A stretch of 32,640 nucleotides of DNA from a virus. The position numbers were made by a program, and so were the translations under genes. The notes beneath the pieces were generated by a model. The model was not told where the DNA came from, did no database searches, and saw only the letters and a program-made list of their open reading frames with translations. Position 1 is the stretch's first letter; the number at the start of each line of letters is the position of its first letter. Positions 1 through 32,640 of this stretch are shown piece after piece. The stretch is from positions 1 through 32,640 of the IMG/VR virus record IMGVR_UViG_3300022562_000294, one strand, 5' to 3'.

Positions 1-282
1 AGAGTTCAAGGGCTTCCAGAACTAATCCCAGTTGCGTTCTTTGCTAGGAAGCCTGTCCAGCTAACTGACGATGAACTGGACGAGCACCTGAAAGACATTC
101 AAGTCCTAATCAAAAACAATGAGCGCTATGCGGAGCAGAACTATTGGCCGAAGAACACCAAGGCCTGTCGGTTTTGTGACTATCGCGATATTTGCAAGAA
201 ATCACCGCAGTTGCGCTCAGCATTTCTTTCAACCGAGTTTGAACTAGACCGAAGAACTGTCTTGAATCCAAGAAGGGACTGA
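1..282 (+). CDS. PD-(D/E)XK-type nuclease, C-terminal end only (partial)
   Basis: The frame is open from the left edge and stops with TGA at 280-282, so about 93 C-terminal residues are visible. Near the end is a cysteine cluster, CRFCDYRDIC, following an N-x3-aromatic stretch. This C-x2-C-x5-C arrangement is typical of the Fe-S C-terminus of Cas4/RecB/AddB-like PD-(D/E)XK nucleases in phage recombination modules. The catalytic core would lie outside the window, so the family call rests on this cysteine cluster and on the neighbouring RecA/Sak4-like ATPase. The next gene starts 1 nt after the stop, suggesting one operon. A likely role is 5'-3' or strand-resecting nuclease in recombination-dependent replication. 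That role is inference. Confidence 0.6.
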   Translation, partial: RVQGLPELIPVAFFARKPVQLTDDELDEHLKDIQVLIKNNERYAEQNYWPKNTKACRFCDYRDICKKSPQLRSAFLSTEFELDRRTVLNPRRD

Positions 283-283
283 A

Positions 284-523
284 ATGGCTAAATTCGTTGA
301 ACTAACTTACCACAACAATTATAACGACGAAGATAGATTGTGCTACATAAATCCAGACAAGGTAATATCTGTCTGGCCTGGAAAGCCAACAATAGAGGGT
401 TGTCCAACCAGCCTCATCACAGTGCCGATCTCAGAAAGTGGTCATATAGTTGACTACATGGTGCTTGGCGAGCCTAGTGACGTAGTAGAACAACTGGAGG
501 CCACTGATGGGAAAACTGAGTGA
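284..523 (+). CDS. Small hypothetical protein, FlbD-like shape
   Basis: This is a 79-residue soluble protein with no signal peptide or membrane segment. It contains YINPDKVISV, then a short beta-rich middle, and a C-terminal VVEQL helix. The pattern (a 'Y-I-N-P-x-x-I' strand, a second strand and a terminal V-x-E-x-L helix) resembles the small FlbD-like fold found in many phages, but I cannot assign a function. The start follows the upstream nuclease stop by 1 nt. The stop overlaps the ATPase start by 17 nt, so translation is probably coupled. It is most likely an accessory of the recombination module. Confidence 0.6.
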   Translation: MAKFVELTYHNNYNDEDRLCYINPDKVISVWPGKPTIEGCPTSLITVPISESGHIVDYMVLGEPSDVVEQLEATDGKTE

Positions 524-1373
524 TCGTAAGAAAACCAGACTTCTAAAAATGATTGGCATAGGGAACCCTTCCACAGGTAAGACCGGATCTCTAGCCTCGC
601 TGGCAAATGAAATGTCTAGTTTTGGTCTTGAGCGCATTATCATCGCAGACTGGGACGACGGCGCAGAAGTACTCTTGAACTATGTTAAACCTGAAGCCCA
701 AGAAAAGGTCTTTGTCGAAACCTTCCGAGATCAACTGAAACCCTCCGTAGACGGCTCGCCGCCAGTTGTCCTGGGATCTGATACTGGGAACCTAACCGGC
801 CTGAAGATGAAAATGGCCTGGGCTCGCGGTATGCAGATGATGAACAACTGGAAGACCAAAGACTATGATCTTGGTCGTGCAATCGAGTGGGGTCCAGAAA
901 CCCTCTTCGTCTGTGACACCCTGACTGGCCTGGGCGATGCAGGGATGAACTTTGCCCAAGCAATTCTACAAAAGGATGCTTGGTCTGGAACTGGCACGGC
1001 AATGGACTTTCAAGATAAGTTCACTCAAATGTGCCAAGGCTTAAAGTGCCATTTCATCATGTTCTGCCACATAAGGTATATGGGTGGTGGAGGCCAAATC
1101 AGCATTGTAGATAAAGACGGAAAGCATACCTACACGAAAGAGGTAGATTCTGCCGTCGAGGGAACTGCCTATCCTAGTGCCCTCGGAAGAAAACTGCCAA
1201 CCGAAATTGCCAGGCACTTTAACACCCAGCTTTCATGGGAACTGAAGAACAAAAAGCGGGTCGTTCTGACCAAGGGATCAGAGCAACTGCCGCTAAAGAT
1301 TCCTATGAATCTCCCGAGCGAACTTCCACAGGAAACAGCACTCGTAACAGTTTTCAAGGAGCTATTGAAATGA
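507..1373 (+). CDS. RecA/Sak4-like P-loop ATPase
   Basis: The protein has 288 residues. A Walker A motif, GNPSTGKT, lies at residues 19-26. A Walker B-like strand, TLFVCDTLTG, lies near residue 130, and further RecA-fold strands follow (HFIMFCHI). The single-domain size and the early P-loop fit the phage AAA/RecA-like group that includes Sak4 single-strand-annealing ATPases. This group normally works with a dedicated SSB in recombination and replication. A GGAGG ribosome site at 496-500 precedes the ATG. Neighbours agree: a nuclease upstream and a possible SSB-like protein two genes downstream. Its stop overlaps the next start (ATGA). Sak4 membership rather than a more general AAA ATPase is an inference. 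Confidence 0.75.
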   Translation: MGKLSDRKKTRLLKMIGIGNPSTGKTGSLASLANEMSSFGLERIIIADWDDGAEVLLNYVKPEAQEKVFVETFRDQLKPSVDGSPPVVLGSDTGNLTGLKMKMAWARGMQMMNNWKTKDYDLGRAIEWGPETLFVCDTLTGLGDAGMNFAQAILQKDAWSGTGTAMDFQDKFTQMCQGLKCHFIMFCHIRYMGGGGQISIVDKDGKHTYTKEVDSAVEGTAYPSALGRKLPTEIARHFNTQLSWELKNKKRVVLTKGSEQLPLKIPMNLPSELPQETALVTVFKELLK

Positions 1374-1612
1374 GCATACTGGAAGGAGGGGTGGGCCTAG
1401 GCCGAGCTGATATAGCTGACTTTGCTCAACCACAGCCCTGCGCTCCAATGACTATCGACAATCGGATCAAGGATCTAGAAATGAGAGCTAACGCAATGAC
1501 AGAGAAGCTCGCCATTGCAGAGACTGTTTACACTAGGCTTATTGCCGAAGTGAACAATCTTAGAAATCAACTAGGCATCCCTGAATTGGACAGAAACTAC
1601 TTTCTGCCCTAA
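1370..1612 (+). CDS. Small coiled-coil hypothetical protein
   Basis: The protein has 80 residues. The frame stays open upstream inside the ATPase gene, but the ATG at 1370 is the better start. It overlaps the ATPase stop as ATGA and has an AAGGAG site about 8 nt upstream. The N-terminal 30 residues are glycine/proline-containing. From about residue 32 onward the sequence looks like a single long amphipathic helix (IDNRIKDLEMRANAMTEKL and continuing), ending in LGIPELDRNYFLP. The function is unknown. It may be a small oligomeric accessory to the ATPase, judging only by coupling. Confidence 0.6.
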   Translation: MSILEGGVGLGRADIADFAQPQPCAPMTIDNRIKDLEMRANAMTEKLAIAETVYTRLIAEVNNLRNQLGIPELDRNYFLP

Positions 1613-1615
1613 GAT

Positions 1616-1637
1616 GTTAGCGGGATAAACCGCTAGC
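1616..1637 (+). other. Intergenic stem-loop
   Basis: An 8-bp stem pairs 1616-1623 with 1630-1637 (GTTAGCGG with CCGCTAGC, one T-G wobble) around the 6-nt loop GATAAA. It starts 4 nt after the upstream stop. It is followed by AC-rich, unstructured sequence with an AAGGAG ribosome site at 1666-1671 for the next gene. There is no U-tract, so a simple rho-independent terminator is unlikely. An mRNA-processing or stability element is possible. Confidence 0.45.
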
Positions 1638-1677
1638 TTAACCGCAAGACAAGACAAGAACAAACAAGGAGAACGAA

Positions 1678-2130
1678 ATGTCCGAAGCACCGCAAGACTT
1701 CTCAGATCTACTCAATACCTCGGCTGAGGACGCAGTAAGGCCGCCTGCGAGGCCCGGCGGAACCTACCGCGCAACCTTCAAGTCTAGTGCTGACACAATC
1801 AGCACGAAGAAGAGGACTCGAGGACTGGAGTTCACCTTCAGCGACCTCGAACCCCTCTCTGACGTGAATCAGGAGGCCTGGGATAACTACATCTCCAGTC
1901 CTGCTGTGAAACCCGAGGAGGATACGATGACGGACACCTTCTGGATTACCCAGAAGTCCCTCTACCGTATCCGCGAGTTCTGTGAAGCGTGTGGAGTCAA
2001 GCCCGAGGGTAAGACTATCATTCAAATGGTAGGCGACGCCCTGGGTGAGAGAGTTCTTCTGACCGTTCAACAGACCGTTGGCGAAAAGGGAACCTTCTCA
2101 AACATCACGGGCTACGCGAAGGACGAGTAA
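1678..2130 (+). CDS. Hypothetical protein, candidate single-stranded-DNA-binding protein
   Basis: The protein has 150 residues and a strong ribosome site (AAGGAG, 1666-1671). The N-terminus is acidic and flexible. A beta-rich core contains YRATFKSS and GLEFTFSDLEPL, then TFWITQKSLYRIREF and a final VLLTVQQTVGEKGTFSNI. The alternating beta strands and a C-terminal 'V-G-E-K-G-T-F-x-N' hairpin suggest an OB-like or DUF669-like phage DNA-binding protein, but no family motif is decisive. Codon choice is notable: C-ending codons (ttc, atc, tac, acc, aac) dominate, unlike neighbouring genes but like the capsid gene. That suggests high expression, as expected for an SSB. Its position beside a Sak4-like ATPase supports the same guess. 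Confidence 0.5.
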   Translation: MSEAPQDFSDLLNTSAEDAVRPPARPGGTYRATFKSSADTISTKKRTRGLEFTFSDLEPLSDVNQEAWDNYISSPAVKPEEDTMTDTFWITQKSLYRIREFCEACGVKPEGKTIIQMVGDALGERVLLTVQQTVGEKGTFSNITGYAKDE

Positions 2131-2137
2131 GGACAAA

Positions 2138-2192
2138 GGCAGGGGTCAAGAGAGGCGTTCTCTCCAGTACGTCCCGGCGCTTGGCCCCTGCC
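2138..2192 (+). other. Long intergenic stem-loop
   Basis: The arms GGCAGGGGTCAAG (2138-2150) and CTTGGCCCCTGCC (2180-2192) pair over 13 bp with one G-U. They enclose a 29-nt loop that can form a small AGAG/CTCT hairpin. The element starts 7 nt after the SSB-like gene and sits just before the repeated palindrome at 2202. The following TGAGTCTTATATTTAC is AT-rich but has no clean U-run, so it may be a weak terminator, a processing site or a structured leader. Confidence 0.55.
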
Positions 2193-2201
2193 TGAGTCTT
2201 A

Positions 2202-2231
2202 TATTTACAGTGACACGGTGCCTGGTAAATA
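2202..2231 (+). promoter_or_regulatory. Repeated palindromic site, copy 1
   Basis: The core GACACGGTGCCTGGTA (2212-2227) is flanked by a perfect inverted repeat, TATTTAC (2202-2208) and GTAAATA (2225-2231). The same 16-bp core recurs at 10160, 31490 and, on the minus strand, 20957-20942. This copy sits immediately upstream of the ParB-methyltransferase gene. A TTTACA box 16 nt from TAAATA, with TG one base before it, could act as a promoter with an extended -10. Alternatively it is an operator for a dimeric protein. Confidence 0.55.
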
Positions 2232-2250
2232 CCAGGGTTGGGGGAACCTT

Positions 2251-3747
2251 GTGGCTACAGAGAACCGGCTAAGATTAATTCCGACAGCGTGTATTCAAAT
2301 ACCTGAGGACCGTCAAAGAAAAGATATTTCGCAAGAGCACCTAGAGGATCTAAGAACCTCTATCATGCGCCCTGCAGGCCTCTTGAATCCCATCATAGTT
2401 CGCCCTAATGGCGAGGACCGCTTTGTCCTTGTAGCTGGCGAATGCAGGCTAAAAGCCTGGAAACAAATAGAAAACTTCCCACCCGAAATAAGTGCCAAAT
2501 ACCGCAAAGGTATCCCTGCCCGGCTTCTATCAGATTTAACTCCAGATGAGCTTTTTGACGTTGAGTTCGAGGAGAACTATCGACGCAAGGACTTATCTTG
2601 GCAAGACCAGTCCGTGGCCTTCTGGGAACACTTCCAGCGCCAGCAAAATCGCTACGAAGTAGAAAGAGCAGAAGCTCTGGAAGATCCCAACGAAAACGAA
2701 GAGGACTGGCCCGAAGAGATAACCTTTTCTCAGGCCGCTGGTGCTATCGCAATATCTTCCAGACACTACAGGCGCATGGTCACAGTAGGTCGCAAGGTTA
2801 TCGAGGGCGATCCAGAGATCTTGGCCTGCGATTCTGCTCGTGCTGCTGGGGCACTTCTAGAGCGCCGCATGAAGCGAGTAGCCGAGAACGAACTGGCTAC
2901 CTTTGGTGAAATCGAGGCGGACATTGAAGATGACCTAGATCAACTCAGTGGCCCGTCTGACGAAGATCTAGAGGGCCTAGAAATTGAACTTGGGGGTGAG
3001 TTCAGTGAGCCAAGTCCAAAAGCAAGAGCCACAAAGTGCTTTGTCTTTAACCAGAGTTTTAAGGCTTTCATCGCAGAAGCTAAAGACGTTAAAGATAGGC
3101 GACGATACAACTTTGTTCATTGTGATTTCCCATACGGCAAAGGTCTACACGAAAGCGATCTTTATAATACAGAAGCCAAGGATATGTCCTACGAGGACAC
3201 ACCAGAAATATACTGGGCACTCTGTAATGACCTTCTGTTGGCGAAAGCGGCCGGGATTCTATCGGCCTCCTGTCACATCATGTTCTGGTTCCCAATGAAT
3301 TTCTACACTGAAACTGTTAAGCTATTTTCAGATGAGGGCTTCCGTGTCGAACCGTACCCGCTGGTTTGGATCAAGAGTGACAAAATGGGCATCATACCTG
3401 ACCCGGCGAGGGGGCCGAGAAGAATCTACGAAACAGCTCTCATCATGTCATTGGGAGATAGAAAGATCATCAGGCCCACCGTCAACGGAGCCTGGTATTC
3501 GAGTGGACGAAGAACCGACGCGCTTCATGTCAGCTCAAAGCCAACAGAAATGCTTCTGGACTTCTTTAGGATGTTTGTTGATGAGGACTCTATCGTACTT
3601 GATCCAACTTGCGGTAGTGGTACTGCTCTGGAAGCTAGTTTACAGTTGCGCTGCAAGTTTGCTGTCGGACTAGACATTAACGAAGAGTGTGTAGATCACT
3701 CATTGGAGAGAGCCAAGAGTGCTCAAATCAAATCTGAACTTGAATAG
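2251..3747 (+). CDS. ParB-domain / DNA methyltransferase fusion protein
   Basis: The protein has about 498 residues. The frame is open from a GTG at 2218, but that GTG lies inside the palindromic site and has no ribosome site. The GTG at 2251 follows GGGGGAACCTT and begins directly with the ParB strand (LRLIPTACIQIPEDRQRKD), so I chose it. The N-terminal 120 residues are ParB/Srx-like (LVAGECRLKAW, EENYRRKDLSW). A helical HTH-like middle follows (ITFSQAAGAIAISSRHYRR), then an acidic linker. The C-terminal half is a beta-class amino-methyltransferase: motif IV HCDFPYG precedes motif X-like SSKPTEMLLDFF and motif I LDPTCGSGTALEAS. Motif IV reads DFPY rather than the usual DPPY. It probably methylates adenine N6 or cytosine N4, for protection against restriction or for regulation. 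Confidence 0.85.
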   Translation: MATENRLRLIPTACIQIPEDRQRKDISQEHLEDLRTSIMRPAGLLNPIIVRPNGEDRFVLVAGECRLKAWKQIENFPPEISAKYRKGIPARLLSDLTPDELFDVEFEENYRRKDLSWQDQSVAFWEHFQRQQNRYEVERAEALEDPNENEEDWPEEITFSQAAGAIAISSRHYRRMVTVGRKVIEGDPEILACDSARAAGALLERRMKRVAENELATFGEIEADIEDDLDQLSGPSDEDLEGLEIELGGEFSEPSPKARATKCFVFNQSFKAFIAEAKDVKDRRRYNFVHCDFPYGKGLHESDLYNTEAKDMSYEDTPEIYWALCNDLLLAKAAGILSASCHIMFWFPMNFYTETVKLFSDEGFRVEPYPLVWIKSDKMGIIPDPARGPRRIYETALIMSLGDRKIIRPTVNGAWYSSGRRTDALHVSSKPTEMLLDFFRMFVDEDSIVLDPTCGSGTALEASLQLRCKFAVGLDINEECVDHSLERAKSAQIKSELE

Positions 3748-3757
3748 GAGGAATAGA

Positions 3758-4129
3758 GTGGCTAGGGGGGAGCTAGTTTACATTGAGAGCCCTTACGCAG
3801 GGGATGAAGAGTTCTCAGTAGAGGATCACATCGAATATGCTAAGCTGTGCATGAAAGACTCTTTAGAACGAGGTGAGCATCCATTCGTATCTCACCTCTT
3901 ATATCCTCAGGTCTTAGACGACTTGACGCCTGACGAGCGCCGCCAGGGAATGAAAGCAGGAGAGGCCTGGGCGGGTTACGCAGATCTCAGGGCCGTCTAT
4001 GTAGACCAAGGGCAAAGCCGAGGAATGGATTGGGGAATAAGTCGTGCAGAAAAACAAGGCCAAAGAATCGAATACAGATCGCTCTACGAAAAACGAGAAC
4101 GCGAGGAAGAAGCAAGAGAGCGAATGTAA
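3758..4129 (+). CDS. Nucleoside 2-deoxyribosyltransferase-like protein (DUF7768/DUF4406-like)
   Basis: The protein has 123 residues. The frame opens upstream, but the GTG at 3758 follows a perfect AGGAGG (3746-3751) and gives the expected N-terminal strand VYIESPYAGD. Features of the family are the early 'Y-I-x-S-P-Y' strand, a helix with EYAKLCMKDSL, then PFVSHLLYPQVLDD, the WAGYADLRAVYVD strand and SRGMDWGISRAEKQG. This pattern matches the small NDT-like phage proteins that may act on nucleotides or nucleosides. The true substrate cannot be read from the sequence. The last 86 nt overlap the next gene in another frame. Confidence 0.65.
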   Translation: MARGELVYIESPYAGDEEFSVEDHIEYAKLCMKDSLERGEHPFVSHLLYPQVLDDLTPDERRQGMKAGEAWAGYADLRAVYVDQGQSRGMDWGISRAEKQGQRIEYRSLYEKREREEEARERM

Positions 4130-4286
4130 ATACTGCATGAGAGCAAGGACTAATTACGGAAAACAGACCATGTGCCCGGAAGTATCAAAGCTAGGATCTC
4201 TCTGCACTAGGCCAACTAATCACACCGGGCCTCATGTGGCCTGCGGGCTCATAGCCCACGATTACGAGAGATGGGAAAACAACTAA
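4044..4286 (+). CDS. Small cysteine/histidine-rich putative zinc protein
   Basis: The GTG at 4044 gives 80 residues, and an in-frame ATG at 4137 would give 49. The longer form contains ECKYC, a C-x2-C pair. Both forms contain the motif SLCTRPTNHTGPHVACG, seen in small phage proteins as C-x2-P-x2-H-x2-P-H-x2-C, followed by HDYERW. These residues could bind zinc. The 5' part overlaps the preceding gene by 86 nt in another frame, and its lysine/asparagine-rich N-terminus may not be translated. The choice of start is uncertain. It is a DNA-metabolism neighbour with unknown role. Confidence 0.5.
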   Translation: MQKNKAKESNTDRSTKNENARKKQESECKYCMRARTNYGKQTMCPEVSKLGSLCTRPTNHTGPHVACGLIAHDYERWENN

Positions 4287-5389
4287 TGCCCTACATGGAC
4301 ACTAGTAACAAGGTCGAAGTTCCTAGCTATTTTCCCTCCATCAAAAATGGCCTGGCCTTCGTGGCTCAGAGCCCTGGGAAAAACGAGGTAGAACAACTCA
4401 GGCCCCTGGTTGGAGCCAGTGGCAAACTCCTGAGGGATCTATGTCAAACAGCTGGCATAGATTTCAACCTGTGTTCACTGTTGAACGTAGTCAATTTCCG
4501 CCCCCCAGGAAATGACTTCCAGTTCTTCTGTGGCAAGAAGGCTGACGTGGGAGGCAAGGACTATCCCCTTCCTCCCATCGCCTCAGGAGTTTACCTCAGG
4601 CCCGAATACTTTAACCAGCTAGACAGATTAAAGGCAGAACTAGAAGCCCTTAAGCCCAACCTAGTAGTTGCCCTCGGCCGCGAAGCTCTCTGGGCTCTAA
4701 CGGGATTAAGTGGAATTAACAAATATCGCGGCTCTGTGATGGAATGCAAGCTGGTTCCTGGGCTTAAAGTTCTTCCCACATTTCATCCAGCCGGGATCTT
4801 CAGAAACTATGGAAACAAAATCTATCTGACTCTAGATTTATTTAAGGCCAAAGCAGAACTCAAGTTCCCAGAAATAAAAAGCATCGAACGCGAGATGCAC
4901 CTCTATCCAGAGAGCCCTGGAGAACTCTGGGAGTGGCACGACAATAACCAGTATCGCTTCGGCCACGATCCGCTTCTATCTGTGGATATTGAGGACCGAA
5001 CTTCTAAGGGCCAAAAAATCATCGAGTGCATTGGCTTTGCTTTCAGTCCCTTCAACGCTCTAGTAGTTCCATTCTGGTCAGACCTTCGCCAAGATCATAA
5101 CTACTGGCTGAGCGAAGACGATGAACTCAGAGCCTGGGAGTTCGTCGATTATATGCTTACTAGCTATCCTGTCCTGGGCCAGAACTATATAGCCTATGAC
5201 ACCTGGGTACTACTAAAAGAAATGGGCTTAAAGACCTTAAATCTTGCTGAAGATACAATGATCCAGCATCATGCCTTTCAGCCTGAAATGCAAAAAGGGC
5301 TTGGGGTCCTAGCGAGCATCTATTGCAACGTCCCAGCCTACAAGACCATGAAGCCACGCGGCAAACGTGCCGCTAAGCGAGATGAATAA
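4271..5389 (+). CDS. Uracil-DNA glycosylase domain fused to DNA polymerase I-type 3'-5' exonuclease (N-terminal part of a split polymerase)
   Basis: The protein has 372 residues (alternative ATG at 4286). Residues about 25-200 resemble a family-4-like UDG: FVAQSPGKNE (usual G-E-x-P-G altered to A-Q-S-P-G), NVVNFRPPGN and PTFHPAGIFRN. The N-terminal C-x2-C of Fe-S UDGs is missing. Residues about 230-355 form a DnaQ-like proofreading domain: Exo I SVDIE (D239, E241), Exo II GQNYIAYD (N305, D310) and EDTMIQHHAF. Exo III (Y-x3-D) is absent here but present at the start of the polymerase gene at 6786. UDG-exo-pol fusions are known in some phages (SPO1-type polymerases, from memory). The basic tail KPRGKRAAKRDE ends the polypeptide, where a continuous enzyme would carry on. 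The two halves probably assemble. Confidence 0.8.
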   Translation: MGKQLMPYMDTSNKVEVPSYFPSIKNGLAFVAQSPGKNEVEQLRPLVGASGKLLRDLCQTAGIDFNLCSLLNVVNFRPPGNDFQFFCGKKADVGGKDYPLPPIASGVYLRPEYFNQLDRLKAELEALKPNLVVALGREALWALTGLSGINKYRGSVMECKLVPGLKVLPTFHPAGIFRNYGNKIYLTLDLFKAKAELKFPEIKSIEREMHLYPESPGELWEWHDNNQYRFGHDPLLSVDIEDRTSKGQKIIECIGFAFSPFNALVVPFWSDLRQDHNYWLSEDDELRAWEFVDYMLTSYPVLGQNYIAYDTWVLLKEMGLKTLNLAEDTMIQHHAFQPEMQKGLGVLASIYCNVPAYKTMKPRGKRAAKRDE

Positions 5390-5417
5390 ACTAACTCCCA
5401 CAGGAAAGGAACAAGGT

Positions 5418-5990
5418 ATGGAACGCATTAAAGTCAAGATCGTAGGAATTAGCCCGCTTCTGATGAACAAGTTTACTGATGAAGCACAAATGAAGGCCAC
5501 GAAGGGTACAGGCTCTTCACAAGTAGGCACTAGGCCCAGTCCTGAAGAAGATGCTGAGAGCAGGCTGTATTATGACGAGGGCGGCAATATCATTATGCCG
5601 CAACCAAACATATACAACTGTTTAATCAATGCAGGCAAGTTCCATAAGCATGGAAAATCTAAAGTAACTACTCTTAGAACAAGTCTGATTCCTGCTGGCA
5701 TCTTTATGAACGAGATGTACTACAAGCTCGAATCAGAAGGTGGATGGTCAGTAGATGCCAGACCAATTCGGAATCCGGTAACTGGCGGCAGAATTATTCG
5801 CTATCGTCCTGTATTCTATGACTGGTCAGTCAGTTTCGAGCTTGAAGTCGATACTGAGATGTTCAGCATTGATATGGCTCGTCAGTTCATGGACGATGCT
5901 GGAAAGAAAATTGGCCTCTGTGACTTCCGGCCAGACTGTCGTGGTCCGTTCGGAAGGTTCAGGGTTGATAAGTGGGAACGTGTAAAATGA
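5418..5990 (+). CDS. Hypothetical protein with N-terminal 'GISPLLMNKF' strand
   Basis: The ATG at 5418 has an AAGGA site 7 nt away and gives 190 residues. Longer in-frame starts at 5367 and 5382 overlap the exonuclease gene and add no plausible domain. The protein opens with a beta strand and loop, IKVKIVGISPLLMNKF. It has a flexible charged stretch (residues about 25-50), then alternating strand/helix segments including NIYNCLINAGKFHKHGKSK, TTLRTSLIPAGIF and RYRPVFYDWSVSFELEVD. It ends CDFRPDCRGPFGRFRVDKW. I do not recognise an enzyme. The order suggests a nucleic-acid-binding beta-alpha fold, and its stop codon directly abuts the pentanucleotide tract, so it is a candidate binder of it. That link is inference. 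Confidence 0.6.
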   Translation: MERIKVKIVGISPLLMNKFTDEAQMKATKGTGSSQVGTRPSPEEDAESRLYYDEGGNIIMPQPNIYNCLINAGKFHKHGKSKVTTLRTSLIPAGIFMNEMYYKLESEGGWSVDARPIRNPVTGGRIIRYRPVFYDWSVSFELEVDTEMFSIDMARQFMDDAGKKIGLCDFRPDCRGPFGRFRVDKWERVK

Positions 5991-6307
5991 GGCGGGGTAC
6001 GGTGAGCTGTGGCTAGTTCCGGCGCGCTTTGGACTGGTGCGGTAAGCCGAGGTTGTGTCGGCCAGCGTTCGGCTGGGTACGCCACTCTTTCGCGGGGCTG
6101 GGTGTGGTGTGTTTAGCTATGGTAAGGTGTGGCGCGTCACGCTTTGGTCGGGTCGGGTTGTCTCGGGTTGGCCTCGCTCCGGTACGGTATGGACTAGGAG
6201 AGGTCCGGCTGGGTGGTGCTAGGTATGGTTTAGGCAATGCTAGGCGCGTTCGGGCGAGGTACGGTCCTGTCCGGTAGTGCAAGCTATGGCTCGCTTGGGT
6301 TAGGCAT
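5991..6307 (+). repeat. Phased degenerate pentanucleotide tract, GGYNN x about 63
   Basis: The interval between two genes divides into consecutive 5-mers, G-G-Y-N-N. Three blocks keep phase: 5991-6195 (41 units), 6197-6231 (7 units) and 6233-6307 (15 units). They are separated by single inserted A residues at 6196 and 6232. Position 3 is C or T in 60 of 63 units, position 1 is G in the large majority, position 2 is usually G, and positions 4-5 vary freely. The tract starts on the base after a TGA stop and ends in the ATG of the next gene. Open frames exist on both strands across it, but their compositions follow the repeat. I treat it as non-coding. The period is not a multiple of 3. Confidence 0.9.
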
Positions 6308-6638
6308 GGGAACTGAAGATTTCTTGAATCCTGATGGATCTTGGAAGTGCATCAAATGTGGTGCGTGCTGTTACACTGTTGCAACTGCATACCCCCATCT
6401 AGATCGCAACGACGGAACAGGCCGCTGTATCCATCTAACAGAGGAGAATCTTTGCGCGATCTACGAAAACAGACCAGAGCTGTGCAGGGTGCCAAAGGCC
6501 CTAGGAACTTCGATTCCTGACAAGATGGCCGAGGCCTGTGATCTATTGAGAACTGTGTTCTTAGGGGGTGAGGGTGAAGTGCTTCAAGTGCCAGAGGGAA
6601 CCAGAGGAACTGATCGAATACCAAGACGCCGCAAGTGA
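6306..6638 (+). CDS. CxxCxxCC-type metal-binding protein (YkgJ-like)
   Basis: The ATG at 6306 lies in the last repeat unit and gives 110 residues. The frame stays open further upstream only through the repeat tract. The protein contains CIKCGACCYTV (C-x2-C-x2-CC), then DGTGRCIHL, LCAIYENRPELCRV, the arrangement of the YkgJ/CxxCxxCC zinc- or iron-chelating family. The exact role of that family in phages is unknown. No good Shine-Dalgarno sequence precedes the start, apart from the G-rich repeat itself, so the tract may influence its translation. The 3' end overlaps the next gene by about 65 nt. Confidence 0.75.
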   Translation: MGTEDFLNPDGSWKCIKCGACCYTVATAYPHLDRNDGTGRCIHLTEENLCAIYENRPELCRVPKALGTSIPDKMAEACDLLRTVFLGGEGEVLQVPEGTRGTDRIPRRRK

Positions 6639-6789
6639 GAGCGGCATGAACATAAGGGACTACGTTAAATTCGAGGAAGGAACTTATGACCCGCAAACAG
6701 ACTATTTCCTCTGTACGCCTTGCTATATTAATCTAGATATGCCAATCATGCCAGAGATCCTAATGCTCTACCAAAAGGGTTATCAATGA
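6574..6789 (+). CDS. Small putative zinc-ribbon protein
   Basis: The GTG at 6574, 6 nt after an AGGGGG site (about 6562-6567), gives 71 residues. A GTG at 6568 adds two. C-x2-C pairs flank the protein: CFKC at the start and CTPC about 45 residues later. This fits a small zinc ribbon, although the family is unknown. It overlaps the preceding gene by about 65 nt in another frame. It overlaps the polymerase start by 4 nt (ATGA), implying coupled translation with the polymerase. Confidence 0.6.
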   Translation: MKCFKCQREPEELIEYQDAASESGMNIRDYVKFEEGTYDPQTDYFLCTPCYINLDMPIMPEILMLYQKGYQ

Positions 6790-8294
6790 AGATAGTTAAA
6801 ACATCAGAACTAACAGACTATCTAAGGGCCTCTAGTCCTGACGCGAAGCTCTGGATCTATAACGCCTTCGACGTTATGCTTCCTTTGGAAATCTTCGAGG
6901 AAGTCAAGTCCAGAATGACTGAAAACCAAAAACATACCTACCGCTTTGAGAAAGCCCTACAAGGCCCGGCCTTCTCTATGATGCAGAATGGCATCAAAGT
7001 AGATATGGCTCTCTTAGCACAAGAGACTAAGCGCGCCAAAAAGGAACTAGAAGATCTAGAATCCTACGTCAGGTCTTTAGCCATTGCCGTTTGGGGAGAT
7101 GGAATCAACGTAAGATCTCCAGCTCAGATGTGCCAGCTATTCTATCTCGATCCTAATGGATTTCAATGCCAAAAGCACTACGAGGGTGTCGGCCAGAAGC
7201 GCCACCTAACTACTAACAGAAAAGCTTTAGAAAAGATCTACACCACAAACTATATAACTCGGCCGCTAATCAAGGCCATGTTTGCCCTTAAAGATATTCA
7301 AAAAGAAATCGAGTTTCTAGAACGAGGAGTCGAGCCCGATGGCCGTGTTCACTGTAGCTTTAATGTCGCTGCGACCGAGACAGGACGCTGGTCAAGTTCA
7401 AAGAATCCTTGGGGACGTGGAGCTAATTTCCAAAATCAGGGCGAAAAGACTCGGAGCATATACCTTGCTGACGAGGACTTCATCTTCGCATACCCCGATC
7501 TATCGCAAGCAGAATCTCGGGCTGTGGCTTACTATTCGGGAGACAAGAATTATATTAGGGCTGTGGAATCTGGAGACCTCCACACGCAAGTCGCTAAGCT
7601 CGTATGGCCAGAGCTTCCGTGGACGGAAGATCCAAAAAGTGATAGGGAGATAGCCGATGGGCCTTATTACAGACATTTTTCCTATCGTGATATGTCGAAG
7701 CGTGGAGGACACGCACTCAACTACCTCGGACAACCCTATACGATTGCATCCCATCTTAATCTCGAAAGGGAGCAAGCGGAAGATTTCTACTCACGTTACT
7801 TTGGAGCGTTCCCAGACATTGCAGAATGGCATAATCGAGTACAAATTGACCTTCAGAATACCGGCCGACTTACAACTGCACTTGGACGAGAACGGATGTT
7901 TTTTGGTAGACTCGACGATAACCACACGCTCAAAGAAGCGATAGCATTCTTGCCACAGAGTCTAATTTCAGACATTCTAAAGATCGGAACACTTTACATC
8001 TGGAAAGAGTTTGAGCTTAAGCGTCGCTGGGCCAAACTCTGTGGTGATCTACATGACGGGCTACTAATGCTAATCAAGAAGATTCATCTCGACGAGAGCG
8101 CTCCTATTATGATTCAGATGATGGAGCAGAAAGTTAAAATGCCACACGGAGTTATGAAGATTCCCGTAGACTTCACAGTAGGCTATAGATGGCAGAAGAA
8201 AGAGATGCTAAAATGGAAGCCAGGAATTTTAGCACAACTAAAACCTATCACTCCCACAGACAATCTATTGGACATTAAAGCCACGGACGTTTAG
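6786..8294 (+). CDS. Family-A DNA polymerase, polymerase domain plus Exo III motif
   Basis: The protein has 502 residues. Residues 23-35, WIYNAFDVMLPLE, match the Exo III Y-x3-D motif (Y25, D29) and helix that close a PolA proofreading domain whose other motifs are in the 4271 gene. Polymerase motif A, YPDLSQAESR, is near residue 235. Motif B, RDMSKRGGHALNY, is near 301-313 and has the conserved R, K and Y. Motif C, DLHDGLL, is near 420. The usual Glu after the motif C Asp is Gly (H-D-G). The O-helix position corresponding to E. coli Phe762 appears to be His, as in several phage enzymes (from memory). There is no 5'-3' exonuclease domain. It replicates phage DNA, probably paired with the UDG/exo subunit. 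Confidence 0.85.
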   Translation: MKIVKTSELTDYLRASSPDAKLWIYNAFDVMLPLEIFEEVKSRMTENQKHTYRFEKALQGPAFSMMQNGIKVDMALLAQETKRAKKELEDLESYVRSLAIAVWGDGINVRSPAQMCQLFYLDPNGFQCQKHYEGVGQKRHLTTNRKALEKIYTTNYITRPLIKAMFALKDIQKEIEFLERGVEPDGRVHCSFNVAATETGRWSSSKNPWGRGANFQNQGEKTRSIYLADEDFIFAYPDLSQAESRAVAYYSGDKNYIRAVESGDLHTQVAKLVWPELPWTEDPKSDREIADGPYYRHFSYRDMSKRGGHALNYLGQPYTIASHLNLEREQAEDFYSRYFGAFPDIAEWHNRVQIDLQNTGRLTTALGRERMFFGRLDDNHTLKEAIAFLPQSLISDILKIGTLYIWKEFELKRRWAKLCGDLHDGLLMLIKKIHLDESAPIMIQMMEQKVKMPHGVMKIPVDFTVGYRWQKKEMLKWKPGILAQLKPITPTDNLLDIKATDV

Positions 8295-8308
8295 AGGGGT
8301 GTTGGGGG

Positions 8309-9517
8309 GTGAGAAAGTGTGACAACTGGCTTAAGAGCTGGTTGGAATACTCTTCGAGTTGGGAGTCGCCAGAGCGGTTTAGGCTGTGGTCAGGGATAGC
8401 TGCAATTAGCGCGGTAACACAAAGAAGATTGTTTACTTATGTCAAAGGACAGCAGTTATTTCCGAACACTTATATTTTGCTCATCGGATCTCCCGGTTCT
8501 GGAAAAGGCAACGCCATGAAATACCTGGCCCAGTGGCTCAAGGACTTCGATGGAGAGTTTTTTAGAATGGCCCCTGACGGGCTAACTAAAAGAGCCTTTT
8601 ACATGACCCTCGAAGGCGCAAAGGTTATGCCGGGAGGAGATCCAAATAACGAGCAGCATTCATTAACTGCCTTCATTGAAGAACTCGGAGTCTTTCTTCA
8701 TCCAGGAGACAATGACTTTGTTTACGCACTTTGCCACGTCTATGACTGCCCAAAGAAATTTCACTATAAGACGGCTAGCGCAGGTGAAAACTTTGCCAAC
8801 AATGCCTGTTTCACAATGCTTAGTGCGTGTACGCCCAAAGCGCTACGTGATATCTACACTGAAGATGCGATGGAGTTGGGAATTAGCGCACGAACTATCA
8901 TTGTTTATGCAGACGATAAGATCGAAGTCCCAATCTTCGGAAAGCCAGAAAACCACGACAAGCTCGCAAAAGACCTAAAGTATGATTTAGCTAGGATGCT
9001 CGAAACCGAAGGAGAATATCAGTTTGACGAAGAGGCCGCCCAAGCTCTAGTCGATTGGGCCGCAACAGACTTCGCGCCTAAGCCGAAGGACTCCAGGTTT
9101 GAGCACTACAATTCAAGAAGGTTTGTCCAAATAGTAAAGCTCTGTATGATATGTGCGCTCTCCAAACGAGACGATCCTATAATTCTAATAGAGGACTTCA
9201 ATCAAGCCAGGGATATGCTACTAGAGTGCGAGCGCTATATGCCAAAGGCTATTGAAACCTTGGGAGCCAATCCTCTGCTAATGCAGCGTAACGCATCCAT
9301 GTTACTCATAAACGAGAACTTCAGAAAACTTAACGCTCCAACACATGAGCATGACTTAAGACGCCTAATGGAGCGTGATGTACCAATACAGTTTCACGAT
9401 GAAATGCTCGATCAGCTAGAGAAAGGTAAATGGGTAAGTGTCATAGGGTCAAAGCCAGATAGGCTTTTCTACCCAAGAGGCAAGCACATAATGGAGAAGA
9501 AGAAAGATGAAAACTAG
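8309..9517 (+). CDS. DUF3987-like P-loop ATPase, putative helicase/primase-associated
   Basis: The protein has 402 residues. The GTG start follows a GGGGGG site. After an N-terminal helix with a tryptophan-rich patch, PNTYILLIGSPGSGKGN supplies a Walker A at about 60-68. The final Ser/Thr of the P-loop is Gly here. Residues 118-127 (LTAFIEELG) are the likely Walker B. A basic, helical C-terminus resembles a winged-helix (ENFRKLNAPTHEHDLRRLM). The layout 'W-x-A-I-S, PN-x-Y-x-L-L-I-G-x-P-G-S-G-K' is the DUF3987 pattern. That family is often linked to primase or helicase modules. Its position after the polymerase fits a replicative ATPase role, inferred only. Confidence 0.65.
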   Translation: MRKCDNWLKSWLEYSSSWESPERFRLWSGIAAISAVTQRRLFTYVKGQQLFPNTYILLIGSPGSGKGNAMKYLAQWLKDFDGEFFRMAPDGLTKRAFYMTLEGAKVMPGGDPNNEQHSLTAFIEELGVFLHPGDNDFVYALCHVYDCPKKFHYKTASAGENFANNACFTMLSACTPKALRDIYTEDAMELGISARTIIVYADDKIEVPIFGKPENHDKLAKDLKYDLARMLETEGEYQFDEEAAQALVDWAATDFAPKPKDSRFEHYNSRRFVQIVKLCMICALSKRDDPIILIEDFNQARDMLLECERYMPKAIETLGANPLLMQRNASMLLINENFRKLNAPTHEHDLRRLMERDVPIQFHDEMLDQLEKGKWVSVIGSKPDRLFYPRGKHIMEKKKDEN

Positions 9518-9917
9518 AAACATTATTCTACTGGCAATCTTTGGAGTTATCCTCATCGCTGTTGGAATCTTCGGAATAGTAGAGGTAGCTAAAAGCCAAA
9601 CGCCAACCCCGAGGCCCAATGTACCTCTACTTCAAACGGGAGGCATTTACAACGCAGGCTGCCAGCCAGTCGAGCCCTTTGATACCGTCGTTAAGGCCTG
9701 CTGGGTAAGGACAGACACTACAGAACCTCAGGAGCTTGGTTGTGTAGATTCTATCGGCGGGGCTGAAGCCAGAATGGATCTCAACATGATAATTAACGTC
9801 AATGAGGTTGCCGAGGTCCGATGCTACGTTGTAAGTGAACAGGGAGTTCCTTCGGACTATTCTGAGAACGCAGGCATAGTGGATTTTACGCAGCCAGGGC
9901 GGCCTTTTGTCAGATAG
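9507..9917 (+). CDS. Membrane-anchored or secreted protein with Fn3-like end (0-frame product)
   Basis: The protein has 136 residues and overlaps the preceding gene by 11 nt. Residues about 6-28 are a hydrophobic segment (IILLAIFGVILIAVGIFGIV) followed by AKSQTPTPRP, so it is either cleaved or an N-terminal anchor. The outer part has cysteines and an Fn3-like ending: AEVRCYVVSEQGVPSDYSEN, then IVDFTQPGRP, as at the end of Fn3/Ig-type domains. The 0-frame stops at TAG (9915-9917). Immediately downstream the -1 frame encodes a dockerin/EF-hand-like motif, listed separately. It is likely exported or displayed, but its role is unknown. It is unlike the DNA-metabolism genes around it. Confidence 0.65.
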   Translation: MKTRNIILLAIFGVILIAVGIFGIVEVAKSQTPTPRPNVPLLQTGGIYNAGCQPVEPFDTVVKACWVRTDTTEPQELGCVDSIGGAEARMDLNMIINVNEVAEVRCYVVSEQGVPSDYSENAGIVDFTQPGRPFVR

Positions 9918-10042
9918 CTCCAGTTGTTTGCGCCGACCTGGATGGGGATGGATCTGTGGGCTATTCGGACTTCGGCAAATGGGCTCAACAGTACGGAAGA
10001 TGCCACAACAATAAGGAGGAAATACCGTGTCCGGTAAACTGA
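9866..10042 (+). other. -1 frame extension with a dockerin/EF-hand-like loop
   Basis: The -1 frame is open from 9866, overlaps the parent gene for 51 nt, and continues to TGA at 10040-10042. It encodes DLDGDGSVGYSD, a 12-residue loop with Asp at 1, 3, 5 and 12, followed by FGKWAQQYG, as in dockerin type I-like repeats. A -1 slip on a TTTT run (9905-9908 or 9884-9887) would join it to the Fn3-like protein. It has no start codon of its own with a ribosome site. The next gene starts at 10027, overlapping by 16 nt. The alternative is an inactivating indel. Confidence 0.6.
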
Positions 10043-10404
10043 AAGAAGGAGTCATAGCCACGCTTTTGATAGCGCTTATATGCCTTCTTATCCTTGTGTT
10101 CTACGCCAGGAACTCCAAGGCTGGAGATGAAACTCTGAGAGCGTACTTGTATTTACAGGGGCACGGTGCCCAGTATTTACAATACTATTTACCTTCGCAG
10201 TCCGCGCATCTCCAACCTACGCTGGGTAACGTAATCCTCATACTGCCGCTGGGTGACAGTCTGGGTCATGTTCCTTATCCTGGCATCAGCGGATCTCTGT
10301 ACACTATCAATGGGAACAGCGTATTCCCAAGCAGCTTCATTTACAATCCGCTGAACTTCGCGCCAGTCCCGATTCAGTTCGGCATCAGCCCATCGGCGCC
10401 CTAG
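10027..10404 (+). CDS. Small membrane protein, tail of the rightward arm
   Basis: The GTG start has a perfect AAGGAGG at 10013-10019. Residues 8-27 are a transmembrane helix (VIATLLIALICLLILVFYAR). About 40 residues in, the frame runs into the repeated palindrome (10149-10192). It then continues for about 70 residues antisense to the end of the 10189-14535 gene. That C-terminal part looks like a shadow of the convergent gene, so the functional unit may be only the first 40-45 residues and the stop may have been lost. A holin-like or signalling role is possible but unsupported. Confidence 0.45.
   Translation: MSGKLKEGVIATLLIALICLLILVFYARNSKAGDETLRAYLYLQGHGAQYLQYYLPSQSAHLQPTLGNVILILPLGDSLGHVPYPGISGSLYTINGNSVFPSSFIYNPLNFAPVPIQFGISPSAP
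10149..10192 (+). promoter_or_regulatory. Repeated palindromic site, copy 2, at the convergent junction
   Basis: The core GGCACGGTGCCCAGTA (10160-10175) contains the 13-bp palindrome GGGCACGGTGCCC. TATTTAC occurs three times, at 10150-10156, 10174-10180 and 10186-10192, spaced 24 and 12 bp apart. The site lies just where the rightward and leftward transcription units meet, and the last TATTTAC overlaps the stop of the leftward gene. Confidence 0.55.
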
Positions 10405-13400
10405 TCTCTGAATGGCCTCACGCTTTTTCTCTGCGTCGTACCTTGCATTCTGATGAACCTCAAATGCATTTGCGACTCGGGTGGGCGTGAGGCCCAGAGA
10501 TCTAAACGTGCCCTCAAAAGCGTTAAGGGCAGGCAGCAGAGTATTTCCGCTATTCAAACTAGTTACTCCCATTTCGCCAAACGAGGTCATAGCCCGTTGC
10601 AGCGTTCTGGGAGCAAAGGCCTTAAGCATCTCTCTTCTGAACTTCGGGTTCTGTAGTGGAATCCTAAAGTCCTTAATATCTTCGATTCCAGTGCCAACCA
10701 AATCTCCGAGGCCCATGAACCGATCCAGAATACTAATGTTCGAGAACATCACCAGATCAGTTGCCAAATGGCTCGAAGGCAACGAAGCCCGAGACCTTAG
10801 GGTAAATCCGAGGTTACTGAAAAACCCGTGCATCATCATATCTGCCAGCCAAGGCTTAGAAGTATCACCTGGATCGTTTCCAACCCAGTCATAAACCAGA
10901 TCGCTCAACGGCTTATCAGACAAAAACCTTGACATTGAATCCGCCGCGCCCGCCAAGGGCACCGCTGAGAGCCCGCCTACGGCCCCTGCCGTGCCAAACG
11001 TCCACGCCAAGGGACCGAAGTTCCCCCTGGAGGCTTCCGCCGTGTACCGGGCCAAATTGCCCGTATAATTAGCGGTCCAGTTCTTAAAGAGCCCCCAACC
11101 AGCACCAATAGCTCCAGTCAGCATCCTTGGCCGATCAGCCGCGCTGTAGCCAAACATAGTGTTATTGACAAACTCTTTAGCAAAGACCCGAGCCTCATTC
11201 TCGCCCATGAGGAAAAAGTCCTTAGCAACCTGACGGCCAAGCATAAAGCTATAAGCCCTGGAAGCCTCTTCAGTAGCCACCACAGGCGCTTCAGAAATTC
11301 TCCTGAGGTTATCCCAGAAACCACCCTGGCCTTGAGTCAAGGACCTAGAAGGTCCGTGGACTGTTTCTACGAAATCCCTACCAACCGTGTGAGTGTCAAA
11401 CGCCCACTGGAGCGCCTCTCTGTCACTGGCATCTGGCCGCCAAAGTTTGCCCATAGACTCCCTGGCAAATTTCCAAGTGTCCATGAATCTAACAGGCCTT
11501 AGACCGCCATCAGTGGTCTTAACCATAACACTAGAGTAATACTTCTGGATCATCTCCGGAGCGGCATTGAGCAAATAGCTAACCTCTGGGATAGCCGTCT
11601 GGAGCGGAGTAATAAGATTCAATGCCGCGAAGCCCATATCGAGAGCGCCTAGGGTCAACGTGAACATAGCCTCATTTACGTGCTTAACTGCCCGCTGCGC
11701 TACGCCAGGCCCAAAGTAATCTGCCAGTGCCGTGTCAATCAGACCATCCAGCTGCGCGGCAATAGGCCCACTGGCCCCGGAATACGAGTTCAGAATCCGC
11801 GCCAGTGTAACGAAAGAAGCAGAATCTTCATTAGCCAGCCTCGATAGCTGTTCTTGCATCGGCCCGACTGCAATTCCTTCTCGAGCCAGATACCTGCCCA
11901 TCTCAGTCACGCCAGCCGCGTAGTTAGCCTTGATCTCATCAATAGTCACCTTGTTAGCGCGCTGCTGCGAAAGCCGGCCACCCAAGAGTCCTTTAGATCT
12001 CTTAAATCGAATAGGGTCATTCCTAAACATCTGTGCCCTGAACTTAGAGATCTGTTGAACCAAAGGATTCCTCAAATCCAAATCAGCCGCGAATCCGAAA
12101 ATGTCTGCCTGTGAACTAGAGACATCTGTGGGAATACCTGTTCTTTCAAGAAACTTGTCAATCGGCAATTTAGCCTTAAACTCTACACTACCAGCATGGA
12201 GAATATCTTTATCGGTTAATTGGTCTCCATAGGTCTTAAAGAGCTTAGGTTTACCCGCCGCCTTCGCTTCATTATTAAGGGCCTCGATGATCTCAATAGC
12301 ATCTTTTCTTGCCTGTTCCCTAGTGTAACCAGAACCATAGCCTCGAACCACTCCAGTAGAATCTTCAACGATCCTGGCTCTGAACGGCCCGATCCACTGC
12401 TGCGCCAAACCAAGGTGACCCTCTTGCGGAACGAAAGTAGTCTCTGTGCCTAGCGCTTGCGCCTGATCAGCAACTTGATCTATCCAGAACTTATTTCCCT
12501 TCTCCATCTCTTCTGCGACGCGAATAGCCTCAGGATGCAAGCCCTTAGCCTTAGCCTCTTCAATAGGCATTCGAGTCATTCTAATCTCAAAGAAATCATC
12601 AAGTGCTTTTTCTGAAGAGCCAAGTCCTTTTTCGATGCTCTGCAAAATCCCACCCTCTCGCCTAGCAGTAGGATTAAGTGCAGTTCTAAAGATATTCCCA
12701 ACGGGATTGCCCTGGCCCTGAAAACTCCTGCTAATTCTCCCCAAGAGATGATCGTTAACCATAGCCTGCATGGTATCGAAAACATCCTTAGAGAACATAA
12801 GAGCCATGCTGAGTCGAGGATTCTGGCCACCCTGAAGCCTAGAGGGCGCGGCTACAATTCTCAGAACATTAGCCGCTTCACTCAAATAGTTAAGTGTAGG
12901 TTGCGAGGCCTCCCTGACTTCTTGAGGCAAAAACCGTTCAACCATGAGCCTTAGCTTTCCTACCTCAGCAGGAACATTCGGATCAGTGCTAAATCTGGTC
13001 TTACCTGTGAACAGGGACTGTTGAGCCGGATTATAAATCCCTGCCTTATTCTCGATCATATTAAGGATCGGAACTCGAGCATCTTCTATGTCTTTAGACC
13101 TATACCACTTGCGCTGCAAATTGTTATAAGCCTTGGCATTTGTCTCATAGACCCCACTGGCCTTTGGAAACCACTTAGTAGGATTATTAGTCTTAAAGAT
13201 AAAGTAATTCCCACTATAAGGATCTAGGCGCTCTTTGGCTCTTTCCAAATAAGAACCCTTAGGACTATGCGGAAGCCGCTTAATCCCAATATAGAGCCCA
13301 TCTGAACTTTCCCTGGCCAACCAACCATTAGGCTCTACCTGATTGAATGGACCCTTAACGTCAGTCAAAGTCCTAATCAAACGATCTTTAGACTTGTCGC

Positions 13401-14535
13401 TGGTGGGAATCAGCTTCCTAACATACTGAGTAACTGTATGCCAATTATCTTTTAGTCCAGCGTCCCTGGCAATTTCTTCCCACTCGGCCGTCGCCGCATT
13501 CAGCTCTTCAACGGTCTTAAAGGTTCCCTCTCCGGTATCGCTCCGCGCCAGTTTCTTACTGAGGATAGCCTTCGGGCCGCCCTCTTTACCACCACGATAG
13601 AGACTCTCAACAGCGAGGGTATTTTTCTTGTTGCCCAGGAACGCCACGTATCGAGTCCCATTTTTGATAGGATTCGGCGGCGGTTCTGCCACTTTGATAT
13701 TGGTCTTATACGAGTCAATCAGCCTTTCCATCTGGCCAGTAATGACAGGATTGTCCTTATACTTCCCAAGGTTCTCCTGCATAAAAGCCAGCTTGATTTG
13801 GTCTGGAGCGTTCCGGTCAAATGCCGGGCCAATATGCTTGGCAACCTCGAACTCAAATGCAGCCTCAGATTCCGAGTTAGTGTTCCTTAGGCGTTCTGCC
13901 TTGAACCTGGCAGTCCGGCCAGCGAAGGAACTCAATGCTCCCGCGCCAACACCCAAGAACGCCAGCTCGCTACCAGCACTACTCAGCGTTCTGAACGTGG
14001 AACCCTCTTCAGGGTTAAATGCACTACCAGCAACTCTGGCAGCTTCCAGCGGAGCAAAGATCGTAGCTTCGCGAAGCGCTCCTGCCTTGAACAAAGACCC
14101 GGCATTCTTCAGCCTGTCTGCGGCTAGAAGTCCCCTGGTAAATCCAGGCAACAAAGAGCTAGCCGCCCTTACAGGGGCAGCCGCAGGCAAAAGGAAAAAT
14201 GGCAGACTTCCTGCCAGCCAACTTACTGTGCCGCCGATAGGATTCTCTGCCCGATAGCGTTCAACATCTCTAGAGGGCCTAGATCCAAAGATCTCGCTCT
14301 TAACATCAGGCAAAAGGGCATCTGGAATGAGCGGCGCAAATGGACTAGCACTTAGAGCACTTTCCAAGAACAGCCGCCCGTCAGACTTGTTAGAAACTCC
14401 TTGAGCATTGAACAGATAGCCTTCTGGATTCAGAGGATTAGTGTCTTGACCTCCACTAAAGATTCTCTGTTGTTCTAGCCTATGGGCACTGATAGCACCA
14501 AGGGCATTTCCAATCCGCTCAAACTCAGTAGGCAT
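10189..14535 (-). CDS. Very large internal virion (DNA-ejection) protein
   Basis: The protein has 1,448 residues and is the last gene of the leftward operon. The composition is alanine/glycine/arginine-rich with long helical stretches. Possible membrane-interacting segments include WLAGSLPFFLLPAAAPV (near residue 105), FLGVGAGALSSFAG (near 195) and GTAGAVGGLSAVPLAGAAD (near 1210). The C-terminus is strongly basic and repetitive in helix (RWADAELNRDWREVQRIVN). No lysozyme or protease motif was recognised. The size, position after two smaller internal proteins and the hydrophobic patches fit the gp16-like ejection proteins of podoviruses. Family identity cannot be proved here. Its 5' end abuts the neighbouring stop at 14535 (1-nt overlap). 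Confidence 0.65.
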   Translation of the reverse strand: MPTEFERIGNALGAISAHRLEQQRIFSGGQDTNPLNPEGYLFNAQGVSNKSDGRLFLESALSASPFAPLIPDALLPDVKSEIFGSRPSRDVERYRAENPIGGTVSWLAGSLPFFLLPAAAPVRAASSLLPGFTRGLLAADRLKNAGSLFKAGALREATIFAPLEAARVAGSAFNPEEGSTFRTLSSAGSELAFLGVGAGALSSFAGRTARFKAERLRNTNSESEAAFEFEVAKHIGPAFDRNAPDQIKLAFMQENLGKYKDNPVITGQMERLIDSYKTNIKVAEPPPNPIKNGTRYVAFLGNKKNTLAVESLYRGGKEGGPKAILSKKLARSDTGEGTFKTVEELNAATAEWEEIARDAGLKDNWHTVTQYVRKLIPTSDKSKDRLIRTLTDVKGPFNQVEPNGWLARESSDGLYIGIKRLPHSPKGSYLERAKERLDPYSGNYFIFKTNNPTKWFPKASGVYETNAKAYNNLQRKWYRSKDIEDARVPILNMIENKAGIYNPAQQSLFTGKTRFSTDPNVPAEVGKLRLMVERFLPQEVREASQPTLNYLSEAANVLRIVAAPSRLQGGQNPRLSMALMFSKDVFDTMQAMVNDHLLGRISRSFQGQGNPVGNIFRTALNPTARREGGILQSIEKGLGSSEKALDDFFEIRMTRMPIEEAKAKGLHPEAIRVAEEMEKGNKFWIDQVADQAQALGTETTFVPQEGHLGLAQQWIGPFRARIVEDSTGVVRGYGSGYTREQARKDAIEIIEALNNEAKAAGKPKLFKTYGDQLTDKDILHAGSVEFKAKLPIDKFLERTGIPTDVSSSQADIFGFAADLDLRNPLVQQISKFRAQMFRNDPIRFKRSKGLLGGRLSQQRANKVTIDEIKANYAAGVTEMGRYLAREGIAVGPMQEQLSRLANEDSASFVTLARILNSYSGASGPIAAQLDGLIDTALADYFGPGVAQRAVKHVNEAMFTLTLGALDMGFAALNLITPLQTAIPEVSYLLNAAPEMIQKYYSSVMVKTTDGGLRPVRFMDTWKFARESMGKLWRPDASDREALQWAFDTHTVGRDFVETVHGPSRSLTQGQGGFWDNLRRISEAPVVATEEASRAYSFMLGRQVAKDFFLMGENEARVFAKEFVNNTMFGYSAADRPRMLTGAIGAGWGLFKNWTANYTGNLARYTAEASRGNFGPLAWTFGTAGAVGGLSAVPLAGAADSMSRFLSDKPLSDLVYDWVGNDPGDTSKPWLADMMMHGFFSNLGFTLRSRASLPSSHLATDLVMFSNISILDRFMGLGDLVGTGIEDIKDFRIPLQNPKFRREMLKAFAPRTLQRAMTSFGEMGVTSLNSGNTLLPALNAFEGTFRSLGLTPTRVANAFEVHQNARYDAEKKREAIQRLGRRWADAELNRDWREVQRIVNEAAWEYAVPIDSVQRSADARIRNMTQTVTQRQYEDYVTQRRLEMRGLRR

Positions 14536-16055
14536 TATCTAATTCCTAGTCCGCCAAGCGCGGAAAGCGCATCAGTTGTACTCTGGACTCCCGGCAGCCC
14601 GAAGTTATCCGTCTGATATTCCAAGAGGAATGGATACTTGGGGTCTGTCGGATTAGCATTGTTCTCCAGGAACATATAGGCCATAGCACTAACAGCCTGC
14701 GCTGCCAGTGCTGCATCTGCATCTTTGTCAGTCCCAGGAGTGCCAGAAAACAGGCGCTCGACATTGGCTGCGAAATCCTCTCGGCCTTGTTCTTCGAGAG
14801 CCTCGATAAACATGGGCATGATATTAGGATTATTCATAGCCTGAATCGAGTGCATGACTGGCCCTTGAACGATAGGGCTAAGATTATCTAGCATCACGCT
14901 CTGGCCAAGTGCCACTCCAGTTCGCTCTGTTGTGCCCTTGAGAAACTCGTTAACCAAGAGGAAGCCCTGAAGAACTTCCAGCGGCGTCTGAGTTTCAATC
15001 CTTGCGATCTCTCCAGTGTCAGGAAAATATAGGCCACCTGTAACCGCGATTGGCCTGCGGTATCGGTTATTAGCATCAGAGATCTGAATTTGCATCTGGG
15101 CCTTGGTCAGTTCCCTCTGGTTAAACGCCTGAGCTTCTATTTCGCTCATCTCAGCCTTTTTCGCTTCTTCAGCCAAAGCGATAGAACTGAGCTGGCGCTT
15201 TCTAAGAGCTTCATTAGCCCTTGCCAGTTCTTCTAGTTGGCGATTCTCAGAGTGAATCCTCTGGGCCTCTTGAGCAAGCCCAGCCCCGGCTCCGGCAATG
15301 ACCTCGCCAAGCGAAGCGGCTGTTCCTGGCTTAGCATTTTGAATCGCCTGGAGCCCGCCTGCCGCGCCACCACCCAAAGCTGCTTGAAGGGCCTCATTAC
15401 GCCCAATCTGCTGAGCTTTAACTTCAGGTCCAAGAGCTTCTCTGGCTGCCGAGAAATCTGGAGCCTTGCCAGTTCTCAGGGCTGCTAGTTCTGGCATCTG
15501 GAGCGGATCATAGAAGTTCCTGCCCTGAAGCCCGGCAAGTGGATCTGCTTCGGGAACTCTGGCTACTGGAGCATCTTGAGGATTAATCCCTGGAGGAGCT
15601 GTTGGTGTTCCTGCTCCAGTTCCTCCCCCTCCAAGCCCCAACCATCTCATCAATGCTTGGTCAGCTGACTCTACAAGATCCTTACCTGTCCGTCCGCCAA
15701 CTAGAGTTCCAGCCAGCCCAGGAAGCGAGTTGAGTGCTCCTACGATCTTGTTGCCCTCCGTAGGATCAAGTCCGACAAGGCCCTGATTAGTTGCATTGAC
15801 GGCCAAGCCTCCTAGTGCTTGCGGGATCTTAGAAGCGCCCTGTAGGAAGCCACCCAAGACACCTGAATCTCTGACATTATTGCCAAACTTCTCAAGATCC
15901 GCACCGAGATAGTTAACTGCTCTGCGCCCAAGCTCGGTGTTCCCACCAAAGATAACATTCAGTTTGTTTCTTAGAATGTCATCAGGCGTCGGCGCTTGAA
16001 GAGTAGCATTTTGATCTTTGATAGGTCGAATGCTAACATTATAAGGGGCGACCAT
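14535..16055 (-). CDS. Internal virion protein, coiled-coil
   Basis: The protein has 506 residues. The N-terminal third is Gly/Ala/Pro-rich (ALMRWLGLGGGGTGAGTPTA). A long predicted coiled coil lies near 265-340, with repeated E/A/R/Q (LEELARANEALRKRQ, EEAKKAEMSEIEAQ). The last part is mostly helical (EFLKGTTERTGVALGQ). No catalytic motif was seen. The composition and the place between the 473-residue and 1,448-residue genes match medium-sized ejection proteins of T7-like and related podoviruses. Coordinated expression is implied by 1-nt overlaps at both ends. Confidence 0.6.
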   Translation of the reverse strand: MVAPYNVSIRPIKDQNATLQAPTPDDILRNKLNVIFGGNTELGRRAVNYLGADLEKFGNNVRDSGVLGGFLQGASKIPQALGGLAVNATNQGLVGLDPTEGNKIVGALNSLPGLAGTLVGGRTGKDLVESADQALMRWLGLGGGGTGAGTPTAPPGINPQDAPVARVPEADPLAGLQGRNFYDPLQMPELAALRTGKAPDFSAAREALGPEVKAQQIGRNEALQAALGGGAAGGLQAIQNAKPGTAASLGEVIAGAGAGLAQEAQRIHSENRQLEELARANEALRKRQLSSIALAEEAKKAEMSEIEAQAFNQRELTKAQMQIQISDANNRYRRPIAVTGGLYFPDTGEIARIETQTPLEVLQGFLLVNEFLKGTTERTGVALGQSVMLDNLSPIVQGPVMHSIQAMNNPNIMPMFIEALEEQGREDFAANVERLFSGTPGTDKDADAALAAQAVSAMAYMFLENNANPTDPKYPFLLEYQTDNFGLPGVQSTTDALSALGGLGIR

Positions 16056-17476
16056 TATCCGAGTCCTCCACCAAGACCACCGAGCAGCCCGCCAAGAGCT
16101 GTGGCTAGTCCTGCATTACCGCCACTCAAATCGAATGTATCTGCAATTCCTGCTCCAGCCGAAGCACCGCCAAGTGCTCCGACGATACCACTAGAAAGCG
16201 GACTGGGCGTAGGAACTGTAGTGCTAAACGTAGACCCAATGTCAGAGCCCTGAATAATGCTCGCCAAGGGGAACAGCGGCCTGAAGGGCGCATTGATCTG
16301 TTCCTGAAATTGCAGCAGAGCTTCATCCAGAGGCCTTTGCGCCAGTTCTCGCTGGCCCAGACCAACCTGAGCCAAAAGCTCCGGAGTAAGCTGGTTAAGC
16401 AAAGAACCCTGATCCAAGAGCTGCCCAGCACCCTGCTGAAGCTGCCTTTCACGCAGATAGTTATCAAAGGCAATTTGAGTTCCTGTATCCAATAGCTGCT
16501 GGCCATAACCAGAAGCCAGCTGGTTAAATGCCAGATCTCTAGCACTGGAGCCGCTAAACGCACCAGAGTTAATTGCCTGAGAGTTGAAATTTGGAAGAAC
16601 GCTGTTCGTGAAGTCCTGAGTGATGGGCCTCAAAGAAGCATTGATATTGCCCACCAAGAACGGATTACTTTCCGGCCTGAGGAAATCACCACGAGCGGTC
16701 TGATAACCAAGATTCAGCAGCGGGTTTCCAATACCCTGAAGTTGCCGGGCAATCGCCTCGCGCTGAGCCAAGGATTCAAACTCCAGAGGACTGGTTCCTG
16801 CTGTGAACTGTTCAGGAAAAGCAGGCCCGATAATCGCAGGGCCAGCGGCCAAAGGAATCTTGGTCGAGCCAATACCTGTAGTTCCAGCATTCGGATTATT
16901 CGGATAATAGTCCTTAGGATTAATTTGGCCTGCCGTTCTACCGATCTGATTAAACCCTTCAGGGTTCGCCTTGATTGCGCCAACCTGATCGTTCTGAGTA
17001 GGACTCGCCTTAGCGCCAGTCGGAATGCTGCTGCCGGGCGCTGTATTAGCCACATCGGTAGTTCTCTGAATTTCCCCAGGTGCCTGGGAGAACTGCTGAG
17101 GCGTGGCAGGCTGATTTGGGAAACCAAACTGCTGAGCAGATTGCTGCGGCGCGGCCTTAGCCCCTTGAGAACTTCCCTGGGGTGTATTGATATAGCCGAG
17201 CTGAGAATTTGCAGGACTCGGGAACGCATTTGCAAAAGGATTGCTAAAGGGATTCCCTGGAGGCGCGAAAGGATTAGCTTGATTCGTGCCAAGTCCAGTA
17301 ATCATGTTGGCGATCTGCGTGGCCCCAGTAGGCTGCCCAGCTGTGCCAAAGCCAGGCTGGCCCGCTGCTGTTCTGGCAGCACCAAAAGCGCTGTTGAACA
17401 GATTAGTAAAAGCAGGCTTAAACTGCGGGGGCACATCTTGAATTGATTGACTAGTTCCACCGCCACCAGAACCCAT
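16055..17476 (-). CDS. Virion-associated protein rich in Gly, Pro, Gln and Asn
   Basis: The protein has 473 residues. The first 200 residues are low-complexity with many G, Q, P, N and A (GSGGGGTSQSIQDVPPQFK; NPFAPPGNPFSNPFANAF). The centre is helix-rich (LAQREAIARQLQ; NYLRERQLQQGAGQLLDQ). The end is a glycine-rich hydrophobic helix (ATALGGLLGGLGGGLG). It probably assembles with the next two internal proteins. There are no motifs that name a family. A tail or internal ejection component is inferred from position. Confidence 0.55.
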   Translation of the reverse strand: MGSGGGGTSQSIQDVPPQFKPAFTNLFNSAFGAARTAAGQPGFGTAGQPTGATQIANMITGLGTNQANPFAPPGNPFSNPFANAFPSPANSQLGYINTPQGSSQGAKAAPQQSAQQFGFPNQPATPQQFSQAPGEIQRTTDVANTAPGSSIPTGAKASPTQNDQVGAIKANPEGFNQIGRTAGQINPKDYYPNNPNAGTTGIGSTKIPLAAGPAIIGPAFPEQFTAGTSPLEFESLAQREAIARQLQGIGNPLLNLGYQTARGDFLRPESNPFLVGNINASLRPITQDFTNSVLPNFNSQAINSGAFSGSSARDLAFNQLASGYGQQLLDTGTQIAFDNYLRERQLQQGAGQLLDQGSLLNQLTPELLAQVGLGQRELAQRPLDEALLQFQEQINAPFRPLFPLASIIQGSDIGSTFSTTVPTPSPLSSGIVGALGGASAGAGIADTFDLSGGNAGLATALGGLLGGLGGGLG

Positions 17477-17884
17477 TTAATTTACCTCTCTTCGCACAAA
17501 AACGTGCTTAATGTTGAACTTACCGCGCTTAAAGTAGTTAGCGAGTCGCTGATCTTCCATAAGCGCTTCTATTGCTGTGCAGCCATTCAGCTTGCAGTAT
17601 TCCTCGAATGTGTCTAGCATATACTGTGCATGGCCCACAAAGCCCTTTCCACTTAGATACCAAACGTAGAGTGTTTTCTCGAATCTCTTGTGCTTAACCT
17701 CTGTTAGAACTATTGAATTTCCACGAGTTGTCTCCAAGCGCCAGGGTATCATTTCTCCATGAGCCATCTTCTTGTAGATAAAACTCGGGTCCATTTCAGG
17801 GTCATGCGAAACCACATCTGCCAAGTAGTCCAAGTCCTCTTGGGTCATTTCATCAAGAGTCAGTTGTTTGAATCTAGTCAACAA
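17477..17884 (-). CDS. GNAT-like acetyltransferase-fold virion protein
   Basis: The protein has 135 residues. Strand/helix order fits the GNAT fold: GNSIVLTEVKHKRF, then TLYVWYLSGKGFVG, a helix with MLDTFEEYCKLNGC and TAIEALMEDQRLANYFKRG, ending FNIKHVFVRREV. The 'G-K-G' plus following helix is where the acetyl-CoA pyrophosphate would sit. Similar small GNAT-like proteins occur beside podovirus internal virion proteins. Whether it retains catalytic activity is unknown. The stop lies 1 nt past the next gene's start. Confidence 0.6.
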   Translation of the reverse strand: MLTRFKQLTLDEMTQEDLDYLADVVSHDPEMDPSFIYKKMAHGEMIPWRLETTRGNSIVLTEVKHKRFEKTLYVWYLSGKGFVGHAQYMLDTFEEYCKLNGCTAIEALMEDQRLANYFKRGKFNIKHVFVRREVN

Positions 17885-18362
17885 GGATGTAAGATCCTAC
17901 ATATGAAATATCTGCTGTGCCAGAAACAGTCGCAATTTCAATAGATTCATCCGTTGCATCTAGCGTAATATAACCTGACCTGTGGGAGCCAATTATCTCT
18001 TCGTGGGTATCTATGATCTGGGCAATAAATGAAAGAGTTGAGTTCTTATTTAGCTGCACATCGCACGTTGCTGTTCCATCTACAGAGACATGAAGCCCGA
18101 GGATTATCTTCTTCTGTGTACCTGTCGGGGCACTTAGGATCTCATGCGTACTCGGAGCCGAATAGCCACTAATAAGGCCCTCGAAGCCAAAGATTCTTTC
18201 ACTCACACCAAGTCCTCCAAAAGCCAAGATTGCTTCGAGATCATACTCAGTTGGCCTTTCCTGCTCCCTAAGCCACTCAGCCAAGCGCCTAAGATAGTTA
18301 TCTGTAGATTCTATCTGCGCTTGAATTGGAACTGGCGTTTTCCACCTAAGTTCTCCCAGCAT
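17874..18362 (-). CDS. Hypothetical virion protein
   Basis: The protein has 162 residues and overlaps the GNAT-like gene by 11 nt. The N-terminal half is helical (NYLRRLAEWLREQERPTEYDLE). The second half is beta-rich (KIILGLHVSVDGTATCDVQL, GYITLDATDESIEIATVSGT). This two-part layout suggests a helix-anchored jelly-roll or immunoglobulin-like virion protein. The function is not assignable. The position after the nozzle gene suggests a tail or head-tail accessory. Confidence 0.5.
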   Translation of the reverse strand: MLGELRWKTPVPIQAQIESTDNYLRRLAEWLREQERPTEYDLEAILAFGGLGVSERIFGFEGLISGYSAPSTHEILSAPTGTQKKIILGLHVSVDGTATCDVQLNKNSTLSFIAQIIDTHEEIIGSHRSGYITLDATDESIEIATVSGTADISYVGSYILVD

Positions 18363-18760
18363 CAGAACTCTTCTCCGCCGGGCTCTCCGTAGACTTCAAA
18401 GCCGTGCAACTGCCACCTGTTGCTAATTGCCGGATCAGTGAACTTGAACTTGTAGTAGCGCTTCCCCGGAGGATCTGTAAAACCGGGATCTTCCTTGCTG
18501 AGCGAGATAGTATCCAATAGTTCAAAAGGCCCATCTTCGTCGTCAGATCCATAAATCTCGAGTACCATCAAAGTCTGGTCTTGATTTTCAGTGATGTGAC
18601 TATTAATCTTGTCGAGATAATATGTCAGAGCACTATCGCCAATGTCCAGAGCCTTGGTTTCAATGAATGCGCTCAGAGTACCAATAGCAGCGCCTACATT
18701 TCTCTGCGTGCCGCCAAGCGGAGTATAGAAGATAGTTATTGCTGCGTGTGCTATACCCAT
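18362..18760 (-). CDS. Hypothetical virion protein, beta-rich
   Basis: The protein has 132 residues and ends with F5/8-type-like features: FELLDTISLSKEDPG, RYYKFKFTDPAISNRWQL, then HGFEVYGEPG. The rhythm 'Y-x-F-x-F-x-x-x-A-x-x-x-W-x-L-x-G-F-E-V' is as in discoidin-like carbohydrate-binding domains. It may bind host glycans, but this is inference from the pattern. It overlaps its neighbours by 1 nt at both ends, showing strict coupling. Confidence 0.5.
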   Translation of the reverse strand: MGIAHAAITIFYTPLGGTQRNVGAAIGTLSAFIETKALDIGDSALTYYLDKINSHITENQDQTLMVLEIYGSDDEDGPFELLDTISLSKEDPGFTDPPGKRYYKFKFTDPAISNRWQLHGFEVYGEPGGEEF

Positions 18761-20487
18761 TAATCTATCTCCGTTTCACCACCGTAGCCTAGCTCGCCAT
18801 AGCCACCTTCACCATAGCCAGCAACAATCCCTAGAAGATCACTCAAGCCTAGCGGACTAAACTCGAAACTAGACCCAGTTCCTTCTTCACTCTGAATCCA
18901 GATGTTCCCATCAGAGTCCATGAGAATTGGAGAGTCCCACAATTCGCCAACACTCGCGGCAGTTCTCCAGTAGTCGTGCATGGACCAAACTCTAAGTTTG
19001 GGATTAAAGCTTACTGTGAAACCAGCGCCGTCGATAGTAGGATAGCTGAAATAAATCTCATCATCCTTCGAATCTTCCCAGACCGTCGCCAGTTCAGCAC
19101 GAGTCTTGTCATACTTGTTATCCCCTTCATAGACGAACGAATGAACATCTGGCCCGTCAATGTATTCTTTTACTGTTCCGTCAGTCAGCCAGATACCACT
19201 AGGGCCGAAGCCGTAAATCAGCCGCCCGCCTTCTGTAACTGCGTTTTTACCAACCGCGCCAATTCCGTCCATTATCTTCTGCGCGCCAAAGAAGAACGGA
19301 GGGCCAATGAACTGGAACAAATGGGCTCTATTATGTCCAAGAACCAAGAGCGAGTTTCCGAACTCGACTACTGCTTTAATGTCAGAGTTCATGTCCCGAA
19401 GGTTAATATCTCTGGCGCTATTGCCCGCCAATGGAGTCCAAACCAGAACATTGTCCTCAGTACACCAGCGAGCCTCGGTGTTATCGTTGTCGGTGCCAAA
19501 GGCAATGATATAAGGTCCGAGCTTCTGTAGAATCTTACACCTAAAAGTATCTGCGAGATCGCCGCCCGCTGCGTTGATATTCTGGAAGTTTCCAGTCGTA
19601 ATATCAGCTAGATATTGAACACGATCTACGCCATTGGTAGCCAAAACACTCTGACCGAACTGGACGATAGACCATCTATCAGTATCCTCACCAGTGTAAA
19701 AGCCGCCGAGGGCCAACTGATCGAAATAAGCCTTGTCGTTCAGAGACATTGTAGATTGGCCGTCTACGATGAACTCAACACTCTTAATGTCTGTCAGATC
19801 AGGCGAGCCATTTGAATCCGCAGGCGTGGTATTGGTATCGAGTTCAATCAAATACCAAGTATTCGCCGCGACGATAGTGCTCTTAGGAATATACCATCTG
19901 AACCAATCGCTAGCACCTCCGAGGGTTGAACCCAGCTTAATGTGCAAAGCTGTTCCAGTTTCAAGATTGGCCCAAACAGCACTATCTACATAGATCCAGA
20001 ACGAAAACGTATTGTCTGAGAAATCAGTGCTGCCTGCTGCCAGATCCCGCTGGCCAATCATGAACTTAGCTGTTCCAAGAGAGTCAAACTCCAAGGAACC
20101 AGTAGAGCCAGGCGCGACAATAGTGGCCTCGTCTAGCATATTAGCCGCTGTTCCAGTCCAACTGGCGGCGTCGGAATCTAGCGCATTGAAGATAGCCCTA
20201 GCTCCTGTTACGTTCTCTGCTGTCGGCGGATCTAGCCCGCGCCAAAGGTTCTTCTTGTCTCCCCAGATAACTGCTGGAGTTCCCTCATTATCAATAGTTC
20301 TAAGGCCGTTGCCTAGAAGAGAACTGGGCTTTGTAAACAGCGGGCTTTGCTGCGGGCCAACTTTTACTGAACCGTCCTTGAACAAAACATTCGAGCCGTC
20401 AGCCCACAGAGGTATCTGTGTGTTACCCACCGCAGGATGGATACCACTAGTTACGATCTCGCCTTTGGCCTCGAATATCTTTTCCAT
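18760..20487 (-). CDS. Tail nozzle / tail-tubular-B-like beta-propeller protein with inserted carbohydrate-binding-like domain
   Basis: The protein has 575 residues. The start, IPLWADGSNVLFKDGSVKVGP, is the 'D-x-x-N-V-x-F-x-D-G' opening of podovirus nozzle/stabilisation proteins. WDD-like blades recur: SVLATNGVDRVQYL, YIIAFGTDNDNTEARWC, SLLVLGHNRAHLFQF, LIYGFGPSGIWLTDG, DEIYFSYPTIDG and RVWSMHDYW. Residues about 85-245 interrupt this with a beta sandwich (TFSFWIYVDSAVW, FRWYIPKS, TWYLIELDTN, YFDQLAL), resembling a LamG/CBM fold. The protein would close the tail tip, and the insert may bind a host glycan. Classification rests on motif rhythm, not a search. Confidence 0.65.
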   Translation of the reverse strand: MEKIFEAKGEIVTSGIHPAVGNTQIPLWADGSNVLFKDGSVKVGPQQSPLFTKPSSLLGNGLRTIDNEGTPAVIWGDKKNLWRGLDPPTAENVTGARAIFNALDSDAASWTGTAANMLDEATIVAPGSTGSLEFDSLGTAKFMIGQRDLAAGSTDFSDNTFSFWIYVDSAVWANLETGTALHIKLGSTLGGASDWFRWYIPKSTIVAANTWYLIELDTNTTPADSNGSPDLTDIKSVEFIVDGQSTMSLNDKAYFDQLALGGFYTGEDTDRWSIVQFGQSVLATNGVDRVQYLADITTGNFQNINAAGGDLADTFRCKILQKLGPYIIAFGTDNDNTEARWCTEDNVLVWTPLAGNSARDINLRDMNSDIKAVVEFGNSLLVLGHNRAHLFQFIGPPFFFGAQKIMDGIGAVGKNAVTEGGRLIYGFGPSGIWLTDGTVKEYIDGPDVHSFVYEGDNKYDKTRAELATVWEDSKDDEIYFSYPTIDGAGFTVSFNPKLRVWSMHDYWRTAASVGELWDSPILMDSDGNIWIQSEEGTGSSFEFSPLGLSDLLGIVAGYGEGGYGELGYGGETEID

Positions 20488-20489
20488 TC

Positions 20490-20975
20490 TTAGTCCACGC
20501 CAGAGATTGTGATGGTCCAGCTGATGTCAATAACATCACCAATCGCTATAGATAGCTGTTGGATCAAAAACCTTGAAATCATCGTTCCAGCCGTTGCGTC
20601 GTTGAAGATTCCCATTTCATAAACTGTAATAGAACCAGCGCCAGTGAACTGGAAGTTCAGCTGAAGCGCATTACTAATTCTAACTGTAGGACTAGTATAC
20701 GCTGTCCTAGTGCTGGCAATTTCAGTCTGTAGTTGTGTATCGGCCTTTAGGGCTGCTGCGGTGCCAGAGCCAAACGCAATATGCGTAGGACTAACGCCAC
20801 TAGCCTCGTCATCTAGAAGCTCGGCTACCAGAGCCTCACCTGCACTGGTAATGAGATTTTTACCAGCCTGGAAGTTAACGATATGCCCGTCACGCTTCTG
20901 CTTGATTACATAGCTGCCAGAAATCTTCAGTACGTTATCCATACCGGGCACCGTGTCCTTATCTTTACCAGTCAT
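20490..20975 (-). CDS. Tail- or head-fibre-like protein
   Basis: The protein has 161 residues. The ATG at 20975 overlaps the upstream stop as ATGA. A longer in-frame start at 21059 would overlap the upstream gene by 88 nt, so 20975 is preferred. The pattern 'N-F-x-A-G-K-N-L-I-T-x-A-G-x-x-L-V-A-x-L-L', then SPTHIAFGSGTAA, is shared with small phage fibre or receptor-side proteins. VYEMGIFNDATAGTMISRF and an I/V-rich final strand complete it. The 5' end contains one copy of the repeated 16-bp motif (20942-20957), overlapping codons 7-12. Confidence 0.6.
   Translation of the reverse strand: MTGKDKDTVPGMDNVLKISGSYVIKQKRDGHIVNFQAGKNLITSAGEALVAELLDDEASGVSPTHIAFGSGTAAALKADTQLQTEIASTRTAYTSPTVRISNALQLNFQFTGAGSITVYEMGIFNDATAGTMISRFLIQQLSIAIGDVIDISWTITISGVD
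20942..20957 (-). promoter_or_regulatory. Repeated palindromic site, copy 4 (in coding sequence)
   Basis: On the minus strand this reads GACACGGTGCCCGGTA, which differs from copy 1 by one base in sixteen and fits the shared pattern GRCACGGTGCCYRRTA. It lies 18-33 nt downstream of the fibre gene's start codon. It could be chance, because the codons alone specify D-T-V-P-G, but the length makes that less likely. Confidence 0.4.
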
Positions 20976-21238
20976 TTGATAATCATCCAGACTATAGACG
21001 CGATAAGCGCGCCCAACGGCCATCCAGCGGCCTCGATTAATCTGTGCTTTGTTATCCACCCTGTCCAGCCTGTCTCCATTCTAATCAGCTTTCCTTCCTC
21101 GATTCCCCAAACGTACCTGTGCTGGGTTTTCTCCCAGAAGAACCCTAGAATCAGAAAGCCCAGAACCCCGAGTAGAGGATGAACCATGATGCCAAGCACG
21201 ATCGCCAGTGACCCTATCGCATGGAGCAACAGTCCCAT
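20972..21238 (-). CDS. Small membrane protein of the lysis region
   Basis: The protein has 88 residues. The ATG at 21238 follows AAGGATCAGATA and overlaps the upstream stop (TAATG). A TTG at 21262 would extend it but is less likely. There are two hydrophobic segments near the N-terminus (LLLHAIGSLAIVLGIMV, LLGVLGFLILGFFW) and one at the end (LGALIASIVWMIIK), separated by a soluble, charged middle (IEEGKLIRMETG). A lysis or holin-related role is possible from its neighbours only. Confidence 0.5.
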   Translation of the reverse strand: MGLLLHAIGSLAIVLGIMVHPLLGVLGFLILGFFWEKTQHRYVWGIEEGKLIRMETGWTGWITKHRLIEAAGWPLGALIASIVWMIIK

Positions 21239-21486
21239 TATCTGATCCTTGTTTTCCAGCAATGCTTTTCAAGCTCGTCGAGTCTGTCGTAGACAAGCAA
21301 GTACCTCGTTGGTTGTCCATCAGTGATCTCAAATGTTTCAATGAGTTCGTTCTGATAATTCTCTTTCGGTTCCCAGTCATTTTCCCAAACCGAGGCCCTT
21401 GGACAAAGACCAGCTTTTCCGTTGCACCCGGCGAGTAACAATACCAGCCAGGCCACCACGACCATCCCACTCTTCGCCAGCCTCAT
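21238..21486 (-). CDS. Outer-membrane lipoprotein, Rz1/o-spanin-like
   Basis: The protein has 82 residues. A signal peptide of 20 residues ends in the lipobox LLAGC (Cys21), after which a short hydrophilic protein follows (SVWENDWEPKENYQNELIE). GGGAGAAG precedes the ATG. The first 110 nt overlap the end of the membrane-coil gene at 21377 in another frame, as in Rz/Rz1 pairs. It would be sorted to the outer membrane and form half of the spanin bridge. It lacks the proline-rich region of lambda Rz1, so assignment relies on lipobox and overlap. Confidence 0.6.
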   Translation of the reverse strand: MRLAKSGMVVVAWLVLLLAGCNGKAGLCPRASVWENDWEPKENYQNELIETFEITDGQPTRYLLVYDRLDELEKHCWKTRIR

Positions 21487-21637
21487 CGAACTTCTCCCGA
21501 TCCTTCAGCTCTTGTTCCAAGATCTTCTTTTTGGTTCTATCAGCTCCTGCGCCAATAGTTCTAAGCAAGATCATAAGAACCATGAACATTGGCAGGCAGA
21601 TCTTAAAGAGAGCTTCAAGCGCAGGGCCAATAGACAT
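21377..21637 (-). CDS. Inner-membrane coil protein, Rz/i-spanin-like
   Basis: The protein has 86 residues. A transmembrane helix occupies residues about 6-28 (ALEALFKICLPMFMVLMILL). A charged helix follows (RTKKKILEQELKDREKFDEA), then DGRGGLAG. A single N-terminal TM and periplasmic coil, with the lipoprotein gene starting inside its 3' part, is the classic i-spanin/o-spanin layout. The coil is shorter than in lambda Rz. The start overlaps the holin-like gene's stop as TAATG. Confidence 0.55.
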   Translation of the reverse strand: MSIGPALEALFKICLPMFMVLMILLRTIGAGADRTKKKILEQELKDREKFDEAGEEWDGRGGLAGIVTRRVQRKSWSLSKGLGLGK

Positions 21638-21852
21638 TACTTGTTACCCAACTGCCGGCGAATGCCAACTGCCGTTAGCGGTCCAGCTGCAATGGTCATA
21701 TACTTGGAGAGCTGATCCTGAACTTCAGGACTGATCAGCCCTAGTTCTCCAAGAGCCGGAACCGCTGTCCAGGCCAAGATGAAAATGAAACTGCCCCATG
21801 CAGTAAAGCTCTTGAACCAGGGCTTATCACCAAAAAGCTGATCAAACATCAT
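21637..21852 (-). CDS. Holin-like membrane protein
   Basis: The protein has 71 residues with two hydrophobic segments: FTAWGSFIFILAWTAVPAL (residues about 16-34) and YMTIAAGPLTAVGI (about 51-64), with basic ends (IRRQLGNK). It sits between the endolysin and the spanin-like pair, which is the usual place for a holin. It could permeabilise the inner membrane to release the endolysin. Confidence 0.6.
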   Translation of the reverse strand: MMFDQLFGDKPWFKSFTAWGSFIFILAWTAVPALGELGLISPEVQDQLSKYMTIAAGPLTAVGIRRQLGNK

Positions 21853-22271
21853 TAGCTCCTTTTATTCCAGGCTTGGTTAAATGTTTCTCCTTGCATATCA
21901 ACAATGTGTCCCTTATCCCTAGCAAGAGGTACTGAGAGTTCAAGCGCCTTTGCGATTTTATGCAATCTTCCCCAGGGCCAGCTGAGGCTCCACTCGTCGC
22001 GTCCTGGGAATCTGTCTTGCTTGCTAAAGGCCAAATCAACAGCTCGGGCACAGGGCGCTCCACTCTCGGTTAAATTGTGCCAACCTCTCTTTGTCCAAGT
22101 CACGATTTTTCCAGGAGTGGTTCTTCCCTGGTTATAAAGCTCCATCTGCTGCTCTAGCGTTCGATAGGTGAAAACTACGAACATTGGATAGCCTAGCTCT
22201 TTCATCGCGGCCATAAGGGCTTTGACTCTCATCTCAGTTCCCTTGTGGCAATCAGACCACTTCCTGCTCAC
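21852..22271 (-). CDS. Endolysin, M15-type peptidase
   Basis: The protein has 139 residues and starts at a GTG that overlaps the upstream stop (GTGA). It has the M15/VanY-like pattern: FTYRTLEQQMELYNQGRT, then GWHN (His65), ARAVDLAF (Asp79) and GHIVD (His122). These are the probable zinc ligands. TPGKIVT precedes them as in L-Ala-D-Glu/D-Ala-D-Ala phage peptidases. A terminal tryptophan/lysine tail is short. It would cleave peptidoglycan stem peptides during lysis. There is no signal peptide, so it relies on the holin. Confidence 0.8.
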   Translation of the reverse strand: MSRKWSDCHKGTEMRVKALMAAMKELGYPMFVVFTYRTLEQQMELYNQGRTTPGKIVTWTKRGWHNLTESGAPCARAVDLAFSKQDRFPGRDEWSLSWPWGRLHKIAKALELSVPLARDKGHIVDMQGETFNQAWNKRS

Positions 22272-22573
22272 GGAGAACTCCCATTAACCCTAATAGTATC
22301 GACCTTCTCTGAAAGGCTAGTAATTGTGGCACTATGCGTTCTTAGCGCAGCTTCTACTTTTTCAAACCTTCGATCTTCTTCGATCACATGATCGTCAAAC
22401 GAAGCTTTGAATTTCTGCATTGAGCCAGATAACTTGTCAATAGAACTCATCATTCCACCAAACCACCTACCAGCCTTGAAAATAGTCAATATTGCTGTAA
22501 ACAGCAGACCAATCAAGATAGCTGTGTCCAGTATTCCGCCTAATGTCTGATGGAAAAAGTCTGCGTCTGTCAT
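22268..22573 (-). CDS. Membrane-anchored coiled-coil protein
   Basis: The protein has 101 residues. One TM helix lies at about 11-37 (LGGILDTAILIGLLFTAILT), with a glycine-rich turn after it (GRWFGGMMSS). The remainder is a heptad-like coil (DKLSGSMQKFKAS; RRFEKVEAALRTHSATI). It could be a second lysis regulator, an antiholin or a virion-associated TM protein. Its overlap with the endolysin gene suggests a lysis link. Confidence 0.5.
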   Translation of the reverse strand: MTDADFFHQTLGGILDTAILIGLLFTAILTIFKAGRWFGGMMSSIDKLSGSMQKFKASFDDHVIEEDRRFEKVEAALRTHSATITSLSEKVDTIRVNGSSP

Positions 22574-22908
22574 TACAGTCCATCATCCTTCTGAACCCGC
22601 GCTATGGCTTTTGCATCTAAACGATAAGACAGCCCAGCCCCACCAGAAATCTCAAACTGAAGTCTCAGGGGCATCCCTTCGCTTAGTCCGCTTTGATCGT
22701 CAGGAACCAAACACTCATAAGATCCCAATTCATCTGCGAGTTCCGTCAAGTTGAAAGTAGCTATCAAGCTATTGTCTGTCCCACTATATAGCTTCATAGT
22801 ACCAGTAGTGATGCCTTCGATTAGTTGGCCAGTTTTCTCGTTTCTAAACTGTTCCAAAACAAAAGGCGTGTCTGTTCCAATCCATACTGTTCGCGGCCTG
22901 TCAGGCAT
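22573..22908 (-). CDS. Hypothetical virion protein, beta-rich
   Basis: The protein has 111 residues. Strands alternate (TVWIGTDTPFVLEQF, TGTMKLYSGTDNSLIATFNL, LGSYECLVPDD, PLRLQFEISGGAGLSYRL). This pattern resembles a small immunoglobulin-like or baseplate-type beta sandwich of a virion component. Function is unknown. It overlaps the PKD gene by 8 nt and the next gene at TAATG. Confidence 0.5.
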   Translation of the reverse strand: MPDRPRTVWIGTDTPFVLEQFRNEKTGQLIEGITTGTMKLYSGTDNSLIATFNLTELADELGSYECLVPDDQSGLSEGMPLRLQFEISGGAGLSYRLDAKAIARVQKDDGL

Positions 22909-23458
22909 CTAGTGACCTCAACTTAGCACTTACTCTAGGCCTGTCCCTCAGGCGGTTAATTTTAACACTAGTCTTATCGCCACGCTTAATCCTACCACTC
23001 ACATTGATTCTTGGAACAAACGTAGCATTCGGACCTAGGCCATACCTGATACTAGCACCCAAAAGCGGATCGTCGTTCAGTCTCCAAATAGAAACGCTGC
23101 CTGTAAGACTGAGTACAATGAAACTAATCTTAGTTTCTGTGTCACACCCAGCAGTATTACAAACAGTAAGACTAACCGTATAAGAGCCAGGATTCAAATA
23201 AGTATGGCCTGGGTTCTGGTCTGTACTTGTATTTCCGTCGCCAAAGTCCCAAAACCAAGTATCAATAGCTCCCGTGCTCTGGTCAATGAACCTAACGAAC
23301 CCAGGAGCTTGCGTAGGCTTAGCACCAAAACCGCCGCCCTTGATAAACGTGGTAAATTCAGCTACTGGAATAGCCAGGCCAAACAGACCTCCCCCATAGC
23401 GTAGAAGCCTTTGCCTAAACGCAATAAGTGAGGGAGGTCTGTAAGTGAACCTAGCCAT
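22901..23458 (-). CDS. PKD-domain virion protein
   Basis: The protein has 185 residues. Residues about 50-110 are a PKD domain: FIDQSTGAIDTWFWDFGDGN, then HTYLNPGSYTVSLTVCN. The signature W-D-F-G-D-G is complete. Flanking parts are short: an Arg/Gly-rich N-terminus (YRPPSLIAFRQRLLRYGGG) and a basic, beta-rich C-terminus. PKD and Ig-like domains on phage capsids or tails commonly bind glycans or mucus on the host side. Which virion part carries it is unknown. Confidence 0.75.
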   Translation of the reverse strand: MARFTYRPPSLIAFRQRLLRYGGGLFGLAIPVAEFTTFIKGGGFGAKPTQAPGFVRFIDQSTGAIDTWFWDFGDGNTSTDQNPGHTYLNPGSYTVSLTVCNTAGCDTETKISFIVLSLTGSVSIWRLNDDPLLGASIRYGLGPNATFVPRINVSGRIKRGDKTSVKINRLRDRPRVSAKLRSLDA

Positions 23459-23922
23459 TAGACCAGTTTGAACTCCTCGAACACGACAGTAATCGTAACC
23501 GTCGCAGCGGCAACGATTTCCTCGTTCCTCAGAACCGCACCGGCAGCACTAGTGAACCAAGGCCGCTCTTCCGGAGTAGGCAAGTAGAGCCAACCAGCCT
23601 GGACGTTCCAGGAATCTTCGATGAGAACAGTCTCGGTGCCCGCAGCATCTACGGTATGCGAATGCTTCACCACCGTATCAGCTGCTTCGGTTCCAGGCAG
23701 CAGAGGCCTTGCGGCCAGCGTTGTCGCAGTTCCTGTCGCTGTGTCTCGCCGTAGAGAAATTCTGGCCATTCCAGCATTAGCATCAGCTTCGAGCGTACTC
23801 TGCCCCAAGCGAATGCTATGGATGCAAATAGGATTCTGCGAGGCCGGGAAAGCCTCCCAAAGATCTTCCACAGCATCCAATTTGCTGGCGATACTAATTT
23901 GAGAAATATACATCTGACCCAT
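23458..23922 (-). CDS. Hypothetical virion protein, beta-rich
   Basis: The protein has 154 residues. It begins MGQMYISQISIASKLDAVEDLW, then alternates strands (GMARISLRRDTAT, HSHTVDAAGTETVLIEDSW, AATVTITVVFEEFKL). The absence of signal peptide and its location inside the structural operon favour a tail or decoration protein. No domain name is justified. Confidence 0.5.
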   Translation of the reverse strand: MGQMYISQISIASKLDAVEDLWEAFPASQNPICIHSIRLGQSTLEADANAGMARISLRRDTATGTATTLAARPLLPGTEAADTVVKHSHTVDAAGTETVLIEDSWNVQAGWLYLPTPEERPWFTSAAGAVLRNEEIVAAATVTITVVFEEFKLV

Positions 23923-23928
23923 CTTCTA

Positions 23929-24633
23929 CTATCTCCTCAGATTGTGGCCGTAGCCATTCTTAATGATGTAGGACACCAACCACCCAATGTCTGCCGCTGC
24001 TGCGGCCACAGTTTGAATGACAGGCAGTTTGAGCCTTCTTGCCCTTCTGAACCTCCTGAACACCTCATGCGATAATTGGGGGTGGCGATAAACGTGGCTG
24101 GAAACGCTAGGAGGCGGTGTTGTTCCACCAGGAACAAATGCTCTAGAGATTCCAATTCTTCTGGCTCTCGCTGCGCGAACTGCTGGCTTAGCGAAAAAGC
24201 TTTTTGCACGGCGCGGAGCAGAGACAAAGAACAATCTAGCGAGTCTGAAGGCTCTTCCCTCAACCCTAGGCCTTTGCGTGTGCAGTTGGATAACCATCCC
24301 AACGTCTGGCGGAGCCGGAGTAGTTCCGTAAACTTCGCGATAAACTTCCCGAACATCGAAGGTATCTCGTCTATGAAGCTTAGCATATCTTTCAGTTCTC
24401 TCGCGAATAATATCCAACCAAGGCGCAGAGACTTTTCTGGCACCGCCTGGCGCTTTAGCTCTTTGCTGGGCTGCCACCATTCTAGGCCTTTGCCCCCTGC
24501 TCTGCTGCGGTAGAGAGATAACCGATCCAACATCAGCAGCGGCAGTTGGGGCACTGATGAACAACCTGTGCCAGATCGAAACCTGGTAAGGTCTTGGGCT
24601 AGGCGGTCTGAATATGTGCTTAGTGAACGACAC
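23929..24633 (-). CDS. Arginine-rich structural or nucleic-acid-binding protein
   Basis: The protein has 234 residues and is unusually basic, with RPR, RAR and RRAR clusters throughout. Two similar internal segments, DVGSVISLPQQSRGQRPRM and DVGMVIQLHTQRPRVEGRAF, share 'D-V-G-x-V-I-x-L', so it may have an internal duplication. Proline-rich linkers follow each. A second, longer reading frame overlaps it, but its composition and lack of operon fit make it a shadow. It might pack against DNA or RNA inside the head or tail. Confidence 0.5.
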   Translation of the reverse strand: MSFTKHIFRPPSPRPYQVSIWHRLFISAPTAAADVGSVISLPQQSRGQRPRMVAAQQRAKAPGGARKVSAPWLDIIRERTERYAKLHRRDTFDVREVYREVYGTTPAPPDVGMVIQLHTQRPRVEGRAFRLARLFFVSAPRRAKSFFAKPAVRAARARRIGISRAFVPGGTTPPPSVSSHVYRHPQLSHEVFRRFRRARRLKLPVIQTVAAAAADIGWLVSYIIKNGYGHNLRR

Positions 24634-24639
24634 ACGTTT

Positions 24640-25293
24640 TTACCTTGTAAGCACTCTGTTAAGCACTGTGTTTCTAGGCTGCACCGGTAGCCACTCTTCG
24701 CCAGGGCCAACTATATCAATGGTGGCTAGATGCGTATAACCACCACTCAGAATAACTCCTGCAGCTACTGCGCGAATTGTGATCTGATCTCCTTCTGCTA
24801 GCGGATAACTCCACTGAAGATCTAGCATCATTTCTATCTCAATTCTAGTGTCCTGACCATTACCAAAAGTAACATCATTGGTTCCATAGTACGGATACTC
24901 CAACAAGCAGCCATTGATCGAGTCTCCGCACCAGGTAGTCGCTGTTAAGTCCTCAGCTGTCCCCGTAAGATCTGTAGTGTTTCCGGCAGTAAATTCATTA
25001 GAAGCTCCTGGCCTAACAGCCGTGTCCGTTGTGTTAATCTGAAACCACGAGCCAGCATTAACTTTCCTCTGAAGAGCAAACTGTAGTGTTTCAGCTGAAC
25101 TCTCGACACAGATTCTAACACGGATTCCCATATTAGAGTTTTCAGGTACTTCAATCGCAGTATTGAGCGGGCGATGATAGGATGCGCCTGTTCCAGCTCC
25201 TTCATTCCAATAGGATTCATCCCCATCATCGCGCCTGAAGCGATATGCAGTTTGGGTGGCATTATTAGAGCCACCACCATCCATTGTACCCAT
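24640..25293 (-). CDS. Hypothetical tail or decoration protein
   Basis: The protein has 217 residues, is beta-rich, and begins with a glycine- and asparagine-rich head (GTMDGGGSNNATQTAYRFR). The middle resembles a beta-sandwich: MGIRVRICVESSAETLQFAL, FQINTTDTAVRPGASNEF and TRIEIEMMLDLQWSYPL. It is encoded next to the 25294 gene with directly adjoining start/stop. Family unknown. Confidence 0.5.
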   Translation of the reverse strand: MGTMDGGGSNNATQTAYRFRRDDGDESYWNEGAGTGASYHRPLNTAIEVPENSNMGIRVRICVESSAETLQFALQRKVNAGSWFQINTTDTAVRPGASNEFTAGNTTDLTGTAEDLTATTWCGDSINGCLLEYPYYGTNDVTFGNGQDTRIEIEMMLDLQWSYPLAEGDQITIRAVAAGVILSGGYTHLATIDIVGPGEEWLPVQPRNTVLNRVLTR

Positions 25294-25875
25294 TTAGTGC
25301 TCTCTATACTCACCGTAAGGTCCATAGTCAGAGAACTCAGGTGCATAGGGCCGCTGGCGCGTCATCGTTGTCCAATCCTGATACTCGCGTCCTGTTCTCT
25401 TGTCGTGCCCAGACGTATGAATAACATGAGGAAAAATATCAACGTCCGAGCCAGGAACTCTTCTGGGCCTCCAGTAACCACCTCGTTTCTCAAGAATTGG
25501 TGTATAGAGGTTATTATCTGCCGCACTAATAAAGCCAACCACGTCAGTATCTTCGCGGATAGTTTTCTTCAGGCGGAAGAACCCATCTGTCGTCATAGTC
25601 CTACCATGAAGCACACAGGCAATGTTATCGAAGCTAGATGTAAGGCGATCCAGTAAACCATCCAAACCAACACCTAACCACTTCGCTTCACTGATAAGAT
25701 AAATGTAGTGGTATTGCTCAATTACCTCTCTAGTAACTCCGTCATCCATCTCCTGAATAACAGAGTGAACTCCAACTCTCTTGGGTTTCGGAATATTAGT
25801 AGGATCATCCAAGATGTTTGGATTATCGCTCTTAAGCGACGTTTCATCTGTGTAAAAGATTTTCCACTTACTCAT
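25294..25875 (-). CDS. Hypothetical protein of the tail or connector region
   Basis: The protein has 193 residues, neither hydrophobic nor strongly charged. It starts MSKWKIFYTDETSLKSD and contains QYHYIYLISEAKWLGVGLDG and GYWRPRRVPGSDVDIFPH. Residues 1-60 alternate strands and residues 75-100 are helical. Position directly downstream of the adaptor suggests a neck or tail role. No family is recognised. Confidence 0.45.
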   Translation of the reverse strand: MSKWKIFYTDETSLKSDNPNILDDPTNIPKPKRVGVHSVIQEMDDGVTREVIEQYHYIYLISEAKWLGVGLDGLLDRLTSSFDNIACVLHGRTMTTDGFFRLKKTIREDTDVVGFISAADNNLYTPILEKRGGYWRPRRVPGSDVDIFPHVIHTSGHDKRTGREYQDWTTMTRQRPYAPEFSDYGPYGEYREH

Positions 25876-25889
25876 GGGAGAGTTTCCTT

Positions 25890-26537
25890 TTAGAAGTCAG
25901 TATCATCCAAGAGATCCTCTTGGACCTCTTCTGTAAAGGGAACCATGCGGTTAACCTGCCCGTCATATTCCGAGACCAATTCAGATTCCAAGAGACTTGG
26001 CATTCTGGAATCCTCAATCTCTTTCCACCGCGCTACTAGCTTGTCGTCCCTCAAGAGCGGCTGCATCTTTCTAATCGTTCTAGCTATTAGAAGATCCTCG
26101 GCCATAGTAAGCCACTCAAGACTATCTACCAGCGGAATAGCGCTGTACTGGAAATAGCCAATCTTGTAATTATAGGCCTGATCGGGCAGAGCATCTAATC
26201 CTATTTGGTTTCTGTTAATCATCCAGAAAGCCCCAGGCCTTCCAGAAGAGATATTCTGCACATCGTCTCTAGCAGTTTTAGTTAGGGGAATTTCCTCATT
26301 ATTAGTGTCAATAATGTGAAGCCACCTAACACTCTTGCAGCGCGTCAATGTAATAGTATTATCCCCAATCGTAAGCGCTGCCGCCGCAGGCTCCTGACTC
26401 ATGTACTTCCAGTTTTCCATATCTTCGAGTTCTCTTACAGCATCAGCTGCATAGCCCGGAATATCGTCGTCGTAGACAGTTCCGCGCCGAATGGCCCTTG
26501 AGACTCGTTCGTAGAAATCACCAACTGTAGCTGCCAT
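25890..26537 (-). CDS. Head-tail adaptor protein (SU10 adaptor-like)
   Basis: The protein has 215 residues. It starts TVGDFYERVSRAIRRGT, then AADAVRELEDMENWKYM, and has a beta middle (TLTRCKSVRWLHIIDTNNEE, ALPDQAYNYKIGYF). The C-terminal helices are RTIRKMQPLLRDDKLVARW. This matches the podoviral adaptor layout: N-terminal helix pair, beta insertion and a C-terminal 'W-x-E' helix. It sits right after the capsid gene, where adaptors usually are. The SU10-type assignment is by pattern. Confidence 0.65.
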   Translation of the reverse strand: MAATVGDFYERVSRAIRRGTVYDDDIPGYAADAVRELEDMENWKYMSQEPAAAALTIGDNTITLTRCKSVRWLHIIDTNNEEIPLTKTARDDVQNISSGRPGAFWMINRNQIGLDALPDQAYNYKIGYFQYSAIPLVDSLEWLTMAEDLLIARTIRKMQPLLRDDKLVARWKEIEDSRMPSLLESELVSEYDGQVNRMVPFTEEVQEDLLDDTDF

Positions 26538-26561
26538 GAATCAGAGTCCTTTTTGAAGGTT

Positions 26562-26612
26562 GCTCGGAAGAGGCCGGACCCAGGGTTACCCCCGTTTCCG
26601 AGCCCGACCTCT
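26562..26612 (-). other. Intergenic structured RNA with two mutually exclusive stems
   Basis: Four segments can pair in the order A-B-A'-B' on the minus strand. A is 26612-26604 and A' is 26577-26569 (AGAGGTCGG with CCGGCCTCT, 9 bp, one G-U). B is 26603-26596 and B' is 26569-26562 (GCTCGGAA with TTCCGAGC, 8 bp). A and B are contiguous, as are A' and B', which share one base. Both stems together would be sterically tight, so alternative folds are more likely. It sits between the capsid stop and the adaptor start. Confidence 0.5.
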
Positions 26613-26638
26613 CCCGAACTCACCCTCCCACAGGGATA

Positions 26639-27856
26639 CTAGGCCTCAGCACCCGCAACCGTCAGGCCCTTCACGAGATAGTGGTGTTTCCCGTGATTGA
26701 CCTCGAGCCCGGCTTCAGTCAGATACTCCGAAGTCAAGCCGTCGATCCCGTTGCCCTGCCGATCCGGCAGATACTGAGTATCCGAGTTCCGCAGCGGCCG
26801 ATACGTGAGATCAGCCATGTCCACAATCAGCATCCAAGAGTCGAACGAAAGGTACGTTCCGATCGTGCTCTGGATCTGGTTGAACAGCGGATGGGACTTG
26901 AGAACCAAGGTGCCGTAAGGCGTGAACAGACGCCGAACGTCCATTCCGAACTCCTTGGTCATCGGAGTCAACTCGACACTCGCAGCATCAGCCTTGCGAA
27001 TGGCCCTCTGAAGAGTCAGGATCGCTCTGTTTCCACAGAACGCCATCTTCTCCTGAGAACCGAACCGGAACGCCTCGAGAAAAATATTCTCAATGTCGTC
27101 CCAGCCCTGCGCTGCACCAGCAACGTCGTTGACGTTACCTGCCGGGATAAAGGAGATAATCCCGCCAGTGGTGCGCTTCGGCTGCGAGCCACTCAGATCC
27201 TCCACCTTCTCACCGAAGATGAAGCCGTACTCCATTCCGATGGAGTGATACAGAAGCGCCTGCGTCTTGGCGTCCCGTACCTCTTCAACGGTCCGAAGCC
27301 GCGTCTGCATCGCAGTACGCGTGGCCTTCAGGCTGTTCCTGAAGATCTGGGTGTAGTTGTTGACCTTGGTCGGCGTGTAGCGCACGTTGTTCGGCGTGTC
27401 TGCGCCTTCCTCGTAGGCCGAACCGATGATAACAAGGTTCGGATTCTCCGAGGCGACGAGAATCGTCGTTGCAGCAACAGCACCCCAAGAACGCTGCACC
27501 GTCAGGCCGGTGCTGGTGCCGTCTGCGGTAGCGAGCATGATTTCACCCGTCTCTTCCGCATACAGCAGATCTCCAGTCTTGACCTGCTCACCACCACCGA
27601 AGCCAAACGGATCGGCGGTGACAGTGAGTGAAGTACCAGTGCCCGCATCGGCAGCAAGCTCGATACGAACATTGGACACTTCACGCTCCCACCAGTTGAA
27701 CTCCGGGTCATCAGTGACCTTCTTCTTCATTGCACTGGTGAGTGCTGTGATAGGTGCGTGGCCGTTCGGGAACCGCATGAGGATTCCCTGGCGCCAATTA
27801 AGCGGCCTTTCGTCAGTGACAAAAGAGTCCGTTCCTCTCAGGCCTTGAATAGCCAT
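26639..27856 (-). CDS. Major capsid protein (SU10/DUF5309-like)
   Basis: The protein has 405 residues. The N-terminus QGLRGTDSFVTDERPLNWRQ is the SU10/DUF5309-type capsid opening, followed by ILMRFPNGHAPITALTSAMK and WWEREVSNVRIEL. The central helix region (RNSLKATRTAMQTRLRTVEEVRD) and C-terminal beta strands (MLIVDMADLTYRPL) fit an HK97-like fold. Codons are strongly biased toward C/G endings (cgc, gtc, ggc, cag), unlike most other genes here, implying very high expression. Antisense frames are open because of this bias. Confidence 0.8.
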   Translation of the reverse strand: MAIQGLRGTDSFVTDERPLNWRQGILMRFPNGHAPITALTSAMKKKVTDDPEFNWWEREVSNVRIELAADAGTGTSLTVTADPFGFGGGEQVKTGDLLYAEETGEIMLATADGTSTGLTVQRSWGAVAATTILVASENPNLVIIGSAYEEGADTPNNVRYTPTKVNNYTQIFRNSLKATRTAMQTRLRTVEEVRDAKTQALLYHSIGMEYGFIFGEKVEDLSGSQPKRTTGGIISFIPAGNVNDVAGAAQGWDDIENIFLEAFRFGSQEKMAFCGNRAILTLQRAIRKADAASVELTPMTKEFGMDVRRLFTPYGTLVLKSHPLFNQIQSTIGTYLSFDSWMLIVDMADLTYRPLRNSDTQYLPDRQGNGIDGLTSEYLTEAGLEVNHGKHHYLVKGLTVAGAEA

Positions 27857-27879
27857 TTTCTGGCTTTCCTCCTCCTACC

Positions 27880-29109
27880 TCAGGCGAACCCGAGTGTAGA
27901 CCATATGTCCTGTAGTGCAGGGTCTACGCCAGCACCATTCGGACGCGATTGAGCACCTCCAGCAACTTGCTGTTGGTGTTGTGGATACACCTGGGAAATA
28001 TTCCCCTGTGCATCACGCACAAGAACGGGCTGGGGATTGCCAGCCTGCACGTGCACGCCCCCTTGGATCTGCTGAGGTGAGACACCTGCGGGCAGTCCTT
28101 GGGGCTGTTGTACCTGAGGGAGGACTTGTTGACCTTGGACATATTGAGGTTGGTTATAAGCCTGGCCTCTTTGTGCCCTGTTTTGCTGAACTCTCTGCGA
28201 AAGGCCCGGAACTAGAGGGGCGAGCCGCTCCGCAATAGCATCTCTGTAATCCTGAGACCAACCACCAGGGAACTGCGCTTGCAGTTGACTAGCGGCAGCC
28301 ACTACCATGTCCTGCATTGCGTTCAATTCTGGATATGTCCCGTACATATCCCTCTTAATCTCTGCTTGGCTCTGCGCCTCTTGGACCTGGCGCTGAACCT
28401 GAGGCGTAAAGGTCTGAAGCCGACTCTCAACGTCTTTGATAGTCTGCGCGTGAACCGTCTGGGCTACGCCGTTCAAGAGGCCATTAAGAGCCTGGGCCCT
28501 GAGGGCCGGATCATCACTGCCAATGGCTTCGAGGTATTGCGGCGGAACCTGAAGGTTGAATTGCGGACTCTGACCTTGAGTTCCTTGGCCCTGGGGTTCT
28601 GGCGTTCGAGCTGCTTGCTGCGCTAGCAACTGCGTAAGATGCTGAACCTGTTGACCAAGCTGTTGAACTTGAGCCTGGAGTGCAGCCTCTTGCGGCGAAG
28701 GGATAGCCGCAGGTTGTTGGGTTTGATGGGATTGTCCTTGGGGCTGCACCCCAGGCTGGGACTGTTGTGGCTGTTGGCCTTGAATCTGCTGCTGAACCTG
28801 CTGCTCAATGCTCTGATCGTGCTGAACCATTTGAGTCAGCTGATCTTGCGAAGGCTCTTGAGGCTTAACGGGCTCCTGGCCGGGCTGAACAGAATCAACA
28901 GGAATGCCACTGAAGAAATCTCCAGCCATCTGAGACTGTTCGAGTTCCTCTTGATCTTCAGGAGCATTGGGGTCATCAATGCTTCCAGTTCTGAAGAAGT
29001 TTTCTGTCTCCTCAGGACTCAAAATCCGATCCTCTGCCGGGCCGGGATCTTTGTAGTCCTTCTCAGGAGTTTTAATCTTAAGCTCTTGGGGAGGGTTAGC
29101 TGCTGCCAT
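27880..29109 (-). CDS. Scaffolding protein, Gln/Pro-rich
   Basis: The protein has 409 residues and sits between portal and capsid genes, where scaffolds occur. The N-terminus is acidic (EETENFFRTGSIDDPNAPED). Residues about 85-215 are dominated by Gln and Pro, with coiled-coil potential (QSIEQQVQQQIQGQQPQQSQ; QALAQQ-type runs). A C-terminal basic helix (YRDAIAERLAPLVPG) and QAYNQPQYVQ tail follow. It would guide capsid assembly and leave the procapsid. No protease motif was seen. Confidence 0.7.
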   Translation of the reverse strand: MAAANPPQELKIKTPEKDYKDPGPAEDRILSPEETENFFRTGSIDDPNAPEDQEELEQSQMAGDFFSGIPVDSVQPGQEPVKPQEPSQDQLTQMVQHDQSIEQQVQQQIQGQQPQQSQPGVQPQGQSHQTQQPAAIPSPQEAALQAQVQQLGQQVQHLTQLLAQQAARTPEPQGQGTQGQSPQFNLQVPPQYLEAIGSDDPALRAQALNGLLNGVAQTVHAQTIKDVESRLQTFTPQVQRQVQEAQSQAEIKRDMYGTYPELNAMQDMVVAAASQLQAQFPGGWSQDYRDAIAERLAPLVPGLSQRVQQNRAQRGQAYNQPQYVQGQQVLPQVQQPQGLPAGVSPQQIQGGVHVQAGNPQPVLVRDAQGNISQVYPQHQQQVAGGAQSRPNGAGVDPALQDIWSTLGFA

Positions 29110-29425
29110 TTTCGTTATCCTCTTCTTCGTCAGATTCTTCTGACATTGTGATCAGCCGGAGAAGCCCGGAGATCATTTCATTAACACCTTCGATCCTGCC
29201 TTGATGCCGAGTGAACAGAACAGGGGCAGTTGGCTCGGCCATGTTAATCTGGCTCATCTCATTCCTGATCAGTTGGCAATAGGCCAGTGATCGCCCAAAC
29301 GCCTTAATGACCACTTCTGAGGTCATAACCACAGTAAGCGCATCAAGGTCTTTCTCTGTGAATGCAGAACTCATGTTCTCCTGCATTTTAGCATAGATTC
29401 TGTCTGCTTGCTCCTCTGTAATCAT
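29096..29425 (-). CDS. Small acidic protein between portal and scaffold
   Basis: The protein has 109 residues, mostly helical (TEEQADRIYAKMQENMSSAF, DALTVVMTSEVVIKAFGRSL). It ends in a very acidic tail (SEESDEEEDNENGSS). It overlaps both neighbours, by 14 and 4 nt. It may be an assembly chaperone or a head accessory. No family name is justified. Confidence 0.5.
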   Translation of the reverse strand: MITEEQADRIYAKMQENMSSAFTEKDLDALTVVMTSEVVIKAFGRSLAYCQLIRNEMSQINMAEPTAPVLFTRHQGRIEGVNEMISGLLRLITMSEESDEEEDNENGSS

Positions 29426-31476
29426 GCTGCGTTCCCCTGTGGGATTCTATTTCCCGGTTGTGGGAGAGTTGCATTGACCAACTGACTGGGACTATTTGCC
29501 CCAGGAATTGGTGCAAGGTTCCCTTGTTGTGCCTGTTGACTCAGTTGCTCAGGAGAGCCGGGCTGAACCCTGAAGCTCCTGATGTTCTTTGCGCCTCCAA
29601 GTTCCGCTACGAACTCGAATAGCTTGGGTACACTGTAAGACTGTCGGATCTGGGGGTCTTGCAGTACTCCTGTGAGGATCTGCTTCCAAATGTCGAGAAG
29701 TGCGACCTTATCGAGCGGAAGAGAACCATCGTGGATAGGATAGAAATAGTCCCCTGCGAGTCCATCAGGATTGATTTGCAAGGGATAAATCTGTCCGTCA
29801 CTTCCTGTAACTCTAACATGGAACTCATTGCTCATCCACTGTTGACTATTGAGAGACATTTGATTGGCCAGCGCAGTCATGCCTTGAGCACTAACGACTC
29901 TTGTTAGGGCGCTCAATCTTGATGCGGCGGCTGCCCCAGAGGTTCTAATCTCGGTAGCAGTCTTACGACCTCCTTGATCTTGCAAACCCAAAAGATTCTC
30001 GCTAACAGCACTGACACGCTGGCCAATCTCGAAGTACTTTTCCATATCCTGAATATGACCACGAGTTACGTCTTGAACAGGTAGCTGCTGAATGGCAGCC
30101 CTAACGTCGCGGTTAATAGCACTTCGCTTAAGTCTAATAGTCTTACCAGGCCCAGGGCGATTTACGTCCTTCATTTCCACAGCAAACGGATCAACGATCC
30201 ACTGATTATTAATCGAAGACCTGACGTTCTCCATGTGGCTGTTCAGGAACCAGCTCATAGAGTCTTGAAGTGGGCCAACATAATCGGCCATCCCTGCTGA
30301 GCCAAAATCGTAGCCGCTGCCGTAAGGCTCTGCGACAATTACGGGGTGCTCTCCGTGATCGTCCAAGACTCTCTCGGCTTGGACTATCTGTGCTTTGTTC
30401 AGCATCGTGAAGAGCCACTTTTCTACCCGGTCAGATTCGCCGATTCCAAGTTCTCTGGGGACAAGATCAATAGAGCAAGTGTCAACGTGATAGTTGCCCG
30501 GCCCGGCCTCTTGGGCCTTTCCGTGCCAAGCAGCTCCAGCATGAGCGTCGCCGCCTGTGAGAAGATCACGGGCACTGTTCAGTGAACCAGTGGATCTTTC
30601 ATCGCTAATATTAGGCGCATCATCAACGTACTTTAGGAGTCCTCTCTGCTCTTGTCTCTTCAGAAGATGCTTGCCTTGGAACTGCCGCCAAAAGACATAC
30701 TCGCCTTTCGTGGCAACATCTCGCATTGGAACTCGAGCGTCAGGGAAAAACATGAAGGGATCAATCGAAAACATCTCGTTCCCTTCATAGGTAATTACCT
30801 CTTCCTGCTGCCTGATAGATTCCTGTGTCAGATTCCCAGTCTGAATGTCGAAAACAGGCGCGAAATCCCTTCGAGTTCTCATCTTGGTTTCAACAGTCCA
30901 ACGATTCATCAGGATTCCAACACCGTAGAGTCCCATGTCGTTAAACCAGTTCCACCAATGCTTAACTGCCCTATTGTGATCCAGCTGGTATTGAAGAATG
31001 ATCTCCATTTGAAGAGCATTATTCACGTTCATCCCATAGGTTCCAACCTGAAGATAGGGATGGCGCGCGGCGAAGACCTGAAGTAGATAAGTGCTGATTG
31101 TGCTAAGGGTAGCAAAACTATAGGGCACCACAATATCTACAGCTAGCGGCGGCCTGCCACGATCATTAGCTTCCTTAAGCATCTTATCATAAGATCTTAG
31201 ATCAATCCATGCCTGGTTTCGCATCTCATTGGTTCTCCAACGAGAATGAAACTGCGACATTGACCGCTCAGAATCTCTCAAGCGAGTCTTGAGATAATCC
31301 AAGACCCTATTATGCACCATCGAGCCTGGCTTAAGTTGATCTATGGGCCGCTGAAAGGGTTGAACTTCCAGCCTAGGCCATTGAGATCTGGGCGTACTTG
31401 TGAGTCCCGGAAACTTCTCACTGGAAGCCAAAGCCGGTTGAGTCGGAGCCGTGAATTGATCTATGGGAAAACTCAC
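29422..31476 (-). CDS. Portal protein
   Basis: The protein has 684 residues, which is long for a portal and normal for podoviral types. The GTG at 31476 starts it, with an AAGG site upstream. Core portal elements are VDIVVPYSFATLSTISTYLL, the wing and clip region (KHWWNWFNDMGLYGVGILMN) and a helical tail (VSAVSENLLGLQDQGGRKTATEIR, as in P22-like portals). The last 60 residues are Gln/Pro-rich. The gene lies between terminase and scaffold, as expected. It forms the dodecameric DNA gateway. Confidence 0.8.
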   Translation of the reverse strand: MSFPIDQFTAPTQPALASSEKFPGLTSTPRSQWPRLEVQPFQRPIDQLKPGSMVHNRVLDYLKTRLRDSERSMSQFHSRWRTNEMRNQAWIDLRSYDKMLKEANDRGRPPLAVDIVVPYSFATLSTISTYLLQVFAARHPYLQVGTYGMNVNNALQMEIILQYQLDHNRAVKHWWNWFNDMGLYGVGILMNRWTVETKMRTRRDFAPVFDIQTGNLTQESIRQQEEVITYEGNEMFSIDPFMFFPDARVPMRDVATKGEYVFWRQFQGKHLLKRQEQRGLLKYVDDAPNISDERSTGSLNSARDLLTGGDAHAGAAWHGKAQEAGPGNYHVDTCSIDLVPRELGIGESDRVEKWLFTMLNKAQIVQAERVLDDHGEHPVIVAEPYGSGYDFGSAGMADYVGPLQDSMSWFLNSHMENVRSSINNQWIVDPFAVEMKDVNRPGPGKTIRLKRSAINRDVRAAIQQLPVQDVTRGHIQDMEKYFEIGQRVSAVSENLLGLQDQGGRKTATEIRTSGAAAASRLSALTRVVSAQGMTALANQMSLNSQQWMSNEFHVRVTGSDGQIYPLQINPDGLAGDYFYPIHDGSLPLDKVALLDIWKQILTGVLQDPQIRQSYSVPKLFEFVAELGGAKNIRSFRVQPGSPEQLSQQAQQGNLAPIPGANSPSQLVNATLPQPGNRIPQGNAA

Positions 31477-31480
31477 TTGT

Positions 31481-31509
31481 CAATACCTTGACACGGTGCC
31501 TGATACATA
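31481..31509 (+). promoter_or_regulatory. Repeated palindromic site, copy 3, between terminase and portal genes
   Basis: The whole 33-nt intergenic gap is taken up by this motif: GACACGGTGCCTGATA at 31490-31505, with AATACC on its left and TACATAT on its right. It differs from copy 1 by one base in the sixteen. A TTGACA lies at 31488-31493 on the plus strand, but both adjacent genes run leftward. Confidence 0.55.
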
Positions 31510-32640
31510 TTAGGACGCCCACTCACGAGCATCGTAGTCAATGTCCCACTCGGCATCGTATTCATCATAGCCCTCATCGGCCTTAGTTTTAAAGTTATCT
31601 TCGCCAGGATCTCGCGCAGCATCAAACGCTGCTGTTGGATCTAGAAGAACCATACACATAGCTACAACATCAGGCCCATCATCATGGACATGAGAATCGT
31701 CATACCTAAAGTCAAACAACTGTGTTTCTAGCTCAGGCCACTTAAGCCTGTGCCGCATATAGCCACTAGCATATCTGGGCCTAAGGGCCGCCCTAATTCT
31801 ATCAATCTTTCGAGTCTTGTGCGGAATCATATCTAGCTCGAAATAATGATTCCTCTGAAACATTGCCCTACGGATCAAAGTTCCATAGGCTGCTTGGCCG
31901 CCATTGCTCTCGACGCCATGAATCACAGAGCGCCAAGTCATTGACTGCCTGAAAAATTCTTCGACCTTTTCTTCATCTTCCGCGCCACGCTTAAGCCAGC
32001 AATCAAGTATCCAAGTTCGCCCAGTCTTCTGATGAATCCCCAGAGTGGCGATGGCGCTAAAATCTGCGGTTCGCTTCTTAGAACTCGCTGGGTCGAGGGC
32101 CGTGGCGCAGATAAGCTCCTCCAGCGGCGGGGGCGGCTCATAAATAATGAACTTCGGCGGAAAGGGCAGTTGGTCATCGTCAATCTCTTTGTTATGATAC
32201 TCCATATAGAATTGAGGCAAGAGTCCTGCACGTTCAAATGACTCTTTCTCAATCTTATACTGCTCTTCATCCATGTAGTCCGGCCAGATATACTCTCCGT
32301 CATTATCAGTGACAGCAATCTTGACCGTAGTAAACCTGGGGTCTTTAGACCAGATCGCCACCAGACACTCCTGATGCAACCAAGTGCCTAGTACGATAAT
32401 TTTACCTCTTGAACCTGTAACCCTGGCACGCGCCGGAGTAAGTTCAGCAAACGCCCACTTCTTGTCATTCTCGCGGACTGTATCACTCTTGACATCTTCC
32501 CGATCTTGAGGATCATCAACGAGGATAACCGAGGGTCTTTTGTTCTTATGATGCACACCTCGAATGGCAGACCCCTTACCTTTAGCTTGCATAGCGATGC
32601 CGGTAGAGGTCTCGAATTTCTCCTGAGCCCACTTCTGATC
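31510..32640 (-). CDS. Terminase large subunit, C-terminal part (partial)
   Basis: The frame continues past the right edge: 16 more codons are in frame before the first visible ATG, and they contain KWAQEKFETSTG, as in the terminase ATPase. Walker B VILVDDP and motif III IVLGTWLHQ are visible, then the RNase H-like nuclease: TALDPASSKKRTADFSAI (first Asp), VIHGVESNGGQAAYG (Glu) and DGPDVVAM (last Asp). It packages DNA into the head. The N-terminal Walker A is outside the window. Confidence 0.9.
   Translation of the reverse strand, partial: DQKWAQEKFETSTGIAMQAKGKGSAIRGVHHKNKRPSVILVDDPQDREDVKSDTVRENDKKWAFAELTPARARVTGSRGKIIVLGTWLHQECLVAIWSKDPRFTTVKIAVTDNDGEYIWPDYMDEEQYKIEKESFERAGLLPQFYMEYHNKEIDDDQLPFPPKFIIYEPPPPLEELICATALDPASSKKRTADFSAIATLGIHQKTGRTWILDCWLKRGAEDEEKVEEFFRQSMTWRSVIHGVESNGGQAAYGTLIRRAMFQRNHYFELDMIPHKTRKIDRIRAALRPRYASGYMRHRLKWPELETQLFDFRYDDSHVHDDGPDVVAMCMVLLDPTAAFDAARDPGEDNFKTKADEGYDEYDAEWDIDYDAREWAS

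Follow-up and report, generated by a model that had tools for sequence, protein, structure and literature searches.

A phage family-A DNA polymerase with its exonuclease motifs divided between two genes

The polymerase locus and the residues of its two genes

The stretch of DNA analysed here (the window) is a 32,640-nt viral fragment, positions 1 to 32,640 of IMG/VR record IMGVR_UViG_3300022562_000294. A preliminary description of its sequence had proposed a family-A polymerase split over two ORFs, with exonuclease motifs I and II in the first and motif III, together with all polymerase motifs, in the second. Both ORFs were confirmed, at 4271-5389 and 6786-8294 with 1396 nt between them, and profile alignment with E. 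coli Klenow assigned the motifs to the two genes in just this way. The locus contains the following features:

3719-4129, + strand: DUF7768 / nucleoside 2-deoxyribosyltransferase-like gene, upstream of the UDG-exo gene
4271-5389, + strand: UDG-exo gene, 372 aa, with a UDG-like domain at residues about 9-204 followed by the N-terminal portion of the family-A 3'-5' exonuclease domain, which has motifs I and II
4985-4993, + strand: exonuclease motif I, D239-I-E241, aligned with Klenow D355 and E357
5183-5200, + strand: exonuclease motif II, N305...D310, aligned with Klenow N420 and D424
5342-5386, + strand: C-terminal tail of the UDG-exo protein, from lysine 358 (invariant in 95 of 95) to its end, ...KRDE
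5418-5990, + strand: GISPLLMNKF gene, PHROG 4652, a family of unknown function
about 5976-6225, + strand: pentamer-periodic tract, the window's period-5 maximum
6306-6638, + strand: CxxCxxCC domain gene (Pfam, PF03692)
6568-6789, + strand: small Cys-rich ORF, its stop overlapping the pol start (ATGA at 6786-6789)
6786-8294, + strand: pol gene, 502 aa; conserved N-terminal segment, exonuclease motif III and family-A polymerase domain
6786-6803, + strand: N-terminal segment MKIVKT, conserved in the split clade
6858-6872, + strand: exonuclease motif III, Y25-N-A-F-D29, aligned with Klenow Y497 and D501
7497-7499, + strand: polymerase motif A aspartate D238, aligned with Klenow D705
7698-7724, + strand: polymerase motif B, K305...Y313, aligned with Klenow K758 and Y766, with His309 at the Klenow 762 position
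8052-8057, + strand: polymerase motif C, H423-D424, aligned with Klenow H881 and D882
8309-9517, + strand: DUF3987 primase/helicase-like gene, directly 3' of pol

Pfam searches identified UDG (1.4e-15) and a sub-threshold PolA exonuclease match (0.0019) in the UDG-exo protein, and DNA_pol_A (PF00476, 1.7e-38) in the pol protein. The two proteins abut on the PHROG 17 profile, since their matched ranges are 554-788 and 802-1237, respectively. Taken together, they align with E. coli Klenow from end to end with no part absent (hhalign profile alignment; probability 100%, E 2.4e-42). The family-A motifs A (D), B (R..K...Y) and C (HD) are all present in order in the pol protein, with R301 aligned to Klenow R754. 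The DEDDy set, i.e. four carboxylates and the motif III tyrosine, is complete, yet spread over two genes; from this residue mapping it follows that the exonuclease site would be complete only if the two products associate. Motif II of the UDG-exo protein has one residue more between N and D than that of Caulobacter phage Kuura.

The N-terminal domain of the UDG-exo protein has a UDG fold, superposing on Thermus UDG 1ui0 with a Z of 21.7 and an rmsd of 1.7 Å over 163 residues. Its score against TIGR00758 (family 4 UDG) is 66.4 bits, below the cut-off of 125.3. The motif A position is Gln, the family 4 Glu being absent, and the motif B His is present; among 44 clade rows, motif A is E or D in 41 and the motif B His is missing in 14. 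The window protein sequence has no N-terminal Cys-x-x-Cys of the four-cysteine iron-sulphur site of family 4 UDG. We refer to the domain as UDG-like and do not assign it to family 4 uracil-DNA glycosylase.

The interval between the genes contains all four elements originally listed for it, namely the GISPLLMNKF gene, the pentamer tract and two Cys-rich genes. Homologues of PHROG 4652 occur in Felixounaviruses and others, without a link to polymerase. The interruption had been described as lacking a visible homing endonuclease or intein, and domain searches of the intervening window genes likewise detected neither. An Rfam search of the window gave zero RNA matches, and inspection of both junctions revealed no intein-like sequence, the termini being short conserved tails; the split-pair alignment contained no extra conserved sequence beyond these tails at either junction. 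Promoter and terminator scans returned numbers at chance level.

The same division in related phages

Relatives were recovered using the exo half as query; a back-translation scan with the pol half as a single protein gave no matches, and a two-row pol alignment retrieved only non-relatives. The 138 fetched loci were reduced to 97 non-redundant pairs, comprising Kuura and mainly IMG/VR contigs. Except for Kuura and a few MAG contigs, these are uncultivated viral contigs, and they come from a broad group of related phages of soil and fresh water. IMG/VR contains more than 550 related loci. Motifs I and II are separated from motif III in all 97 pairs, which excludes a chance split. The motif I D and E, motif II N and D, and motif III Y and D are likewise invariant in 97/97. 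Other residues of the same protein drift, the UDG motif B His being missing in 16 of the 97 pairs, and we argue that the invariance of the exonuclease residues therefore reflects selection. A pseudogene, frameshift or assembly artefact is a negligible prospect given the same split in an isolated phage, Kuura, and in 97 non-redundant pairs with conserved exonuclease residues.

The new termini are conserved as well. UDG-exo tails in the split clade are 9-19 residues long, most commonly ending in KRDE, KKDD, KRDD or KKDE. The pol N-terminal segment has Thr6 in 82/95, mainly I or V at residues 3-4, and a starting Met in 75/95, and it aligns with a gap in 19/19 sampled non-split rows.

The arrangement of the two genes is variable. 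The exo-pol distance across the 97 pairs ranges from -8 to 6186 nt, with unrelated cargo genes; in several relatives the exo-pol gap includes a homologue of the window's DUF7768 gene. Several adjoining pairs overlap by a 4-nt ATGA yet remain split, and on one small contig (L039) exo and pol are on opposite strands. The split is independent of the genes lying in between. Among another 84 loci, 79 are split, none is intact and five have no pol owing to the early end of the contig; wherever pol was not detected, the exo gene is no more than about 1.2 kb from an end of its contig.

A relative with an independent, complete exonuclease in either polypeptide would contradict a shared site, and none exists among the 97 pairs. 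A search of 22 records from the group detected no independent RNase_T family exonuclease, with the control positive in 10 of 14 genomes. A PF01612 search gave at most one match per record, in exo-gene-sized frames. Seven records had no match at the cut-off, as expected because the exo half is a low-scoring half-domain.

The suggested search for the same polymerase as one ORF was successful, locating 24 loci in sister phages. These intact loci have gene neighbours in common with the split ones: a methylase lies upstream in most of the neighbourhoods read, and a DUF3987 or primase gene lies 3' of the intact polymerase gene where annotated (Mel-JY34, vir526). A single clade with an SH-aLRT of 100 unites 44 of the 46 split rows in the tree and contains no re-fusion; its sister group consists of single-ORF L002-L004, Microcystis phage Mel-JY34 and others. 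Forcing a single origin, with the two remaining rows (L072 and L073) joined to the main clade, costs 42 log units (AU p = 0.062). Two origins of the split are thus likely, the second at the same loop. The split is old and fixed in a large lineage, and its long retention suggests a functional enzyme in two parts, not a damaged gene.

Predicted assembly and competing explanations

Structure prediction of the two proteins together had been proposed as a check. Halves from a relative (L033) were folded as an artificial read-through with a linker, using alignment rows from the split clade only; these rows replaced a mixed alignment of unlinked halves, in which the pol halves were misaligned at about 14% identity. 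The model (pLDDT 79.9, pTM 0.76) has a disordered linker and superposes on Bst Pol I 296-876 with a Z of 27.5 and an rmsd of 3.0 Å over 535 residues, spanning both genes. The check is partly borne out: the relative's halves form one body on Bst Pol I, as a linked read-through rather than a co-fold, and this assembly is to be expected because AlphaFold is familiar with family-A folds. In the predicted exo-pol fold, motif III should occupy its normal place in the assembled enzyme, and the pol N-terminal segment is modelled as a short strand. Folded alone, the window's exo half has a pLDDT of 88.8, with values that drop to about 70 or lower beyond residue about 330; this low-confidence end is where the partner should pack.

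These data point strongly to an ancient family-A replicase of two subunits, with a DEDDy site that is created where the subunits meet, so that proofreading needs the heterodimer. The loop that connects exonuclease motif II to motif III is where the chain is broken. One subunit would combine the UDG-like domain with the core of the exonuclease, including motifs I and II, and the other would provide the last part of the exonuclease, with motif III, and the whole polymerase domain. After separate translation, the pol N-terminal segment and the motif III helix would dock on the exo subunit, rebuilding one Klenow-like exo-pol enzyme with D239, E241 and D310 from the exo chain and Y25 and D29 from the pol chain at the interface. 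We infer both heterodimer formation and proofreading. Fission would have occurred once in the ancestor of the large phage lineage, and probably again in a small separate group, with the gap later gathering changing cargo genes.

It is improbable that pol instead replicates alone as an exonuclease-minus enzyme while the UDG-exo protein acts separately in repair, with no joint active site. Exonuclease-dead family-A polymerases such as Taq do exist, the genes are separate and in L039 even on opposite strands, and most of the window's exo half is predicted with high confidence when folded by itself. However, each half lacks some of the four carboxylates, the motif III Y and D and the motif I and II residues are invariant in every pair, and the exo genes that seem to lack pol are those near contig ends. 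In principle, the exonuclease residues may have been retained for DNA binding rather than catalysis. Joining of the halves into one mature chain at the RNA or protein level, by an intron, a split intein or ribosome bypass, is more improbable still. Phage polymerase genes do carry introns and inteins, as illustrated by the split intein of the MIJ3 PolB (PMC6892783) and an intein-like insert in the pol gene of one relative (L032). Against such joining, the window has no Rfam match, the junctions lack extra conserved sequence, the pol protein begins with its own conserved segment, with a Met in most rows, and the gap, whose gene content changes, varies between a 4-nt ATGA overlap and 6.2 kb.

A further explanation concerns origin only, and has about an even chance of being correct: the split may date from the invasion of a mobile element or from chance fission, being tolerated since the halves reassemble and of no use in itself. 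Genes are known to split neutrally where their products self-assemble, and an HNH gene lies in the gap of L031. In PolI of Thermus phage G20c, an extra motif is inserted late in the exonuclease domain, ahead of the motif III region (PMC9629493), showing that this place tolerates insertion. On the other hand, L031 is alone among relatives whose intervening genes were scanned in having a homing-type domain, the clade is deep with no re-fusion, and even adjoining pairs remain split. A neutral origin is compatible with the two-subunit mechanism.

Relation to known polymerases and implications

The closest parallel in an isolated phage is Caulobacter phage Kuura (OQ067476), where Kuura_029 and Kuura_026 have the same split point and the same UDG-exo to pol order. 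Each half is 38% identical to that of the window, and the gap holds two different small ORFs. The exo half is annotated as 'hypothetical protein' and the other as 'DNA polymerase'; the Kuura genome paper identifies a DNA polymerase (PMC9959647). The single-chain UDG-exo-pol polymerases (Mel-JY34, vir526, L002-L004) have the same domains in the same order but in one polypeptide, with a continuous motif II-III loop and without the N-terminal segment of the split pol. The phiLo polymerase (PDB 9qhs) is a solved single-chain relative with a UDG-like N-terminus. E. coli Klenow and the Bst Pol I large fragment share the exo-pol architecture and catalytic residues with the window's proteins, but are single chains with no UDG domain. 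They also differ in having Phe rather than His at position 762, and HDE rather than HDG in motif C, where most of the window's relatives have HDA or HDS.

Split archaeal PolB is a replicative polymerase encoded by two genes, but of family B, and we know of no split family-B polymerase with a divided exonuclease site. The PolB of phage MIJ3 likewise comes from two genes and belongs to family B; its split intein could rejoin the parts (PMC6892783). In OM43 phages MEP401 and MEP402, and most of a related group, PolA is encoded by two ORFs that flank a small one, and the authors suggest an intron (PMC10580990). Unlike the window's split, that break is inside the polymerase domain, leaving the exonuclease in one ORF; the break is also inside the polymerase domain in Vibrio phage ABTNL-3 (L008) and L075. 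ExnV1 (PDB 7r0t), which matches the exo-half profile, is a family-A exonuclease domain without a polymerase domain; its motif I to III residues are in one chain, and the authors propose that it arose from a truncated gene (PMC9629493). Split polymerases are already known, but we found no description of a split between motifs II and III in the literature on split polymerases and UDG-polymerase fusions, mostly freely readable papers.

If the two-subunit replicase is confirmed, two replicase subunits would build in trans an active site that lies within one nuclease domain, an arrangement kept across a large phage lineage. It would be a natural split polymerase in which the mixing of proteins can determine whether proofreading is present, and could serve both to study why split genes persist and to engineer polymerases of controllable fidelity. 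More speculatively, and with a rather low likelihood, the lineage-wide replicase with interface-only proofreading may have switchable fidelity, with the binding or ratio of the UDG-exo protein varying proofreading or delivering the UDG-like domain. The two-subunit replicase would also account for a phage 'DNA polymerase' that seemingly lacks an exonuclease next to a 'hypothetical protein', as in Kuura.

A polymerase divided between two genes

The preliminary description placed the exonuclease motifs of a family-A polymerase on two genes of the window, and both genes were found in place, in the following setting.

3719-4129, DUF7768 nucleoside deoxyribosyltransferase-like gene, upstream of the UDG-exo gene
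4271-5389, UDG-exo gene, 372 aa, with Pfam matches to UDG and, weakly, to the PolA exonuclease
5976-6280, pentamer-periodic tract, degenerate GGNNN, the strongest period-5 signal of the window
6786-8294, pol gene, 502 aa, with a Pfam match to DNA_pol_A

PHROG 17, the phage family-A polymerase profile, matches the first gene with its positions 554-788 and the second with 802-1237, the pattern expected from one gene cut in two. E. coli Klenow aligned to the family profile with 100% probability, which allowed the catalytic residues to be mapped. Klenow D355, E357, N420 and D424 all map to the first gene, as had been proposed for motifs I and II, while Y497, D501 and the polymerase residues map to the second, in agreement with the placing of motif III there. 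The same alignment pairs Klenow 473 with residue 370 of the 372-residue exo protein and Klenow 497 with residue 25 of the pol protein; hence, the exonuclease domain has no missing piece.

The isolated Caulobacter phage Kuura (OQ067476) shares this arrangement: a “hypothetical protein” is the counterpart of the UDG-exo gene, followed by two small ORFs unlike those of the window and a “DNA polymerase” beginning just upstream of motif III. The searched text of the Kuura genome paper mentions no more than the identification of a DNA polymerase. The same polymerase occurs as a single ORF in Manatee Spring ctMlz233, Microcystis phage Mel-JY34, the archaeal-virus contig vir526 and three IMG/VR loci (L002-L004). 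Most of the intact relatives whose neighborhoods were read have a methylase gene upstream, and a DUF3987 or primase gene lies downstream in Mel-JY34 and vir526.

A first IMG/VR scan, using a two-sequence exo alignment as query, gave 80 loci. Among the loci sorted, exo and pol are separate ORFs in 60 (one, L080, with its break after motif III), 24 are intact and two are broken inside the polymerase domain. A second scan used a 43-sequence query and retrieved the best 80 of at least 552 relatives; its listed matches and a genome scan added 84 loci, of which 79 are split and none intact, the other five stopping short of the pol gene. Some loci are repeats of one contig, and removal of sequences at least 90% alike left 97 of 138 split pairs. 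Contigs from the genome scan came from MAGs labelled Phycisphaerae, Actinomycetes, Sphingomonadales, Pseudomonadota and Acidobacteria, labels to be read with the unreliable binning of phage contigs in mind. On one small contig (L039, 1293-5124), exo and pol lie on opposite strands, reflecting either a real rearrangement or a chimera.

A proposed exonuclease site across two chains

All 97 non-redundant split pairs retain the Asp and Glu of motif I, the Asn and Asp of motif II and the Tyr and Asp of motif III, with exo proteins of the compared relatives as low as about 25% identical to that of the window. This invariance does not merely reflect low divergence, since the UDG motif B histidine is gone from 16 of the same 97 exo proteins. 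The best evidence that motif III on the pol gene would still work with motifs I and II from the exo gene is this residue invariance. We infer that the two proteins form a heterodimer that proofreads in trans.

Because the halves in the window are in different frames, a relative, L033, was modelled instead; its halves share a frame 67 codons apart, and stops were read as Gly. All 13 rows of the alignment came from split loci, so the joining was unguided by any intact relative. The linked model (pLDDT 79.9, pTM 0.76) is disordered in the artificial linker region (373-454), and residues 221-929 of this prediction superpose as one body on the Bst Pol I large fragment (Z 27.5, rmsd 3.0 Å, 535 aligned). 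When the window UDG-exo protein was folded alone, confidence was high (88.8) for the UDG domain, which matches Thermus UDG (Z 21.7), and the exonuclease sheet; it fell to ~70 beyond about residue 330 and then under 50. In a complete exonuclease domain, this low-confidence end packs against the motif III helix.

Both new protein ends have characteristic sequences in the main clade of split loci. The exo protein carries a 9-19-residue tail after an invariant lysine, most commonly ending KRDE, KKDD, KRDD or KKDE. The pol protein opens with M-(K/R/P)-(I/V)-I-x-T (Thr in 82/95), a segment ~20 residues upstream of the motif III tyrosine that is modelled as a short strand in L033 and presumably helps to dock the two chains. 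Sampled non-split relatives have a gap at its position. Nevertheless, the segment may have been retained and reshaped rather than newly acquired, since Klenow has its own residues over the same stretch.

Origin of the split and turnover of the interval

A 65-row tree built from the joined halves groups 44 split rows in a single clade (SH-aLRT 100), with intact UDG-exo-pol proteins outside it and no re-fusion of the halves within it. Two split rows, L072 and L073, are interrupted in the same loop, lack the typical N-terminal pol segment and are placed elsewhere. Forcing them into the main clade lowers the log-likelihood by 42 units, with an AU p of 0.062; a second origin of the split is therefore likely but not proven.

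The exo-pol distance has a median of 568 nt and ranges from -8 to 6186 across the 97 pairs. L026 and L030 are nearly identical (end branches of about 0.025), yet exo and pol overlap by ATGA in L026, whereas in L030 they are 318 nt apart, with a 128-aa ORF between them. The interruption is thus gained or lost while the split persists. Among the products of intervening genes in relatives are DUF1937 and DUF7768 (nucleoside 2-deoxyribosyltransferase-like) proteins, a polynucleotide-kinase-like protein and FkbM-type methyltransferases; of the inserted genes scanned, only L031 had one for an HNH endonuclease. The window's own insert, the GISPLLMNKF gene, has homologues in many unrelated phages. A period-5 scan of the relatives used a threshold too high to recover even the window's own tract. 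The widest gap seen, about 6.2 kb (L052, 9022-15225), contains some ten ORFs, one of them polynucleotide-kinase-like. Homologues of DUF7768 or DUF1937 occupy the exo-pol interval of many relatives, suggesting that a nucleotide-metabolism gene is linked to the replicase.

Relation to known polymerases

In the window UDG-like domain (4271-4882), Gln replaces the motif A Glu and there is no N-terminal Cys cluster. Many members may lack glycosylase activity, given the loss of the motif B histidine among relatives. The family motif C is mostly HDA or HDS, and HDG in the window, in place of HDE. At the Klenow 762 position the window has pol His309 (7710-7712); His is found there in 86 of the 89 split members that could be read and in 17 of the 19 non-split relatives, while the searched text of a virioplankton PolA survey describes Phe, Tyr and Leu types only (PMC6302109).

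Two loci, L008 (4013-7147; Vibrio phage vB_VspS_VS-ABTNL-3, broken shortly after NLQN) and L075 from IMG/VR, are broken inside the polymerase domain and represent a second split type, resembling that reported for OM43 phages. Close to this break point, at GTG/NLQN, the L032 pol gene (9351-11786) has an in-frame intein-like insert of ~250 aa, beginning CVRPTAEAL and ending SVTGN ahead of T.

Family-A polymerases with a UDG domain have been described as single chains (PDB 9qhs), whereas here two genes encode the parts. The exonuclease domain of Thermus phage G20c has an inserted motif toward its end (PMC9629493), which is consistent with that part of the exonuclease tolerating insertions. Split replicative polymerases are known, including the family-A polymerases of OM43 phages, whose break falls within the polymerase domain, the exonuclease staying in one piece (PMC10580990); here, the exonuclease itself is divided. 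No family-A exonuclease site shared out over two genes was described in the literature searched.

What the first reader, a model, noticed from the sequence alone, without database searches (positions are those of the whole stretch)
5991..6307. Phased GGYNN pentanucleotide tract fills a gene-to-gene gap
About 63 consecutive 5-mers share position 1 G, position 2 mostly G and position 3 C/T (60 of 63), while positions 4-5 are free. Phase changes only at two inserted A residues (6196, 6232). The tract starts right after a stop codon and ends at the next start. This is not a microsatellite, because units are not identical, and not a CRISPR or a coding repeat. Selection on a 5-nt spacing would suggest a protein that binds one unit per subunit, for example an annealing-type or other filament-forming protein, or a transcript with such a scaffold role. 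The adjacent GISPLLMNKF protein is a natural candidate partner.
Basis: seen in the sequence. Interest (0 to 1): 0.9.

Follow-up and report, generated by a model that had tools for sequence, protein, structure and literature searches.

The report
Phage RNA-guide array (VIPR type)
The odd five-letter rhythm is a stretch of guide RNA for VIPR, a recently reported CRISPR-like system of phages; one of its guides spells out the most conserved part of the integrase gene that rival phages use to enter bacterial chromosomes.

Summary
The tract is real: lag-5 G autocorrelation is 0.43 against 0.00±0.06 in dinucleotide shuffles. It is not unique. A DNA-only pattern scan of IMG/VR fetched 120 contigs, and 75 of them (plus the window) also carry a relative of the gene next to the tract. 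None of 135 loci fetched for other reasons carries either. The adjacent protein (5418-5990, phrog_4652) is homologous to SUSP1 Vipr (PDB 36pp) and folds like Csm3/Cas7 RAMPs. The locus is therefore a VIPR system (preprint PMC13142463, 2026): GGY/NN repeats form a vrRNA whose NN pairs recognise DNA with a 1-nt skip. New here: guide units 6-16 (6021-6075) spell, in reverse complement, HDLRHSFASNA, the conserved Arg-box of tyrosine integrases. Against 84 recombinases gathered without using the guide, the 7-unit word hits 9 (0 of 20,000 NN-order shuffles), only at skip 1 in codon frame. The closest relative (L002) independently spells the Tyr-box TTQRYAHL. The window's array is atypical: 41 units without punctuation, and no tail or vap gene recognised. 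Verdict: a new member of a known kind, with a testable anti-integrase target. Targets of other units were not found; nothing was bench-tested.

The parts
5418..5990 (+). vipr gene (190 aa, phrog_4652 family; RAMP fold)
   Evidence: Matches PDB 36pp 'SUSP1 Vipr protein': phmmer E 6.7e-10, family profile E 2.3e-43. AlphaFold model pLDDT 86.6; the 50 best Foldseek PDB matches are all CRISPR effector subunits, mostly Csm3/Cas7. phrog_4652 E 2.7e-29.
5991..6307 (+). GGY/NN vrRNA array, 63 pentamers in three phase blocks
   Evidence: Lag-5 statistics; unit list; same kind of tract beside vipr genes in viral contigs and annotated phages including SUSP1.
5991..6195 (+). 41-unit uninterrupted block
   Evidence: Sequence; phase-consistent runs over 20 units are a minority (about 30 of 358) in 95 tracts.
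6021..6075 (+). Predicted guide (units 6-16): NN read with 1-nt skip, reverse complement = HDLRHSFASNA, tyrosine-integrase Arg-box
6196..6196 (+). Inserted A, phase shift
   Evidence: Sequence.
6197..6231 (+). 7-unit block
   Evidence: Sequence.
6232..6232 (+). Inserted A, phase shift
   Evidence: Sequence.
6233..6307 (+). 15-unit block; reverse-complement reading [IM]Y[HQ][DE][IM][FL]LGGVSRAY[FL]; target not found
6306..6638 (+). Next gene, CxxCxxCC putative Zn/Fe-binding protein (PF03692); not recognised as a vap
   Evidence: Pfam E 5e-8; no homologue in the other fetched tract loci.

Best explanation
The region is a VIPR locus. The 5418-5990 gene encodes Vipr, a small RAMP protein, and the tract after it is the vrRNA (guide) region. 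Several Vipr subunits would bind the RNA, one per GGYNN unit, holding GGY and presenting NN to double-stranded DNA; each unit reads two bases and skips one. At least one guide (units 6-16, 6021-6075) is aimed at the conserved Arg-box of tyrosine integrases, with the skipped base on the codon wobble position, so that one guide can fit integrases of many competing or resident phages. Shown here: tract, homology, fold, gene-tract association, and the statistical match to integrases at skip 1 in codon frame. Inferred from the preprint: transcription into vrRNA, RNP formation, DNA binding and repression. Inferred only: that the integrase is the biological target, and that guides are packed head to tail without punctuation.
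For: Autocorrelation. DNA-only pattern scan yields tracts and vipr together: 76 of 121 loci including the window; 40 of 48 loci with tract score >=100; 0 of 135 control loci have either. Tract on the same strand as vipr in 75 of 76, usually starting within about 10 nt after the stop when 3'. Homology to SUSP1 Vipr in the PDB; RAMP fold. My scan recovers tracts at SUSP1, the preprint's model phage. Phase-consistent runs peak at 9-13 units, like the published 9-16. Integrase guide: 93 of 111 IMG/VR hits of the 8-unit word encode in-frame HDLRHSFA, against 15, 7 and 5 hits for other words; two 11-unit matches in 257 Gb of genomes are both integrases with HDLRHSFASNA; 84 recombinases gathered without the guide: 9 hit at 7 units, 0/20,000 shuffles, other frames and skips no hit at that length. 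L002 Tyr-box guide: 0/2000 shuffles.
Against: No 3' tail, no promoter and no recognisable vap gene in the window. The 41-unit uninterrupted block is longer than published guides. 24 of 63 units deviate from GGY. The integrase match covers 11 of 63 units; no match continues further, no specific rival phage was identified, and four other seeds found no target. No expression data.
Confidence: 0.93

Rival explanations
1. The tract is a VIPR-derived array that has lost function: a decaying vrRNA relic between two genes.
For: 24 of 63 units deviate from GGY; two phase-shifting A insertions; no tail (85-87).
Against: The vipr frame is intact and folds well; phase is held over 41 units and position 3 is 95% pyrimidine; an exact 11-unit integrase motif is preserved.
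Confidence: 0.1
2. The tract is a cis-acting operator: Vipr binds its own mRNA at GGYNN repeats and represses itself or the downstream gene, as TRAP does on NAGNN repeats.
For: 5-nt repeats directly downstream in the same transcription unit; the last unit overlaps the next start codon.
Against: NN positions spell integrase codons, which an operator does not need; tracts also lie upstream of vipr or beyond other genes; published vrRNAs are separate small RNAs (PMC13142463).
Confidence: 0.05
3. DNA-level or structural role (G-quadruplex, R-loop origin, annealing-protein site) unrelated to VIPR.
For: G-rich on the coding strand with regular GG spacing.
Against: Strong association with vipr; the fold of the transcript is no more stable than shuffles (z -0.93); NN carries gene-specific information.
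Confidence: 0.01
4. The integrase match of units 6-16 is coincidence.
For: Only 11 of 63 units match; found after looking at several seeds; the words tested are short.
Against: 0/20,000 shuffles at 7 units on a set gathered without the guide, only at skip 1 in codon frame; the closest relative independently spells the other integrase box.
Confidence: 0.07

Closest known systems
VIPR systems (Vipr + vrRNA; PMC13142463, bioRxiv 10.64898/2026.04.26.720920)
   Same: Vipr homologue with RAMP fold; GGY/NN pentamer tract flanking vipr on the same strand, phage-encoded; NN pairs match coding sequence with a 1-nt skip on the wobble base.
   Different: Single long intergenic array with a 41-unit run, no recognised tail, no recognised vap; Vipr only ~28% identical to SUSP1 and outside its clade; a guide to a conserved integrase box, whereas the preprint's main text names satellites and lysogeny regulators as targets.
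Class 1 CRISPR effectors (Csm3/Cas7 backbone with crRNA)
   Same: RAMP fold; by analogy, subunits repeated along a guide RNA.
   Different: No CRISPR repeats, no other cas genes recognised; 5-nt units with interrupted pairing.
TRAP (MtrB) with NAGNN RNA repeats
   Same: One protein subunit per 5-nt RNA repeat with two free spacer bases (own knowledge).
   Different: Different fold; spacers not informational; a closed ring with 11 repeats on its own leader RNA.

Membership tests
VIPR | Vipr protein: RAMP homologue of the Vipr family | tested here: met
   PDB 36pp SUSP1 Vipr E 6.7e-10 / 2.3e-43; RAMP fold by Foldseek.
VIPR | vrRNA region of tandem GGY/NN pentamers, GGY constant and NN hypervariable, beside vipr | tested here: met
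   39/63 strict units, position 3 Y in 60/63.
VIPR | 9-16 repeats per vrRNA | tested here: inconclusive
   Window blocks are 41, 7 and 15 units; the integrase match spans 11 units inside the 41-unit block. Guide ends cannot be seen without RNA data.
VIPR | Invariable structured 3' tail (described for type II) | tested here: not met
   No constant element between blocks or after the tract; RNA fold z -0.93. The preprint describes other array architectures, so this is not required of all types.
VIPR | vap accessory gene (typical, not universal) | tested here: inconclusive
   Neighbours are UDG/exonuclease and a CxxCxxCC protein; neither neighbours vipr elsewhere in the fetched set. The preprint's supplement with vap sequences was not readable.
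VIPR | NN pairs match target DNA with a 1-nt skip, skip on codon wobble | tested here: met
   Integrase match only at skip 1 in codon frame, for 11 of 63 units; remaining units unmatched.
VIPR | vrRNA expressed, bound by Vipr, represses DNA target | not testable with these tools
   Needs small-RNA sequencing, pull-down and reporter assays.
VIPR | Assignment to one of the seven types | tested here: inconclusive
   Tree: outside the SUSP1/LESphi2 clade, weak sister (85/35) of L002/L105/L059/L088; type references not available.
CRISPR-Cas class 1 | CRISPR repeat array and further cas genes | tested here: not met
   No tandem CRISPR repeats; no cas family among the window ORFs searched.
TRAP/MtrB regulon | MtrB protein and NAGNN repeats | tested here: not met
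   Neighbour is a RAMP; consensus is GGYNN.

The most novel reading that the evidence does not exclude
A VIPR variant in which guides are packed head to tail in one unpunctuated tract, read without tails, and aimed at the conserved catalytic boxes of tyrosine integrases, so that a few guides act against most temperate competitors rather than one specific rival.
Probability: 0.45. Interest if true: 0.65.

Novelty: new member of a known kind. Interest (0 to 1): 0.55.

Why it matters
VIPR was described only in 2026 and is proposed as an ancestor of class 1 CRISPR. This locus adds a divergent, apparently minimal example, independent support for the 1-nt skip code from environmental phages, and a concrete hypothesis: two VIPR arrays (window and L002) target the two catalytic boxes of integrases, a near-universal weak point of temperate phages. 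The skipped wobble base makes such a guide tolerant of synonymous change.

Tried and rejected
Rfam: nothing in the window and no hammerhead in 12 array loci at gathering threshold. Protein-pattern searches of viral contigs with the window Vipr or DNA polymerase: nothing. Megablast of window 1-20000 against phage genomes: nothing. Pseudo-peptide of the 41-unit block by tblastn in phages: nothing; PHROGs only insignificant matches. Target seeds for units 1-8, 17-24, 25-32 and the core of the last block: few hits, flanks at chance level, or none. Target scan of the first fetched loci at skips 0-3: no signal (the skip-3 matches are the tract itself). The many skip-1 hits of other arrays were partly low-complexity; after filtering the clear excess was L002 against integrases. 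The viral integrases among unrelated fetched loci were too few to test. TRAP-like operator, G-quadruplex and annealing-protein readings rejected as above.

Full report
Observation. The tract at 5991-6307 is as described: 63 pentamers in three phase blocks of 41, 7 and 15 units, separated by single A residues at 6196 and 6232. Lag-5 autocorrelation of G is 0.43; 2000 dinucleotide shuffles have mean -0.002, sd 0.057 and maximum 0.20. The signal persists to lag 25 and is unique in the window. Position 3 is C/T in 60 of 63 units; position 1 is G in 54 and position 2 in 46 (one search counted 62 units; the first unit is added from the sequence). It follows the stop of the 5418-5990 gene and runs into the ATG at 6306.

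Recurrence. A scan of IMG/VR with the DNA pattern (GGYNN)6GG alone returned at least 120 stretches. Many carry hundreds of bases of non-identical GGYNN units, up to about 1.5 kb. Clustering the ORFs showed that 76 of 121 loci, window included, encode a homologue of the window's 5418-5990 protein. Among loci with tract score 100 or more it is 40 of 48, and several exceptions are contig ends. In 135 loci (1.23 Mb) fetched for other patterns there is no homologue and no tract. Tract and gene are on the same strand in 75 of 76 cases; most often the tract is 3' and starts within about ten bases of the stop.

Identity. A literature search found PMC13142463 (bioRxiv 10.64898/2026.04.26.720920), which describes VIPR: a small RAMP protein, Vipr, with vrRNAs of 9-16 YNNGG repeats whose NN pairs recognise double-stranded DNA with a one-base skip, used between competing phages for transcriptional repression. 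The window protein matches PDB entry 36pp, 'SUSP1 Vipr protein', at E 6.7e-10 alone and 2.3e-43 as a family profile. Its AlphaFold model (pLDDT 86.6) is closest to CRISPR RAMP subunits in the PDB, mostly Csm3/Cas7; the fifty listed matches are all CRISPR effector chains. The same tract scan finds GGYNN arrays at SUSP1, LESphi2, UmaThurman, Saal and MakoManhole, and a weaker one at Vibrio 1.266.O. Phase-consistent runs in 95 tracts peak at 9-13 units, in line with the published guide length.

What this locus targets. Reading the NN pairs with a one-base skip and taking the reverse complement, units 6-16 (6021-6075) spell HDLRHSFASNA, the Arg-box of tyrosine integrases. The 8-unit word of units 9-16 has 111 IMG/VR hits, 93 encoding HDLRHSFA in frame; three other 8-unit words have 15, 7 and 5 hits with no extension of note. 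An 11-unit word has two hits in 257 Gb of genomes, both integrases with HDLRHSFASNA. Because those hits were selected by the guide, I gathered 84 tyrosine recombinases by Pfam PF00589 and by an actinophage integrase, leaving out the loci fetched directly from the two genomes found with the guide (a first version of the test that still held those loci is). The 6-unit word hits 19 and the 7-unit word 9; 3 and 0 of 20,000 NN-order shuffles do as well. The other two codon frames and skips 0 and 2 give nothing at 7 units. Caveat: the two genomes served as centres for choosing the classes searched, and most of the 84 are XerC/XerD-like, so the test concerns the motif, not a particular rival phage. 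Separately, the array of L002, whose Vipr is the closest to the window's, spells [KV]QTTQRYAHL, the Tyr-box of integrases: 24 of 102 integrases at 7 units, 0 of 2000 shuffles. That integrase set was selected on the Arg-box, so this second test does not depend on the selection. The window itself shows no integrase motif, but it is a 32.6-kb fragment of a phage with a DNA polymerase A and a primase-like replication module.

What differs from the described systems. The 41-unit block has no punctuation, while other arrays separate guides by a 4-nt GGCA unit or by conserved spacers. There is no structured tail (RNA fold z -0.93) and no neighbour shared with other vipr loci. In a tree the window's Vipr lies outside the SUSP1/LESphi2 clade, weakly beside L002, L105, L059 and L088. 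The integrase match lies inside the long block with mismatching units on both sides, which suggests guides packed head to tail; this is inference.

Judgement. The kind is now known, so this is a new member of VIPR. Transcription, binding and repression are inferred from the preprint. The integrase target is a computational prediction for 11 of 63 units; targets of the rest are unknown.

Noticed in passing
L002 3964-4575 (+): VIPR array whose guide spells the integrase Tyr-box TTQRYAHL in forward sense; blocks separated by a conserved spacer; an int-alpA RNA (RF02996) lies nearby at 1635-1704.
   Followed up: partly
L010, L012, L051, L058, L123 (UmaThurman), L124 (Saal): Arrays with blocks of about 9-14 GGYNN units separated by a 4-nt unit GGCA (GGCAGGY), with no other spacer.
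   Followed up: no
L003 639-1200 (-): About 12-unit blocks separated by a conserved ~55-nt hairpin-like spacer; no Rfam match at gathering threshold.
   Followed up: no
L086 7607-9175 (-), L025 6308-7012, L041 799-1423: Very long GGYNN tracts (up to about 1.5 kb), with long runs without phase change such as 53 units in L041 and over 100 units in L025 and L086.
   Followed up: no
L001 2558-3284, L011 8662-8858, L063 6053-6306, L110 489-830: Strong GGYNN tracts with no detected vipr homologue in the DNA held: cut contigs, or more divergent partner proteins.
   Followed up: no
window 4271-5389 and 6786-8294: Split DNA polymerase A: a UDG domain followed by the phrog_17 middle part in one gene, polymerase domain in another, with the vipr locus inserted between them.
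   Followed up: no
window 2218-3747: ParB N-terminal domain fused to a DNA methyltransferase domain.
   Followed up: no

Follow-up and report, generated by a model that had tools for sequence, protein, structure and literature searches.

Gene organization at the locus

The window, that is, the whole stretch of DNA analyzed, was the uncultured phage record IMGVR_UViG_3300022562_000294 from IMG/VR (32,640 bases). It contained a small gene in which a second open reading frame, in the -1 frame, overlapped the end of the first. The features of this locus were:

9507-9917, plus strand: 0-frame open reading frame, 136 amino acids, with the stop codon TAG at 9915-9917
Within 9507-9917, plus strand: N-terminal signal peptide or transmembrane segment, then a likely Ig/Fn3-like beta domain with four invariant cysteines
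9866-9917, plus strand: overlap of the two frames, from the last -1-frame stop (TGA, 9863-9865) to the 0-frame stop, inside which any shift must fall
9881-9887, plus strand: slippery heptamer GGATTTT (G_GAT_TTT in the 0 frame), with -1 reading resuming at TAC (9887-9889)
9887-10042, plus strand: -1-frame tail of 51 codons, YAARAAFCQIAPVVCADLDGDGSVGYSDFGKWAQQYGRCHNNKEEIPCPVN, followed by TGA at 10040-10042; four invariant cysteines
9935-9970, plus strand: EF-hand/dockerin-type calcium loop DLDGDGSVGYSD in the -1 frame, assigned by a dockerin structure match and a loop-pattern match
10013-10042, plus strand: Shine-Dalgarno sequence AAGGAGG and GTG start (10027) of the next small open reading frame, which the tail overlaps by 16 nt

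The coordinates of the original prediction were borne out. The open reading frame at 9507-9917 ends in TAG, and the -1 frame is open from 9866 to 10042. The -1 frame did end 16 nt into a next gene with its own AAGGAGG, and the -1 frame after the TAG did encode a dockerin-type loop, DLDGDGSVGYSD, beginning at 9935. This loop was the sole match to the EF-hand-loop pattern in the six frames of the window, whereas a random window with a similar dinucleotide composition would be expected to give 0.017 matches. Two TTTT runs were found in the overlap, at 9884-9887 and 9904-9907. Because the codon after the slip would be UAC, the predicted long form reads ...NAGIVDF-YAARAAFC... and has 178 amino acids. 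The next small open reading frame (GTG 10027) had no match among the open reading frames of the relatives described below and lies outside the conserved cassette.

Homologs in other phages

Three relatives were identified by scanning viral contigs with the 0-frame protein: L002 (73% identical), L003 (68%), and L004 (37%). These were picked by 0-frame protein similarity alone. A fifth copy, L031, was found by a DNA pattern search, and the pattern used contained the slip site. The whole set therefore comprised five genes (those of the window, L002, L003, L004, and L031), all from IMG/VR phage contigs. First-domain identity was 37-73% for the four homologs, and 40-74% in a separate alignment of the 0-frame proteins. 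The frame break and the -1 tail were identical in arrangement in all five genes: each had a downstream open reading frame in the -1 frame overlapping the upstream one, and in each the 0-frame stop lay 27 or 30 nt past a common GGATTTT. Read in the -1 frame, the five tails shared the pattern Y...C...VC.D(L/I)...G.VG..DFG......C.....E.PC. A search for the DNA pattern GGATTTTAC with the loop 30-60 nt downstream, permitting all three frames, returned the same contigs only, all in the -1 register. No further members were found by tblastn against annotated phages and plasmids.

A conserved slippery heptamer

Codon identity was counted in the four genes that were not selected by slip-site sequence, leaving out L031. 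The 0-frame first domain had 42 invariant residues, only 5 of which were encoded by an identical codon in all four genes. Three of these five were consecutive, GTG GAT TTT (Val-Asp-Phe), and made up the only invariant codon run of the gene; the hypergeometric chance of these three codons being among the five was about 9e-4. The third bases kept in this run were exactly those that complete the heptamer G_GAU_UUU (9881-9887), and the Thr codon directly after it, ACN, used all four third bases. A conserved slippery sequence was thus present in the right codon phase inside the overlap, with GTGGATTTTAC invariant.

The original prediction had called the heptamer non-canonical. This view was overcautious: besides forming the only invariant codon block of the gene, GGATTTT has already been established as a -1 site. 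GGAUUUU is the established -1 site of pea enation mosaic virus (PEMV) RNA2, in which changes to the U run cut shifting to near background and changes barring P-site re-pairing lowered it to 36-40% (PMC4737148). The literature lists the same slip motif for further viruses of eukaryotes. Of the Z_ZZN tetramers, U_UUU is the third most shift-prone in E. coli, and insertion sequences make use of it (PMC4066793). P-site re-pairing from GAU to GGA is poor, which counts against reading the site as a frameshift signal.

The frame could also be changed in the RNA, through slippage during transcription, or elsewhere in the overlap, for example at the TTTT at 9904-9907; both T runs are inside the overlap, and the window and L003 have both. 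However, four T in a row are few for slippage by a polymerase, and the second TTTT was missing from L002, L004, and L031, for which reason it was rejected as a slip site. Only GGATTTT, with the first TTTT run, was common to all five genes, and a change of frame in the RNA or at another site is quite improbable.

Other routes to the tail

Overlapping genes of phage operons are often coupled, and the tail might be made as a separate small protein by termination-reinitiation at the 0-frame stop. L002 has a -1-frame GTG 9 nt past its 0-frame stop, and it is the only copy with a -1-frame start codon before the loop. Reinitiation was rejected because the -1 open reading frames have no start codon in common: that of L003 contains no ATG, GTG, or TTG, and in the window, L004, and L031 the earliest -1-frame start codon is inside or after the loop. 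In addition, the -1 frame begins upstream of the 0-frame stop, and the first invariant cysteine of the tail (column 8) is located at or upstream of that stop. A separately initiated tail, cysteine-rich and of a secreted type, would have no signal peptide, and the invariant GTG GAT TTT would be left unexplained. Reinitiation is therefore very improbable as the source of the tail.

The window is a single uncultured contig and its one-base break is near short T runs, and the original prediction had feared that an indel, whether an assembly error or a recent mutation, had split a gene that was once in a single frame. This explanation was rejected, since the identical -1 relation was found in four further contigs, whose identity was 37-73%. 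It is very unlikely that the break came from a sequencing error, because these four contigs show the same break followed by the same -1 tail, and random error cannot explain a break shared by five independent contigs. The loop was present in every gene, always in the -1 frame, and none of the five was fused in one frame; no single-frame homolog was found among the relatives. The 0-frame end after the slip, TxPGxPxV, was itself conserved. An indel in the window contig is scarcely credible as an explanation.

Selection on both reading frames

Substitutions were counted by codon position on either side of the 0-frame stop. In the overlap, pairwise differences at the three 0-frame codon positions were 10/22/44, indicating retention of the 0-frame ending TxPGxPxV. 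Past the 0-frame stop, the counts for the three -1 codon positions were 122/94/244, and dN in the -1 frame was 0.21-0.45 with dS saturated, while in the other two frames dN was of about the order of dS or above it. In the tail alignment, 15 of 51 columns were invariant, including the four cysteines and residues of the calcium loop. Because 0-frame codons are conserved in the overlap and -1 codons are conserved after the stop, both products, of 136 and 178 amino acids, are probably needed. The chance that the gene yields only the 0-frame protein, with the -1 tail decaying as a relic, is negligible. Although the 0-frame end is well conserved, -1 third positions past the 0-frame stop are about twice as variable as the first and second positions, and a relic would not keep 15 of 51 columns invariant at saturated dS.

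Search for a stimulatory element

Nested RNA secondary structure was sought by single-sequence and consensus folding. The 91 nt downstream of the slip site folded no more stably than shuffled sequences in the five genes (z of +1.04, 0.13, 0.92, -0.52, and -0.88), and the consensus fold of this region had an unfavorable covariation term and no covariation support. A hairpin starting near the slip site (ACCxGG...CC) appeared in some single folds and was rejected, as neither the shuffles nor the covariation supported it. No upstream Shine-Dalgarno-like stretch (anti-Shine-Dalgarno pairing) was consistent across the five genes; L031 alone had a strong one, at -22 to -24. Frameshift efficiency may be low, or the stimulator may be of a kind invisible to these tools.

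The predicted exported first domain

By sequence, all five N-termini had a hydrophobic segment and, after it, a small-residue site that precedes Q and resembles a signal-peptidase site. The domain behind this segment contained four cysteines invariant in the five genes. AlphaFold modeled the first domain as a helix (2-29) and six strands forming a low-confidence beta sandwich (pLDDT 64). The best VIA-align matches were Ig and Fn3-like domains, with Z about 7 (up to 7.4). Foldseek searches of two structure libraries returned nothing below E 1e-3, there was no Pfam match, and the domain had no match in the scan of genome contigs. With a pLDDT of 64, a Z of about 7, and no Foldseek match passing 1e-3, an Ig/Fn3-like fold is likely rather than firm. 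The Fn3-like label given in the original prediction was thus weakly supported.

Elsewhere in the window, the minus-strand gene at 22901-23458 encodes a phage protein with a stretch that by eye is PKD-like, which would be another Ig-like domain.

The calcium-loop tail

When the tail profile was compared with solved structures, the best match was a cellulosomal dockerin (2y3n_B, E 1.2e-6). The loop consensus, D-x-D/N-x-D/N-G-x-hydrophobic-x-x-x-D, was present in the tail alignment, with the L031 and L004 loops deviating at one or two positions. Type I dockerins of the cellulosome, such as 2y3n chain B, share with the tail the DxDxDGxVxxxD loop and an F-helix-like stretch after it, which ends in YG or FG in some members. 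However, type I dockerins have two tandem F-hand repeats and bind cohesins, whereas the phage tail holds one loop with four invariant cysteines around it, and the L004 and L031 tails have a degenerate F-helix stretch. Against the Pfam EF-hand families the tail scored 11.8-18.4 bits, under the gathering cut-offs of 25-30, and its predicted model had a pLDDT of 52. The tail may function in the manner of an EF-hand or dockerin loop; with one repeat instead of two and Pfam scores under the cut-offs, it was not classed as a dockerin. The four invariant cysteines of the tail are in keeping with a protein predicted to be exported.

The tail scan of genome contigs gave a single match, an ordinary two-repeat dockerin-like end in a Phycisphaerales metagenome-assembled genome (L033, CP070685.1, about 5001-5090). 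This is the in-frame C-terminus of an alkaline-phosphatase-like protein and illustrates the two-repeat version of such an end.

Gene neighborhoods and mobility

The five copies were encoded in varied surroundings. Replication genes surround it in three of the phages: in the window the gene follows a DUF3987/primase-helicase-like gene, and in L003 and L004 it follows a DNA primase. In L002 it is near an integrase, and in L031 it lies in the tail region, with a tail protein on one side and the tape measure on the other. It was the only clear homolog shared between the window and the other loci, with one weak extra match (E 7e-5). The same gene was therefore found at different places in mostly unrelated phages, as is the case for morons. 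L003 and L004 (L005 and L006) have a common backbone, with primases 72% identical and neighboring genes 55-69% identical. Their frameshift genes occupy the same place and are only 40% identical, compared with 77% for L003 and L002. This looks like allele or cassette swapping, the L003 copy being close to that of the unrelated L002. The varied neighborhoods, together with an L003 copy nearer to L002 than to the backbone-sharing L004, give the pattern of a mobile, moron-like cargo gene in which the frameshift appears to move with the gene.

Upstream in the window, a DNA polymerase A is encoded in two plus-strand open reading frames, 4271-5389 and 6786-8294. The exonuclease part matches phrog_17 from 554 to 788 and the polymerase part from 802 to 1237. 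The two halves are separated by about 1.4 kb with small open reading frames. Between them, 6001-6290 is skewed, low-complexity-looking, and open on both strands (6029-6277, plus; 6013-6282, minus); Tandem Repeats Finder detected no array in it.

Proposed mechanism

It is highly probable that this gene is a mobile phage cassette with a built-in programmed -1 ribosomal frameshift. The case is built on the gene architecture, the heptamer, the coding conservation in two frames, the lack of a shared second-frame start, and the signal-peptide-like N-termini, all read from five sequences only, one of which (L031) was found via the slip-site pattern. The homologs and the conserved heptamer support the original proposal that a -1 frameshift adds a dockerin-like loop. 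We infer the slippage itself, its efficiency, the calcium binding, and the role suggested here.

Most ribosomes would stay in frame 0 as far as the TAG and make the 136-amino acid protein, with its predicted signal peptide and Ig/Fn3-like domain ending in VDFTxPGxPxV. Some ribosomes would move back one base on G_GAU_UUU, with tRNA-Asp in the P site and tRNA-Phe in the A site. The slipped tRNAs would re-pair on GGA UUU, and decoding would go on at UAC. The resulting 178-amino acid product would end in a tail that is rich in cysteine and holds one dockerin-type EF-hand loop. The two forms would be exported and would presumably work within the cell envelope or outside the cell, where the tail may bind calcium and stiffen or anchor the longer form.

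Comparison with known systems

In phage coat and tail proteins, -1 or +1 frameshifting is known to add C-terminal Ig-like domains, and a review of recoding explains these additions by mobile domains inserted in the wrong frame (PMC5009743). The T3 capsid, Lactobacillus phage A2, and Listeria phages provide examples. Like the gene described here, they have a frameshift near the 3' end that gives two products per gene, an extra C-terminal domain on a fraction of the copies, and mobile domains found on unrelated proteins. In those systems, however, a coat or tail protein of the virion receives an Ig-like domain, whereas here the likely Ig/Fn3-like domain comes first, behind a signal peptide, and what is added is a dockerin-like EF-hand tail. 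The product is predicted to be exported and is no evident virion protein, and the heptamer differs.

The G_GAU_UUU sites of the PEMV type (PMC4737148) have the identical heptamer in the same codon phase. These sites of eukaryotic RNA viruses work on eukaryotic ribosomes and need a downstream RNA structure, whereas none was detected in the phage genes. The G/GT frameshift of tail-assembly chaperones in tailed phages is likewise conserved and of the -1 type; it lies close to where the upstream open reading frame ends and yields a minority longer product. It is unrelated in sequence and place, since only the L031 copy is in a tail region and the present protein has a signal peptide.

An open-access full-text search, with subscription papers outside its scope, returned no paper joining dockerin, phage, and frameshift. 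We tentatively suggest that the gene could represent a previously undescribed phage system with two forms at the surface or in the envelope, in which a mobile cassette carries its own decoding signal. G_GAU_UUU would work on bacterial ribosomes with no detectable RNA stimulator and set the ratio of plain to calcium-loop-tailed forms of a secreted Ig-like protein.

Recoding in phages is known mainly from virion proteins and tail chaperones, and here it would occur in a small exported moron-like gene. Dockerin-like tails encoded out of frame would be lost by ordinary gene calling. The gene also offers a short natural test piece for shifting at G_GAU_UUU on bacterial ribosomes. That mostly unrelated phages have kept the predicted frameshift suggests that it matters in what ratio the two secreted forms are made.
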